Shown: one piece after another, positions 1-64,000 of the stretch
Position numbering within the stretch: the stretch's first letter is position 1
How the letters are laid out: every line of letters starts with the position of its first letter
Assembly (NCBI GenBank): GCA_928724745.1
Contig: CAKMXJ010000037.1
Coordinates: forward strand, 868,001 to 932,000
Source: Anthracocystis setariae
Lineage: Eukaryota; Basidiomycota; Ustilaginomycetes; Ustilaginales; Ustilaginaceae
DNA: 64,000 nucleotides
Direction of reading: 5' to 3'
The notes under the pieces: generated by a model
Seen by the model: only the letters and a program-made list of their open reading frames with translations
The model's database searches: none
What the model was told of the DNA's origin: nothing
Translations under genes and position numbers: made by a program

Positions 1-35
1 ACGTTCCGAGGTTCTAAGACCCCAGGAGCATAACA
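1..35 (+). repeat. 3' end of the 5' LTR (gypsy)
   Basis: Identical to 7851-7885. It ends with CATAACA, the inverse of TGTTATG that opens the 3' LTR. The rest lies outside the window. Confidence 0.95.
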
Positions 36-82
36 TTACAATCGACCTCCCCGTTGCCACCAACGCGGAGACTCCAGCTACC

Positions 83-751
83 ATGCAAACCCGTAGCCAG
101 CATCGTCCCGGCTCCCCGGACTCAGTTACGAGTTCGGGCAGCCCTACCCCCGAAAGTCCCGATTCAGGAGGCGACCCCGTCCAGGGGCTAGTCGCCGCCG
201 TGCAGAGCCTAACCGCCCTGGTCGGAGGATTGGCCGACCAGATCCGGCTGCTCAACAGCGGCCGAGCCCCCGACCCCGCCGTCCCGACCCCGGCAGAACC
301 GGGCCTTCCGCCCATGGAGCACCCGGGAGACCCCTTTCCGGAACGCGAGACCTCGGAGGAAAGGTACGCCCGCGCTACTCGCCTTATGGGCGAGCGCGGG
401 TCCAATCCCCAGCCGGTGCCCCCGGGAGCTCCCGTCGTGGCTCCCAACTGGGACCTTACGGAGGACCATTCTTCCCGGGTCAAGACCCCGGAAGTTAGCG
501 TTGCCGCCCCCTCCTGGGACGGTAAGCGCGACGAGCTGGAGGCTTTCATCGAACAATGCACCCTCCATTTCGATCTTAACCCGGCACGCTTCCCCTCCGA
601 CCCCCCGCCGTGTCTTATGGGCCCTAGCCCATATCTCGGGTGTACCCCGGGAGCGGCTCCGCAACCTGCGCCAGGCCCGCCCGGAAATCAACCTGTTCCA
701 CAAGTGGGACACGTTCTGCGCCGATCTCCGCCGCACCTACGGGGATCCTAA
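83..751 (+). pseudogene. Gag N-terminal part (gypsy), frameshifted
   Basis: An ATG at 83 opens a Pro/Ser-rich N-terminus followed by a capsid-like start (WDGKRDELEAFIEQC, about residues 145-159). The frame is convincing only to about base 605. From there the capsid continues in another frame (RRVLWALAHISG), and the tail up to 751 is out-of-frame sequence. The switch falls in a C-rich stretch near 592-608, consistent with a one-base indel. Gag builds the virus-like particle. What is seen is one broken capsid gene, not a normal gag/pol programmed frameshift, which would lie at the end of gag. Confidence 0.8.
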
Positions 752-3107
752 CCCGGGACACACCGCCCGGGTCAAGCTCCAGCGGCTGCGCCAATCGGGA
801 AGCGTCAGCGCTCACGCTGCCGAGTTCTTGGCCCTAGCCACCAAGGCTAACGCTACCGATAATCAGCAATTGCTGACGACTTTCCAGCTTAGCCTCCGGG
901 AGAGCCTCCGGCAGAAGCTCCTCCACGTGGAGACCTACGACCTGCACGAGTACATTGACACCGCTATCCGAACCGAGCAGCGAATGTACGAAATCGGCTT
1001 GGTGACCCCGGGTCACTCGGACACCCCGGGTCGCCCGGAACGCCGCCCCGAACTTCGGGGCGGTCGCTCACCCAATTTGACGGTACCCCGTCGCGAGGCC
1101 CCCAACAAGCGGGGTGATCCGCCCCGCCCCGGGCTGGCCAGCCGGGAGCTCCCCGACGAGGTCCGCAAGTACCGTCGGGAAAACAACCTCTGCTACGGGT
1201 GCGGGGGCCCTCACGCAGTCCGGGACTGCCCAAAGGCCGCCCAGACTCGGCCCCTCCGGGCCAACGTGGCTATCCTGGACCCCGCCAACGGCGAGCTTTT
1301 GGTCCAACCCCTGGTCCCGGACGTCCCGGAGACCCGGTGGTCCGGGGAAGACGAAGCCACACCCATCAATGGCGAGGATGACCTACCTGATGACCGTTCC
1401 ATCCTGTCCTATGACCCGGAGTGGGACCCCGAGTCCACCGACCATCCTCAATCTCCCCCGGTGAGGGCCAACATCGCCCAACTTCGCCAGGATCCGGGAC
1501 TCGTGGATCTCAGGAGCCACGTAGCGGCCCTCATCCCTCCCGCCGAGCCGGTGATCAGTGGGGACACCATCCGGGTACACCGACACCCCAGCATCCCGGT
1601 GTATGAGTGCTGGGTCACGCTGGCCGGGTGCCGGGCCCGGGCCCTAATTGACGGGGGCGCTACCGCTTCTTTTGTGGACAGGGCCATGCTGGAGCGGGAG
1701 GTGGGCGTCCCGGAGGCCCTCCAGGCCCCGGTGCGCACGGCAACTTTCGATTCCCGCTCAGAGGCTATTACCCACACTCTCAGGGCATCGGTCAGCCTTG
1801 CGGGAGTCCCGGTTACCCCGAATCATCAATTCTATGTCGCACCCCGCATCTCCGATTATGATATCATCCTCGGAATGGATTGGATTGAAAAGACCGAACC
1901 GGTACTCAACTATCAAACCCAAACCATGCACTTCCCGCTCCCGGGAGGAGGGGGTTACGCTACCACCCCGGTCCAACCTACCGGCCCTCCGCTGCTTACC
2001 AATGGACAGGATCCCGTCCCGGGGGAGAACTGTTTCGCTATCCACCCTAGCCCCTTGGAGCCACCCCGGGCCCCAGGCCTCCCGGAAGAGTACCGGGACT
2101 TCTCGGACGTGTTCGATGAGGCCAACGCCGACGTGCTACCGCCTCGCCGGCCTCACGACCACCAGATTAATCTCCTTCCCGGAGCCCAGATCCCCCATGG
2201 CGCGCTATACTCTCTCTCCGGGAGAGAAATGGAGGAACTTAAGACCTATCTTGATAAGATGCTTGAGATAGGATTCATCCGGCCATCCAAGAGCCCGGCA
2301 GCCGCCCCTATCATCTTCGTCCCGAAGAAAGATGGCAAACTCCGCCTTTGCGTCGACTACCGGGCCCTCAACAGCATCACCGTCAAAGACAAGTACCCGA
2401 TTCCCCTGATCTCCGAGCACCTGGACTGCCTCTCCCGGGCTAAGATTTACACGAAATTAGATCTTAAGGGGGCCTACAATCTGGTCCGCATCGCGGAGGG
2501 CGACGAATGGAAAACAGCCTTCCGGACCAGGTACGGGAGCTACGAATACTTAGTTATGCCCTTTGGACTATGTAACGCCCCGTCCACTTTCCAGCGTCTT
2601 ATGAACCACGTTCTCCACGACCTCTTGGATGTCACCGTAATAGTGTATTTGGATGATATCCTCATATTTTCCGCCGACCCCGCAGAACACACCTCTCACG
2701 TCCGGGAGGTGCTAAGGCGCCTCCGGGACCACAAGCTGTACTGTGCCCCGGAAAAATGCGACTTCAGGACCTCGTCCGTCGAATTCCTCGGGTACCGGGT
2801 CAGCCCCGGAGGGATCAGCATGGACCCCGGTAAAGTGGACGCGGTGACGTCCTGGCCAGAACCGGTCACCATCCGGGACATCCAGGTTTTCCTAGGGTTT
2901 GCCAACTTCTATCGTCGTTTTATCCGCCACTACTCCCGGGTGGCATCCCCGCTCACCGATCGGCTCAAGAACAAGGCCGCCGGTAAGATCAACTTGGAGC
3001 CTCGGGAGCGGGAAGCGTTCACCCGCCTCAAAGAAGCCTTCACTGCTGCTCCAATCCTACAACACTTCGACCCTTCCCCGGCTTACCGTGGTCGAGACAG
3101 ATGCTAG
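600..3107 (+). pseudogene. Gag C-terminus, protease and reverse transcriptase (gypsy)
   Basis: The frame is open from 501 but its first codons are shadow. From about 606 it reads the Gag capsid, then a zinc knuckle CYGCGGPHAVRDC (CX2CX3HX4C, one residue short of the usual CX4H spacing) near 1192-1230. An aspartic-protease motif ALIDGGATASF follows near 1645-1680, with DGGA instead of the common DSGA/DTGA. RT follows with LDLKGAYNLVRI near 2455 and the catalytic YLDDILIF near 2645. The frame ends after about base 3082, where the last residues to the stop at 3107 no longer fit; RNase H continues in the next frame. A one-base indel at about 3075-3090 separates RT from RNase H. Confidence 0.88.
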
Positions 3108-4971
3108 CGATTACGTCGTGGCTGCCGTACTCTCCCAGTGGTATGCCATCCCAGGAACCGACCCCGGGGCCGCACCCCGGCCCTCGACCCACCGGCTTCA
3201 CCCGGTAGCCTATTGGTCGCGAAAAATGCAGCCCGCAGAGCGCAATTACGAAATACACGATAAGGAGCTCCTAGCGATCGTGGACGCGTTGCAGGAATGG
3301 AGACATTATCTCCACGGGCTCCAGGAGCCGTTTGAGGTGCTCACCGACCACCAGGCCCTCCAATATTTCCAAACGAAACGGCAACTTAACAGGCGGCAGG
3401 CCCGGTGGAGCATGGCTCTCGGGGAGTTCACGTTTACCATCACGTACCGACCCGGGACCCAGGCAACCCGCCCGGACGCGCTGTCCCGGCGCTCCGATGG
3501 TCATCCCAACACCACCACCACCAATCATCAGCATGACCCCTCTAACGTCGCGGTCCTCCTACCCCCTTACCTGTTCCAAGATCTCGGGCTGGCGGAACAA
3601 CGAACACCGGCTGCGCACCGGATATCGGACGTAGCCCCGGGCCCCGACCCTCTCCCGACCAGTCCCACGTCCCCCGCCGAAGTGAGACAAATCCTGGCAC
3701 GCTATCACGACCACCCGACGGCGGGACACCCGGGAGTGGCCGCTACACTCGAACTAGTCCGCCGTCACCACTCCTGGCCCAAGCTCAGGCACGATGTCAC
3801 GGAGTACGTTCGGACCTGTGGAGCCTGTAAGCGCGCCAAAGCGCCCCGGCATAAGCCCTACGGACTGCTGCTCCCGCTCGACGCCCCGTCCCGGCCGTTC
3901 GGAACCATCACCATGGATCATATTGAGGGTCTCCCGGTTTCCCGGGCCGGTGGTCTTGCATTCGACTCCATCCTCGTCGTCGTCGATCGCCTCACCAAGT
4001 ACTCCCTCTTCCTCCCGGCTCGGAAATCCGATACAGCCAAAGATCTCGCCCACATGCTGTTCTCCCGCGTCTTTGCCTATTTTGGGCTCCCGGACACTAT
4101 CGTGTCGGACCGGGGGCGCACTTTTGTAGCATCCCTGTGGAAAGACATTTTAACGGCCCTCGGAACCACCCCGGCCCTCTCCACAGCCTATCATCCCCAA
4201 ACCAATGGCCAAACCGAGCGTGTTAACCAAAATCTCGAAGTTTTCCTCCGATTCTATGTCAACTACCAGCAAGACGACTGGGCTGCCTGGCTGCCGTACG
4301 CCCAACTTACGCTTAACAATCGGGTGTCAGCTACTACCGGGCTCCCGGCCACCCTACCCTTGTTTGGATTCACCCCAAAAACCCTCCCCGGCTCCCCGCC
4401 CCTCTCCCCGGATGGTACCCCGCCGTCCGATTCGGTGTTCCGGGAGCTTCTACAGCACTGCCAAGCCAACATCAACCACGCCGCCACCCTAATGTCCAAG
4501 TACGCAAACCGTTCCAGGATGGACCGGTCTTTTTCCGGGGGTGATATGGTGCTGCTCCGCACCCGACATCTCCGACAAGATCGTCCCTCCCGGAAGTTAG
4601 GGAACCCGCTAGCGGGACCGTTTCGTGTTCTCCAGGCGGTAGGCTCCCGGGCTTACAAGCTGGACCTCCCGCCCGCCTGGAAAATTCACCCGGTGTTCCA
4701 CGTCAGTCTCCTGGAACCGCACTCCCCGGATACCCGGCCCTCCGAGCACGCCCCGACGTCCCGGCGCCTGGAGGACGACCGGCAGGACTTCGAAGTGGAA
4801 GATATCTTGGCTTCCCGCGAGACACGTCGGGGGCGGCAGTACCAAGTTAAGTGGGCAGGCTACACCCAACCCACGTGGGAGCCAGCGGTTCACTTAGAGA
4901 ATAGCCAGGAACTGCTCCAGGAATTCCACCAGCGGCAGTCCGGGAGCCAAGTTAGCGCCCGGGGCTGCTGA
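3085..4971 (+). pseudogene. RNase H, integrase and chromodomain part of Pol (gypsy)
   Basis: This is the continuation of Pol in a different frame. The frame is open from 2899, but real homology starts at about 3086 with the RNase H motif ETDASDY. Next come DHQALQYF, the integrase zinc finger (H-X-H with CGACK near 3820), and the integrase core MDHIEGLP, VSDRGRTF and HPQTNGQTERVNQ, giving D, D and E. The C-terminus is a chromodomain (FEVEDILASR, YQVKWAGY, WEP) ending at the TGA at 4971. Known chromodomain integrases steer insertion to heterochromatin or other repeats; here the element does sit inside another retroelement. It has no start codon of its own and depends on the upstream frames. Confidence 0.9.
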
Positions 4972-5692
4972 CTCCTAGCTGCCCCCGCCTCCCGGACGCC
5001 AGCGCGGGAGCAACCAGCGCGGTCACCGTGGGAAGCACCGGCGAGGGAACGGGCGACGCACTGTCCCGACCCGGAAAGCGGGCCAGTAGTCGGGAGCCAT
5101 GCGCCCCGGCACACTCAGCTCGTCCCGGTCGACTTCCCGACCCGGCCACCGTACCCGGGGGACAGAAGACTCGCTGACACACTCACACACACGCCCACAC
5201 TCTTACCCTCACTCTCACACACGCACACACACACTCAACACGCGGGAACTCGGGGTAAACACAATCTTATTCCCGGGATCCTAATGACCCCGGACACACG
5301 ACAGAACATGGCTCCCGGGGGCCTATCGACGCCCCCGACGCGGAGGGGTGCGAGGACGGGACTCGTATACGTCCGAGTCCACCATCACCACATCCTCGTC
5401 AGAGTCCTCCCCGGACTCCCGGCTCTGGTCCTCCGCCCCCGAGGACTCCTCGCCGCGGGACTCGCCCCGGGAGTCTTCCCGGGAGCTGCCCCGACGACGG
5501 GCACGGATCGGGGCCCGCATGTCCCGCACCACCGCCTGAGCACGGCGGCGCTGGGCACGCCTCTCCGGCTCGGGAGAGGGAGGGCGGAGTCCACCCACCG
5601 GGAGACGCTTCCCGCCCGTTTGGAAGCTCCCCGGGAGGCGCTTACCCCCCGACTGCGGAGGGCGCTTTCCTCCCGTCTGTGGCCGAGAGCCA
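4972..5692. other. GC-rich 3' region of the gypsy element
   Basis: No sense-strand gene is supported. Around 5170-5235 there is a degenerate CACA/CTCACA tract. From 5323 on, the minus strand has an open frame discussed separately. The CCCGG pentamer and its reverse are very frequent here, as in the rest of this element. Confidence 0.5.
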
Positions 5693-5964
5693 CTAGCCCG
5701 GGGAGCTCGCTCCCCCGCGTTGGCGTCCCGGGACGCTGCCTTTTGGCACGCGCCAACTCCGGGGGTGGCCGGAGCGTATCCCGGGGGAGGGGAACCCCGG
5801 GCGTCGGGACGGCCCAGCTTCAGCATTGGGCCGCGGGGGGAGCCGCCACGCGAGCAGGGGCGGGGGCGGGAACCGGGACAGGGGCAGGGGCAGGCGCAGG
5901 CACCATCGGGGCGGGGGAGGTGGCGGGACGCCAAGCTCCCGGGTGATGCTCTCAAAAGCACCAC
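5323..5964 (-). other. Second antisense frame, possible true C-terminus of the accessory gene
   Basis: An open frame of 213 codons overlaps the end of the antisense gene in another phase. It shows protein-like features: repeated Q(T/S)GGKR-P units, an Arg-rich segment, and an acidic Ser/Glu/Asp-rich tail ending PRTPPRRGRR. The overlapping end of the main frame is low-complexity Pro/Arg. A one-base indel in the G/C runs near 5900-5945, or a missed intron, would join them. Both frameshifts in gag-pol of the same element also lie in or next to C-rich runs. Confidence 0.35.
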
Positions 5965-7252
5965 TCACACCCTCCAGGTACCGGAGGATGCTCTCGTCCC
6001 GAGAGGACCACTCGAGACGCCTCTCCGCTCCCACGGCAGCGGTCCGGCGAAGGACCTGCACCAACGCGGCGATGACTCCCGCCGCGTGGGATGCCGCCTC
6101 CCGGGCCCCGGCCAGATGTTGGTCCCCCGGGGCATCGAAGGGACACACCTGGCGCAGGGCCAGGGGAGCATCGGGGATGAGGGTGGTTTGTTTCCACCCC
6201 CTTTGACCCCGAGGGGGCCGGGAGCCCGGGGCACTGCCGCCCGCACCGGAAGACGGCCCAGCGGGGGACTCGGGGGCCCGGGGACGAGTGCCCACCTTGG
6301 CCTGGCGCCGAGCCTCGTACCGAGCACGCGCGGGAGCGTACTCGGCCGCCAGATACCCCGGCAGGTCTGCCGCCGAGAAGGAAGTAAAGGGCATCCCGGG
6401 GTTAGGACGTACACCCCGGGCCCGGAGGACAAGATAGGCTTCCATCAGGAAGCCGCCCTCCTGACGTCCCGTGATGTCCGGGACGCGCCCTTGCCAGTCG
6501 CAGGGATACCCCGCGGCATGGCACCTCTCGCACGCAGCATGCTGGCCGTCCCGGGGGTCCTCCGGACCCCCGACGTCCCGATGCGCGTACCCCAGGGAGC
6601 ACTGGGGGTGGGGTTTCTTCTTACTGTTGGCGCAAGACCAACAGTGCCCATACCCCTCCGAGGCGGGAGGGGTTCCCCGTGCCCTGACCTCCCGGACCAG
6701 ACCTGCCAGCCTCCCGGGATCCCCGATCGCTACGCCAGCCCCGGAAGTCGGGGCGGCCACGTTCGAGGGCCCGGGGACAGTCCCACTGGAAGGGACCATC
6801 GCGGTGCTGGCTTCTGGGCCCGGGAGCCCGGGAGCCTGCTGCCCAACTTCCCGACACGCGGCCGAAGCCTGTGCCGGGGACTCGTCCACGCCCTGGACGC
6901 CCGGGACCAAATCGGGGCCAGCTTCCCCGCGCGGGAGCACGGGGGACTCATCCACATACAGGGAGACTACGTCTCCCTCTTGGGCCACATAGCGACCCGA
7001 CTCGTCCACACCCTCCGGGGCACTCACGCCCCGGGACTCGTCCACTACCTCCGGGGCACTCACGCCCCGGGACTCGTCCACGTCATTGCTGTTGCCAGGG
7101 GCGGGGGCAGAGCCTCCCGACACCCCGGCACCGGAGCCGCCTCGCCGGGCGGAAGATCTGGTTGCTGTCAGAAAAAAAAAAAAAATAAAAAGAAGAAGAC
7201 GTTAGTACGGTCCACGCCACTCTCCGGGTCCCGAACAGTACTTACCGGGCAT
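5693..7252 (-). CDS. Antisense spliced gene in gypsy: six-cysteine accessory protein
   Basis: Not a recognised family. On the minus strand an ATG at 7252 starts a 7-base exon (7252-7246) followed by a GTAAGT donor. An 81-bp intron (7245-7165) ends in a T-rich tract and CAG, and the frame then stays open from 7164 to 5693 (about 492 aa if there is one intron). Near the N-terminus VDESRGVSAPE-type repeats occur. The middle holds a cysteine module: CX2CX10C (CWSC...C), 22 residues, then CX2CX6C (CERCHAAGYPC), reminiscent of fungal Zn(II)2Cys6 domains but with different spacing. A helical region follows, then a poly-Pro stretch. A TATA box lies about 85 bp upstream. The C-terminus after about 5940 may be in another frame. 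The function is unknown; a DNA-binding or regulatory role is inference only. Confidence 0.55.
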
Positions 7253-7334
7253 CTTGGCTGAAGTTAGTGTTCCGAATCTTGAGGAACGAGGTTGTGGGGG
7301 AAGGGAAGGAACCAGGAACGGTAGAGAGCCGGGT

Positions 7335-7341
7335 CTTATAT
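7335..7341 (-). promoter_or_regulatory. TATA box of the antisense gene
   Basis: The minus strand reads ATATAAGACCCGG at 7341-7329, about 85 bp before the ATG at 7252. The same 13 bases occur at the TATA box of the copia LTR (26279-26291 and 33571-33583). Confidence 0.5.
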
Positions 7342-7513
7342 GCGAAATAGAAGCCAGCGCTCAGCCCACCGCGCACGTCCCGCCAGGCACACAAAGCGTC
7401 CGTTCCTGACTCCTTTGTTCTCAGCGCGGACCACGCGTGGTGGGCCCGGGGACCTCCCGGGTGGAGCTTAAGACCCGGGAGTACCAAAAGGCCACGAGGA
7501 CGTCGGCCTTCCC

Positions 7514-7527
7514 GGGGGGGGGGGTAA
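7514..7527 (+). other. Polypurine tract of the gypsy element
   Basis: A run of eleven G followed by TAA directly precedes the 3' LTR, the expected place for plus-strand priming. Confidence 0.6.
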
Positions 7528-7885
7528 TGTTATGATTGGGATATCGGGAGAGTTAGTGATTGGTTTCAGTATCAGAGCGGGCAGGAGTGGTCCCCCCGAT
7601 GACGCCCGGATCGGGGATCGGGGGCAGACTGCGGCATCACCCGGGGGGTATCCGGGAGGCCACATAATCTCGCGTCCTAAGTCCACCACACTCACGACAG
7701 GACGTCGATTGTATTTTAGCTTACTCACTCTAGTAGGTGGAAATATCAGACCTTCTCCCGATCTCCCGCTCGCCCGCTCCGCTATCTTGGCAACGATCCC
7801 GGGAGCAACACCCGGTACCACGCCCCTGGCCTCAACACAGACGCACCGCCACGTTCCGAGGTTCTAAGACCCCAGGAGCATAACA
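7528..7885 (+). repeat. 3' LTR of the gypsy element
   Basis: 358 bp, starting TGTTATG and ending CATAACA, a perfect 7-bp terminal inverted repeat. The last 35 bases match the window start. The next five bases, GACGG, are the expected right copy of the target duplication; the left copy is outside the window. Confidence 0.92.
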
Positions 7886-7889
7886 GACG

Positions 7890-9020
7890 GATGCCTTCCG
7901 CCACGTTGTCACCGCCCAATCCGATGCGCGCCTTCTTGGCTTCACCTTCGACGAGCGCTTCTACATGGAAACTGGCCTTACCTTCGGGGGAAGAAGCGCA
8001 CCTTGGTTATTCAATCTTTTCGCCGAGGCCCTTCACTGGGTAGTACAGTCCACCACGGAGAACCCAGTCGAGCACTATCTCGACGACTTTTTTGGCGCAG
8101 TCCCTACATCGCAAGACCCAAGTCGCCCTCTCCACGCCCTAGCCCTAGCGTGTACGGCCTTTGGGTTGAGCCTGGCTTCCAACAAGACCTTTTGGAACGA
8201 TACCAAGCTCGAGATTCTGGGCATTGAGATCAATACGGTCCACCAGACGGTCGGCATCACCGAGGAGCGTCGCCGCCGTATCCTGGAGGCCATTGACTCC
8301 CTTATCTCTCGCCGGTCTGCTCGCCTCTTGGACTGGCAACGCATTGCCGGTCTTCTACAGTTCGTCTCCCAGGTGGTTCCCCATGGGAAGGCTTACCTCC
8401 GCCGCCTATACGATGCGGCCAGAGCAGCTCATCGCCATCCCCTCTCCCTGCGCCGCATCTCCGGGTCAGCGGCAGCAGAACTCCGCTGGTGGCGCGCCAC
8501 ACTGACGGCATGGCCTGGCCAGTCCCTCCTCCAACCCTCGCCTATGGTGGTGGAGCATGTCTGGACTGACGCTTCCAAGCGGGGTTACGGCGCCCACTGT
8601 GGCCCTATGCTCTCTCCGATTGCTGTGCTTTCTAGAGAGGTCCCTCGACGCCACCGTTCCAAGGACATACGGTTTCTGGAGGCCCTCGCCGTGCTTGAGG
8701 CGCTGCGCTCCTTCTCTCCGGCCTGGCAGGGACCGCGCACTGTCGTTCTCTACGTCGACAACACCAATGTCGAGCATGGCTTACGTTCCGGCAGCTCTCG
8801 CGATCCTCTGACTCAGACACTCCTGCGGGAGATCTTCGGTCTCTGCTTCCTCCGCCAAATCACTCTTCGGCCGGCTCGCATTGCTTCGGTAGACAATCAC
8901 CTTGCTGACCTCCTCTCCCGCCGCCGTTTCCGCTCCATCCAGGACCGTTTTCCTCAGGCGCACCGCCTTCTCTTCCCTCGCACCTCCGAGGCCCGCCCCA
9001 GTCCTTCGTCGAGGCTACCG
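7890..9020 (+). pseudogene. Reverse transcriptase-RNase H, split by the gypsy insertion
   Basis: From base 7890 the frame reads DAFRHV, the RT motif A region of DIRS-like elements, so the gypsy LTR interrupts the gene just before that aspartate. The first ATG at 7965 is internal. The catalytic box YLDDFFGAV lies near 8080-8105. RNase H follows: [12 protein letters not shown] near 8560, [12 protein letters not shown] near 8750 and [12 protein letters not shown] near 8900. The frame stays open to 10157, but after about 9010 it is only the shadow of the recombinase frame. No stop or frameshift is seen in the RT-RNase H part; the insertion is the only visible lesion. Confidence 0.85.
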
Positions 9021-9058
9021 GGTGCTCCACCACCGCTGCGTCTTACATCTGGAGCGGC

Positions 9059-10021
9059 TTGGCGGAATCCAGTCGCCGCAGGAGCGCTGGGGTCCCAGAC
9101 CGGTTCAGGTCGTTCGTCAGGCGTCGCTTCGGCCCCTCTGCAGTCCCCTTCCCGGCATGCGATCTCTTCCTTACCGAGTGGGTCTGCGACATGGCCGGTG
9201 TCCGTTCCTACCACAGCATCAAGCACGAGCTCGATGCTCTCCGCTCGTGGCATGTCGACCTCGGCCTGCAGCTTGAGGGCTTCACCCAAGGGCGTCTGGA
9301 GCGCGCCATCCGTGGCATCAAACGGACACACGGACTACGACCGGCCGCCTCCAAGCTCCCTATCACCTTGCCCCTCCTTCGGGCGATCCTCGAGCAGCTG
9401 CATCACACGCCGTCTCTTGGTGCGTGGGATCGACAAGTGCTGGCAGCCTCCTTCGCAGTATCCTTCGCATGTTTCCTCCGATGTGGCGAGGTCACGTGGG
9501 ACCAGTCGTCGCCAGCACAGCTCAAGGTCGCCTCGGTCACCTGGTACGAGGACTATGCCATCCTGCTCCTCCCTGCCTCGAAAACCGACCCCTTCCGTCT
9601 CGGCACTCCGCTGGTCGTTCCCAAGGTTGGGGGTATCGAGTGCCCGTATCAAGCCCTTCGCCTCATCAGCCCTGCCGTCCGCCGCCCCTCCGACCCTCTC
9701 TTTGGCCTTCACGATGGTCAACGGCCACTCACACGCTCATTCTTCCTTCACCACCTCCGCCTTGCACTCTCACGGCTCCAGCTGGACACCAAGCAGTATG
9801 CCGGCCATTCCTTCCGCCGCGGCGCCGCTACATGGGCCGCGTCACAAGGCATCGACGCCGACACAATCAAGCTGCTTGGCAGGTGGACATCAGATTGTTA
9901 CCGGCGGTACGTCGACCGTTCTGCCGCCGACCGACGTGCTCTTGTCGCCTCGGCACTCTACACCTCGCGGCAAGGCCCCCTGGTCCCGGCGACGACTTCA
10001 TGGCGCGACCCTGTTCTCTGA
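9059..10021 (+). CDS. Tyrosine recombinase of the Ngaro/DIRS-like element
   Basis: Tyrosine recombinases cut and rejoin DNA through a 3'-phosphotyrosine; here the enzyme would integrate circular cDNA. The catalytic set is visible: Arg in FLRCGEVTW (near 9475), Lys in PASKTDPF (near 9580), GHSFRRG (HXXR, near 9805), GRW (near 9880) and the Tyr nucleophile in YRRYVDRS (near 9900). The frame is open upstream of 9059 (TTG) into the RT-RNase H gene and overlaps it in another phase, so translation probably needs a frameshift or reinitiation, usual for this class. The protein looks intact, unlike the RT upstream. Confidence 0.85.
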
Positions 10022-10087
10022 GCTTGGAGGAGCCTCCGGCCCCGACGCTGTGAGCGCTTCCTGCTGTGCAGGCGCCACAGCCTGTGT

Positions 10088-10196
10088 GGCGGGCCGGGAG
10101 CCTCTTTTGAGCTCAAGGACCTCACGGGTTTTCCTTGCCTGCAATCGAAGTCGTTAGTGTTTCTCTCTCTCTCGTGCGGTTGATAGGCAGACGGGA
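10088..10196 (+). repeat. B1 split direct repeat of the Ngaro-like element
   Basis: 109 bp, repeated at 10430-10538 with an offset of 342 and no mismatch seen. Begins GGCGGGCCGGGAG and ends GGCAGACGGGA. Confidence 0.85.
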
Positions 10197-10429
10197 TGCA
10201 TCACGTGGTCGGAAAGAGGGCGTGCGCGTCTGGGCTGACCTATTGGCCGGCTATTCTTTCCTTCCACGTCTATCTTTATAGCTTTATCTTTATCTCGTAG
10301 CTTCCTCTCCTCCATCATCCTTCACTCAGCCAAGCGTGCTCACACGCACCTCTTGGCTGCTTATTTGCGTTTTCCCACCCTGTAGTTCCCTCCCTTGCCG
10401 CTCGTCTTGCGCTCAACCGGCCCCTTCAC
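10197..10429 (+). repeat. Presumed A2 repeat unit
   Basis: The 233 bp between the two B copies. In Ngaro elements this unit repeats the left terminus A1, here outside the window. It contains TTTATAGCTTTATC and C/T-rich stretches, which fit a promoter at the left end of the element. Confidence 0.55.
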
Positions 10430-10538
10430 GGCGGGCCGGGAGCCTCTTTTGAGCTCAAGGACCTCACGGGTTTTCCTTGCCTGCAATCGAAGTCGTTAGT
10501 GTTTCTCTCTCTCTCGTGCGGTTGATAGGCAGACGGGA
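10430..10538 (+). repeat. B2 split direct repeat, right end of the element
   Basis: Second copy of 10088-10196; taken as the right terminus. Confidence 0.8.
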
Positions 10539-10569
10539 AAGTATTAAATATGGCAAATTCCCGACGACC

Positions 10570-10570
<1 letters not shown>

Positions 10571-10610
<40 letters not shown>

Positions 10611-10720
10611 GACGGAATCAAACAGCCGTTTCTGACTCATCGCCCATCGAGATTCAACGTAACGTCAATCAACGCTGACACCACGACCACCACCACCACC
10701 ACCACCACGACGACCACCAC
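10571..10720 (+). repeat. (CT)n and (CAC)n microsatellites upstream of CIA1
   Basis: About 19 CT units at 10571-10608, and a CAC/ACG trinucleotide tract near 10684-10720, in the presumed CIA1 promoter/5' UTR. The Ngaro-like element ends only about 230 bp before the CIA1 ATG. Confidence 0.85.
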
Positions 10721-10767
10721 TCATCCGCCATTGACAACGTTTATCAAAGTATATCCGACGCGACGCG

Positions 10768-12087
10768 ATGAGTGCCACAGCAGCAACAGACGCAGCCGCC
10801 ACAGCGTCGGTGACATCGCTGCACCTTGTGGCGGACTTGGAAGGACACTCATCTCGAGCATGGCATCTGGCGTGGAATCCGACCATGCCTGTGCTCGCCT
10901 CGTGCTCGGGTGACAAGGATGTGCGTCTACATGCGTACAACTTTGTCTCGACCACGTCGGCGGATGGTCCGTCGAGTTCAAAGACGCCGGCATTCAATCT
11001 GCGTGAGGTGATCCCGACGGGTCACCAGCGTACGGTGCGTCAGGTGGCGTGGTCGCCGGATGGAAAGATCCTCGCCACCGCCTCGTTCGATTCAACCGTG
11101 GGCATCTGGGAAAGGATACAGGATCTCGATGGCGAAGGCGACGAAACGCACTCGGGACCGATGGCGCTCAGCAACGGGGGTAAGCATGTCGACGAGCCCG
11201 AGTGGGATTGTGTCGGTACGTTGGAAGGGCACGAGTCGGAGTGCAAGTCGGTAGCGTTTTCGCATACCGGTGGTGTGCTTGCCTCGTGCAGTCGTGACAA
11301 GTCGGTTTGGATCTGGGAAGTGCAGCCGGACGCCGAGTTCGAATGCCTCTCTGTGCTGATGGAGCACTCGCAAGACGTCAAAGTGGTGGCGTGGCATCCG
11401 AACGACGAGATCCTCGCTTCGGCTTCCTACGACGACGCCATCAAACTCTACATCGACGATCCCTCCGACGATTGGTTCTGCTACTCGACACTCAACGGCC
11501 ACGAGTCCACCGTCTGGTCGCTTGCGTTCTCCCCCTGTGGCGACTACCTGGCGTCCGCATCAGACGACCTCACCGTGCGCATCTGGCGCCGTCTCAACGC
11601 CGACCAGTGCGAAGCTCGCGGACTGAAACCCGACGGGAAGATGGCGGGCCGAAAAGGCGAAAAGTGGGTGCCCGTCAGAGTGCTCAAGGGCTACCACGAC
11701 CGCACGGTCTACAGCGTCTCATGGGGACTCGACAAGACTTCGCAACGCTCCGGGAACCTCGGTCGCTTGGCGAGTGCAGGCGGTGATGGCCGTATCTGCG
11801 TCTTGGAAATTAGCGCTTCTGAGGACGACAAGGATCTGGCGCCCAAGGTTGAGCTTGTCGCAAAGATGGAGAGGGCGCATGGGAGTGCCGATGTCAACTG
11901 CGTCAGTTGGGCGCCCGAGATGCTTGGAAAGCGTGGTAAGATCGAGGAGCTCATGGAAGATGGAGAGACTATCAAGAGTGGAGCAGGGGTGGGGCATGAG
12001 TTGATGAGCGAGATGCTGGCGAGTGCGGGTGACGATGGAACTATCAAAGTCTGGACGCTTCCAAATTCGCCCTATGCAAAGGCTTGA
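10768..12087 (+). CDS. CIA1: Cytosolic iron-sulfur assembly protein CIA1 (CIAO1)
   Basis: A 439-aa WD40 propeller. Seven repeats can be followed: about residues 26-57, 88-118, 155-185, 200-228, 245-275, 308-346 and 370-432, each with GH near the start and WD-like ends such as VGIWE, VWIWE, VRIWR and IKVW. CIA1 is a scaffold of the cytosolic Fe-S targeting complex that passes clusters to apo-proteins such as DNA polymerases and helicases. Length and order fit fungal CIA1, with low-complexity inserts between repeats 1-2 and 2-3. It is a single exon starting at the ATG at 10768. It is the first host gene right of the retroelement nest, and its promoter may be affected by the element ending 230 bp upstream. 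Confidence 0.9.
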   Translation: MSATAATDAAATASVTSLHLVADLEGHSSRAWHLAWNPTMPVLASCSGDKDVRLHAYNFVSTTSADGPSSSKTPAFNLREVIPTGHQRTVRQVAWSPDGKILATASFDSTVGIWERIQDLDGEGDETHSGPMALSNGGKHVDEPEWDCVGTLEGHESECKSVAFSHTGGVLASCSRDKSVWIWEVQPDAEFECLSVLMEHSQDVKVVAWHPNDEILASASYDDAIKLYIDDPSDDWFCYSTLNGHESTVWSLAFSPCGDYLASASDDLTVRIWRRLNADQCEARGLKPDGKMAGRKGEKWVPVRVLKGYHDRTVYSVSWGLDKTSQRSGNLGRLASAGGDGRICVLEISASEDDKDLAPKVELVAKMERAHGSADVNCVSWAPEMLGKRGKIEELMEDGETIKSGAGVGHELMSEMLASAGDDGTIKVWTLPNSPYAKA

Positions 12088-13070
12088 TCCAGGTTCACCC
12101 ACGCAGACATCGCACAACAAGTTGTGCTGTACAGTTCGAGTCACCATATAATTAAGCAACTAGAGCAGTCACGCTAATGATTCAGAACTCATGTCACAAG
12201 GAGCGATTGGTATGACAACAAGAGGGTTCCTGTTTGATCGTAAGGAGAGAAGCCAAAGTCGAGCTGCATGAATGAGTTGGGACGATATGGCATTTCTTCT
12301 GATTTTGGTACAAGACTCCTGCAGAACAGCAATGGTTGGAGCAAACTCATGCTGCTCGCCTTTTGCCTAGGCTGGAGAAGCTCGAGCTGACAGAACAGCT
12401 CATCAGCTTGTGCATACGAAAAGCTTAAGCTGGAGACGCACGCATCCAACATATGAAGCCGCAGACAGCATACGACACATCAACAGCACAAGAGCGAGAA
12501 GGCCGAGTTGGAGGGAGCGCTCAAACTTACAGTAGTACTGTAGTAGTAGAGTAAGTGGAAGGAGGCGCGAAGAATGGCGCGTGCGCGCAAGTGGGCCCAA
12601 GAAAGGAGATTTTTCCGATCTCTAGTGTAGTGTGCTGCGATGAATTTTGGATTGGAATTTCAAGCGACGCGGATGCGGCTGAGTAACTACTATTTAACAG
12701 CCTGAGGTCAGTCGAGGCGCGATACACGCTTTTTGGATGCTTCGCGAGCGGCGGCATCTCAACTGCCTCTCTTCTCGCTGAGAACGCACGCTCGGAATGG
12801 CCGACCGACCGACCAGACCGACCCTTTGGAAAAGTGCGTGTGTGTGTGTGTGTGTGTGTTGGCTTGTTCGACTCAATAATCACGCATGCCATCCTCATCA
12901 CCATCCATCATCCATCACTACTCTCTTCCCCTTCCCTCTCAATCCGCTCATTCACGCGCAGTGACATGGCTTTCGGCAGAATCCGAATCTGATTTTTCAA
13001 TCCGATCCCCCGACTGTCGGCTTGATCGTCACAGTCTTTGCTGCCTAAAACCGCCATCGGATCTGCTCCT
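12088..13070. other. Intergenic region between CIA1 and the AAA-bromodomain gene
   Basis: No coding region is supported. There is a (GT)n microsatellite near 12838-12859, CAGTAGTACTGTAGTAGTAG near 12532-12551, and GGCCGACCGACCGACCAGACCGA-like repeats near 12798-12822. The last 150 bp are C/T-rich, as expected for the promoter/5' UTR of the next gene. Confidence 0.6.
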
Positions 13071-16000
13071 ATGTCTGGCGGTTCGCAGTTTCCTTACAAT
13101 CCGCATCCCAACCAGCAGCATCATCCGCACCCACCTTACGCTCAGCAGCCGATCCGATCCAACAGTCACTTGCCCATTAATCCGAACGCAAACGCGTTTC
13201 CTCAACACTCGGCTCCGTTTGGTTTCTTGGACGCTAACGCAACCCACCATCCCCACCATCCCCACAACCAACACCCCACGCCCTACCCAGTCAGCGACTA
13301 TAGCTACAACCAAGCGCAGCAGCCACAGCACCATCCCCAACCAGCTTACTCGGCTTCCTCAAACTACATCGCAAGCATCGCTCAGCCTGCCGACGGCTTC
13401 GGCAGCTTGCTCCCTCACTTTGATTCCAACGGGGCCGAATCTTTGAACTTCCGTGCTCAACACCTCGGGGCAGGCCAGTGGCATCAGCAGTCAGCCTCAT
13501 CTCCAACCTTCGCTGGCTTGGCACCATCGCACTCACCTCATTCGGTAGCAAACTTTGGCGACTTCTCAGCTTCTCCGCATACACCCTACCAGCAACAGAC
13601 GCCCGTCGTCACTCCAGCCCACTTCGACGCTGCACCTGAGCTGGTGAAGCAAGAACCAAGTCTCGGTGACGTTTCGAACCCCACCGCCTCGCCTCAAAAG
13701 CCCGTCCGCATCAAGGTCAAGCGTAGCGTCAAGGTCCTCGACACCAGTTCCGGTGGTCAGCAAGCACAAGCCCTACTTCAGATCCAACCACCCAAAGTCA
13801 GCAATATGCCAGTCGGAAGGCCAAGTAGAGCAGCTGCCGCTGCTGCTTCGGCTGGTATCACCAACTCGTTCTCCGACTCGTTCAGCAACAAGTCTCTTCG
13901 CTCCCGTAACGTCAAGCAAGAGCCCGGAAGCGAGGAGGACTACCAAGAAGTAAGTCATCATCAGCAGAGCAAATATTCAGGCCAAGAAACGGAAGAAGCA
14001 GGTTACATTCATGACAGATGCAAGCAGAAGGGCAAGGAGAAAGCAAAACAGAGCAGCAATGAGAGGTCTTGCCATGACGAATCGTCCGACGACTTTCTAC
14101 CGCGGCATTCCACCAAAAAGAAGAAGAGCGCAAAAGCAAAAATGGCAAAGAGAGGGTCCAAGGGCAAGGAGAAAGCCTTTCCTTTGGAAGATACTGTCTC
14201 GGGCAATGATAGAGCCAGTACCAGCAACAGTGTCGATGGCGGTCAAAGTGCTGGAACACGGCCAGCCAGGTCGGAGCCATCGCTTTTGGCCGCAGCTACA
14301 CGTCGCAGCACTAGACTTTCTGGAAATACGCGGACCACTTCGAGCCGGAACCCGCTCACGAATACTCGGGCATCACTGTCGCGAGAGCCATCGTTGGAAT
14401 CCCAGGACATTCACGCGATCATCGCGGATCTTCGTAAATGGGTAAGCCTATGCTTGACATGCAAGAGTCGAAGTGTTTGGCGAGTGATATGGGAGACGTA
14501 GGAGGATGTGGTCGTGGACACGGATGGGCATTTCGCTGGCATCTGAGGTTTTCGTAGCCACGCGAGCATGGAGCCTCGCGTCCAACTGACTTTCCTACAC
14601 ATGAAGGGTCGTCCTCAATTGATGCTTGACGGATCTGGTTATGCTGACCTTGTTCGATTCCTTTTGGTTCTTTTTCTTCAACTCTATCTTGTAGGACGCG
14701 GACGAGCAGGACGACGACGAGGATGAAGACGCCGAGGCAGACAACGATGCCGATGGCGAAGAACACGTTGGCGCCGTCAAGGAAAAAGATGAGCACCGCG
14801 AGCCTGAACCCTACCTCTCGACCAGCCGCAGCGGCCGCATCCGTCGAACAAAGGTAGCCGTCATGGCAGAGTCGGAAGATTCCGAGGAAGCTGCCAACGA
14901 GAATGACGACGACGACGAAGACGACGAGGGCGTACGCCGCACACGACGCTCGTCTCGGAAGGTCAAAGGCAATTCGCTTGGAGGCTTCGTAGCCGCCGAC
15001 GAAGACGAAGATGAGGAGGACGACGAGGGCGAATACGGCTCCAAGCGTACCACAAGATCTTCCGGTCGATTGCGTCGCGGCGGAGGTGGGTCGCGCAACC
15101 GCCTTGCTGAGATGGCTGCCAAGAAGCGTGCAACCAACGGACGAGGACGACCCGCAAAGCGCAAGATCGTCGATGACGAATTCGAGATAGAAGGCGACGA
15201 GACGCCAGAGGAGGAACACATCTCGGGTGCCGAAGACGACCCGCTCGACCTTCACAGCGATGAGCCGGAGGGTAGCCAGGGCAAGTCTTATTCGCTTCGT
15301 CAGCGCAAGAAGGTCAACTACTCGTTGGTCCCTCCCCCACCATCCCCGCCAAGAGACGGCTTTGGTCGCGCGATCCGCAACAATCGCGGACGAGGTGGAA
15401 ACAACGCGTACGACCTCGACCCTTCTGGCAGTGGGGGCCCTGGTTCCGGAACGGGCTCTGGCCCCGGTCTACCCATGCCCTTCCCCGGCCGAGGCAAGAA
15501 GGGCAAGGAAGGCTGGGATGCACTGCCATCTTCCATGTCCGGCAAGGACTATGCTCGGATCTTTGGAGATCCCGTCGATAGTTCCGATGACGAGCTGCAG
15601 AACAACACTTTCCGTAAGCCCGGCGGACCTGCCGCTCTCGGTGGTGGTGGGGGGGCCGGCAGCCTTCTTGGGGCAGGAGGAGCTGGCGGCGCAGGGGCTC
15701 CTCCTGGCGGTCTCACCGGCTCTGGTGGCACTGACAGCTTTGGACGCATCAAGAAGAGCGGCGATCCGCTTGCCGACGTCGATCCGCTTGGAGTCGACAT
15801 GAACATCGACTTTGACAGTGTTGGCGGTCTCGATGGCCACATCCAGCAGCTGAAGGAGATGGTCATGTTGCCATTGCTCTACCCGGAAGTCTTTCAGCGC
15901 TTCAAAGTCACACCGCCACGAGGTGTGCTCTTCCACGGACCTCCAGGCACCGGTAAGACGTTGGTCGCTCGTGCTCTCGCCGCTAGCTGCAGCACCGAAG

Positions 16001-18960
16001 GCCAGCAGGTGAGCTTCTTCATGCGTAAGGGTGCCGACTGTCTCTCCAAGTGGGTCGGTGAAGCCGAACGCCAGCTGCGACTGCTGTTTGAGGAAGCACG
16101 AGCTTCACAGCCGAGTATCATCTTCTTCGATGAGATCGATGGTTTGGCGCCCGTACGTTCCAGCAAACAAGATCAGATTCACGCGAGTATCGTCAGTACC
16201 ATGCTTGCTTTGATGGACGGTATGGACGGACGTGGTCAGGTGGTGGTCATCGGCGCGACCAACAGACCAGACAGCGTCGATCCAGCGCTCCGTCGTCCCG
16301 GTCGCTTCGATCGAGAATTCTACTTCCCCTTGCCATCGCTCGAGGCACGTAAGAGCATCATCAACATCCACACGAGGAAGTGGGAGCCTCCACTCGACGA
16401 CGACTTCAAGGCCCGACTCGCTGAAGTCACCAAGGGCTACGGAGGTGCTGATCTGCGTGCGCTCTGCACGGAAGCCGCGCTCAACGCCATCCAAAGGAGG
16501 TATCCGCAAATCTACTCGACCACGGATCGCCTCCTTCTCGACCCTGCTTCGATCCAAGTAGATGCCAAAGACTTCATGATGTCCGTCAACAAGATCGTAC
16601 CCTCGTCTGCAAGAGCAAGCGCCTCGGCTGCTGCGCCTCTGCCTGAGAGGTTGGCACCTCTGCTCGGCACGGTCGTCCAGAATGCCATCTCGGTGCTCGA
16701 CAGGATTCTGCCACCAGTGTCCAAGCGTAACCCGCTCGAGGAAGCGCTCTGGGAGGATGATGTGTTCGCACCTAAAGGTCTCTCTGCCGGTCTCTCGGCT
16801 GCTGACATGCTTGCTGGCGACCGGGGCTTCGGTCGCGAAATGCTTCTGCAATCTTTCGAGGCGCAGCGTGTCTACCGCCCGCGCATGCTTGTTCACGGCG
16901 ATGTAGGCATGGGCCAAGGCGCAGTTGGCGCTGCGCTCTTGCAACATCTTGAAGGCTACCACGTGCAGTCGCTCGACATTGGCACTTTGCTAGGTGACAG
17001 TGCACGCACACCCGAGGCCGCTATCATCCAACTGTTCGTCGAAGCCAAGCGACACAAGCCTAGCGTGCTTTACATCCCCGGCATCGTCCATTGGGCGCGC
17101 TCGGTGTCCGAAAGCGTCAAGACCACGTTCAAGGCGCTGCTCGATGGTCTCACCGACGCTGATCCTGTCATGCTTCTTGGTGTAGCTGAGGCTCCCCTTG
17201 ACGAGCTGGACGACGAGGTGCTCTCGTGGTTCAACTTTCTTGATGACGATGTTGTCGAAATCACTCGCCCGGATGAAGCCAGCCGTCGCGCCTTCTTCCA
17301 AGAGATCCTCGACCACGTCATCCGCCCGCCCACCGAGTTCCCCGACGCACTTCCGCGCCGCAAGCGAGTGCTCGAAGAGCTGCCCAAAGCACCTCCGCGT
17401 CCTCCTCGCAAGCTTACGCAGGCCGAGCTTCAGCAGCAGGCGGACAACGATGCCAAGCTGCTTGAGCATCTGAAGTACCGACTTGGCCCGGTCTTGGCCG
17501 AGTTGAGGAAGAAGTTCAAGAAGTTCACCAGGGATGTGTGGGACGAGTACAATCTCCGGGAGCTCACGCAGCAGTTCGAGTGGAATAGGGAGAAGGGCAA
17601 GATCACGGTCGAATTGAGGTATTACAGGCCGGGCGCGATGCCGCAACCAGAGCAAGGAGATAAGGAGGAGGATGCAGAGATGCTCGAGACGGAAGCCGAT
17701 GTGGCGGCCAAGCGGGGTATCACTGCTGCGCAGTTCATGGGTCCCCCTGTCGGGAGCATCACCGAGATCGAGGAGGGCGAAGGTGCAAACGGCGGCGAGG
17801 TGCAAGAAGCAGTCGAGGGTATGGATGTAGAGATGGTCAATGGTGATGCCGCTGCCGTTGCCATCTCCTCTGCTGCTGTCAATGGTGCACCCGATGGGAT
17901 CTGTCAAGGCAGTCAAGCCGAGGCTCTCTCTACCGATGCCATCGCTCCTCCTTCATCCCAAGCCAATGGCCACGTCGCGAACGTCCCCACTGCTGAAGCT
18001 TTGGCAGCAGATGTGTCTATCTCGGATCCGCTGGTCGCAGCTCCAGCCTCCAAGGACGGCACGCCAGCCGCGACGTCTGATTACGTTACGCGCACCATGC
18101 CGATCTGGACGACCAACCTGGAAAAGATGCAGAAACGCCTATACTACAACGGCTACCTGTCGTGCAACGCGTTCATGGAGGACATCCAGAAGATTGTGGA
18201 GAACGCCGAGGAAGCCGCCGAGGTAGATCAGGAGCGCGTGTTCCGTGCGCACCAGATGCGCAACCTGGCGATTGTGCTGATGGACCAGTACATTGATGCA
18301 GGGTTCCGGGAGGAGTGCGACCGGATGGCGTTGCGACAGATGGCGAGGGAGCAGGAGGCACGCGAGGCGACCGAGAAGGCGAAGCAGTCGGCTGAGGAGG
18401 CGGCGAAGAAGGCGCAGGAGGGTGCGAAGGGTGAGAGGGCGAGTGCGAGGATTGCCGGCAAAGAACCGGAAATGGCTGAAGGGTTGGGGTCGGGTCAGAA
18501 GAGACAGAGGAGTGTTAGTGGACAAGCGACGACGGTGGAAGCAGCTGCGGCCGTAGCTTCAGAGGTATCTACCACGGTTGAAGTTCATGGGGCTGGAGCT
18601 GGAGCCGAGGCAGTTCCGAATCCTGCTGAAGACGAAGCGAGGAAGCGCGCTCGACTCACCTCACCGCCTCCTGCACCTGCTGTCTCTGATTCCATCGTGC
18701 AACCTCAACCGGAACCGGAACCGCACCCACCACTCACGTACAACGGCTCGGCATACGTCCATCTCGAATCCGTCCTGCTCGAGTCGACGGCAACGTACAA
18801 CATTGACCAACTGTCGCGACTGCGCGCCGCGTGCTTCAACGCCATCTGGTCGCATCGCTCCGAGTGGGATAGGAACCAGCTGATCCACAAGCTGGTGGCG
18901 ATCGGCGCAAAGAGTGCCGAGGCGGTGCGAAGGGAGGGAGGGAGGGAGCGGGGGAGATAG
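13071..18960 (+). CDS. AAA+ ATPase with bromodomain, Yta7/ATAD2 family
   Basis: Two exons: 13071-14441 and 14695-18960, joined in phase 0 by a 253-bp intron (GTAAGC ... CTTGTAG), about 1878 aa. The N-terminal third is Gln/His/Pro-rich, then Lys-rich and strongly acidic. AAA domain 1 has Walker A GPPGTGKTL (about residue 874) and Walker B IIFFDEIDG (about 931), with an RRPGRFDRE segment. AAA domain 2 (about 1170-1320) is degenerate (DVGMGQGAV in place of Walker A). A bromodomain lies at about 1590-1670 (NAFMEDIQKIVENA). Yta7/ATAD2 hexamers remodel nucleosomes and act on histones H3/H4 at chromatin boundaries. A GTAAGT at 13950 could be a further donor but no frame-preserving acceptor was found. 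The gene converges on the RhoGAP gene. Confidence 0.9.
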
Positions 18961-19153
18961 ATAGAGTGTAAACAGAAAGATGGAATTTGATTTGCGGTAA
19001 CTTAGTGTGTACAGAGAAACAACGCAAAAATAAAATAAAATAATGAATTGCAATCGAAAAATTGCAAGAAGAGGTTTGTTTAACTTAAGTTAACTGTTTC
19101 TTATGTATGTATGTATGGATGGGGGGTGGCGCGTTCAAACTAAAAAAAAAAAT

Positions 19154-21649
19154 TTAGGCGTGTGCTTCGGTGTCGTCGGATTCGGTTTCGGCGACTTGAC
19201 TGAGTTCTCGGCGGATGGATTTTCGTCTTGGCATCGGCAACGACGATGACGTTGTTGATGTTGTTGATGTTGTTGTTATTGTTGTGGAGAGGGGGGTGGT
19301 GTCTGTGGGTGAAGTCGAGAAAGTTGCAATGGCGGTGGTTTGGGTGATCGCTACGGAGCTGAGTTGTGAGATGAGGTTTTCTGCGCTGGTGGTGAAGCTA
19401 GCTCTTAGATCCGTTTTACTTCCGAGATGACCTTTAGTTAGACGAAGGCTACCTGAGGAATTGCGACCGATGGTGGCACGATGATGAACTCCACTAGGGG
19501 CACGATATCCGTCTCTAAAGATGATGCTTTTGCTTGTAATTCCCGATCGACTGTCTTCGGACACAACGCTCGAAGCCGTACTCTCTCCACGTCGATGCAA
19601 ACCAAACCCAACACCAGAGTGAGTTGGATTGCAAACAGCACCATCAACTACCCGACTAACAAAGCTCGGATTCGTCGATTCGAAACCCAAATCATCCACC
19701 AACTCCTGCACCTTATTCAACGTCGGAGCGCTAAAACACATCTCGTCAAAGATCTCATAATACCGCTCAATACAAAAGCGCAAAATTGATCCCAACGTCG
19801 TAGTGTGCTCCGAGCAGCTCGATGAGAGTGAATCCTTGCGTATCGAAGGTGAACTCGATGCAGTTGCCATGTTGGTAATCCCCTCCACTCGACACATCAT
19901 GACATCCTTGATCGCATTGCCACTGGAAACCAAATTGGGCGCAATCACTGTCGCCAAATTGGCAGCATCCATCTTGTTCGCCTGCTTGTGCTGAGACACC
20001 TTGTGCAGCATTTCGAGCACATACGAAAGCAAGATCCCCGAACTCGGCAGTTCAATCGCCGGGAGTAGGCGGGTACGAAGGTACTCGATCGTCTCCTGCG
20101 CCTGCGCCTCTGCTTCGTCCGCATTTGTAAGTGGTGGAGGCGGACACGCTCGAATGAGCGGGTACAGGTTGGAAGCAAAGATGGGCCTCGGCAGCGAGCG
20201 CAGGAACACCTTGAGCAGCACGGCTGGGATGTGCGCATCGCGATAGTGTTCCAAGCTCACCGGATGTCCTCGATCATAGCTCTCCTGTGCCGTTTTCAGC
20301 AACGCCGAGGAGGGAGATCTGCGGAAGATGCCTTCGACCTCTGCCGGTCGAATCCCGTCAAAGTCTCCCAGAATGGCCTCCACACAATCCCTCACCACCC
20401 TGGGCACACCCCCAACCTCGCCATACTCGCCCATCAACTTGACCAAGTCCACTCCAAACACCTTGTCCGATCCGCTCTCGCCCGTCTTGGCATCCATCGG
20501 CTTCTTCGGCAGGTTGACGTGCTTCTCATACCTCGCATTCCACTGCAAAACTTCGGGTGGGATATCGATCTGCGTCAGTGGCACGTGTTCCGCCAGCGCA
20601 CTGAGCGTCCACAACTGCGACACTTTCTTGCTAAACTTGGGGCTTACAAAGTAGGCGCCCGTGTTGACAAACTGTAGCAGTGAGCGCGTGAAGAACGTCG
20701 GATGAACAATGTAGAGCTTCTTCAAGTTCTTGCGGAAGCGACGGTCGAGACGTCTATACGCTCGCCATATCCAATTCCATCCAGGTCGGTGATGGCCACC
20801 ACCGGCAAAGTAGATGACCGTGTAGTCGTTTTCAACAAACAGATCCATGGTATCCATGATACGGTCCAGCAGGGCATCGTAGTCGACCTGGTTGGGGTCC
20901 GGAAGGCAGCAGGCAGCAAGCACGACCATCGGTCGCGTCTCGTAGTCCAAGCCAGCCTGGAACACGATGCGCCGGACATAGCTGTCGAGCTTTTCGGTGC
21001 GAGCCATGATTTCACTCCAGTTGGCGGCGGGGCGACTGGATGCAGCGGGTGATGCGGTCTGCTCGGTGTTGTCGGTTTGTGCTGCAGGCCAAAGGAAGCC
21101 AGAGGCTGAGCGCAACTTTGAGTTGGATGGCTTGGATTGCAGACGGGACAAGGTTGCGTACGCCCCATTGGGGGACTCATCCCTGAGTGAGGGTGAGAAT
21201 TGGGTCAGGTCGCGGAACTGACTTGTTGGAGAGAATGAGGGAGACTGCGAGGCTGGCGTCCTTGGCGGTGAGGTGGGTGCAAAGTCCTCAAAGACGCCTG
21301 CAAGTGGTCTGCGACGGGGCGAGGTAGTGGGCGAAAGACGAGGACCGCCGAGCGTTTCGCCACGTCGCTGCGACAGATCTGGGGTTTGAGCAGCGTGGAT
21401 TGCATCCACCTTCTCTGCCTCGAGAGGCGCCGAGATGCTGAAAGGAATGGCGCCTCGCGTCCTGCCAGACTTGACATTGCCAGAGCGCGAGGGCGATGCC
21501 GAGTCGCCGCACACAGTGGACGTCTTGTGCCGACCTGCGGCGGGTCCCCAGCTGAGAAGGTTGCCCCAACCGCCTGGAATGGATGGACTCGGGGAGTCAT
21601 TCGGCGTATGTGTGGTGGAAGAAGGTTGAAGCCGAGACGGGCCGCTTTC

Positions 21650-21699
<50 letters not shown>

Positions 21700-21931
21700 G
21701 CTGTTGCTGCTGCCCTTGCGAATGGGCTTGCTGATTGTAACTGCCCCACAGCGATGCAAACACATTCGAGATGGTACCTGTTGCGGTGCGGAATCCAGCA
21801 GTAGCAGGAGTGCGTTGAGCGGATGGGGTTGTCATGGGTGTGTTGAAGCCTGACGTGCGTGGGGAGTCTTGCTGCAGATCGAGCGCATGTGCGTTCGGTG
21901 GTGTCGACATGGTTGCTAGGATAGCTGTCAT
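19154..21931 (-). CDS. RhoGAP protein with BCH/CRAL-TRIO-like domain
   Basis: 925 aa if the ATG at 21931 is used (next ATG 21910). The frame is open to a GTG at 22015, but that stretch probably belongs to a 5' UTR intron, since GTACGT lies at about 22018 on this strand. The N-terminus is Ser/Pro-rich with a poly-Gln run (about residues 76-97). A CRAL-TRIO/BCH-like lipid-binding domain spans about 305-470 (VIYFAGGGHHRPGWNW, KLYIVHPTFFTR). The RhoGAP domain spans about 490-730 with the arginine finger in GIFRRS (about 534) and the motif ANLATVIAPNL. This architecture is that of p50RhoGAP and yeast Ecm25; such proteins switch off Rho/Cdc42 GTPases and act in polarity and wall growth. Which GTPase it acts on cannot be told. 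The C-terminal tail is Thr/Ser-rich. Confidence 0.88.
21653..21720 (+). repeat. (GTT)n trinucleotide repeat coding poly-Gln on the minus strand
   Basis: About 17 GTT units followed by CTG/CTGCTG variants; on the minus strand they read CAA/CAG and give about 22 Gln in the RhoGAP protein. Length variation between strains is likely. Confidence 0.9.
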
Positions 21932-23004
21932 CGAGGAGGGCGCGATGAGCTGGTTGTTTGAAAATGAGCAAGAGGCGAGTCTTGAGGCGTGATGGAGTGG
22001 TTTGCGAGATCGCACGTACCTTTCAAGTGGCGTATCAAGTGGTTTGTGATACTGTCATGAGGGAATCGCGAGAAAGTCCACACGGCAGTGATCGCAGTTG
22101 GCGAGCGCCAAGTATTTGAATGTTGTTCTGGTTTTAGGCGTTACTAGGGTTAAGCTGAACTACGTCGAGGAGAAGCAGCAAAGGGTAGGAAGGTGTTCGA
22201 ATTGGTGGCCAGTAGTTGGAGAAGATCGACAACGATGATGATGGTGGTGGTGGTGGAGGAAGAGGCGGATGCAAAGGGCACTCATGGATCCAGCCCTATG
22301 CACGCTAGGTGCAGCGCTTTCAGGTTGAAATAATGTGGAGCCCGAGCAGCTGCAGCTCTGCTTGGATTCAATCAGGACCCTGCTGCTGCTGATGAATGTC
22401 TCTTTGCTGCTCAACTTTTTTTTTTTGACGTTCAGTCTCACTGGCTCTCGGTCGCATTTCACACTTGCCAACATGTGAGTCAACTGCTCAGCATCAACTT
22501 GATGAGTTTCCTGCGTTTGCTTATAGTCATGGGAAAAAGGCTCTCAGCGTAAAAGGCCGATTTGACTGATGATATGATGGAATTTTGGGGTTCAGAGATG
22601 GTCGACAAAAGGGGAAAAAGGGGTCCCATCCATCCCAACACCGACACCAAAACCGAAACCGACGGCGATGCAGCCCAGAGCGTTGAGCGTAGAGCGTGAC
22701 TACTGTACTGCATTGCAGAACAGTATTTTATATAATAAATGGTGCGGTGTCGATGATTTCTTTGTGGTTGGCCGAGTTGGTGCATTTGCATTTTTGTTGG
22801 AAATCTGAGACCAATTTCCGTCCTTCTTTCTATACAACAAGCAAAAGTCTAACATACAGCTTTGACCAAAACCACCTTGCCGGAGTTACCGTTACTGTAT
22901 AGCGACGTGCTCAAGAATGCTACCGACTACACTGCTACAACCTGAATGAATGGATGCTATGGTATTGCATGTCCAGATTTGATCACGCCTCGCTGCGTTG
23001 CCAG
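21932..23004. other. Intergenic region between the RhoGAP and MFS genes
   Basis: No coding region is supported. It holds the promoter of the RhoGAP gene (minus strand), a (GATGGTGGTG)-type run near 22232-22258, a T9 run near 22418, and TACTGTACTGCATTGCAG near 22704-22721 with TTTTATATAATAAATGG just after. Another TTACTGTATAG is at about 22891. Confidence 0.5.
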
Positions 23005-24600
23005 CTATCCGCGCCCAACATCCATGTTTCGCCACATGAACCCAATCAAGAATGTGCCGATCAAGGTTACCGCCAGTTCGAGCGAAACAATGCTAAACTG
23101 GCCCACTTGGTAGATTGTGGAACCCCAAAGCGCACCCGAGATGCGACCCGTGTAATTGCTCAGCTGGATCAGCGTGGATGTCAGTCCATTGTACTTGGCC
23201 GGTACCTGCTTCGACAATAGCGACAGCGTCACCGTCGTCAACATGTTGTATCCGAGTGCGACAAGGAACCAGCTGGTGAAGAACGAGCCAAAGTTGAGAG
23301 AATAGAGCATTGCCAACTTGCTCACCGCTGAGCGTGTTGGGCTTTCCAGCGATCCCATGTGCAGCGACAGGCCGAGCAAACCAAACAACAGTCCCGCAGC
23401 CAAGATCAGTCGGTCTTGCAGATACTTGGCAGCCAACACAAGTGCGAAAAGGATGGGCATGGTCGCCAAGCCTCCGAGTGCAATCACATTGCCGGCCTGA
23501 TATTCGGTCCATCCAAAGCGTAGATGGCCAAACACGGCGATGTTGGCTTCCCAAGCACCGAGCACCAGGAAGTTGACCATACTGAACCAGCACATGGTCA
23601 TGACCGAGAATTTCTGAGCCCAATCGAGCTCGCGCATCATCGTCCGTAACGTTGGCACATGTGCTTGTGCACGATCCTGCTTTGAGCCTGACGATGCCGC
23701 ATTGCTGTTAGCTGCAAGTACGGCAAGCTCCACTGCAGCCTCTGCTTGAACGACCACCGCTGGATCACGAAAGACGAACCAAGTGACGCAAAAGAATGCA
23801 CCAAAGATGCCTGCCATCAACCAGCCCGAAGCTGTAAAACCATTCCACAGTCGATGCTCGTCCGTCATCGGTCTGACTTGCTTGGACAGCAATCCACCGA
23901 CAAACGGCCCGATCGCCATGCCTCCCACTTGTGTCGTTACCAGACACGCCGACATCATGGTCCTTTTCGACGTTCCCACCACTGCAGCATCGGTCATGTA
24001 CTTTTTGACATACATCCACGACACGAATCCGGCTCCAAGGATGACACGTCCAGCAAACATTAGCCAAGCCGTACGCGCTACTCCGGCAAGCGCGTATACG
24101 ATCTCTCCCACCAAGATGCACACCGAGCTAAACAAAACGGGCATCCGATACACTCGGCTGTAACGCCTTGAGAAGGGGACCAGAAACATTCCGGCTATCA
24201 AAGTACTGATACCGATGGTGAGACCCGAGAACCAGGTCGATGCGCCGAGTGCGTTTGCATACGCGGCCGAGGTGGGCACGATGATGAAAAAAGTCATGTT
24301 GAGAAGCAAGTTGAGCAGCAGAACGATGCCGCTTTGCGAGATGGGAGGTACATGGTCTGGCGAGACGGTCGGGTAGAGCGACACCGATGCTGGTATTGCC
24401 GATGCTTGCGTCGGTGTCAGGGCGAGTTGTATGTTGTTGAGGTCGGGAAAGTTGGATGTGCACTTTGATGCTTTGATGCTTCCTTTGCTTTCTGTGCGCT
24501 CCAGGGTGTCTTGATCTAGCTTTGGGTCCGTTGTTGGTATGATGGCATCTTCTGACCCTTTACGTTCTAGTTCGAGGTCATCTCTGTGCGCTGAAACCAT
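23005..24600 (-). CDS. Major facilitator superfamily transporter
   Basis: 531 aa, a single exon with its ATG at 24600. A hydrophilic N-terminus of about 90 residues is followed by two bundles of about six hydrophobic segments. The first is GIVLLLNLLLNMTFFIIV. MFS-like signatures include FSRRYSRVYRMP between helices 2 and 3, AGRVILGAGF in helix 4, and VGGMAIGPFVGGLL in helix 5. A charged cytoplasmic loop (about residues 310-350) separates the bundles. MFS proteins carry small solutes by proton symport, antiport or uniport. The substrate cannot be read from the sequence; there is no cluster of metabolic genes nearby to suggest one. Confidence 0.85.
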   Translation of the reverse strand: MVSAHRDDLELERKGSEDAIIPTTDPKLDQDTLERTESKGSIKASKCTSNFPDLNNIQLALTPTQASAIPASVSLYPTVSPDHVPPISQSGIVLLLNLLLNMTFFIIVPTSAAYANALGASTWFSGLTIGISTLIAGMFLVPFSRRYSRVYRMPVLFSSVCILVGEIVYALAGVARTAWLMFAGRVILGAGFVSWMYVKKYMTDAAVVGTSKRTMMSACLVTTQVGGMAIGPFVGGLLSKQVRPMTDEHRLWNGFTASGWLMAGIFGAFFCVTWFVFRDPAVVVQAEAAVELAVLAANSNAASSGSKQDRAQAHVPTLRTMMRELDWAQKFSVMTMCWFSMVNFLVLGAWEANIAVFGHLRFGWTEYQAGNVIALGGLATMPILFALVLAAKYLQDRLILAAGLLFGLLGLSLHMGSLESPTRSAVSKLAMLYSLNFGSFFTSWFLVALGYNMLTTVTLSLLSKQVPAKYNGLTSTLIQLSNYTGRISGALWGSTIYQVGQFSIVSLELAVTLIGTFLIGFMWRNMDVGRG

Positions 24601-25628
24601 TGCCGCGTTAATGATTCCGAGCCGTGCTCTTTGGAGGTGCAGCCTTGAGATGGTGGAGTGCGTTTGCCGGTCAATCAGCGAGCTGTCGGAAGGCCATAGC
24701 TAGCTTTATGAAGGCTGAGGCAAGTTTGCTACGAGTCATCAAAGGCAGGAGGACGGAAGCAAGTATCAAGCCAAAAGACACGACACGATCTCCATCCAGC
24801 TGTCAATTTGGGCCAAAACATATAAAAAAAAAAATACTTTGCATAGCCAGGCTCCAGACGCAAACCGACTCTTCTTGTGCCATGGCTTGGGGGCCAAGAA
24901 TGACAACCTGTTGGATTCATGTCGATCTCAGTGTCGCTCAACGTCGAAAACACACACCGGCAGAGAGAGAAGCAAGTGATGTGAAATGCTTTGTTACATT
25001 GACAGACGGTCGCATCGAACCAAACATCATATCATACGGTCAAGTTCCAGGCAACAAAGGTAAAGAATGTTGCCAGCCTGCCCAGGCCACGTCGACAAGG
25101 AAAGCAAGTGCCAAATGACTCCAGCACCTGTTACAGTAACTAGAAGGAACTTGCCTGGATTCCAGGCCGAACAAAGCACAAAAGAGGACAAGCGCGGCTG
25201 ACATACCCAGCAGCTTAGCGAATGTGTAGGCCGCCGTACCACTGAATACGCCCCACCTGCGCCTACGAATAGAACAGGTGGATTAATGTTGGACCCTCAC
25301 CAGGAACCGCTACGGCTTAGAAGAGCGCGAGGCGGGCAGAATTAGGTCCAGTTTGTAAAGATGAAGGAAGACAAGCCAAGAAAACAGGCGAGTAGATCAA
25401 GAACGAGGATTAGGGATCAGGGAGTGTGGTGGATGTCGGAATTACTCAAAAGGATCAGGGACGGCAACGGGAGGATTGTCGAGCAGAAGGGTGTGAGGAC
25501 TTGGCAGGAGTGAAAGAAGAACAGTTCGAGGAGAGAAAATGTTGGAGACGAGATGGTATAGGATATGGTGGTAGTTGATCAAGGGCACGAGCAAGAAACT
25601 TGTGGTCTCTTTTATGCTTTTTGGCCCA
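24601..25628. other. Intergenic region before the Harbinger/copia nest
   Basis: Promoter side of the MFS gene. Open frames of up to 164 codons exist (for example 24624-25118, plus), but they lack recognisable domains and codon character. An A10 run lies near 24823. Nothing else was identified. Confidence 0.5.
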
Positions 25629-25631
25629 TAA

Positions 25632-25720
25632 ACAGAGAGGTTTCGGTCGACGCCGGAGGGTGGTGAGACCACCTCGCTTGCCGAGGTGGTGAGTGAGGTA
25701 GAGAGATGGTGGTTCGGAAG
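25632..25720 (+). repeat. Candidate left terminus of the Harbinger-like element
   Basis: AGAGAGGTTTCGGTCG is followed by the hairpin GAGACCACCTCGC ... GCCGAGGTGGTGAG. It is inverse to the right end at 37128-37143 (CGGCCGAAACCTCCC). The copia element is inserted right after this piece. Confidence 0.4.
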
Positions 25721-25782
25721 TGTTGGATTCGCCTTACGAATCAGCTTTTCATCTCGCAATCGGGCACATCACATATCGGCAC

Positions 25783-25806
25783 ACAACACTCAGTAGTGAG
25801 TGTTGT
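25783..25806. repeat. Copia palindrome in the LTR, copy 1
   Basis: Perfect 10-bp arms ACAACACTCA / TGAGTGTTGT around GTAG. Repeated in the 3' LTR at 33075-33098. Confidence 0.9.
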
Positions 25807-25914
25807 ACACGCGACGGCGAATGTCGAGACACCGGTCCCAATGTTCGCCGGGCGGATTTAGACATTTCCCGCGCCCACGCGACACCCGACAGTACCCTCA
25901 TTGGTCCGCTGACA

Positions 25915-25946
25915 GGTCTCAACATTCGATACCAAATGTTGAGACC
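25915..25946. repeat. Copia palindrome in the LTR, copy 2
   Basis: Perfect 12-bp arms GGTCTCAACATT / AATGTTGAGACC with an 8-base loop. Repeated in the 3' LTR at 33207-33238. Confidence 0.9.
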
Positions 25947-26155
25947 GCTCGACGAATCATGAACCTCAGTTACGAACCCACACACTCATCGCCCAATGAC
26001 AGGACCACATTAGAGGGGTGGCAAACCGGTCCGCCCCGAACGGAACCTTCTACCTAGCATGGAAGAGGAGAGAAGGACGGGCGGACGAGACACGAACCAA
26101 TCATGACTGAGGTACGAGGCTCAGTGGCGGAATAAGGGCCCACATGATGAAGAGA

Positions 26156-26175
26156 AACACTCAATAACGAGTGTT
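26156..26175. repeat. Copia palindrome in the LTR, copy 3
   Basis: Arms AACACTC / GAGTGTT around AATAAC. A related, less perfect copy lies at 26566-26587. Confidence 0.8.
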
Positions 26176-26277
26176 GGGGACATAGACGGAGGACAAGATA
26201 GTCACTATAGGAAACGCATAGGGAGTATAGCGAAGATGGGGACACCTTCGCTGTACGAGTTAGGATCAAGACATATG

Positions 26278-26291
26278 TATATAAGACCCGG
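26278..26291 (+). promoter_or_regulatory. TATA box of the copia LTR
   Basis: TATATAAGACCCGG in the middle of the LTR, followed by CACCCGAGAAAGTG. Transcription would start some tens of bases downstream, setting the U3/R boundary. Same sequence in the 3' LTR at 33570-33583. Confidence 0.7.
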
Positions 26292-26368
26292 GACCAGCAC
26301 CCGAGAAAGTGAATAGAACTTATCGAATCACTACCTTACTTATCGACTTATAAGATCTGACGACTAGC

Positions 26369-26394
26369 ATCAACATCCGATATTGGATGTTGAT
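26369..26394. repeat. Copia palindrome in the LTR, copy 4
   Basis: Perfect 10-bp arms ATCAACATCC / GGATGTTGAT around GATATT. Confidence 0.9.
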
Positions 26395-26662
26395 CTTCCT
26401 CGTCCAAATCCTTCGAAGCTTCTAACCGCTGCGCCCCGTTCAATATCGATATTGTCCTAGCATTACTAAGTCACAGACATCAAACTCTGTGATAGTTCGA
26501 GCACGGACTTAACGACTCACGACACTCTCCCAAGATCGCAACTTAGGAAATAGGATATCGGATGTCAAACATCCATTACCGAGTGTTGTAAGTCGTATCT
26601 AACATTGGATAAACTAACGCCGCGATAGCTACTTCGCATCGATTGACTTTAAGAATCTAATA

Positions 26663-26674
26663 GGTTATGAGCCC
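26663..26674 (+). promoter_or_regulatory. Primer binding site, half-tRNA type (initiator tRNA-Met)
   Basis: GGTTATGAGCCC directly abuts the LTR. It is the exact complement of GGGCUCAUAACC, the anticodon stem-loop of fungal initiator tRNA-Met. Priming from this internal site by a cleaved tRNA is known for Drosophila copia and yeast Ty5. The Gag start codon ATG (26667) lies inside the site and faces the CAU anticodon. Confidence 0.85.
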
Positions 26675-29600
26675 AACGCCTGACGGAAACTCTGAAGGTA
26701 CCTACCGAGGAACTCGCTCAAGATCACGTCCCCTCGATTCGATCGCTGAAACTATCAGCAGGGACACACAAGACACCAACGAATTCGACAACTCATCACT
26801 GAGTGTCGCCAACGTAACCACAAATATCAACACCCCTCGCAACTCGCCGACACCCGGATCTGTGTTCACAATGACGGAATCGAATGCATCGCAAAACCAC
26901 CTGCGACTACCGAAACTCGAACAAGCCAAAGACTACTACACATGGAAAGATAAATGTATCGATGTATTGATGCAAAAGGGAATACGGGTGTACGGAATCG
27001 TCAGAGGGACTTTACCCCGACCATCAGAAGACGACACCGCATATGGAGATTGGCTGAACGCAAACCTGACCGCATGCGGCATGCTCAGAAGTAGCTTATC
27101 AAACGACATCAAGCACACCATCAATGATCTCGAGGACGCTCACCAGATATGGACGACACTCGAGGATCGATTTGCCAAATCCATGAAGTGGCAGCTCGAA
27201 GAGATGGAGACGGAATTCAACAGCCTAAGGCAAGACAGACGAACCATCGACGGCTTCGTCGGTCGCATCAATCAACTCGCAGATCACCTCATGCTTGCTG
27301 GATATACCATTACCTTCCACAAGAAGTACAGTATCCTAATGAAAGGACTACGGAAGGAATACGAGAACATAGCGGCTCAGATCAAAGAAACGTACCGAGC
27401 TCGCCGAGAACAAGGACAGATGATCATACACAGGATTGGGAACGAAAACGAAATGTTCACTGTCGCAAGTCAGACCATCGACGAGAAAGTCGAGCTCGAC
27501 TCCATCGTCACTAGGCTCAGGAGTGAAGAACTACGCTTGGGACTCAACAACCATGGACTGGAAAGCAAACACAAGAACAACTCTTCGGCATACTACGCGA
27601 GTGATGGGAACAAGAAGGGAAAGAAGAACACTCAGCGTCCAATGTCCAAGAGTAAGAAGAAGGTCCCCATCGAACAAATGACTTGTTACAATTGCCAACA
27701 AAAGGGGCACTTGTCAAGGAACTGCAATAACCCAAAGGTAGACCGGCCAGGGTCAAACATTCAGAACCGAGTCGGGGGATCCAATAATCCAGGGTCAAAC
27801 ACTCAGAACCGAGTCCAGGGACCCAATAATGAGAACGCGTACTCAATTACCGACTCAACACATCCCCGAACGACGATGTGGCTCATGGACTCAGGTGCGA
27901 GCAGACACATCTGCTGTAACAAAGATCTCTTCTCGGACCTTCACATTGGCGTCTCAATGAAACCAATCTGGGTTGCAAACGATGTCCCAGTCAAGATCGA
28001 AGGACTCGGTACTGTAGAAATGGAAGTCAACGTAGGAAACGGGTTAACCAATAGGATCACCCTCACCAACGTCGCCTATATACCATCCTTCAGCGTCAAC
28101 TTGCTGTCAACAGGAATCATGCGAAGGAAAGTCAGAATTACAACGACCGACAAGCAAACGATCGCCCAAACTAGAAGCGGAAGAGTCACCTGCAGAGGTG
28201 TACACATCGGACCGCTCACATACGTCGACCAGGTCGGTATAGATTTCGCCGGACTCGCCGCTGATCACAGCACCAAGGCTGACGACTGGCACAAACGCCT
28301 CGGGCATCCAGGAAAACAACGTCTTGAAGAGATTGCCAAATCAGTCCCCGGAATGACTATCGACACGCGAAAGTCACAACCCAAGTGCGAAACCTGCGAA
28401 GTGGGTAAATCATCCAAGTTGCCCTTTCAACACTCAGTACTGAGTGTTGACACCCCACTTCAGCTTGTACACTCCGACGTCAAGGGCCCGATTCCAGATG
28501 AGACTCCACAAGGCCATCGATACGCAGTCACATTCATTGACGATTGCACTCGATTCACAATGGTTTATCTCATTTCTCGCAAGAGTGAAGTCTTTGGATG
28601 CCTGCAAGAGTACAAGACAGTCATGGAAAGGCAAACTGGCAATCAGATGAAACGACTCCGTACTGACAATGGAGGGGAGTACACGAGTAACGAAATGGCA
28701 GACTATCTTGGCCGACACGGCATACTACACGAACGGACATCACCGTTCGCTCCCGAGCAGAATGGTGTCGCGGAGAGAATGAATCGAACGCTCTTCAACA
28801 TAGTGCGTTGCATCATGATTCAGTCAAGCGTCCCAGACACCATGTGGGGTGACGCACTCCTGCATGCCGTGTACCTCAACAATCGGTTACCAACCAAAGG
28901 AAACGGCATGAAGACGCCATACGAAGCGTTGTATGGCAGACCTACGGACCTGACTATGGTACGCACCTTCGGATGTGCAGCATTTGCCCATATTCCCGCC
29001 GAAAAACGAACCACTTTGGACAATCGAGCCGTGCCTTGCGTATACCTCGGCGTGACGCCAGGAACCAAGGCTTACAAGCTATACGATAAGAACGAATGTC
29101 AATACCTGACACAGGTTCACTGCACCTTCGATGAGACCTCATTCCCCTTCGCTGGGATTCGTGAATCAGACGCGAGGTTGCCAACATCCAGTGACGAGTA
29201 CGACAACCCAGTACTGAATGTTGGAGACTCACCCACCGAAACACGCATCAACAACACAGATGTCGCAACCCTCAACGAAATCCCTGAGCGCAATACTTTG
29301 CCTTACCTTACCCCAGAAGAACGCGCGCAAGGAATAGCGACTCCTCCTGGGTCACCGCCGGGATCGCCAAGACTCCAGGCCAACGCGGTACGAGAAATCG
29401 TCGACGAGTTGGAACATTCGGTATCAGATGTTGAGACCACCGATCCAGTTGGCCAACTCGATGATGAACCTCGCACAATCGCTCAAGCGCATCGAAGACC
29501 AGATTGGAACTTGTGGAAAGAAGCAATCGATAAAGAACTTCTGTCACACAAGGACAACAACACATGGACAATGACCAAACCACCATCTGGATCCAACATC

Positions 29601-31082
29601 ATCGGTAGCCGATGGGTCTTCAAGATTAAGAGAAAGTCAGATGGATCGATCGATAAGTACAAGGCAAGACTTGTGGCTCAAGGATTTGCCCAGAAACACG
29701 GCATCGACTATGATGAGACCTTCGCCCCAGTAGTCAAGATCTCCACTCTGAGACTCTTGATGATCATCAGCTTACAAGTTGGGTGGAGCATCTATCAAAT
29801 GGACGTCTCGACCGCATACCTGAACGGGGAGATCGACAAGGACCTCTACATGAGACCGCCGCCAACACCAGATTATCCACGAGGATCACCCGATGGAACG
29901 GTCTGCAAGCTCAATAAGTCACTCTACGGACTCAAGCAAGCTGGGCGGACTTGGTACCACAAGGCGGACTCCACACTGCGAGGAATGGGATTCACAAGGA
30001 GCAAACACGATTCGGCACTATATATCAAACATTCAGTACCAAATGTTGAGACTGGTCGTGTGATCTTGACACTCTACGTTGATGATATCCTCATTTTCGC
30101 TGAGAACAAAGATTCAGCCTCCAGTGTCATGACCGAGCTCCGAAAGCATTTCAAGATGACCGGCGGCGAGCTATTGGATTACATCCTTGGCATACAAGTC
30201 GAACAGACTTCGAAGACGATCCACCTTACGCAGACCAGCTACATCAATCGCCTCCTCACAACATATGGCTTAGACTCCGCAAACATCGTCCATACACCAC
30301 TTAATCCAAGCAGCGACCTCAAAGGAGGGGAACCACTCCCCCCACAAGAACACTCCACGTACAGAAGCATCATCGGCCAGATGCTATACATAGCCACCTG
30401 CACCAGGCCTGACATCGCCTTCGCGATCCAAAAGCTCAGCCGAGAACTCGCACATCCGCATGCTAATGCCATGGTCCAAGCGAAACACCTACTCCGTTAC
30501 CTCAAGGGAACTAACACGCATGGACTAATGTACAGACGCATACTCGATTCCCAACATTCAGCATCGAATGTTGACTTTGGAAAATGGTTGCGCACATTCA
30601 CCGATGCAGATCACGCGGGGGACACTGAGACATCGCGATCCACATCTGGAATTGTCAACACTGTCGCTTCAATGCCGTACAGCTGGGTATCGAAACTCCA
30701 GTCGATCATCACGGACTCCACCACATACGCTGAATACGTCGCGATGGCAGAGGCCGGCAAGGAGATCATATGGACTCGATGGGTAATGTCTGAACTCGGC
30801 TTGCAAATCAAAACCCCGACAGACCTCATGGTGGACAACAGAGCAGCAATCGAGCTCAGCAAAGAGCCGAAGTTCCATAACAGAACTAAGCATTTTAGGC
30901 TCAAGTACCACATCACACGAGAGTACCAGGAATCAGGTGTGCTCTCTGTGAAACCAGTATCGACAAACGATCAATTGGCCGATATCCTGACAAAGGCGCT
31001 CGAGAAGAATAAGATTACGACCAACAGGGACGCACTCGGGATCCAATGCCAAAAACCGACAATGAAACCCAACACTCAGTAA
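26667..31082 (+). CDS. Gag-Pol polyprotein of the copia element
   Basis: 1471 aa in one uninterrupted frame. Order: Gag (about 80-250), zinc knuckle CYNCQQKGHLSRNC (about 340), aspartic protease WLMDSGASRHIC (about 405), GAG-pre-integrase with WHKRLGHPG (about 540), integrase D in HSDVKGP (about 601), D in RTDNGGEY (about 665) and E in PEQNGVAERMN (about 697), RT with YQMDVSTAYLNGE (about 1043) and LYVDDILIF (about 1136), and RNase H with TDADHAGD (about 1311) and TYAEYVAM. Integrase before RT marks the Ty1/copia class. All catalytic residues are present. The start codon is inside the primer site and the TAA stop is inside a palindrome. Several in-frame palindromes insert HSVxxVE-like peptides. 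Confidence 0.97.
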   Translation: MSPTPDGNSEGTYRGTRSRSRPLDSIAETISRDTQDTNEFDNSSLSVANVTTNINTPRNSPTPGSVFTMTESNASQNHLRLPKLEQAKDYYTWKDKCIDVLMQKGIRVYGIVRGTLPRPSEDDTAYGDWLNANLTACGMLRSSLSNDIKHTINDLEDAHQIWTTLEDRFAKSMKWQLEEMETEFNSLRQDRRTIDGFVGRINQLADHLMLAGYTITFHKKYSILMKGLRKEYENIAAQIKETYRARREQGQMIIHRIGNENEMFTVASQTIDEKVELDSIVTRLRSEELRLGLNNHGLESKHKNNSSAYYASDGNKKGKKNTQRPMSKSKKKVPIEQMTCYNCQQKGHLSRNCNNPKVDRPGSNIQNRVGGSNNPGSNTQNRVQGPNNENAYSITDSTHPRTTMWLMDSGASRHICCNKDLFSDLHIGVSMKPIWVANDVPVKIEGLGTVEMEVNVGNGLTNRITLTNVAYIPSFSVNLLSTGIMRRKVRITTTDKQTIAQTRSGRVTCRGVHIGPLTYVDQVGIDFAGLAADHSTKADDWHKRLGHPGKQRLEEIAKSVPGMTIDTRKSQPKCETCEVGKSSKLPFQHSVLSVDTPLQLVHSDVKGPIPDETPQGHRYAVTFIDDCTRFTMVYLISRKSEVFGCLQEYKTVMERQTGNQMKRLRTDNGGEYTSNEMADYLGRHGILHERTSPFAPEQNGVAERMNRTLFNIVRCIMIQSSVPDTMWGDALLHAVYLNNRLPTKGNGMKTPYEALYGRPTDLTMVRTFGCAAFAHIPAEKRTTLDNRAVPCVYLGVTPGTKAYKLYDKNECQYLTQVHCTFDETSFPFAGIRESDARLPTSSDEYDNPVLNVGDSPTETRINNTDVATLNEIPERNTLPYLTPEERAQGIATPPGSPPGSPRLQANAVREIVDELEHSVSDVETTDPVGQLDDEPRTIAQAHRRPDWNLWKEAIDKELLSHKDNNTWTMTKPPSGSNIIGSRWVFKIKRKSDGSIDKYKARLVAQGFAQKHGIDYDETFAPVVKISTLRLLMIISLQVGWSIYQMDVSTAYLNGEIDKDLYMRPPPTPDYPRGSPDGTVCKLNKSLYGLKQAGRTWYHKADSTLRGMGFTRSKHDSALYIKHSVPNVETGRVILTLYVDDILIFAENKDSASSVMTELRKHFKMTGGELLDYILGIQVEQTSKTIHLTQTSYINRLLTTYGLDSANIVHTPLNPSSDLKGGEPLPPQEHSTYRSIIGQMLYIATCTRPDIAFAIQKLSRELAHPHANAMVQAKHLLRYLKGTNTHGLMYRRILDSQHSASNVDFGKWLRTFTDADHAGDTETSRSTSGIVNTVASMPYSWVSKLQSIITDSTTYAEYVAMAEAGKEIIWTRWVMSELGLQIKTPTDLMVDNRAAIELSKEPKFHNRTKHFRLKYHITREYQESGVLSVKPVSTNDQLADILTKALEKNKITTNRDALGIQCQKPTMKPNTQ
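27750..27834 (+). repeat. Two-copy tandem repeat in Gag-Pol after the zinc knuckle
   Basis: Two units of about 42 bases, each with GGTCAAAC then ATTCAGAACCGAGTC or ACTCAGAACCGAGTC, coding Gly/Ser/Asn-rich linker. The TCAAACAYTCAG core resembles one arm of the palindrome family. Confidence 0.75.
28427..28450. repeat. Copia palindrome in the integrase coding region
   Basis: A perfect 24-base palindrome with arms TCAACACTCA / TGAGTGTTGA around GTAC. In frame it codes QHSVLSVD, just before the integrase core. Confidence 0.9.
29413..29432. repeat. Copia palindrome, coding copy between IN and RT
   Basis: AACATTCG ... CAGATGTT, imperfect, coding EHSVSDVE. A weaker relative at 29204-29224 codes DNPVLNVG. 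Confidence 0.65.
30028..30047. repeat. Copia palindrome, coding copy in RT
   Basis: AACATT / AATGTT around an 8-base loop, coding KHSVPNVE. Close to the LTR copy at 25915. Confidence 0.75.
30552..30573. repeat. Copia palindrome, coding copy before RNase H
   Basis: Arms CAACATTC / GAATGTTG around AGCATC, coding QHSASNVD. Confidence 0.8.
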
Positions 31083-31092
31083 TGAATGTTGG
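31069..31092. repeat. Copia palindrome carrying the pol stop codon
   Basis: Arms CCAACACTCA / TGAATGTTGG (one mismatch) around GTAA. The Gag-Pol stop codon TAA is 31080-31082. Confidence 0.85.
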
Positions 31093-31250
31093 ACCCTGTC
31101 TATGTAAATACCCGGCATTACTTGACAGCTTGCCGAAACGCCTCAAGGAAAATTCAAACACGAAACAAAAATCAGAAAAAGGATAAAAAAGACCTACGAA
31201 GGTCAACCAAAAACAATTACCGGCCCTCCCAAAGCTCACACACCGCCGCC

Positions 31251-31268
31251 ACATTCAGTACTGAATGT
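31251..31268. repeat. Copia palindrome at the start of the extra ORF
   Basis: Perfect 18-base palindrome, arms ACATTCA / TGAATGT around GTAC. The first ATG of the extra ORF (31265) is inside it. Confidence 0.85.
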
Positions 31269-32938
31269 CAGTAACCCGAAACCGAATATCTTCTGCGCAT
31301 TCGCGGCGCATCGACTTCATTAAACGGCTGCGCAGAACAGTATCTACAAACCCTCACACCGCTCAAGTGCCCTCGAAGAAGCGAGCCAGACTTGGAAAAC
31401 GCACTATAGGAATGTCACCGACCCTACTTGCGGAGAACCGAACAATCAGACAAAGAGAGAAGGCGGAAGAAGACAAAGAGATCCTGAACTCAGCTCCTTC
31501 GCCTTCCCTCTCTTCTCCTTCTTCTCCTCCTTCTCTCTCTCTTCCTTCCTCACCACCACCACCACACTCCTTTCCTCCGCCGACGACAATGGCGATGTCC
31601 AAGAAGCAACGAGAGGCCCAACGCCGGGCCGTACTAGCTGCCGCCGCGAGGCGCGCAGCTCAGACGGCGAGCACCACCACCACCGACAACGCCGCCGTCA
31701 CCACCACGGCACCAACGACTTGTCCCTCTGGCCCGGATGCCATGGACATCGACGATGACGAGCCCTCTGCTGTCGACAGCATGGCTAGGAACGACTTCGC
31801 CGGGCCCTCTGTCAATCGCGACACGGCCATTACCTCAACGACTCCTCCCCATCTCTCGCCTGCCTTCCACGGGGAAGTGCAGTTGCTTTCGATCTCGCCG
31901 TCCGCCACCCGTGGCTCGGACTCGCCGCTGCCCGCCTCAACAGGCGCAGCATCAGAATCTCCACCGCCCATTCGAGTACCACTTTCCCCACCTCCGTCGC
32001 CTGCCAATCGTGGCTCGGCGTCATCGCGGTCCACCTCAAGAGACACGACTTCACCTTCGCCCCCTGCCCGGCGTGGCACGACGGATGGATCATTCTCGCC
32101 GCCCTCTGCTCCGGAGAGCACGGCACCCACGACGCCTGCATCCGCTCGACCGAGCACAGGCGGTTTGAGGTTGAGGTCGACGCGCAACGTCACCTCCCTC
32201 GCTTCCACCTCCTCCAACATGATCGCCGCTGAGCTCCCCCCGCCCAGCCAGCAATCCCTTTTCCGATGCCCTCAGGACGACGAGGGCAATCTCATCGACG
32301 ACGACGACGAAGAGGATGCAAGCGCCTCTCGTCGAGACCCTCCCAGCCTGGCACCCGAGCCCGCTGGTGGATGCGCGAGGTGGCCCTTGCCACCGCATCT
32401 TGCTTGGTCCGGACCGATGGACCCCGATATCGGCCTGGAGAAGCAACGCAGGTTCGTCGTACCTGCTGGGGAAGTACGTTGCTCATCCGAGCACTTCCCC
32501 AAGCATGGTGACGACCTGCATCCCGGATTCCGCGTCGCCGAACCGTCGTGCAAACCCTGCGAGACGCGCAGGATCCTTTGCACGTACGGCGCCGGTGTCA
32601 ACCACATGGGCCGGAATCGCGCAACAGACAAGGGTGCCTGCGACGCCTGCATCGTCAGCGGCAGGATTTGTCGAGGAACAGGATTCGAAGGCAAGCGCAC
32701 CCGACGAGTGGTACTCGCGGGTGAAATCCGAGCTGGACTGGAGGAGCTGCGACAAGCAGCGGAAGCCGGCATCAAGGGCGACAGGAACGTGAGGGGCGAG
32801 AAGAACAAACCTCGCCTCTGGACTCCGGCCAACGTCATTAGGATTGCCGGCACTCTTCGAAAGATGTTCGACGAGCGTGAAGCACTCGTCGGACGTAAGA
32901 CTGGACGTGGAAACGCGGACCAGGAATATGAAGAGTAG
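31265..32938 (+). CDS. Copia accessory ORF: six-cysteine, low-complexity protein
   Basis: 557 codons from the ATG at 31265. Other possible starts are 31412 and 31590; the last follows a long C/T-rich tract that looks like a 5' UTR and begins MAMSKKQREAQRR, so the true protein may be about 449 aa. The N-terminus is basic, then Ser/Pro/Thr-rich, then acidic (LIDDDDEEDA). Near the C-terminus are two CX2CX6C units, CKPCETRRILC and CDACIVSGRIC, separated by 19 residues, followed by a basic stretch (GKRTRR) and predicted helices. This resembles a Zn(II)2Cys6 cluster with an enlarged loop, so metal and nucleic-acid binding is plausible but unproven. No match to Gag, Pol or Env is visible. It lies between pol and the 3' LTR on the sense strand, 182 bp after the pol stop. 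Confidence 0.75.
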   Translation: MSVTRNRISSAHSRRIDFIKRLRRTVSTNPHTAQVPSKKRARLGKRTIGMSPTLLAENRTIRQREKAEEDKEILNSAPSPSLSSPSSPPSLSLPSSPPPPHSFPPPTTMAMSKKQREAQRRAVLAAAARRAAQTASTTTTDNAAVTTTAPTTCPSGPDAMDIDDDEPSAVDSMARNDFAGPSVNRDTAITSTTPPHLSPAFHGEVQLLSISPSATRGSDSPLPASTGAASESPPPIRVPLSPPPSPANRGSASSRSTSRDTTSPSPPARRGTTDGSFSPPSAPESTAPTTPASARPSTGGLRLRSTRNVTSLASTSSNMIAAELPPPSQQSLFRCPQDDEGNLIDDDDEEDASASRRDPPSLAPEPAGGCARWPLPPHLAWSGPMDPDIGLEKQRRFVVPAGEVRCSSEHFPKHGDDLHPGFRVAEPSCKPCETRRILCTYGAGVNHMGRNRATDKGACDACIVSGRICRGTGFEGKRTRRVVLAGEIRAGLEELRQAAEAGIKGDRNVRGEKNKPRLWTPANVIRIAGTLRKMFDEREALVGRKTGRGNADQEYEE

Positions 32939-33000
32939 CAGTCCAATGCAAAATGTCTTGATCGAAATGTACTTGTCTGTGCCGTGTGATGTGAGTGCTC

Positions 33001-33011
33001 GATGAGGGGGA
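33001..33011 (+). other. Polypurine tract of the copia element
   Basis: GATGAGGGGGA directly before the 3' LTR. Confidence 0.7.
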
Positions 33012-33012
33012 C

Positions 33013-33954
33013 TGTTGGATTCGCCTTACGAATCAGCTTTTCATCTCGCAATCGGGCACATCACATATCGGCACACAACACTCAGTAGTGAGTGTTGTAC
33101 ACGCGACGGCGAATGTCGAGACACCGGTCCCAATGTTCGCCGGGCGGATTTAGACATTTCCCGCGCCCACGCGACACCCGACAGTACCCTCATTGGTCCG
33201 CTGACAGGTCTCAACATTCGATACCAAATGTTGAGACCGCTCGACGAATCATGAACCTCAGTTACGAACCCACACACTCATCGCCCAATGACAGGACCAC
33301 ATTAGAGGGGTGGCAAACCGGTCCGCCCCGAACGGAACCTTCTACCTAGCATGGAAGAGGAGAGAAGGACGGGCGGACGAGACACGAACCAATCATGACT
33401 GAGGTACGAGGCTCAGTGGCGGAATAAGGGCCCACATGATGAAGAGAAACACTCAATAACGAGTGTTGGGGACATAGACGGAGGACAAGATAGTCACTAT
33501 AGGAAACGCATAGGGAGTATAGCGAAGATGGGGACACCTTCGCTGTACGAGTTAGGATCAAGACATATGTATATAAGACCCGGGACCAGCACCCGAGAAA
33601 GTGAATAGAACTTATCGAATCACTACCTTACTTATCGACTTATAAGATCTGACGACTAGCATCAACATCCGATATTGGATGTTGATCTTCCTCGTCCAAA
33701 TCCTTCGAAGCTTCTAACCGCTGCGCCCCGTTCAATATCGATATTGTCCTAGCATTACTAAGTCACAGACATCAAACTCTGTGATAGTTCGAGCACGGAC
33801 TTAACGACTCACGACACTCTCCCAAGATCGCAACTTAGGAAATAGGATATCGGATGTCAAACATCCATTACCGAGTGTTGTAAGTCGTATCTAACATTGG
33901 ATAAACTAACGCCGCGATAGCTACTTCGCATCGATTGACTTTAAGAATCTAATA
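33013..33954 (+). repeat. 3' LTR of the copia element
   Basis: 942 bp, matching 25721-26662. It is followed by the target duplication GGAAG. Confidence 0.95.
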
Positions 33955-34266
33955 GGAAGGTGGTGAGGAGAACAAAGCGGAACTGACCAAATCGGCGCGC
34001 TCAGCTTTCCGATAAAAAAATTTTCACACTCACACGTGACGCGTTAAAAATGCTTAATAATCAACATCATTTTCTACGTATATGTGAGATCTATCGAAAC
34101 TCGCTGGTGGTAGTACTTGTCCTCACGATCATGCAGAAGCAAATGCCGGGACCGAAAACTGTGATTGTAATGCAAAGTTGTTTACTCATCGGCGTCGTAC
34201 AAACTTAAACCCCACATTCCGGCCCACAACAACCGCTTCTTGCCGACGAAACCAGCTTGTACAACC

Positions 34267-35538
34267 ATGAACACCGACGACGCTCACACGCTCCTCGGAA
34301 ACTTCCCGGAGGAGCTCCGGGAAGGCATAATCAACCTCTCCGGCACCATCAATACCAACCGTTCACAGTCCGAGGTCAGCGGAGTACCTGAAATTCAACT
34401 CCCGGCAACATCCCTCGGTCCCTATGCCTGGTCTCCTAGCCCACCTCGCTATGTGCCTTCTCCTGTACATAGCTCACAAGTTCTGCTGCCGTCGCCGTCA
34501 CCATCACAAGCAATACCAAGTCAAGTTCCACCACACACGATCACAGTTCAATGGGTTCGAAACAAGCTAGATGAAATGGCAAGGTTTCCTAGCAAGACAC
34601 AGCCCCCGTGGGATCCTGTCTCTACCGACGACGTGGTGAGGTCTGTGGTAGCTCACAATCCTAACGTTGAGACTGCGAGCGCTGATAAAGGGAAGGCCTG
34701 GGATCGCGCTACGATTGAATTCAACATCAAGGCCGCTCAACAGGGACTGCCATTGCGATCTGAGCGTGGCATCAAGAGAAAGATCAGCGAACTAGCCAAG
34801 GCTCGCAAGACTCGATCGCTGAGGAACAGCAGATCAACAGGAATCACTGAACATCGTACCGAGATCGAGTCCATGCTCGACGAATTCAACGAGTCGGTGT
34901 CAGCTCGAGCCTCAAGAGGTTCTCAACCACGCGCGGACAATACAGAACAACAAGAGGATCGGGATAGGTTGGCACACAGGCTCAGACAGCATCAAGACAT
35001 GGTTCATGACGACTTCGAGGCACTACCTGATCCACCTCCGCATGGCGCTGTCGCAAGATCAATGACCACGCTTCGAGAACGCCGTAGGTCAGCTTCAAAC
35101 TCGCACGGAGAGTCAGACGAGGATCTCTTCACAGGACCAAGCCGCAAGCGCGCACGCAACACATCGGACGTACTAGGTGAGTTAACTCGAAGCACACAAG
35201 AGTATCGCGAATGGGAGAAGGACTTCAAGATGCAGCAACTTGAGCTGTTCAAGTCGCAGGTCGAAGCAAACAACAGGCACACAGAGGCAATGCAGCAGCA
35301 GCTAAACCAGCATGCTGAGTTGATGGCAGCGATGCTGGGTCTTATTCAAGGCAGGCACGGGGGTCTTAGTACTAGGTCAACAGCTTCGATTCCAACTACT
35401 CTCGACACCATCGAGGCCTCTCCTCGCTGCAACCGCTGTGCTGCTCCTCCTCCTCAAGATCAAGAATCGCCTTCGGCAAGAAGGCATCACCGCTCCGACT
35501 TCACTCGCATCACAAGGTCTCGAAGTCGTGGTCTTTAG
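34267..35538 (+). CDS. Companion ORF of the Harbinger-like element
   Basis: 423 aa from the ATG at 34267 (the frame is open from 34240). No family is firmly recognised. Residues 40-100 are Ser/Pro-rich. A central basic helical part (WDRATIEFNIKAAQQG, GIKRKISELAKARK) could be a DNA-binding segment. A possible nuclear signal (SRKRAR) follows. The C-terminal third is a Gln-rich, coiled-coil-like helix (about 310-370). PIF/Harbinger elements normally carry a second gene for a Myb/SANT-like protein needed for nuclear import and transposition of the transposase. The position, convergent with the transposase and inside the same ends, supports that role, but the Myb signature is not clear by eye. Confidence 0.5.
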   Translation: MNTDDAHTLLGNFPEELREGIINLSGTINTNRSQSEVSGVPEIQLPATSLGPYAWSPSPPRYVPSPVHSSQVLLPSPSPSQAIPSQVPPHTITVQWVRNKLDEMARFPSKTQPPWDPVSTDDVVRSVVAHNPNVETASADKGKAWDRATIEFNIKAAQQGLPLRSERGIKRKISELAKARKTRSLRNSRSTGITEHRTEIESMLDEFNESVSARASRGSQPRADNTEQQEDRDRLAHRLRQHQDMVHDDFEALPDPPPHGAVARSMTTLRERRRSASNSHGESDEDLFTGPSRKRARNTSDVLGELTRSTQEYREWEKDFKMQQLELFKSQVEANNRHTEAMQQQLNQHAELMAAMLGLIQGRHGGLSTRSTASIPTTLDTIEASPRCNRCAAPPPQDQESPSARRHHRSDFTRITRSRSRGL

Positions 35539-35566
35539 CTTATCATTCATGTATATAGAACGCAAT

Positions 35567-36848
35567 CTAAAGTACATATTCTACCTGAAGAGCTTCTTCG
35601 CTATCGGCCATCGTGAGTGAATTGATACCCGTCTGATCAAGCTGAGGGTTGGGTTGGGGATGAGCATATGCTACTCGAGGACGAGAGAAGTACTCCTCGA
35701 CTGTAGGAGGATCGCAGTGCATAGTCTTACTCACAATGTTACCTATGCAGCATGTCTTGGCGTTGTACAGTATGATACTTACGAGGTAATCCTTTCCGAC
35801 GGGGCTCAGACCCGTCTTCTGCTGCCTCTTGACATCGAACCGAGGCCATTGACCAGGTATCAAGCCGATAGACCATTCCACTTGTACTCTGAACTTGTTC
35901 ATTACATAGTTAAAGTTCGACTGGTAGTCTGCGATGATGTTACCCCCGAATCTTTGTGAGTATTGCCGACGATACTCCATAAGCCTGGTCCCCATACAAG
36001 TACATCTGCTTCCCGTCCTCCGTCTTAGCATGCGCTTGAGCCCATTGAGCCAGCTTCTGAGCGTGTGGAATGCGGCTGTCATGTACAGGCCCGAGGTACG
36101 GTTGCGAGCAAAAGATAATGCCATTTGGTACTGAGATTACTTGATACTTGAGAGCATGTAAGCGTTTGTGACCACTGTATACTCTCTCCTGATCCTCCTG
36201 CGGCCTCGCTATCGGCCTAACTGTGCCATCAATAGAACCCCATATGAGCGGGAGGCCAAACTTGCGATTGACGGCGGCGGCGTAGTGCTCAAGAGCTCGA
36301 GGCGACGTCAAGCGATGTCGGCGGCTTTGTACATTGAGCAAGTGACCCCATTCTTTGTATATAAGGTCAACCATTGTTCGTACGATCCTGCTGATGCGGC
36401 CGTGAGACCAGCCATACTGGCCTTCAAGCGAGCGAAGGGTCCGGCCACGTAGAAAGACACACACCATGAACAGAGCAATCTCAGAATCAACACAATCTTG
36501 CGCATGCGTTCGTATGACTCTTGGAAGCTTCATTGCATTGTGTATCTCTTTGAATGTGTCTGGAGTGAGGCCTGTGTCGGCGAGGAAGTGGACAGCGTCT
36601 TGCTCGATGATGATATTGGCAAGACGGCGAGGATGAAGGTTGGTTCGAGGGTTTCGTTGTGAGGCAGCAATGACTGCGACGGCATCAAGCAGAACGGCAT
36701 CTCCGGACGATTCTAACGCTTCGGCGTGCATGTAGCTCTGCATGATCGCGTCGGCGTCTTCCGAGAACGGCCGGAAGCGGCGAAGTAAGGTTTCAGAATG
36801 CGGGGAAGCGGCTAAGATGGTGGTAGTACTGGATCTATCACTCAACAT
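35567..36848 (-). pseudogene. PIF/Harbinger DDE transposase, frameshifted
   Basis: ATG at 36848 (the frame is open from 36875). An N-terminal helical part is followed by the DDE_4 nuclease: WGSIDGTVRPIAR (first D, near 36225), YSGHKRLHALKYQ, GPVHDSRIP (near 36085) and YGDQAYG (second D region, near 35995). The frame ends at a TAA near 35940. The rest continues in another frame (FGGNIIADYQ, NKFRVQVEWSIG with the catalytic E, to 35567). The break is about one base in AAGATTCGGGGG and no GT-AG intron fits. Harbinger transposases cut and paste DNA with TWA target duplications. This copy is probably inactive unless the frameshift is a sequence error. Confidence 0.75.
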
Positions 36849-37460
36849 ACTAGAAACCGGGCTCAAGAAGATCACTCGACCTCGACAGACGCTTGTTCAA
36901 CCTCAGTTTAACATCTCAGACTCGTTCTAACGTAATGGCAATGCAAACAATGTTATATTTCGCTTAAACTACACCCGATTAGAAGGGTAGCTGGTAAGAC
37001 GGAGACCTGACGAAGCTTAGCTGAAGGAGGTGGACGGTAAGATGGCCTCGAGGTGGAGAGACCACCTCTCGGTCATGCATGAACGTAACCGAGACGCCGT
37101 CTCTCCACCGAAAAGGTGGTATAACCAGCGGCCGAAACCTCCCTAACATAAAATTTCTTTCAACAACGAAAGCCTTTTTTTTTCTTTTTTGTTTTTTGGA
37201 AATTCTTTCAAAGCAAAGCGACTCACGTGACGCGTTAATGCGTTCTTCTCCCACTTTGATGTCATTGTCCATCATCTTGACCTTGTCGCATCCATTGCCA
37301 CCCGAAAGATCACTGCTTTCTATACACAGGGGACAAGCTATTGCGACCGGCTCCCACTTGCTGGTATCTTGGCATTGGCAAACTCATCACCTCACCAGCG
37401 CAGTCCATCAGGCCTGTCAATCTCGCAAGTTGAAGCAGGCGTCACAAACACAGCATCACA
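36849..37460. other. Right end of the Harbinger-like element and LEA1 promoter
   Basis: Candidate right terminus at 37128-37143 (CGGCCGAAACCTCCC), preceded by GGTGGAGAGACCACCTC and CCACCGAAAAGGTGG hairpins. T-rich DNA and CACGTGACGCGTTAA (37226-37240) follow; that 15-mer also occurs, with the same orientation, at about 34034-34048 inside the element. The LEA1 ATG is about 315 bp beyond the terminus. Confidence 0.5.
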
Positions 37461-38201
37461 ATGAAGCTCACACCGGAACTACTCTCACGGAGCCATTGTT
37501 CCATCAACACTTTGAAAGATCGCCAATTGGATCTGCGTGGGCTCAAGATCCCGGCGATCGAAAACCTCGGTGTGACAGGCGATCAGAACGACTCGATAGA
37601 CTTTACCGATAACGATATCCGCTTTCTCGGCAACTTTCCTCTGCTCCGTCAGCTCAAACATTTGCAACTGAGCAACAATCTCGTAACGCGCATCGACCCA
37701 TTGCTCGGCTCCTCACTGCCTGCGCTCCACTCCTTGACGTTGACGAACAACTCGATATCCGAGCTGGCCGAACTCGTGCATCTGGCGAAATGCTCGCGGC
37801 TCGAGTTCTTGTGTTTGATGGGCAATCCGGTGGCGAGAGAGAGCCATTACAGAGAGTTTGTCATCTGGAAGCTGCCGCAAGTGAGAGTGTTGGATTTCCA
37901 CAGGATACGCGACAAGGAGAGGGCGTTGGCCAAGCAATTGATGGAGGACGAAGAGGGCGAGCGGTCATCGTTGGCATCGGACATTCTGAGCAAGGGGAAG
38001 GCGGCGATGAATGTGGATGCGCAGCTAGGTAAGCGACGTACATTTGAGCCTGGTAGGTTAAATGGATCCAAACGTCGTTTGCTCACCGCCAAAGAGCGCA
38101 AAGCGATCGAGGATGCCATCGAAAAGAGCGAGAGCCTAGAAGAGATTCGCAGATTGGAAGAACAGCTCAAGATGGGTCATACATTTCTAGCATCTGGCTA
38201 G
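37461..38201 (+). CDS. LEA1: U2 snRNP protein A' (LEA1)
   Basis: 246 aa, single exon, ATG at 37461. Leucine-rich repeats occupy about residues 20-140: LDLRGLKIPAIENL, LKHLQLSNNLVTRI, LHSLTLTNNSISEL and LEFLCLMGNPV. An LRR cap (YREFVIWKLPQVRVLDF) and a Lys/Glu-rich tail follow. The start MKLTPELL is typical of U2A'. It binds U2B'' and stem-loop IV of U2 snRNA and is needed for stable U2 snRNP in pre-mRNA splicing. Length and ending fit fungal orthologues. The Harbinger-like element inserted about 315 bp upstream may lie in its promoter. Confidence 0.92.
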   Translation: MKLTPELLSRSHCSINTLKDRQLDLRGLKIPAIENLGVTGDQNDSIDFTDNDIRFLGNFPLLRQLKHLQLSNNLVTRIDPLLGSSLPALHSLTLTNNSISELAELVHLAKCSRLEFLCLMGNPVARESHYREFVIWKLPQVRVLDFHRIRDKERALAKQLMEDEEGERSSLASDILSKGKAAMNVDAQLGKRRTFEPGRLNGSKRRLLTAKERKAIEDAIEKSESLEEIRRLEEQLKMGHTFLASG

Positions 38202-38779
38202 ATCAGCCTGTCGCCCTCGTTTACAAATCAAATCAGCGCAGGCTCTTGATCGACTCAGCAGAGCTTGCTTTTGCTTGTTGACATTACCCCTCATGTCACC
38301 TTGTATTATTACTATATAGTCCGTCTAGCAACAACATACCAACTTGATTGCTGGCTCACCACGCATGGCTGATGCTATTGACCTACGCTAGTCCTTGCCA
38401 TTTGGAGGACGCACCTGGCTCGCAGTCAACAGCAGCTGTTGTCATTATGCGACAGTGTGAGTGTGACAGCCGGAAACAACCGAAAAACTGAGCTGGAGAG
38501 AAGTAGTCATTTTTAGCCAATAAAAATAATAATAATTCTTTTGTTGGGCCGTCAAAAGCACCTCAGCAGGCTGAGGTTTTTTTTTGTTTTGTTTTCTTTT
38601 GGTGGCAACAAATTTATTATATTGCTGCACTAAGCTTAAACCTAAGCCTACGCCTGGTTGACCTGACGCCAACTGAGCTGCAACCAATCAAGTTCCAAGT
38701 GTTGCTCACCTCACCTTTCTACTCCCCGCACCATCGCCATCATCTCGCTATTCTTATCTTTTGCCAACGTCATTTAGAG
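38202..38779. other. Intergenic region with hairpin and T-run
   Basis: No gene supported. At 38561-38576 a 6-bp hairpin CCTCAG-CAGG-CTGAGG is followed by nine T and further T-rich DNA, a shape like an RNA polymerase III or hairpin terminator, but no recognisable RNA gene precedes it. C/T-rich DNA before 38780 is probably the 5' UTR of the next gene. Confidence 0.4.
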
Positions 38780-41140
38780 ATGAATTGCTGGGCATCTTCC
38801 TCCGCTTCGGTGCGAGCTGCTGCACCGCGCCTTCTCCGTACACGGTCCACACTCCCGGTTCAATCGTTGGCTGCACGAACTGCGCCTAGCCCGCTGGTGG
38901 CGTCGAGCTGCAGATCCATCTTCGCTTCGGCTACTCGTTTCAATGCTACTTCATCGGCTGATGTTGCCAACACTATTTCTGGACAAGATATCTCCATCGC
39001 ACTCAACGAGAATGGCGAAATCCCAGCTGCCCCTTACTCGCCTCTTCCGCTCGCAGGCACCTCGCCGTCTTACAAGGTCCATCTCATTGTTCACCCCTAC
39101 GAGCACCCACGTCCCGAACAAACCTGGCCATCACATCTCGAGTCCGTATCCTCGTTCCTCTCTGAACTCGAGAGCCGCACTAAGAAGGGCGCCAGTCTGC
39201 AAGGTTACGGCATCTCGTTCTCCGCAGGCAACCCTAGCTCATCATCAACATCCAACCTTGACCTGCAAGCATGGAACGCAGAAACACCACGCATGATGCG
39301 TGCCGTCCCCAATTCGGCTCAGGAGGAGGAGCGCTTCCTCGTGTATGCATACACCACTAACGGCACCATGGCCACCGTCGGTCCTGTCTCGCTCAAAACC
39401 CTTGACCAAGGTGCTTCATTCCGTGAGCGGGTCGACAAGGCTTTGGCATCCGCTCAGCCTCAGACGGGCCAGGCAAAGGACGACGACGAAACGCATGTCT
39501 ATGTTTGCACCCACGGCGCCCGCGACTGCAGGTGCGGCATTGCTGGCTCTGCGGTTCTCAAGGCACTCAAGCACCAAGTCCGCGCCCACGAGGCAACGAC
39601 AATCAAGTCTGGCAAGCAGGCGCCCAAGAAGGTTAAAGTCTTTCCTGTCAGTCACGTCGGTGGTCATGCATGGGCAGCAAACGCTCTCGTCTATCCGCAC
39701 GGCGACTGGTACGGCAATCTCAGGACGACCGACTCCAAATTGATCCTGCGTTCCGCTCTGGCTCCTGCCAGCTCGGTGCACGATCTCGAGGATCTTCGAG
39801 AGCGACTCGTGCACTGGCCAAGATGGCGCGGAAGGCTCGGATTGAGCAAAGCCGCTCAGAGGGACCACTTTGCTGAGTGGGGCCCGGCTACCATCAACAC
39901 TGCACACATCACTCCACGCTCTCGAGGCCTATCCACATCCTCCTCCACACCCTCGCTCGCTCCCTCCTCTTCCACTTCTGCTTCAGCTCAATCGCTGAGG
40001 ACGTATGCCACAGATGCACCCAACAAGGTTTCTCCACGCATGGCTGCGTTCCGTGAGAAGCTTGCGGCCGACCTTTCCATTGACGACTTTGCCACCGGCG
40101 ATGCTTCCGACCTGCTCTCCTCTTCCTCGACCATCGGTCGGGTTCAAATGGGCCGCACCGGTCAACCGCGTCTCCCATCCCACCTCAAGACCAAGATCCC
40201 TACCGGCGCCAACTACACCCGTATCAAATCGGATCTTCGCGGTCTTGGACTCTCCACCGTCTGCGAAGAAGCGCGATGTCCCAACATTGGCGAGTGCTGG
40301 GGCGGGTCTGGTGGTAAGGATACCGCCACTGCGACCATCATGATCATGGGCGATACATGTACGAGAGGCTGTCGATTCTGTGCGGTCAAGACGTCGCGTG
40401 CACCTGCGCCGCTCGACCCGCACGAACCGGAGAACACGGCCGAGGCGATCTCGCGCTGGGGGCTGGGCTACATCGTGTTGACCTCCGTGGACCGAGACGA
40501 TCTGGCCGACGGGGGAGCAGCGCACATTGCGAGCACGATCAGCAAGATCAAGTTCAAGTCGCCTAGCATTCTAGTGGAGGCGTTGGTGCCTGATTTCTCC
40601 GGCGACAAGGATTGTGTTGAGCAGGTGGTTGAGAGTGGGCTTGACGTGTTTGCGCACAATGTCGAGACGGTGGAACGCACCACGCCGTTTGTGCGCGATC
40701 GCAGGGCCAAGTACCGACAGTCGCTGGCAGTGCTGCAGCATGCGAAATTGGTCAAGCCGCAACTGATCACCAAGACGTCCATCATGCTTGGCTGCGGAGA
40801 GCAGGACGCCGAAGTGGATCAGACGCTGCGCGATCTGAGGGAGATGAACGTCGACGTGGTCACGTTCGGCCAGTACATGCGACCCACGAAACGACATATG
40901 AAGGTGGAAGAATACGTCAGCCCCGAAAAGTTTCAGCATTGGCAGAAACGCGCAGAGGAGCTAGGCTTCCTGTACGTCGCCTCCGGTCCGCTTGTAAGGA
41001 GCAGCTACAAGGCTGGCGAGTTCTTTATCAAAAACGTACTCAAGCAACGTAGAGCCAAGATGGACGCGATCCTGCCAAACGATGATCAGGATCAGTTGCA
41101 CAGTGGTAAGCACACCAACAACAACAACAGTGTTTCATAG
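38780..41140 (+). CDS. Fusion of Suc/Fer ferredoxin-like domain and lipoyl synthase
   Basis: 786 aa, one uninterrupted exon from the ATG at 38780. Residues 1-60 look like a mitochondrial presequence (Arg/Ser/Ala, no acids). Residues about 95-390 form a Suc/Fer (AIM32-like) thioredoxin-fold [2Fe-2S] domain with [11 protein letters not shown] (about 244) and [21 protein letters not shown] (about 293). After an Arg/Ser-rich linker with RTYATDAP (about 375-425) comes lipoyl synthase: auxiliary cluster motif [12 protein letters not shown] (CX4CX5C, about 493), radical-SAM motif CTRGCRFC (CX3CX2C, about 527) and the C-terminal RSSYKAGEF. Lipoyl synthase inserts sulfur into octanoyl groups of pyruvate and 2-oxoglutarate dehydrogenases and the glycine cleavage system. 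The usual fungal enzyme lacks the first half. Confidence 0.9.
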
Positions 41141-41191
41141 AGCGGTGGTGGGGATTGCAAACGGACCAAATTTTGACATGTCATGATTTTT

Positions 41192-42637
41192 TTAGACGAG
41201 CGAACGAGTGTGTGCAGCGCCGAACGAATCGGTCGAAGTGCAAAAGTGTGAGGGCAGAGATATGATTTCCGCAGAATCCAACTCGGTTTCAGTTCCACTT
41301 GTAGTTGAGGTTGTTGATACACTCTGGACCTGCTCGTCATTGTCGCAATTCTGCTGGGTGTGGGAGAGGATGGTGATCCAATCGATCCAAGTGGAACCGA
41401 GGTTGAGGAGGGTGCGAATTTGGGTTGGCGAGGAGTGTTTGATTGTGATTTTCCATTGGTGTGGGTTTGAGCTGAGGTCGATGTTGAGGTTGTGGTGGTG
41501 GGAGGAGGAGTAGAGGGAGCGGAGGATGGATTTGGCTTGAAGGTAGCGTGTGTCCTCCAGTAAGGTGGGGTTGATTTCGAGTGGACCATCATGCGTGAAC
41601 TGTGAGCAGAAGGGATCGATGAGATCGATCGTGACCACCACCTCCTCTTCCTCCGCATAATCGCAAGCAGGGGTGGGTAGATGGAAGTAGCTCGACAATT
41701 CCGATTCGAACCCTTCCTCTCTCCATTCGGATGGCGCTGACTCTGTGCGAGGGAGAAGCCCGAAGTACGTCGAAAACTCCGACTCTGGCGCCGCCAACTC
41801 GGATTTCACTTTATCCTCCTCCTCGACCCCACTCACCACCGTTCGACGCGCATCGGCGAGCTTAACCGCATTCCACCCAAGATTAGCGGAACTAAACTTG
41901 GAACCAGTCCTTCTCGGTCCGTCAGACACGATTCGTCGATGCCGGGGTGTGGTGGAAGATCGACGGGCCAATTTGAACTTGGCATCTCCTTCATCGCCAG
42001 CAAGACGCACGGCGAGGGGAGCTTGAACAAGGAGGTTGTCAAACACTCTTGCACCACCGCTGCTGAATTTCCTTGCGCTGTGCAGACCCACTCCGCCTCT
42101 GAGCGGGGAGAATGTGAGCGCGCCGAAGGAAGGGCGAGTGCCGTGACCGGAGAGGGTTCCACGGGCGAACGCGATTGATGGTTTTCCCAGCGAGGCGTAT
42201 GCGGAGCGGGCTGCATGGGCGGCTGATGCGGTTGGGCTGGATTTGAATGCACTCAAGGCGCCTTTGAGGAGGTCAGAGCGAAGCGTGTGGATGCGCCTGG
42301 TGGTGATGGAATCCAAGAGGGTGCGAGGGAAGAAGCGAGGAATCCGGAAGGTGTGGCGGAGGAGGGGCTTACGCAGCGCACGAGTCGCGCTGAGAAAGAA
42401 CTTGTGCAGAAGAGAGGGAAGCGTTGTGCGAGCTGGACGAGCGGCGGTGGAGCTAAACGCTCGCCTCGAGGCAAAACCAACGGCATGACCAATGCCAAGG
42501 TTGGAACATAGTCTTGGACGGTAGGCGTGGATTGTGGATGAGAGCCAAGTGATGGAACGAGAGCGCGGGCGTGTGCGCGCCTTGTTGGCTGCGCGTATGG
42601 CACCACGCAGCGTTGCCGGGGTCGGCCGCAAAATCAT
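41192..42637 (-). CDS. Unknown protein with mitochondrial-type N-terminus
   Basis: 481 aa from the ATG at 42637. The frame is open further upstream, but that part overlaps the promoter of the divergent LC8 gene. The family is not recognised. Residues 1-110 are rich in Arg, Ser and Ala with no acids (SRRAFSSTAARPA), as in matrix presequences. The middle is basic, and the C-terminal 200 residues turn acidic with two similar segments, EFSTYFGLLPR and ELSSYFHLP. No transmembrane segment or catalytic motif was seen. The stop lies 52 bp from the end of the convergent lipoyl synthase gene. The function is not predictable. Confidence 0.65.
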   Translation of the reverse strand: MILRPTPATLRGAIRAANKARTRPRSRSITWLSSTIHAYRPRLCSNLGIGHAVGFASRRAFSSTAARPARTTLPSLLHKFFLSATRALRKPLLRHTFRIPRFFPRTLLDSITTRRIHTLRSDLLKGALSAFKSSPTASAAHAARSAYASLGKPSIAFARGTLSGHGTRPSFGALTFSPLRGGVGLHSARKFSSGGARVFDNLLVQAPLAVRLAGDEGDAKFKLARRSSTTPRHRRIVSDGPRRTGSKFSSANLGWNAVKLADARRTVVSGVEEEDKVKSELAAPESEFSTYFGLLPRTESAPSEWREEGFESELSSYFHLPTPACDYAEEEEVVVTIDLIDPFCSQFTHDGPLEINPTLLEDTRYLQAKSILRSLYSSSHHHNLNIDLSSNPHQWKITIKHSSPTQIRTLLNLGSTWIDWITILSHTQQNCDNDEQVQSVSTTSTTSGTETELDSAEIISLPSHFCTSTDSFGAAHTRSLV

Positions 42638-42936
42638 TGTCAGCGATTGCCAGCAATGCCCTGGAGATGATGATGGTGTCAAGCTCAGCAACGCTGATGT
42701 TGTACAGTATAGTAGTGAGGTGGCGGGAATTATTAATAAAGGGTTCATTTTGGCTGCACGCGTGCATGTCAGTTTCACGCACAGTTTTATCGTACGACAG
42801 AACCCGCTCTGCCATTTGCGCGTGTTAGACTGCAAAAGTGTTGTTCTCGCCAACGCTCTCAGTGTGCCAACCTCGTCCTTGTCGTTTCCGCCTCCATCTC
42901 GATCTCCTTTCTTCGACACCAACGCACGGCACCAAA
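42638..42936. promoter_or_regulatory. Bidirectional promoter
   Basis: 299 bp between two divergent start codons. It contains TTGTACAGTATAGTAG near 42702 and TATTAATAAAGG near 42731. Confidence 0.5.
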
Positions 42937-43336
42937 ATGGCAGACGTGAAAGCACCAGAGGGCTCGACCCACAACGTACGCCAACTCAAACCCGTCATCA
43001 AGAACGTCGACATGTCTGAAGAGATGCAGTCCGAAACCATCGAGATCGCCTACGATGCCCTGGAAAAGTTCAGCGTCGAAAAGGACATGGCCGGCCACGT
43101 CAAGAGGACCATGGATCAAAAATTCGGCCCAACATGGCATGCTGTCGTCGGCCAAAAGTACGGCAGCTATGTCACCCACGAAACCAAACACTTTATCTAC
43201 TTTTGTAAGCGCCGCTTCCGCTCACACTCCGACCAGCACAACAAAGGCCGAATACTGACCCACACTCTCATCTTTGTTGGCTTGTAATGCGATTACAGAC
43301 TTGGGCGAGATGGCATTCCTTCTCTGGCGCGCATGA
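42937..43336 (+). CDS. Dynein light chain LC8 (DYNLL type)
   Basis: Two exons, 42937-43204 and 43299-43336, with a 94-bp intron (GTAAGC ... TTACAG), 101 aa. The core is clearly LC8: [50 protein letters not shown] and, across the splice, [18 protein letters not shown]. An N-terminal extension of about 13 residues precedes it. LC8 is a homodimeric hub that binds linear TQT-type motifs in dynein intermediate chain and other partners, in the cytoplasm and at nuclear pores. The last residues WRA differ from the usual FKSG end. It is divergent with the unknown gene to the left. Confidence 0.93.
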
Positions 43337-43523
43337 TGTTGCTCTGCCGGTCCCTCAATCTTGATCATCTCGACGCTTTTTTTGGATCGACTGAACCCTG
43401 CCCAAACCCATTGTCACAATCATACTTACTCAACGAGGTCAAGCTGTGCACATGCCAACGATAAAAGTCTTAACGGCCTTGTGGACAGCTACCAAGACAA
43501 AACTTCTCTCGAGAGAACCCCTC

Positions 43524-45491
43524 CTATGCGCCAATCCTCTGTCTCGCCCAAACCAAACTTTTCTGAATCGCCGCCAGAATGCCCAAGTCCATCACCCCTC
43601 CATCCTTTTCCGCTTTCCCTCCTCGATGACCTCCCACCCTCGTCTCGGCAGCTTGACCCTCGCCCTTAGCCTGCACACCCGTCCCAAACCAGCCATGCAG
43701 GAATCCCTTTTCGTTTTCTCCTCCCTTCCGAGTAGGCTTGATCTCGCGGCCCCACATGTCGTAGCTCACCATCGCCTCCGCCCCCGCGCCGTTGGCGGGC
43801 GTGAGATTATCATCCCATCCGTGCTTAGTCGCGCCATCCCGACCGTTGAGTTTGGCGTCGACGATACTGGAGATTTCGGCGACCAGACTCGGTAGAGCAC
43901 GTTGGTACATGTTGGTCAGTTCCAGATCCAGCATCAACAACCCCTTCCTCGCCGTAAACGGCGCAAGATGATTATGCTTCCGAATGAGTTGATTCAGCCG
44001 CTTGACTTCCACCTGATGGAAGGCACGTTCTCTTTCCAACCATTCGGTGTCGCGGTATCTCTTGGCCACATCGAGCAACCTCCTCTGACCCTCACTCGTC
44101 CCCTCGCCTTCAGCCTGAGACAGTTGCACCGGTTCCAAACCCTGAGATAATGTCGAAGAGGTGGTCACCATACGAGAAGCGCGTCGCACCCACGCATCCA
44201 CCATGCGTCCGCGCCAACTCGAAAGTTCGGTCTCCAACTCGACGTTCAATTCCACCCACGGTGGCGCAGCCCCCTGCCGCTTAACGATCCGGTTCATAAA
44301 GTACTCTTCCCTTGCCAGGAAAGGGTTCTTCTCCTCCATATCGCGCTTGATCGGCTTCCCCCTCAGTTTGTTCTCCTTGAACACGCCCGCATCGTATGCC
44401 GCCTTGATACGTTTCTCCACTACACTGTCCCATCCTTGTGCATGGCCCAACTGCAATTGTAGGTTTCGGTTGGTATCGCTTAGCTCATCACCTCTCACCT
44501 CGGCATCCGCATTCACCCCGGATGATGGAGGCGGGGAGTTGAAGCCAGAGTTTGCCAGCTGGTAGTCGATCACATTGTCTCGCGCGTTGACCAGCTTGGA
44601 GCGACGTTGAGCTGACTTGACCGATTGACGCAGTTGGTTCATCGCCTTGGCATCGTCGACGGGTAGATGCGCGAGGTTGACACCCGCAGCTTTGAGTGTC
44701 TTTCGCATGTCGGACGTGGCGGCAGTCGTGGAGGAGGAAGAGGAAGAAGAGGTTTGGAGGAATTGGCCGTAGTGGATGCTGGGAGTATCGGCCGCACCCG
44801 TACCGAGCAGATGTGGCGGGCGGACGTAGACTGCTCTCCAGGGTTTGGCGTCGGGCGTTTTGGGCAGCTTACGTCCACCTTCGTACTCTCCATCGCCAAC
44901 GATGCTGCTTTCGAGGTTCGAGAAGGAGGTGTAGGACGAGGGAGCGGAGCCAGGTGTGTTGGGCGTTTGGATGCCTGCTTTGATCTTTTCGTCGGCAGGG
45001 TCCATGCCAGGATTGGAAGAGGCGATGCGGAGAGGTTTGTATTTGTCCATCAGCATTCGTAATACCGTATCTTGGACGCGCTCTTCGCCGGTCCATACAG
45101 GATCGTTCGGGTCAGGCTGGAACGATTGTCGCGAAAGATGCTCCTCTTCTTCCTTTTCTAATCGTAGTGCGTCGGCGAGCAGTCGATCGGATCCAGTCAG
45201 GCCTTCAGTCGTCGAAGATGATGATGGTGACGATGAGGTGTGGCTTGGGCGATCGTTTCTGTCGCTTTGCGCTACGTTGGCATCCTTGACGTGGGCTTTG
45301 AGTCTCGGCGAGCCACTGACGATTGTCCGCTTGCAAAGCGGCGGTAGGACCAAACGAGATGGACCCGCTGTCACAGCTGTTACGAGTTGTGCCCTCGACA
45401 TCATTGTAAGTGGAATTGATGGAGGAATGATGGTTGTAATGTTTCTTTTTGCCACCAACCTCTGACAGCTGCGCCCATTTTCAGGGTCCAT
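43524..45491 (-). CDS. DUF1992 protein, DNAJC28-like, probably mitochondrial
   Basis: 655 aa from the ATG at 45491, or 626 aa from the ATG at 45404. The second start gives a better presequence (SRAQLVTAVTAGPSRLVL) and is preferred. The conserved DUF1992 block lies at about residues 350-430: VEKRIKAAYDAGVF, GKPIKRDMEEKNPF, LAREEYFMNRIVKRQGAAPPW and ELNVELETEL. This is the domain of DnaJ homologue subfamily C member 28. No J-domain or HPD motif is present. The C-terminal helix (LNQLIRKHNHLAPF, DLELTNMYQRALPSL) is also typical of the family. The function is poorly known; Golgi or mitochondrial roles have been suggested for animal members. Confidence 0.8.
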   Translation of the reverse strand: MDPENGRSCQRLVAKRNITTIIPPSIPLTMMSRAQLVTAVTAGPSRLVLPPLCKRTIVSGSPRLKAHVKDANVAQSDRNDRPSHTSSSPSSSSTTEGLTGSDRLLADALRLEKEEEEHLSRQSFQPDPNDPVWTGEERVQDTVLRMLMDKYKPLRIASSNPGMDPADEKIKAGIQTPNTPGSAPSSYTSFSNLESSIVGDGEYEGGRKLPKTPDAKPWRAVYVRPPHLLGTGAADTPSIHYGQFLQTSSSSSSSTTAATSDMRKTLKAAGVNLAHLPVDDAKAMNQLRQSVKSAQRRSKLVNARDNVIDYQLANSGFNSPPPSSGVNADAEVRGDELSDTNRNLQLQLGHAQGWDSVVEKRIKAAYDAGVFKENKLRGKPIKRDMEEKNPFLAREEYFMNRIVKRQGAAPPWVELNVELETELSSWRGRMVDAWVRRASRMVTTSSTLSQGLEPVQLSQAEGEGTSEGQRRLLDVAKRYRDTEWLERERAFHQVEVKRLNQLIRKHNHLAPFTARKGLLMLDLELTNMYQRALPSLVAEISSIVDAKLNGRDGATKHGWDDNLTPANGAGAEAMVSYDMWGREIKPTRKGGENEKGFLHGWFGTGVQAKGEGQAAETRVGGHRGGKAEKDGGVMDLGILAAIQKSLVWARQRIGA

Positions 45492-46044
45492 TCAATCGCC
45501 TCCACCCCGCGGCAAAAAAAAAAGTGTGAGTCGCCGATACCCGTTTCTCATCATCATTTCAATAGAATGCGACTTTCTTGCTCATGTACACACATTCTAT
45601 TGTCAAACTCCTCTTTCTAGGCCCAAGGTCGAATCAAGATATTGACAATCAATGTCCCTGTGTTCAAGACCTTCCCCTTTCCCAACGTCACTTAACAAAT
45701 GCAGAGGGTGGAAATTAAAGCTTCGAATTTGTCGCGAGGTCCCTCGATTCGGTGATGGCAGCAACAGTGGCCGGTAGAGCTACCACCGGGAGTGATTTGT
45801 CCAAGTGGATGGCATACCGACATGTGTTGAGTTCAGTGGAGTTTGCAAGGCTCAAGGCCGAGGGGCTGGTAACGCCATATCCGTCGTCGCGATCAGTACC
45901 GGCTGTGAAACCCACCATCTCAAACAAAATTCAAATCACCATAACTCTTCCATTCCTCGATCGATCATGCTCGAAAAAAGTGCAGCAGATTGCCCTCGTC
46001 TTTGCGCGTTCAACGATGCCGAAAAAAGGCGCAAAAATTGGGGG
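45492..46044. other. Intergenic region
   Basis: No coding region is supported; short open frames at 45752-46123 overlap the tRNA gene and are not protein-like. An A10 run lies at about 45513. Confidence 0.5.
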
Positions 46045-46050
46045 AAAAAA
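46045..46050 (-). terminator. RNA polymerase III terminator
   Basis: Six T on the minus strand immediately after the tRNA-Ser gene. Confidence 0.8.
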
Positions 46051-46051
46051 T

Positions 46052-46172
46052 CGACACCAACAGGATTTGAACCTGTGCTCCCAGAGGGAATGGCATATAT
46101 TGTTGAGTAGGATTTTACTCTAGAATGCGAATTGATTCTAGTGCCACGCGATAACCACTCCGCCATAGTGCC
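46052..46172 (-). tRNA. tRNA-Ser (anticodon AGA) with intron
   Basis: On the minus strand the acceptor stem GGCACTA pairs with TGGTGTC (two G-U pairs), discriminator G. The D-arm region GGCGGAGTGGTTATCGC follows. The anticodon stem is TGGCA/TGCCA with loop CTAGAAT, giving anticodon AGA. A 39-base intron (46134-46096) sits after position 38. The variable arm TTCCCTCTGGGAG is long, typical of Ser. The T-arm is ACAGG-TTCAAAT-CCTGT. The intron contains ATTCTAG, the exact complement of the anticodon loop, as in the canonical pre-tRNA fold recognised by the splicing endonuclease. A T6 terminator follows. Confidence 0.93.
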
Positions 46173-46321
46173 TTGTGTGTTTTCGAGCCAAACATTGCGT
46201 ATATAATCTCAAACCCAATACTATACACCCTATTTACATCAACTTCATCAGCTCAAGTCATGGCCCACGGAAGGTTTCCAAACAAGCCAAAGCATAGTTG
46301 TCCTTTCTAGCATTGCATCTA

Positions 46322-48487
46322 CTACGAATCGGGAGTGGATGGTTGGCAGACTTGGATCTCTGGCACTACACCCGTGTGGGTATCGACGAGACCTTCGGCG
46401 ACGGTCTTGGAGCTGACGCTCTTCCTCTGTCTTAGCCCCTTCAGACTTTCGCCCTGGACGGTGGTCGCGGGTTGGCTGACGAACCCAAAGGCACCACCAT
46501 GGGCCATCTGTTCGTGCTGCTCGTCGTCTTCGGTGTCTGTATCGCATGTATTGGCTCGATTGTATCCTTTCTTGCTCCTCCTGTTGAGGATTCCCGAAGC
46601 AGACGGAAGTTTGAGTGCCGATGAATGACTCGCATCTCTCGCATCAGGTGGTGGTCGTGGTGGTGGTTGGTCCTGGTGTTTGGGTTCGAGAAGTGGCCGC
46701 ATGACCACTTTCCAGTTGCCCGCCCAAGTGCTCCTCCTGTCTCTCTGACCGTCGAACCTTCCCCGCTCTTCTCCCTCGGGGGAAAGTCCCGGACTGTGCA
46801 GTAACGTCATACTCGGATTCGGACTCATCGGTACCACCCCCGCAGCACTTGCACCTTTGGGTTCTCCCAACAAGCCACCACCTGTCGTACTAGGCGAGTC
46901 CGAGAATGGGGCGCACATCCCCTCACCGACACTCAACCAATTTGGCTCGGGATGCCTTGCCAACAGACTCTCCCACTGCCTCGCCAACCCCTCGGCATCG
47001 CGGAACACCAACCCATTATACCGGTCGCGCACGAGCTCGTCGAGACACGCGAAATCCAACGCACACACGGGCAATTCGCATCCAAGCATATCCACCACCT
47101 TCATCGGCAGATCCAACCCACTCGACGACGTATGCAGCGACACGCCCACATCGGCACATCCCAACAGCACAGGGTAGTCTTCAGTCTCGAGCCATGCGGT
47201 GCGGATGCGCACGAACCGCCACGCCTCGGTGGCTTCGAGGTGTGCGATCTCGGCGAGGTAGCGCTCCTTGAGTTCGCCTTTGCCCGTGACGATGATGACG
47301 AGTTTGGGCAACGTCGTGGCGGGTTCGAACGGGAGCGTGGGTGTGCGGAGTGTGCCGATCGATGGGCGTCGACGTTCCTTGCTCGTGCGGATCGGCTCGT
47401 TGTCCGTGCCAAAGGGGGAGGGGGGTGACGAGATGGGCGACAGCAGACTATCGCCAGTGGAACTGCGCGAATGCGTTGAAGAACCAGTAACACCTGCGCT
47501 GTCCGCAAGTGCGCGCGCGCGATACTCATACAACCTCGCAGCCCTGAGCAGGAGCCCGAAATCTTCATCAGCCGTCCAACTGGTACTGCTCACCACCAAC
47601 GCCGGTCGATCCTCCCTCGCCTCCACTTCGCCGCGCTCATGCAGCCTTGTAAATGGCGTGCTGTCGGGCAGCGAGTATCTCGGCACAAACTCGTCGCCAA
47701 TCACAGGACGCATGTCCGGCAGGATCTTGACCATCACTCGGTGCATCTCATCCCTTGTAGCCCTGCGGAAGTGTTGCGGCGGTCTATCGTGCAACACCAC
47801 TTTGAGTCCTTGGAGCTTCCAGTTGACTTCGAGATAGCTCTTCATCGCATGCGTCACGAACAGGTGCGCATATGCGCTGCGTCCGCTCCATCGTTCCAGC
47901 CTCTCGGCGAGTTTGACGAGCTTGCTGTGTGTGCCGAGCCGCAACGCCAAGATGGTGTAAGCGAGGTTGTGCCAATCGATAATCACTCTTGCCTTGAGCA
48001 GTGCTGCAGCTAGCTTGACGATGATGAGTGTTGGGAGTGCCGGTGGGGTTTGGACCAGGATCACTTCTGGCGGGGGGGATACTTTGGTGGTGAGTTCGAG
48101 GAATAGTGACCATGCCTGTAGGACGAGTTTGAATGGTGCGACGGCGATGAATGCTTTTCGTGGGAGACGCGCGATCCAAGTTGGTGGAGTGGTGAGGTGG
48201 TGTTGCTTGATGGAAGGTCTTCGTAAGGAGGGTGGGAGGGATGAGCCTGGGTAACCCACGATGGCGACTTTGTAACCCTCGTTGGCGAGCGATTCGACGT
48301 GGAAGCACATGCGTGGAGACCTGCCGATGTCTCCCAAAACCACCACTGCGGCGGATCTACCGAGACGTGAGGTTGAGTTTTGATGCGAGGTGGTGCGGTA
48401 TGCCAAAATGTACATGCATAAGCACAGCAGCCCCACGATGGGGAGCAGCCCTATGCAGAACAGCAGCAGCAGCAGGCCGAGCAGCAT
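46322..48487 (-). CDS. ALG1: ALG1, chitobiosyldiphosphodolichol beta-mannosyltransferase
   Basis: 721 aa from the ATG at 48487; the frame is open to a GTG at 48715 but that part is not protein-like. A signal-anchor helix (LLGLLLLLFCIGLLPIVGLL) is followed by the family motif VVVLGDIGRSPRM, YPGS, WHNLAYTILAL and, in the C-terminal Rossmann half, GCADVGVSLHTSSSGLDLPMKVVDMLGC. ALG1 adds the first mannose to GlcNAc2-PP-dolichol on the cytosolic face of the ER, using GDP-mannose, for N-glycosylation. Two departures from typical members of about 450-500 aa: a Ser/Thr-rich insertion between the two lobes (about residues 320-395), and a C-terminal extension of about 150 residues, low-complexity and charged. 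Confidence 0.92.
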   Translation of the reverse strand: MLLGLLLLLFCIGLLPIVGLLCLCMYILAYRTTSHQNSTSRLGRSAAVVVLGDIGRSPRMCFHVESLANEGYKVAIVGYPGSSLPPSLRRPSIKQHHLTTPPTWIARLPRKAFIAVAPFKLVLQAWSLFLELTTKVSPPPEVILVQTPPALPTLIIVKLAAALLKARVIIDWHNLAYTILALRLGTHSKLVKLAERLERWSGRSAYAHLFVTHAMKSYLEVNWKLQGLKVVLHDRPPQHFRRATRDEMHRVMVKILPDMRPVIGDEFVPRYSLPDSTPFTRLHERGEVEAREDRPALVVSSTSWTADEDFGLLLRAARLYEYRARALADSAGVTGSSTHSRSSTGDSLLSPISSPPSPFGTDNEPIRTSKERRRPSIGTLRTPTLPFEPATTLPKLVIIVTGKGELKERYLAEIAHLEATEAWRFVRIRTAWLETEDYPVLLGCADVGVSLHTSSSGLDLPMKVVDMLGCELPVCALDFACLDELVRDRYNGLVFRDAEGLARQWESLLARHPEPNWLSVGEGMCAPFSDSPSTTGGGLLGEPKGASAAGVVPMSPNPSMTLLHSPGLSPEGEERGRFDGQRDRRSTWAGNWKVVMRPLLEPKHQDQPPPRPPPDARDASHSSALKLPSASGILNRRSKKGYNRANTCDTDTEDDEQHEQMAHGGAFGFVSQPATTVQGESLKGLRQRKSVSSKTVAEGLVDTHTGVVPEIQVCQPSTPDS

Positions 48488-48891
48488 GTTGACAAACCCA
48501 TCCAGCACCCCAAATGCAGAATCGAGATCAAGATCAAGCACGGAGAGTAGCTGCTTCCATGCTAGTCGTTCCGGAACGGCGAGGGCGGGGGAGGGTAGGT
48601 GGTGGTGGTGAAGAAAGGCGAAAGAAGGAGGAGGGGGGGGAGTTAGGGGGCTAAGAAGAATGTGCAGGAGAGGAGGACAAAGTGTTGGACTCTGCACGAT
48701 GACCTTAATTGGCACTACAAATCGGGTGGATTGTCGAATATCGGAACTGTATTCACAGATTCATCAGGCCAACCAACCAACCAACGCGATTTTTGTTTGA
48801 CAGCAGCCCTTCCTTGCCTCTCCACCAACTTGTCGTCATCCCACGTCCATCTGCGCACATCCACGCTGTGACACGGTTGAATCTGCTCAAT

Positions 48892-49503
48892 ATGCGCATG
48901 GTAAGCACTCCACCTCTGGGACCTGGTGACCTCGCTTTGTATTTAGAACGATCGCTGATCTCCGCTATAAATACTGGCTGGGTGGCAGTTATCCGAACAA
49001 GAAGCGAACGAGATCGAGGTAACTTGGGAAGACCAACAATCGATCAATTCGTTCTCACGGCTCAACTCGACCTACTCGGACGTCGAAGAGGACCTCCGGA
49101 TCCAAAAGGAACAAAGAGAAGCCCTTGACGATCTAGCCATGGAACTCGAACTTGCAGACGACGACGAAAAAGTTCTCTACAAAATCGCAGACACCTTCGT
49201 AGCCCTCCCCCACCCCGACGCCATGGATCGACTCGAAAAGGAACAGCAGCAAGCCGACCAACAAATCACACACTTGACTCAACAACTCGAATCATACCAG
49301 CACCAAATGAACACGCTCAAAGTCAAGCTCTACGCCAAATTCGGTGACAATATCAGTAAGTTGCCCCCCCCCCCCCCCTCCCAACCCCCTCCAATCCGCA
49401 AAACAGCACAACACAGTCTCAGTGTCCGAAACAGTCCCACTGACACCTAGCACTCGTCCATTACCACACACCCTCTCCACTCACAGACTTGGAACGAGAC
49501 TAA
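48892..49503 (+). CDS. Prefoldin subunit 4 (GIM3)
   Basis: Three exons, 48892-48900, 48989-49355 and 49487-49503, giving 130 aa. The first exon is only ATG-CGC-ATG followed by GTAAGC. The second ends before GTAAGT, and the last codes NLERD. The sequence reads VTWEDQQSINSFSRLN at the start and the C-terminal KLYAKFGDNINLE, hallmarks of prefoldin 4, with coiled-coil helices on both sides of a short hairpin. Prefoldin is a hexameric chaperone that hands unfolded actin and tubulin to CCT. The second intron (131 bp) starts with a run of about 15 C, a likely site of length polymorphism. It is divergent from ALG1 (405 bp between starts). Confidence 0.92.
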
Positions 49504-49807
49504 CCATCCATCGCCCGCTCGCTCCTAAACTACAATCGTCCACAACTCAACCACCACCACCTGTACTTGTACCGCATACCTCTACTCTCAATCCATCTCA
49601 ACTCAGCAATCCACGCATCCCAACAAAAAAAAACACACACACAAGACAAGAAAGGATGAATCGCATTGTCTACCGACCTAGAGCAACCGCTGAGACCGAG
49701 TCACGAACCTTTCTTCATGACGACGAACGATGACGTGGAAAAACGAGCAAAAACTACTAAAAGAATGGGGGAAAAAAGGGGCCAAAGTCGCCAAAGGCAT
49801 GCATGTT

Positions 49808-51202
49808 TTAAGGATTGGCCAGGTGCAATCCGGCGGCGTGAGCCCTCGCTGCAGCATCTGGAGAAGCCTGCCTCTGCTCCTGCGCCCCCTGATGCTCGTG
49901 CTCGTAACCATACTGCGGTTGGCCCTGGAAGTACTGCGGCTGCTGAGGCGGCGAGCCACCTGGGTAGTGTTGCGCGTACTGCTGAGGACTGTGCGCACCT
50001 GCAGGAGGCGACTGATAACCGTACTGACCATGTCCCTCCTGACTACCCACTTTGTCGCCCACTTGCGAACCGGCCGCCGCACCCACCTGAGTCGAGCCCA
50101 CCGAGAGCGAGTGCGACAATCCAGGTCCTCCACTGTGCGCCTGCGACTGAACCGGCGAAGTGTAGTCGGGAGCCGCACCCCATGCCTCTCCTTGCGGGTA
50201 AGCGGCGCCCGGGTGACCAGCCCACTGCTGCCCGGCCTGCATACCATACTGTCCATACTGATCGGGATAGCCGTGCTGTGCGTAGTACTCGTCGTAGCCC
50301 TGCTGGTGCTGTGCGTACTCGTGTGCGCCGTAAGCTCCAGCGCCAGCTGCACCAGCTGCAGCCCATGCTGCGCCGTTGTCGATATTCTGGTAATGGTAAG
50401 GCTGCTGCGTCATTTCGTGCGGCATATCATCCATCTGAATCTCGTTGACATTGGCTACCGAGCCACCTTTACCTTCCCCGCTGCCTCCGGCTCCGCGACC
50501 GTAAACTGCCTCAGCCGAGTTTTCGTTGACGTGGTCATTCTCCTGTCCAAAGCTGAGCCATTCGACCTCCTTAGCCTTCTTGGCCCTCTTTCGCAAGGGA
50601 AGCAAGATAAGCCAAACCAGAATAATGATGAAAGCAAGACCACCTGCAACACCACCGATGATGGCGCCGAGGTTGGTGCTGGATCCACCACCGCTGCCCG
50701 AGTGGGCGCTTGTAGCCGTTGGGGACGAAGTGGACAGACCGGTGACCACATTACCGTTGGAACCAGTGGAGGTGTATGTGACGGTAACGACGGGGATAGA
50801 CGAGGGCGTAGACGAGGTTGTAACGGGGATAGCGGAAGTGGTGGGTGTGGTGCTTGTTGAGGATGAGGTGATGGGATCGGTGGTGGTAGTAGGAGGAGTG
50901 GAGGTGGTGCTAGTCGTGGTGGGAGTGGTAGTCGTGCTCGTGGTAGTCGGTGTGGTGGTGGTACTTGTGGTTGTAGGAGTAGTGGAGGTGGTGGAAGTGG
51001 TGGTAGGAACGCTGACGGTAGAAACGGAGCTGATTGTTGAGCTGATGGAGGTGGAAGTGTTGATATCGGTGGTTGGGTTTTGGGGTGATCGTGCAACACC
51101 AGCCATTCGTGGAACGTCACCATCAGCAGGAGGAGGAGGAGGAGGAACCGAAGGTCGGTGATCGGTGAGTACCGAAAGAGGATCGGGTTGAGGAGAAGCC
51201 AT
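49808..51202 (-). CDS. Mucin-like single-pass membrane protein, 5' end uncertain
   Basis: 464 codons from the ATG at 51202. The ectodomain (about residues 45-170) is almost only Ser/Thr/Pro with TTTSTTTTP-type repeats, surely heavily O-mannosylated. One transmembrane helix (about 181-205, IIGGVAGGLAFIIILVWLIL) is followed by RKRAKKAK. The cytoplasmic tail is rich in Tyr, Gln, Gly and Ala (YGYQSPPAGAHSPQQY). The layout recalls Mid2/Wsc-type wall sensors. No signal peptide follows this ATG, so upstream exons are expected: an exon 51814-51765 (ATG TCC GCA ... with donor CAG-GTAAGT) is a candidate, and the frame at 51544-51299 is Cys-containing and could be another. The links were not resolved. 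Confidence 0.65.
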   Translation of the reverse strand: MASPQPDPLSVLTDHRPSVPPPPPPADGDVPRMAGVARSPQNPTTDINTSTSISSTISSVSTVSVPTTTSTTSTTPTTTSTTTTPTTTSTTTTPTTTSTTSTPPTTTTDPITSSSTSTTPTTSAIPVTTSSTPSSIPVVTVTYTSTGSNGNVVTGLSTSSPTATSAHSGSGGGSSTNLGAIIGGVAGGLAFIIILVWLILLPLRKRAKKAKEVEWLSFGQENDHVNENSAEAVYGRGAGGSGEGKGGSVANVNEIQMDDMPHEMTQQPYHYQNIDNGAAWAAAGAAGAGAYGAHEYAQHQQGYDEYYAQHGYPDQYGQYGMQAGQQWAGHPGAAYPQGEAWGAAPDYTSPVQSQAHSGGPGLSHSLSVGSTQVGAAAGSQVGDKVGSQEGHGQYGYQSPPAGAHSPQQYAQHYPGGSPPQQPQYFQGQPQYGYEHEHQGAQEQRQASPDAAARAHAAGLHLANP

Positions 51203-51764
51203 TGTGAGATACAGACACGGTTGGATGAGTCGAATCAGCCGAAAGGACAAGGCAGTGGATATGAAGGAAGGTAGAGAGGATGGGACAAGACGCGAGGGTC
51301 AGTATATGCCAAGTTGATACGTCGCAAGTGGTGGCAAAGGACAAACAGGCGATTGAGTAGCTGCAGTAAGTGGATCAGCAGAAGCCGGATCGCCTAGCAA
51401 GAGTGGTAGAGAAGCGCCGACAGGGATGATTTGCACAGCAACTGTGACCCTTGGCTGTGGTTGGCAGGAAGATGGTAGAGAGAAGCGAGCGCAGATGCCA
51501 ATGCGGTCGAGAGGATGCGATGAATGCAGTGAAAAAGGGGACAAAGGCCAACAAGGTGATGGGACACCGACAACCCCGGCTGGCGCTCGAGTGAAGTGGA
51601 TCTTATGCTGTTGCCTTTTGATTCTCTTTTTCCAGAACGCAGGCCTCGAGCTTCTTGGGGCTGCGTATGATGCCGCGTGCGGATGCCAGGTGTGATAACC
51701 ACGCTGTGATGAGAAGGATGGCAGACGGGAAAGAAAGAGGAGGGAACAAAAAAAAAAAACTTAC

Positions 51765-51814
51765 CTGAGCTGACGCTTGTAAAGCGCAGGAGCTACTGTC
51801 ACAGGTGCGGACAT
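51765..51814 (-). other. Candidate first coding exon of the mucin-like gene
   Basis: ATG at 51814 codes MSAPVTVAPALYKRQL up to a strong donor CAG-GTAAGT, followed by a T12 tract. The downstream acceptor is not determined. Confidence 0.35.
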
Positions 51815-54643
51815 TGTTGATGCTGCACTGAGATGAAGTTGACACTAGACGGGTGCGTGTTGCCAAAGTTACAATTTGATGCTGTGCTGCAGGAAGGCAC
51901 GGTGACGGGGCAATGAAGTGGGTATCACTGTCAAGTGGATGCTTCGATGTTGCGAGATGGGCGTCAAATCAACCAACGAGCGAGCGAGCGAGCAAGCAAA
52001 TGGAAACGTCACGATGCAATCGAGGGTCGGATATATGGACGTCGGAAAGCAAAGCTCGCGATCCGATGGTATCAAGACTGTTATCGACGACAACCACTAA
52101 ATAAAATCCAGCAACACGAGTGCGTGCGTGCGCTTAAGCAAAGCTAAATTTGCGAGACCTTTGTCGATCTGGATTTGCGTCTGGGTTGCGGGAGGTCCGA
52201 AAGCACGCTTTGAGCTGGAAGATGGCAAGCGTGGGTAAGGGGATGGATGAACTTTCTACTTGCGTTGCGTGTACTGGACTGAACTGAAATGAACTTTACA
52301 GTACTGTACTGTACTGTACGGTGCTGTATGGTTTGGTTTATGATATGCAGGTGGGATGACGATGGTGGGTTGAGGTCAAGTTCAGAGGTGGTTTTGGGTG
52401 GCTGTGGAGCGGGAAGAGGCTTCTGCCAACGCTATTGGTCGGTGCATCCATGGCGGCGCAAAGTGGCAAGTAGTAAAATTTCGTGGCACAGATACAGTTC
52501 TCACAAATTCAGAGGCAGGCGATCAAACCGGTGAGCCAGCGCCCACTGCCGGTACGCTCAGCACAGTGAGTAGTAGCAGCAGCAGCAGCAGCAGCAGAAA
52601 GGGGAAGTGTGCATGGCCACGAAATCAACACACATCCCGAATTTACCGAGCGCGAGCGCAGAACCAGCCCCAGACTTGCAACAGCTCACCGGGGGTTTTT
52701 TTTTTTTTTTTTTTGACAGCGCGGCGTCCCGACGTGCAGCGCGACACTGGATTACTTGAATATGCACAACGCACTGCTTGCTGCAATCGGAAGGCCAGCC
52801 ACGAGTTACGAGTTGCGAGTTCAATTTCGCCAGAGAATAGTTTTCGGCTGAAATCCGATAACAACAGCCCGCGTGTGCAACAAAAGCATAATTCAAAATC
52901 AAAGTCAGAAAACCACACCACAACAAACACAAACTCGCCCAGGTTGCTTCACAGAGATCGAGAAGTCATTTTTCAAAGTAGTTTTTCCATCTCGATAGAA
53001 GAAGCACGTCAGAATTCGAGTTGAGGAAAAATATAGTGATAATTGTTTTTTTTTTAAAATAAAAAAGGTGTCTCGTGAGACTGGTCAGGATATGGACAGA
53101 CAGCCAGCCAAGCAGCACATGACCCAAGCAGCACATGAACGATGAGGCGGTGCAACTCCGGCGCCAACCGTCACAGCACCAGCGTCAGGTGAGTTTTGAA
53201 TAATGGCCTTCGTCTAGGCTGGCAGGTCGCTCCGCTTGTCTCTCGAGCGACACCTTTGCTTACCACTTTGGGTGTCACACATATCGTAACCCGCCCTTCC
53301 CGTGGTCACACTCCCTTTCCTCTAATCACAAGTTTCACTTGATCACCTTGCCCGGTCTTGAACGGGACTCACTTCTGGCTGCAAAAGGAAATCAGCTTCA
53401 CGACTAACAGTATACGATATCATACTGGATTGGTTTCAATAAGGTGTGACTATCGACTGACTGCCTTTTCCTTGAGGCTTCATTCCAGGATTGAGGAGGG
53501 AAGCGGGAGGTAGGTGAGTGAGTGAGTGAGTGAGTAAGTGAGTGCATGTATGACCGTTGTGCTTTCAGTCCTCCAACTTTTCGCTACTTTCTTCTTGTGT
53601 TGTACTGAATCGAACTGGAATTCCGCAGAGACCTGATCCCCTTACCCTCCTGTACTGTGTATGTGTGTTGCATCATCCAATCTGCCTGTCAGCTGTGCCT
53701 CGGGATTTATTTTTTGTTCTTTCCAATCTTCTTCTTTCTACCGCAACGTAACTTTCTTTTTTTCCCTCCAGCAAAGCGACCACCCTAAACACGGCGTTCT
53801 GGTACAGTACGCAATCATCTCGGGACCCTTCGATTTTGCTTGGCAAGAGGCATGTTTGTCATCCTATCGCATTGTTCTGGGGACTGTGCGGTTGACCGAA
53901 TCGGTGCGGCAGTATATTGTGCATTCAGTCACTATATATGTATGTGTGTGTTTGGGGGGGGGAGGAGGAGAGGGACACAGTCAAGCGACGCGCGTGTGCG
54001 GCGGTGCAGCGAGGCGGGGGGCAGTGCTCTGCCTAAGCGAGTTTCAACGCCGCTTCACGTGAGCGAGCCACCTGGAAAAAGAAAAAAAAAAAAAAAAAAA
54101 AAAAAAACGTGTGGACCCTTGTTGTTCTTTTACAGTATGCTTCGCCGGTCGCGTCCAAATCCCCTGATCTGGAATCGTTTACAATCGGGGAGGGAAGCTT
54201 CTTATCTCGATTCAACCGTGACGCAAGCCTCGACTTGAATCACAACATCAACGCGCCCAACCCTTCTCGTGGTGAGAGCTATATGTGCATTCTTCAAGAC
54301 GCCTTTGAACGCCGCGATTGCAAACCGACAGCCCTTACCCCCCATCGTAGTGGACGTCGCAGTGTCCCCCGCGCATGAATCTTGGCTGGCGGACTTGCAC
54401 ATCCATGCCAAACCCTGAATCACGTCTTCTTCCTCGATCTTAGTCTCAGGGCTCGTCACTCACACCCAAACGCACACCCACACTCTGCTGCTGGCGCTAC
54501 AGTCCTTCTGTTAGCATCTTTGGTTGAATGCATGTGTAGCACGAACCCAAGTGGGGTATCTGTCATGAGCTGTCCAGACAACGTTTATTTCTTCTCATCC
54601 ACCATAACTGTACCGTTTCAAGGGGAAAAGGAGGAATTTGAAC
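51815..54643. other. Long intergenic region rich in simple repeats
   Basis: 2.8 kb without a supported gene. Contents: overlapping TACTG/GTACTGTACTG repeats near 52299-52318, (AGC)n near 52576-52599, T18 near 52697-52714, and an imperfect two-copy repeat AAGCAGCACATGA near 53110-53150. (GTGA/GAGT)n lies near 53514-53541, a G8 run near 53954, and an A29-type run near 54078-54106. Open frames such as 52398-53024 and 54109-54378 have no domain and span these repeats. An unrecognised non-coding RNA cannot be excluded. Confidence 0.5.
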
Positions 54644-55636
54644 ATGACTGCCTCGACCAGACCATCATCGCAAGCGACGCCTGGCACTTGGCAGCTGCAG
54701 CGAGACTTCCACGTTGCAGGCTCTTCCGGTACAAGCACACGGAACCGCCTCAACGCGGCTTTGGGCAAACAACACTTTGTGATCGATCCCAGTGCCATCG
54801 CTGCACCCGCCCTAGCTGGCTCTAGCAATGGTGGTGAGAGCTTGTTCGAACCAGTGCCCAGAAATGCCGACTTCGAAATGCTGAGGGGTATCCTCGCCCT
54901 CCTGCCTCGTGGGATTATGGACTACGACGACGATGAGGATGACGAGGATGATGGTGGGGAGCAAGATCTCGCCGACCTTGACTACACCGTGCGGTCAGGT
55001 GTCATGTACACTCGTTCGCGACTGCCTTCGCTCGACTCGGCGAGCGTGCAGCTCTGGAAATCGCTGCATCACTTCCGCCCTCTCCACGCCGACTATGCAC
55101 TTGGCTACCTGGAACACCTCACCCCACCACATCCAATGCCATTCCATGCCCCTGCCCACGCTTCCAGTTGCCCTGTGTTCTCCTCCACCTCCTCTCGTGG
55201 CCTAGCGCAGCTGCGACGCTCGTTCAACTGGGCCAATCTTCCACCTCTTGCGGAGGATATCGAGCACACATGGTACGGCGTGCTCTTCCTGTCGATCCGA
55301 AAAGCCGGCTCGGAGTCCATCTCGTTCTACCAGGCCGACCGCTTGGCTCACGAAGAAGCTACTCGTTCCGGTGGCCTAATCATGTACTGGTATGGCTCGC
55401 CACATCCCACCAATGGCGCCAATCTGGCAACTTGCATCTGGACGTCACGTACCGCCGCCATCGCTGCATCCAAGCTTCCGCTGCACAAGCAAGCCGCAGC
55501 TTACTCGGCTCCGAGTTACGAACGGTACGACTTGGTGAGGTACAAAGTCGTAAAGCACCGATGTGAGACGAGGTTGCGAATCGAGCCGTGGACCAAAGAC
55601 GACGATGAAAGAGAAAAACTAGATCTTGCCGTATAG
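54644..55636 (+). CDS. UPF0643-like protein
   Basis: 330 aa from the ATG at 54644. The N-terminus is Ser/Thr-rich, then acidic (DYDDDEDDEDDGGEQD, about 90-105). The conserved C-terminal half reads TWYGVLFLSIRKAGSESISFYQADRL with AHEEA, GGLIMYWYG, NLATCIWTSRTAAIAA and YERYDLVRYKV. This is the pattern of the fungal UPF0643 family, whose function is unknown; part of the fold recalls ferredoxin-like monooxygenase (ABM/EthD) proteins, which is only an impression. No signal or membrane segment. It converges on IES6, 132 bp apart. Confidence 0.7.
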   Translation: MTASTRPSSQATPGTWQLQRDFHVAGSSGTSTRNRLNAALGKQHFVIDPSAIAAPALAGSSNGGESLFEPVPRNADFEMLRGILALLPRGIMDYDDDEDDEDDGGEQDLADLDYTVRSGVMYTRSRLPSLDSASVQLWKSLHHFRPLHADYALGYLEHLTPPHPMPFHAPAHASSCPVFSSTSSRGLAQLRRSFNWANLPPLAEDIEHTWYGVLFLSIRKAGSESISFYQADRLAHEEATRSGGLIMYWYGSPHPTNGANLATCIWTSRTAAIAASKLPLHKQAAAYSAPSYERYDLVRYKVVKHRCETRLRIEPWTKDDDEREKLDLAV

Positions 55637-55718
55637 TTTTACCTCTCTGTGCGTGTAGCAATGCGAATGCGATCATAGAATCGAACCACTTGAGACCCGA
55701 ACACTAGGGTGTGCTTGG

Positions 55719-55742
55719 TGTGTGTGTGTGTGTGTGTGTGTA
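55719..55742 (+). repeat. (GT)n microsatellite
   Basis: About 11 GT units in the 3' UTR between two convergent genes. Confidence 0.85.
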
Positions 55743-55768
55743 TGCGAAAGTATCGGTGGAAGACGCCC

Positions 55769-56467
55769 TTACATGATTTGGGAGGCGTCTCCACGAAGAG
55801 AGAGGTAAGCGTTGTCGACGCCCGGCCCGAATTGCTTGATGATTTCGTAGACCTCGACCGAATGGTAGCGCAGACCTGACTTGGGATCGGTGTAAGGTGC
55901 AATGAGACCTGTAACGTCGCAATACTTTTTAGCTGGACGAAGACTTGGTGGAGCCTCGACGGAAAAGTGATTTGGAATGTCTCTCTTTGGCGCATTGGGA
56001 TCGACCTCTTCTTCCGGCGCTGTACGCTCTGCTGGTGTTTCTTGCTTCATCTCATCATCCTGTGCCTTTGGCTGCTCTTGCTCTTGATGTGCACCACCTT
56101 GAGCTTTGGCTGCTTCCTTGGCGAGACGTTCCCTCTCCTCTCTTCGCGCTACTGCCTGGAGTGCAGCACCGACCAACCTGCTCTTCTGCGGCTGCGCTTC
56201 CTTTTTCTTCCTGTCCTTAAACTTGGCACCTGCCGCCCTCATCATGGCTTCCCTCTCGTTCTGCAGCAGTTGCTTTAAGCTCTTGTTCCTTCTGGACAGA
56301 TTGGAGCTCATCTTTGTCATCTTGGCGGTAAACTCTGGCGACTTGAACGGTTTGGGTGCTGCATGGAACGAGAGTGTCTCTGCTAGTGAAGGTGGAGCAG
56401 GCGTTGCCGAGGTAGAAGCCGAGGCGGATGCTGTTATCCCAGAGGAGCGCAATTTCAAGCTGGACAT
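55769..56467 (-). CDS. IES6: INO80 complex subunit IES6 (YL1 C-terminal domain)
   Basis: 232 aa, single exon, ATG at 56467. FKSPEFTAKM and LSRRNKSLKQLLQNERE (about residues 41-75) match the N-terminal Ies6 signature. A Lys/Glu-rich coil carries Gln-rich inserts. The YL1_C domain at about 180-215 reads KKYCDVTGLIAPYTDPKSGLRYHSVEVYEII. Ies6 forms a module with Arp5 in the INO80 nucleosome remodeller and is needed for ATP-coupled sliding. It differs from Vps72/Swc2, which shares the YL1_C domain, by length and the RRNKSLKQ motif. The insert of about 60 residues before YL1_C is longer than in yeast. Confidence 0.88.
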   Translation of the reverse strand: MSSLKLRSSGITASASASTSATPAPPSLAETLSFHAAPKPFKSPEFTAKMTKMSSNLSRRNKSLKQLLQNEREAMMRAAGAKFKDRKKKEAQPQKSRLVGAALQAVARREERERLAKEAAKAQGGAHQEQEQPKAQDDEMKQETPAERTAPEEEVDPNAPKRDIPNHFSVEAPPSLRPAKKYCDVTGLIAPYTDPKSGLRYHSVEVYEIIKQFGPGVDNAYLSLRGDASQIM

Positions 56468-57423
56468 ATTGTCAATGGGTATACGGGATGGATGCGGAGA
56501 TGAAGGAAGAGCGTTGTAATTAGATCAAGAAGCTGCGAGGAACAGTGGGTCCGAGCGATTTTTTGTAGCACGGATTGCAATGGCCGAGATCCGACCAAAG
56601 AAAATAGAGGGAAAAAAAAAAAAAAAGAATAAAAGCATGTGAGACCGGGTAATTTACTTTTCCTTGATTAATTGTTACTGATTTTGGACTCATTTTCGGT
56701 GTTGGTTGTTTTTTTTCTTATCAGTTTTCTTTTTTGACAGGAGAGCGCCATTTCTGGGCAGAAAGAGAATTTGGGCAGAGTGTTTTGATATGGAAAGGCT
56801 CGGCTTCGGTAATGCACCAAACAGCACCATGCATGCATGCATTGATTGCTTGCGTCTGCACAGTCGGACAAAACAGTCCAGTCCAGTACTCCATCCAATA
56901 GCCCGGACGCTACTGTACAGCACAGTACTCTCTACATTGCAAAGGAACCGTCGAGAACAACAACTACTTGGAAACAGCACAAAGTCACACCTGACTTACA
57001 TATAAAGCATCGTGAAGAAAGACATCCTGGCGAGCGAGACGAGCATGTGTTGTCGCCGAACTTTGCTGCTTCATGATGTCCAGTGAACTGTAGAGTTGAG
57101 AGCCGGTTGCAACGAGTGCCAAATTAGTGCCGAGTGCATTGGAGCATGAACCCAACACTAGTAGCGGGTGGCTGTCCAACTTGCCGGGACTGTAAGCGAT
57201 CTCGAATGGTTCTGAAGAACAAACGTCCTTCCCTTCAGACTCCGCTCGACTGACCCAGACCCTTTTGCGAGCCATGGATTTCAGTGCCACTTTTGTAACA
57301 CCAGATGTGTCTTGCTCCATCGTTCTCTTCGATCCACTACATTGTCATATGCTTTAACCTACAGATCCCACTCTCATCAAGCTATAGCGTAGAACAGCAA
57401 GATAGAGCCACGAACGAATCAAG
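56468..57423. other. Intergenic region between IES6 and the PI-PLC gene
   Basis: No supported coding region. A14 near 56611, several T/A-rich runs, GCATGCATGC near 56831, and ACTGTACAGCACAGTACTC near 56911-56929. A minus-strand frame at 56985-57320 has no domain. Confidence 0.5.
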
Positions 57424-59031
57424 ATGGTGCTCAACTGCTTCCGACAGCGTGCTCCAACCCAAGCTGGAGCTGTGAAAGCTTCGGCAAAGCAATCGTGCGA
57501 CTCATCCACCAGCACTTACATCGACGAAAAGCACCACGGCCATGATTCGGTCTCGCTCCACATCCACAACCGCACCTCGACCGAATTCCTAGCCCAATCG
57601 GTCTTTGGCGCTGTCAAGGCGAATCCCAAGTCATCGCAACTCGTTTCGTCCAGCATCCCTGCCTCGTCCAACACCGGCGAAGCAAGGTTTGGCATCCGCA
57701 GCACGCCCGTTCGAATTCCTGCCAGACAAGGCATCAAGGTCCCCTCGATCAAGATCCAACCCTCAACCGCGGCCGCCTCAGCAGGGTATAGCATCGACCT
57801 CACGCTCAACCCGCGCACCAGTACGTTGGGAGCATCGGGACTCGCTGCCACTCTCGCGGCACCTCCCGCCGCCCAACCTGCCACAATGGTGGTGGTGGTG
57901 GTCGCTGCAAAGAGCAAGCGAGCCTCGGATCAAGCGGAGACGCGGCGAAAACGGATATGGAAACCACTCACACTTTCGTCGACTGATGGCGATCATCGAC
58001 GGCAAGGCGGTTCTGCCAAAACCCCCTTCCAGGCGATGCAATACATGGAAGTCAGCACCAACACGATGCACGTGCTTCTGCTCCCCAATGTCGACCTCTC
58101 CTCCTGGATGGCCAACCTACCGGACAAGGATCTTCTCTCGTCGCTGTGCATCCCTGGAACGCACCAGACATGTGCAATGTACGGCTATCCCATCTCCGCA
58201 TGTCAACAGCCCGATGCCAGCGTGAGCTACCAACTATCGCGCGGAATTCGATTCCTCGACATCCGTCTGTCGCTGATCGGTGAGCCTGGCAACCAAGTGC
58301 TGCGTGCCTACCATGGGGTTTCGGACCAAAAGATCGAATTCGGCGCGATCGTCGCTCAGATCTACACGTTCCTCTCGGCCAACCCCTCCGAGGCGATTGT
58401 TATGTCGATCATGCAGGAGAATCGCGAGTCGGGATTCCAAGACGCCATCTTGACGCATGTCAATGAAAACCGAAACGCTTGGTATCTCGGTACGGGTATC
58501 CCTTGCCTCGGCGAGATCCGTGGCAAGATCGTCCTCCTCTCGCGCTTCGGTAGCTCCACCGGTCAACCGGGCGGAATCCATCCACCCATTTGGCCAGACT
58601 CCAATCCCACCCCGTTCAGCTTCCTTCTCCCCGATGAGAGCAAGGCGGTGGTGCAGGACTGGTACGATATCGGCACGCTCTCCAACGTGGCGCGCAAGGT
58701 GGCGCTGATCGAAAAGTGTCTGGACGAGTCCGGATCGGATGCGGCGGTGTTGGGCTTGAATTTCAGCAGTGGCGCGAGCTGTCCCAGGGCACTGCCGCCT
58801 TGGGTGGCCAAGGGAACAGGCGATCAGGACAGAGCAGATACGCAGCAGAGCGGTTGGAGGCATCATTTGGGTGTAAACGCTTGGTTGGTCGATTTGATCG
58901 CTACGCGGTTACATGCAGCCACGGGTGTGCAGAGAGCAGGGCTGATGAATATCTTCGCTATCGACTTCTTCGATCAGGATAACTTACCAGCAGACTTAGC
59001 AACACTTATCGTCCAAGCTAACTTTCAATAA
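57424..59031 (+). CDS. Bacterial-type phosphatidylinositol phospholipase C (PLC X domain)
   Basis: 535 aa, single exon, ATG at 57424. The first 200 residues are basic and low-complexity without a signal peptide; they include a beta-rich RIPARQGIKVPSIKI segment. The PI-PLC X domain (about 215-530) starts MANLPDKDLLSSLCIPGTHQTCAM with the catalytic His in GTHQT (about 246). IRFLDIRLS follows, with the second His in YHGVSDQKIEFG (about 297), and then EAIVMSIMQENRES. Enzymes of this family cleave phosphatidylinositol or GPI anchors to inositol 1,2-cyclic phosphate and diacylglycerol, without the EF, C2 and Y modules of eukaryotic PLC. Related proteins occur widely in fungi. The N-terminal part may be membrane-peripheral. 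Confidence 0.82.
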   Translation: MVLNCFRQRAPTQAGAVKASAKQSCDSSTSTYIDEKHHGHDSVSLHIHNRTSTEFLAQSVFGAVKANPKSSQLVSSSIPASSNTGEARFGIRSTPVRIPARQGIKVPSIKIQPSTAAASAGYSIDLTLNPRTSTLGASGLAATLAAPPAAQPATMVVVVVAAKSKRASDQAETRRKRIWKPLTLSSTDGDHRRQGGSAKTPFQAMQYMEVSTNTMHVLLLPNVDLSSWMANLPDKDLLSSLCIPGTHQTCAMYGYPISACQQPDASVSYQLSRGIRFLDIRLSLIGEPGNQVLRAYHGVSDQKIEFGAIVAQIYTFLSANPSEAIVMSIMQENRESGFQDAILTHVNENRNAWYLGTGIPCLGEIRGKIVLLSRFGSSTGQPGGIHPPIWPDSNPTPFSFLLPDESKAVVQDWYDIGTLSNVARKVALIEKCLDESGSDAAVLGLNFSSGASCPRALPPWVAKGTGDQDRADTQQSGWRHHLGVNAWLVDLIATRLHAATGVQRAGLMNIFAIDFFDQDNLPADLATLIVQANFQ

Positions 59032-59135
59032 AATGTCGCTCCACTTCACATCTCTCGTAATCAACTCGGATGGTGGTACTGCTTCATTACGTATGTGTAT
59101 ATTAGGCGCGGGCGACCTATCTCTATAGGGGGTGT

Positions 59136-61094
59136 TTAGTGAGCCAATAAAGCGAATGGATCCGGTCTAGGTTCCGTACCCGGACTCGGACTCAGTGGAA
59201 TAGCTCTACCGTCACCTAGATCCAGCAGAAGCACCGAGCAGAATTGTTCGTGCAAGTCATCTCCCACCGTTGCTGCGGCAGAGTCGTCCTTGATCCGTCG
59301 TGGACTGATGGCCTTGTGCACGCCAGCTGGGAAAGTGGTTGCGGCATCGTTTGGCGTTTCAGGCGCAAAGTGGCAGCTGAGAGGACTTGCCGTTCCCTCG
59401 CTCAACTCTCCAGCTACCAGTCTTGGAGTGGGTGCGATGTCTACCGATTCGTTTCGGTCATGCTGTACATCTTGCGATGGGTAACTGTCCGAACGTGGCG
59501 TTGGCGCCGTGGGCGACGCCGGGATTTCGTCCAGAACCGGTAGCGCAGAGGCATCAAAGTACGTAGTAGCCCTTCGCCTGGCATCGGCAGGGAATGTGGG
59601 TGCAGTGGGCGAGTACTCGTCATCCTGGGTCGAGTCCGATGTGAACGTAGCACGTGGAGAGGTGGAGGCCGGGAACAAAGGTGCATCCGGTCGGAAGGGG
59701 GATGCGACGTTCCATTGCGGTTGGGCCCACTGCACTTGTTGAGCCGATGAAATGCTTTCCCGATGTCCGTTGGTGGTGGTGATCGACAGACCTGCAGAGG
59801 TTGGAGGTGTCATATGTGGGTCCAGTGCGCCACTTTCGATCCTCTGCATCGTCGCACTCTCGGGCGCTTGCCTGTGTCCGAAAGGATCAGCAATGATCAT
59901 GGCTGGTGCCGGAGAAAGATCCGGTAACCTCGTCGGTCTAGCACCCCAGTCAGGCAGATTCCATACGAACGGTTCTGAGTCAGTGGCTGCCTCAGCCCTA
60001 GGTCGAGCACCACTCGCGTTGGCACCCTTTTTGGCCTCAACATCGGTGGTGTACAATGCGATCTCCTCGGTCAGGGACAGAGATACGACACTCTCGGCAT
60101 CGTCATCACTGACGCCTCTTGCGCGACGCAAATGGTTGAGTCGTTGCTGCAACTGTTTGTGTTGCAATCGAGATTCTTCCACATCCAACCCTACCGCAGG
60201 GCCAGAGATGCTCTTCCTGCCGACGACCGCCACACTGTGCAATGGAGCCGAACCTACAACCGCAAGACTACCCTTCCTACCATCGCGCCCCCACTGATGC
60301 GAGCCATACAACCATGTATCCCTAATCGCCATCGCCGCCGTCACCGCACTCGGTCTTCGAGTCTTATCTGCATCATGTGGCGCTGCCAAACTTGCTCGCT
60401 CATCCATCGCGATCTCAGCCGAATCGCGCTCACCTCGACAAACGATGCTCAAACTCCTTCTCGGACAGCTGCTACCACTCGAATCGTCTGGGCGCCTCGA
60501 TGCCAGATTCGCCCAACTGCCACTTGGAGGCGGCGGTGCACCTGCGGAGGAGTGCGAGTCGAAGACTCTGGCGAGACCCAAGCTTTTTCTCCTTCTTGTT
60601 GGGGCGGTTGGAGTGACGGCTGCTGTGGGTGTTGGGGTGGTTTGGTTGCATTGTGACGATCTGCGACCTTTCCATGCGCGTAGGATTGCACTTGGACGTC
60701 TGGCGACGCTGGCTGTGATGCTGTTTCGAACGCCGCGCGGGATGCTACTGGCAGCAACTGGACTGGTAGCTAGGTCCTCGTACGAACTTCCGTAGCTGTC
60801 CTGACTGGCACGAGGCACCTCTTTGACGCCAACGCCATGGAGGAGGGTGGAGATGATGGTGGCTGCCGAAGGACGACGCGAGGTGGGCAGGGAGCCAGGT
60901 GATTGGTAGGCGGAATCGGTATCATCGTTGGTGATGGAGGTACGTGCAAACGGATTGGTCCAACAAGTGCTGGCTGACGAAGCGAGGGTTTCAGTTGGCT
61001 CGACTTGGTCGGATTCGGCAATGTCTTGCGTAACCGATTTGCGCCGGCGAGACGGTGAGAACAGAGAGATCGACGTTCTCTGTGCGAACACCAT
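59136..61094 (-). CDS. Ser/Pro-rich protein with many RRxS phosphorylation motifs
   Basis: 652 aa, single exon, ATG at 61094. No known domain is recognised and it is mostly predicted to be disordered. Its striking feature is repeated basophilic kinase sites: RRRKSV (about 17), RRPSA (about 74, 134 and 248), RRRKSLG (about 168), RRSLS (about 213), RKGSL and RKSIS. The C-terminal half is Pro/Thr/Asp-rich. A short helical patch (LQHKQLQQRLNHLRRARG, about 310) and the C-terminal FCSVLLLDLGDGRAIPLSP look conserved-like. The RRxS pattern is the PKA consensus; cAMP-PKA signalling controls morphogenesis in smuts, so a regulatory target is a reasonable inference, not shown. It may be lineage-specific. 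Confidence 0.7.
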   Translation of the reverse strand: MVFAQRTSISLFSPSRRRKSVTQDIAESDQVEPTETLASSASTCWTNPFARTSITNDDTDSAYQSPGSLPTSRRPSAATIISTLLHGVGVKEVPRASQDSYGSSYEDLATSPVAASSIPRGVRNSITASVARRPSAILRAWKGRRSSQCNQTTPTPTAAVTPTAPTRRRKSLGLARVFDSHSSAGAPPPPSGSWANLASRRPDDSSGSSCPRRSLSIVCRGERDSAEIAMDERASLAAPHDADKTRRPSAVTAAMAIRDTWLYGSHQWGRDGRKGSLAVVGSAPLHSVAVVGRKSISGPAVGLDVEESRLQHKQLQQRLNHLRRARGVSDDDAESVVSLSLTEEIALYTTDVEAKKGANASGARPRAEAATDSEPFVWNLPDWGARPTRLPDLSPAPAMIIADPFGHRQAPESATMQRIESGALDPHMTPPTSAGLSITTTNGHRESISSAQQVQWAQPQWNVASPFRPDAPLFPASTSPRATFTSDSTQDDEYSPTAPTFPADARRRATTYFDASALPVLDEIPASPTAPTPRSDSYPSQDVQHDRNESVDIAPTPRLVAGELSEGTASPLSCHFAPETPNDAATTFPAGVHKAISPRRIKDDSAAATVGDDLHEQFCSVLLLDLGDGRAIPLSPSPGTEPRPDPFALLAH

Positions 61095-63516
61095 TTTAAA
61101 ATGCTGCTGAAGCGATGCTAGAAGCGATGGAAGACGAAAGAGTTGATCGAGACAAGCTGATGCTTGGCTTGAGAAGCGCTAGGTTGCCATAAGTGGTCCG
61201 TCGGTCGTAGTGGTGGTAGGATGGACAGGTGCCAAGTGTGGCAGTGGCTTGCGTTGAAGGAAAGTGTGAAGGGGATGAGGAATGTAGCCAGGGATGGTGG
61301 TGGTTGTAGGATACGGTAAAGAGGAGATGGCGTATACATCAACGGTCTAAAGGACCGAGGGGAGGGAGGGAAGGCATGGGGATTGGGGGCTAAGGGACGA
61401 GATAGAAGCGCCTGAGTGGTGCCGAGACAGGGCGATCCGTTCTTTTTCTCTCGGCAGCGGGGCAACGATAAGCCAGCTGATCGTTTAAAGGGTGGAGCTC
61501 AGGAACCTTGATTCTGCTCGCCCTCGGCCTCCAAAGTGGAGAGGGAAGGAGGGAGAGAGAGGGAGAGAAAGAGAGAAAGAGAGAGAGAGAGAGAAAGAGA
61601 GAGCGTCATGATGCGGGGCTAGGTGATGCGTGTTATGCAGCGGTTAGCGGCTTGAGACATTGTTCGATGCTGCGGGCTTGACGCAAGTTTCATATTGTAT
61701 TGAACAAGAGATGGATCATTGGCCGTTGTTGAGGTGTGAGGCCAGGCGGGGATAGGCACAAGATGACGGACGGACAAACGTAAACTTGTTTGCTGTCGGA
61801 GAACGAAAGGGACAAGCTAGAGTGCAAATTAAATAATTTGTACAGAGTACTGTACTCCTTTTTTGGAGATTTAATTATTTGCACGGTCAGCAAAACGCGC
61901 GATTACGACTCACGTTGACCGATGTCTGCACCACAAAGAAAAGGTTTTATGGACCACGGATACAGTACAGTACTGTACAGTATTTGTCCGCTTTTGTTCC
62001 ATGGTTGGGTGGCTTTCTGCTTTCCTTTGCCCATTTTGCCACTCCGGTCAAGCCACACTTGTGTCGCTTGTGCATGTGGGTGGCGGTGGTGCTTGCATGT
62101 GGGGTCTTGACAGGATGAATCCGGACAATGCTGGTTAGAATGATGTACAGTCTAGAATCCATGGCAATGGGCAGTGAATCAGGAACAATGGCTGCCTCCG
62201 CTACAGATACAGTGCAGTGCAGTGCAATTTGTGACAAAAATTAAATCGTTCTTTAGTATATCTAGCCATATTTTGCTTGACAGGCATCATGTGAGAGCCG
62301 GATTGAGAGAAGAATGGTACAAGCTGGGGGGGGGGGATACCAACTGTCGACACGTCCAACTCTACTCTACAGTACACTTACAGTACTGCAGCATTTTGCA
62401 TCAATTACTGTAAGGCTTTTCGTTTCTCCAAAGCCTAAAAATGAATCAAATGAAATTTCAGCCAATTTGGGCTCGGCGGGAGTAACCAAGCAGAGGAAAA
62501 TTGGGTACTCCTTCCTCATTTGGCTCTCATCTGAAACTGTGCTCACCAACCAAGCTGACGAATACTGTACACTGTGTGTGGACTTGTACAACAAAGTGCT
62601 AACCACATGTTCAATTAGGCATGACCCCCATGTGCCACCATCATCGTGTATGTTTGTATACTCTACAGCGCTCCTTCAGATAGCTACCAAAGACCGCCTC
62701 ATCGAGGTTCCCGAGCTGTCCACGCGCCCTCGCTTAGCAACAACACTACCGCATTCAACCCCTCGCCTCGCCTCGCTTTCCGTTCCGTCCTGACGTTTTG
62801 ACAGCCCAACCACGAAACCGGATTCGTCCAAGCCATCAATCAAAACCCTCGCAACGCCCAAGCCAGACGCAACGGGCGCCAGCCACTTTCGGAGCTCAAC
62901 TGCGCCGTCTATCCAACTCAAACCCTGCAATCACACCATACCTACACACGCTCCCACCGCCTACCAGTCAGTCAGTCAGTTTGGATGAATCAGGAAATCG
63001 CAATTTTGGCATTTTCGCTATCTCCCTTGAAACTCGGTCAAGCACTTCGCCGATGCGTCATGACGATACCAAGCGCTGTAATACATCCATGTTGCGATTG
63101 AGATCGTCGACCAAAACAAATTGGAAAACTTTCTTGCCCATCTCGCACTTTCAGTTCCGCTCAGATGCTCGGAAAACTGGTATCTGCCCATCATCAAACG
63201 GGAGCAACAGAGAATGTCTTAGTGAACAAGTGGAAATCAACGCACCGAGGTGCAAGGAGGCAGGCGACTTACTCAGGAATGTTTCGAGTTGACCGATTAG
63301 CGTCGGACCTTTTGCCTACAATTCTCCGTCAAAACAATCAAGATGTGTGCAAGGCGATCGCAATCAGCTTGGTTCAGCGCCCCCTTGCGAGTTGTCAATT
63401 TGCGGCGGTGGCCGAGGTGTCATTCAACAACTTACTTGGCATTCGCAAGCATCACGTCCGATCTGACAATAATATTTACCGCATGCGTGGAAGAAGCAGG
63501 TCAACCCCGTCAGCCA
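61095..63516. other. Intergenic region right of the RRxS gene
   Basis: 2.4 kb without a supported gene. The promoter of the minus-strand gene lies at its left, with (GA)n near 61546-61602. Palindromic TACAGTAC/GTACTGTA motifs cluster near 61842-61856, 61969-61985 and 62365-62390, and CAGTGCAGTGCAGTGCA lies near 62211. A G9 run lies at about 62328. (CAGT)n near 62967-62980. Open frames 62314-62793 and 62798-63292 show no domain. Confidence 0.5.
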
Positions 63517-64000
63517 TCACCACCCACCATCCAAGACCTGTAAGACGAGAAATGGTCATGTTGCGGGTTTGCGTGCTTACCTCGCTAGCAGCAGCAGTCC
63601 AATTGACCTCGTAGTTGCGTTGGTAGATGTGGTTGAACAAGAACATGATCTCCTGTACAGTAAAGTGTAGGGTATTGCCAGGCCCAGTTTGGAATGTCAG
63701 CGTGGTGACATTCGAAATCATAGCCAAGCAGCAAATACTTACTCTGCTCGTCCATTGAGCCGACTTTCATTACCAACAGAAGGGTGCGAGACACATCAGC
63801 CGTCAGCATCCATGATCAAACTTTACCATTTGCCATCAATAAACGTGGGTAGCGAATTTACCTTGGGCTTCGTCTTGGTCTTCTTCGCCGTCTTGGGCGC
63901 AAGAGTGGTTGGCATTGCAGGTGTAGCAGCGGCAGAGTGGGTGGCATCAGTCTTCGGATCCTCGTCCGTAGACTCGACCCCTACCATCACCTCGTCGGGC
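63517..64000 (-). CDS. 3' part of a possible Myb-like protein gene (runs off the right edge)
   Basis: Minus strand, partial. Exons inferred from GT-AG sites: beyond 64000 to 63862 (ends PKTAKKTKTKPK, donor GTAAAT), 63763-63743, 63652 to about 63581, and about 63537 to a TGA near 63517. The joined frame reads KSAQWTSREIMFLF, NHIYQRNYEVNWTAAASEV. W ... W spacing and helix pattern resemble short Myb/SANT-like domains found in many fungal nuclear proteins. The exon upstream is Thr/Lys-rich and acidic. Several exons under 100 bp make the model uncertain, and a shorter or longer last exon is possible. Confidence 0.4.

Follow-up and report, generated by a model that had tools for sequence, protein, structure and literature searches.

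Arrays of family-specific palindromes in three copia families of Anthracocystis setariae, probably sites for recognition of each family by its own DNA-binding protein

Why a single copia element should carry a series of similar short palindromes in its LTRs, coding sequence and spacer is the question raised by a stretch of 64,000 nucleotides of the Anthracocystis setariae genome (CAKMXJ010000037.1, 868,001-932,000), here called the window. The window holds one such element, extending from LTR to LTR over 25721-33954. An integrase core (rve, 598-696 of the gag-pol frame) that precedes RVT_2 (965-1213), together with identical LTRs and a target-site duplication (TSD), identifies it as a Ty1/copia LTR retrotransposon. 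Its family is designated A; B and C are related copia families of the same genome, and D and E are further families used for comparison. The features of the element are as follows, the palindromic sites having no strand.

25721..26662, + strand: 5′ LTR, 942 bp, 100% identical to the 3′ LTR (self-comparison)
33013..33954, + strand: 3′ LTR (self-comparison with the 5′ LTR)
25716-25720 and 33955-33959: TSD GGAAG, flanking both LTRs, read from the sequence
26667..31082, + strand: gag-pol frame with gag, zinc knuckle, integrase and RVT_2 (ORF and domain search)
31589..32938, + strand: ORF2, 449 aa, Zn2Cys6-like CX2CX6C-x19-CX2CX6C, candidate site reader (ORF list, motif, alignment)
25784..25805: LTR site 1, 0 mismatches; second-LTR copy 33076-33097
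25920..25941: LTR site 2; second-LTR copy 33212-33233
26155..26176: LTR site 3; second-LTR copy 33447-33468
26371..26392: LTR site 4; second-LTR copy 33663-33684
26567..26588: LTR site 5; second-LTR copy 33859-33880
27755..27818: two incomplete sites, at 27755 and 27797, each with 5 mismatches and one good half
28427..28450: pol, perfect 24-base palindrome, alignment column 677; position common to B and C
29202..29223: pol, weak site with 4 mismatches, column 954
29412..29433: pol site, column 1028; position common to B and C
30027..30048: pol site, column 1239; position common to B and C
30552..30573: pol site, column 1414; position common to B, the site of C being at column 1408
31070..31091: site spanning the gag-pol stop codon, 0 mismatches
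31249..31270: pol-ORF2 spacer site

An earlier note on this DNA had reported at least ten sites with a common pattern, and every site it named was found where it had placed it, including the perfect 24-base palindrome at 28427-28450. The pattern was exact only at 25784, 28428 and 31070 (and at 33076 in the second LTR), the remaining sites departing from it by 1 to 4 changes or more, so that the agreement among the ten is looser than the note implied. The sites at 26155, 26567 and 29202, the second-LTR copies and the sister families had been overlooked. As the note had stated, the coding copies share a reading frame: the gag-pol sites that depart from the word by 4 mismatches or fewer, five in number, lie in a single phase.

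At up to 3 mismatches, CAACAYTCNGTANNGARTGTTG occurred at 11 sites in 25722-33013, whereas the window's remaining 55.8 kb had none, in line with the note's observation on host DNA. At up to 4 mismatches there were 12 in the element vs 1 in the rest of the window, and first-order Markov simulations of the element gave a mean of 0.05 and a maximum of 1 (60 runs). Neither simulated nor remaining window sequence held the motif at a density equal to that of the element. A motif-free test found 15 near-palindromes in the A element, 8 of which formed one look-alike family. The largest palindrome family comprised 8 of 11 in B and 9 of 13 in C. The corresponding figure was 1 in D and E and 2 in a gypsy stretch; seven further stretches of the window had none or one, and simulations (100 runs each) no more than 2. 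Chance, codon bias or composition would find some support in a codon-shuffling null that keeps the protein, under which the best 8-mer of A pol was not significant (z 8.0, below the null maximum of 9.2) and a host frame, one of four tested, lay slightly above its own null (9.6 vs 9.4). However, this null retains the palindrome-encoded peptides and has little power, and B and C pol still exceeded its maxima (11.9 vs 10.5 and 10.6 vs 9.3, respectively). The palindrome-family, motif and position tests were far beyond their nulls; chance is already refuted and its probability is negligible, the palindromes being real and far beyond chance. In the gypsy element (window 1-7300), GCTCCCGG is frequent yet within the codon-shuffling null, and the largest palindrome family there has 2 members, so no claim is made for it. 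In family D, TACCGACA reached z 10.8 under the same null (null maxima: 95% point 9.2, highest 12.3) and is no more than suggestive.

Families B and C, whose pol is 72-73% and 66-68% identical to that of A, respectively, carry arrays as dense as A's, each built on a word of its own: AACACGC(n6)GCGTGTT in B and AAACCCGACGTCGGGTTT in C. With as many as 3 mismatches allowed, the A word was found 11 times in A, the B word (22 bases) 9 times in B and the C word 11 times in C, and cross-matches of the three words (20-22 bases) in the other families, in D and E or in the rest of the window numbered zero. With 4 mismatches allowed, B showed a single A-word site and A a single B-word site; a less stringent 20-base form of the B word had 1 match in A at 3 mismatches and 4 at 4. 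The half-sites of A, B and C have a common skeleton and differ mainly at positions 4, 7, 10 and 11, which may be read as the pattern left when one protein lineage shifts its specificity. In the whole genome the strict A word occupied 63 places, 39 of them within LTRs of A and 16 beside its pol. Four others were in diverged A-type relicts, 1 in an A fragment, 1 at 1.1 kb from an A fragment and 1 at 1.3 kb from a partial LTR; this classification covers 62 of the 63 places and assigns at least 60 of the 63 to A-type DNA.

The positions of the sites in gag-pol are also held in common. In the alignment, four sites fall at identical columns in A and B, and three of those also in C; within 4 columns, sharing was 4/5 of A's sites for A-B, 3/5 for A-C and 4/5 for B-C. 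Random placement equalled the observed sharing in 0, 0.03% and 0 of 100,000 trials, respectively. At these homologous positions the words of A, B and C are different. The HSVxxVE peptides, whose conservation in distant copia elements without the palindromes would have told against the note's reading, were absent from six distant copia (outgroup) proteins and from families D and E. The shared columns, the words differing between families and the outgroups without the peptides argue that the sites did not arise by insertion of 24-bp units. Site positions were retained across the families, whereas the word was altered throughout each array together; this would be expected if the sites are targets of a DNA-binding protein that evolves with them.

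A candidate for such a protein is encoded by ORF2. The double CX2CX6C cluster was present in the window ORF2, in 30 of 30 ORF2 loci (L038-L067, the best 30 of 46 matches) and in L070 of family D; family E, read by eye, also has an ORF with it. Since D and E have the ORF and no palindrome family, ORF2 is not always accompanied by palindromes. Seven ORF2 proteins were aligned, and core dN/dS was 0.04-0.13 in 7 of 7 pairs: ORF2 is under protein-level selection in A, B and C. Its identity to A, 46-47% in B and 40-43% in C (C-terminal stretch, most copies), is lower than that of pol. No palindrome site lies inside ORF2 of A, B or C (chance 0.0007 if spread were uniform). Against Pfam, the window ORF2 matched no family up to E 10; a weak resemblance to Zn_clus (PF00172) in 5 of the 7 proteins was not significant (best E 0.26), and the 19-residue gap between the cluster halves is longer than usual for Zn2Cys6. 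Relatives of ORF2 were not found in a protein database that holds smut-fungus pol relatives, using a word filter that can miss fast-evolving proteins. A PDB profile search gave one chance-level match (E 2.6), and a structure model of residues 220-449 was unusable (mean pLDDT 39.4).

In the LTRs, the arms of the sites were conserved. At non-CpG columns 7 of 70 arm positions were polymorphic vs 141 of 611 outside (Fisher p 0.006), as were 6 of 24 columns in the site centres; this arm-only, CpG-free test was done after a test of whole 22-bp LTR windows, which gave p 0.17. Per-copy arm tests reached p < 0.05 in 8 of 13 copies, which are related to each other. A TATA-like stretch was noted by eye near 26278, with LTR sites on either side. 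The CpG observed/expected ratio of four LTR relicts was 0.19-0.42, whereas young elements had 1.06-1.22 and two stretches of host DNA 0.95-1.00. In two relicts, transitions had occurred at 40 of 92 and 47 of 120 CpG C/G positions, vs 50 of 232 and 47 of 297 other C/G positions, a decay that is a mutational footprint and not methylation itself. Given that old LTR relicts are depleted in CpG, the likeliest role of the arrays would be VANC-like anti-silencing or self-activation.

The palindromes are thus probably sites by which each family's own DNA-binding protein recognises its own family. In the reading that we favour, with a probability of about 0.68, A, B and C each possess a private array of about a dozen dimer-type sites, extending over LTR, gag-pol and pol-ORF2 spacer, which would be read by the family's own Zn2Cys6-like ORF2 as a presumed dimer. 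The suggestion of the earlier note that these are binding sites for a dimeric protein, for which its proposed test named the accessory protein, is supported by the private words, the conserved positions and arms, and a double-CX2CX6C ORF2 in the families with arrays. More tentatively, an element coated with its own factor might remain expressed despite host silencing, like plant VANC, and such coating might spare host genes and sister families. It is possible, at somewhat less than even odds, that LTR retrotransposons have here evolved self-recognition: each copia family would encode its own zinc-cluster dimer and carry matching operators throughout LTR and coding sequence, and the two would drift together, leaving mutually blind families in one nucleus that each resist host silencing for their own copies only.

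The other suggestion of the earlier note was a palindrome propagating itself within the element. Rickettsia palindromic elements are accommodated by coding sequence in a single open frame; here, too, there are many similar copies, the coding ones in a single readily open frame, and A, B and C exceed the outgroups by 3 to 5 residues at column 1239 and by 2 or more at column 1414. At column 677, however, A and B do not differ in length from D, E and five of the six outgroup proteins, so the peptide at 28427 was wrongly described as inserted. In six or seven further A copies, all differences at the three coding sites examined are substitutions. No clean unit insertion was seen, the strict word is tied to one family, and the words differ between families at homologous positions, unlike the Rickettsia elements; the propagating palindrome is unsupported and very improbable. 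The earlier observation is confirmed, and its interpretation is supported in part, in respect of the binding sites. An apparent site-to-site conversion at 30027 in one A copy was dropped, 2 of 3 differences being common to two other copies. RNA hairpins in the element transcript (for packaging, dimerisation or translation control) would accord with the 325 of 432 pair cells that are Watson-Crick in the listed sites, but among imperfect sense-strand pairs G-U (14) was rarer than A-C (35; others 58), in a count to which weak sites and, for B and C, both LTRs contributed. Co-variation between the halves of 11 A sites at five degenerate positions gave p 0.08 to 1, with low power. Of the LTR sites, three precede the TATA-like stretch and would therefore probably not be included at the 5′ end of the transcript, although the 3′ LTR copy may be transcribed. 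The lack of a G-U preference and the conserved LTR arms favour DNA dimer sites, and make hairpins a distinctly improbable explanation.

DNA sites could also be read by a protein to which ORF2 is unrelated, either a host dimeric protein (repressor, chromatin boundary or centromere-type) or another element protein such as integrase. Binding by ORF2 is predicted from sequence, an ORF2-like frame occurs without palindromes in D and E, and sites on either side of a TATA-like stretch are possible for host factors. Nevertheless, a single host factor would not read all three words, since none matches another family at 3 mismatches and none occurs in the rest of the window. A host reader would usually be expected to have targets in the host, whereas the strict A word falls in A-type DNA at no fewer than 60 of its 63 places, and ORF2 identity between families is below that of pol. 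We consider a reader other than ORF2 unlikely.

Recognition by ORF2 can be compared with several known systems. Palindromic targets suit dimeric Zn2Cys6 factors, and ORF2 resembles the Gal4 type (PF00172) in its two CX2CX6C clusters; it differs in having no significant Pfam match, in the 19 residues between halves and in being retrotransposon-encoded. VANDALs are DNA transposons. The available text on VANC of Arabidopsis VANDAL describes a transposon-encoded protein and short DNA words repeated along the element, with different words for related VANC proteins on related elements; the words, YAGTATTAY and AGTTGTCC/AGTTGTAC, form tandem repeats in non-coding parts (PMC5735166, PMC10398659). Here too, a family-specific word is arrayed along the element, but the elements are copia LTR retrotransposons, and the words are palindromes, dispersed singly and partly coding at conserved positions, rather than tandem and non-coding as in those accounts. 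The likeness drawn here is one of arrays and words. VANC binds its word and induces loss of DNA methylation; what was seen here is CpG decay of relicts, and binding and demethylation by ORF2 are putative. Plant LTR retrotransposons may have a further ORF downstream of pol and ahead of the 3′ LTR, env-like if sense and of unknown function if antisense, according to the available part of one account, which mentions no cognate dispersed palindromes for them; ORF2 shares the sense orientation and the location (PMC7264820). Among the literature entries surveyed, none described LTR retrotransposons organised in this way.

The finding bears on how selfish elements tell their own DNA from that of the host. 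Three families in one genome each offer a matched candidate protein and about a dozen natural sites, the word having changed while the pol positions were kept, and the co-evolution of binding protein and target is directly testable in vitro with A, B and C. If the reading is true, linkers of the pol protein would have been shaped by DNA sites.

The palindromes reported in the earlier note, whose site coordinates proved correct when rechecked in the window DNA, lie inside one complete copia-type LTR retrotransposon. The element, assigned to a family designated A, is bordered by the target-site duplication GGAAG, as read from the DNA.

Features of the window copia element.
25721-26662, 5′ LTR, 100% identical to the 3′ LTR by self-comparison
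31589-32938, ORF2, the second sense frame, after gag-pol
33013-33954, 3′ LTR, 100% identical to the 5′ LTR

The gag-pol frame of 1472 codons encodes gag, zinc knuckle, integrase and RVT_2 domains. The closest named pol relative found, 60% identical across the RT portion, comes from Kalmanozyma brasiliensis and makes a smut-type fungus the likely host of the element. Bases 26663-26674, directly after the LTR, are by eye the presumed primer-binding site, and translation of gag would start inside it, at 26667. The palindrome at 31070-31091 has the gag-pol stop codon at its centre, and in L058, a copy of the related copia family C, a palindrome site starts right after the pol stop.

Matches to CAACAYTCNGTANNGARTGTTG in the window element, counted with one LTR, numbered 11 at ≤3 mismatches and 12 when a fourth was allowed. 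Outside the element, the remaining 55.8 kb of the window contained 0 and 1, respectively, and 60 Markov-simulated elements averaged 0.05 at ≤4 mismatches. Since CAACAYTCNGTANNGARTGTTG was itself derived from the sites, a word-free test was added, in which all 20-base near-palindromes were listed and the largest look-alike set was sought. Eight of the 15 near-palindromes in the window element formed one such set, compared with 0 or 1 in seven other window stretches, 2 in a gypsy stretch and at most 2 in 100 simulations. Across the genome (21.5 Mb, 36 contigs), the pattern of the earlier note gave 38 forward and 39 reverse rows, counted as 63 places, and its reversed-pattern control 0 rows; a looser A pattern was found at 100 places (reversed control 0). 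A LTRs account for 39 of the 63 places and the vicinity of A pol for 16, which leaves eight. Four of these eight lie in A-type LTR relicts (74-84% identity, one over only 86 bases), one lies within an A fragment, another 1.1 kb from an 82% fragment, and one (C18:11438) has a partial LTR match 1.3 kb away. None of the seven examined (all of the eight but C23:92393) was shown to lie in host DNA.

Further copia families of the same genome were recovered by a pol search; among the 50 of 146 candidates listed, A accounted for at least 13 places (97-100%), B for at least 8 (72-73%), C for at least 12 (66-68%), D for at least 14 (53-54%) and fragments at 69-74% for at least three. Family E was found through its RVT_2 domain. 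The palindrome family of B is AACACGC(n6)GCGTGTT and that of C is AAACCCGACGTCGGGTTT, the words being compared on a single copy of each of the families B to E from this one genome. The words are family-specific: at ≤3 mismatches, counts in A, B and C were 11, 0 and 0 for the A word, 0, 9 and 0 for the 22-base B word, and 0, 0 and 11 for the C word, and none of the three was present in D, E or elsewhere in the window. Relaxing the limit to 4 mismatches brought out one A-word site in B and one B-word site in A; with a looser B word of 20 bases, B had 13 sites and A one at 3 mismatches, rising to 14 and 4 at 4. Genome-wide, the B pattern was found at 68 places and the C pattern at 57 (reversed controls 0). 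Among the 50 places listed for each, 48 of the C pattern lay by a C pol or ORF2, and 25 of the B pattern had a B pol no more than 4 kb away; several of the other 25, not classified singly, had pair spacing as in B LTRs.

In a codon-threaded gag-pol alignment of the families, from which site columns were read, A and B sites are identical in position at columns 677, 1028, 1239 and 1414, and C has sites at 677, 1028 and 1239, plus 1408. With co-location defined as within 4 columns, and 5, 5 and 7 gag-pol sites in A, B and C, co-located sites numbered 4 of 5 (A-B), 3 of 5 (A-C) and 4 of 5 (B-C), which random placement matched in 0, 0.03% and 0 of 100,000 trials. The peptides track the words (KHSVPNVE, KHATSRVE and KNPTSGSE at column 1239), and the palindrome-encoded peptides are absent from D, E and six outgroup proteins, one of them without column 1414. 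At column 677, length is equal in A, B, D, E and five of the six outgroups, C and the sixth having one additional residue; A, B and C are longer by 3 to 5 residues at column 1239 and by two or more at column 1414. The shared columns, peptides and lengths suggest that substitutions, together with slight gains or losses of length in the linkers of pol, gave rise to the array. Its origin would best be placed before the A/B/C split, with the word later changing across the array.

The palindrome arms in the LTRs are constrained. Among 30 loci of 41 LTR matches (24 distinct sequences), after dropping every column with a CpG in any copy, polymorphic positions made up 7/70 in arms, 6/24 in centres and 141/611 elsewhere (arms, Fisher p 0.006). 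Comparison of individual copies with the window LTR gave p < 0.05 in 8 of 13, the copies being related and the tests not independent; the eight include two old relicts, in which differences numbered 3/42 within arms vs 82/432 outside, and 2/57 vs 89/587. An earlier test on whole site windows was not significant (p 0.17) because site centres vary.

Half-site profiles, read towards the symmetry axis from 12 A, 11 B and 12 C sites at ≤4 mismatches, were C-A-A-C-A-Y-T-C-R-g-T, a-A-A-C-A-C-G-C-R-A-C and n-r-A-A-A-C-C-C-G-A-C. All three are built on a common skeleton, with most of the differences at positions 4, 7, 10 and 11, as would be expected of one protein lineage shifting its specificity. Were the palindromes instead selected as sense-RNA hairpins, G-U pairs should be favoured, but among sense-strand pair cells of sites at ≤5 mismatches, with B and C sites counted in both LTRs, 325 were Watson-Crick, 35 A-C, 14 G-U and 58 other. 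In the 11 best A sites the two halves did not co-vary significantly at five degenerate positions, at low power (p 0.08 to 1). Both results fit palindromes that would be read on DNA as two half-sites.

The candidate reader is ORF2. A post-pol frame with CX2CX6C-gap-CX2CX6C is present in A, B, C and D, and a shorter one, judged by eye, in E; the ORF2 core is conserved within A, B and C (dN/dS 0.04-0.13, 7 pairs). Pfam Zn_clus matched only weakly, in five of seven ORF2 proteins (best E 0.26), and ORF2 is therefore named Zn2Cys6-like, membership not being claimed. In A, B and C alike, ORF2 itself is free of palindromes (a chance of 0.0007 if sites were spread uniformly), and two sites lie between the pol stop and the ORF2 start in each of the three copies read (A, B and C). 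We consider it most likely that ORF2 dimers would bind the array of their own family, and the probability that ORF2 reads the array is put at roughly two in three. D (loci L070 and L071) and E (L072) have a double-CX2CX6C ORF after pol without the palindrome family, which weighs against a fixed ORF2-palindrome link; TACCGAC, possibly a monomeric word, is in excess in D.

Neighbouring elements were also noted in the window. A gypsy-type element (1-7300), with gag, protease and RT in frame 213-3107, is rich in GCTCCCGG, a richness not significant under codon shuffling. The minus-strand ORF 5696-7201, after this element, has a cysteine pattern resembling the ORF2 cluster and no Pfam match. At 7884-10157, an RT/RNase H frame overlaps a second frame (8909-10021) whose tyrosine-recombinase match falls short of the Pfam cut-off, and the region looks like a DIRS-type element. 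Adjoining the copia insertion, a DDE_Tnp_4 transposase (35943-36896, minus strand) lies beside an opposite ORF (34171-35538, no Pfam match), and 34171-36896 looks like a Harbinger-type pair.

In Arabidopsis, the VANC proteins of VANDAL elements bind to short words repeated along their element and cause loss of DNA methylation, and related VANC proteins recognise different words (PMC5735166, PMC10398659). The present case differs from that system in that the element is of another class and the sites are palindromic, dispersed and partly in coding sequence. In the literature searched, nothing was found for copia elements of fungi on arrays of palindromes or on Zn-cluster ORFs, and work elsewhere is possible.

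CpG observed/expected was 0.19-0.42 in four A- and B-type LTR relicts (L073-L076, on contigs C21, C28, C8 and C23), compared with 1.06-1.22 in young elements, 0.95-1.00 in two host stretches, and 0.95 and 0.78 in the flanks of two relicts. In two relicts, transitions affected 40/92 and 47/120 C/G in CpG and 50/232 and 47/297 other C/G; three younger copies had little or no CpG excess (11-14/124 vs 24-37/310). Such loss is what CpG methylation of silent copies would be expected to leave behind. ORF2 bound to its own array may keep the element active, and an anti-silencing or self-activating role of this predicted system is a tentative proposal, to which we give somewhat less than even odds. The strong CpG depletion suggests that transposons in this fungus are silenced, and decay, in a CpG-directed way.
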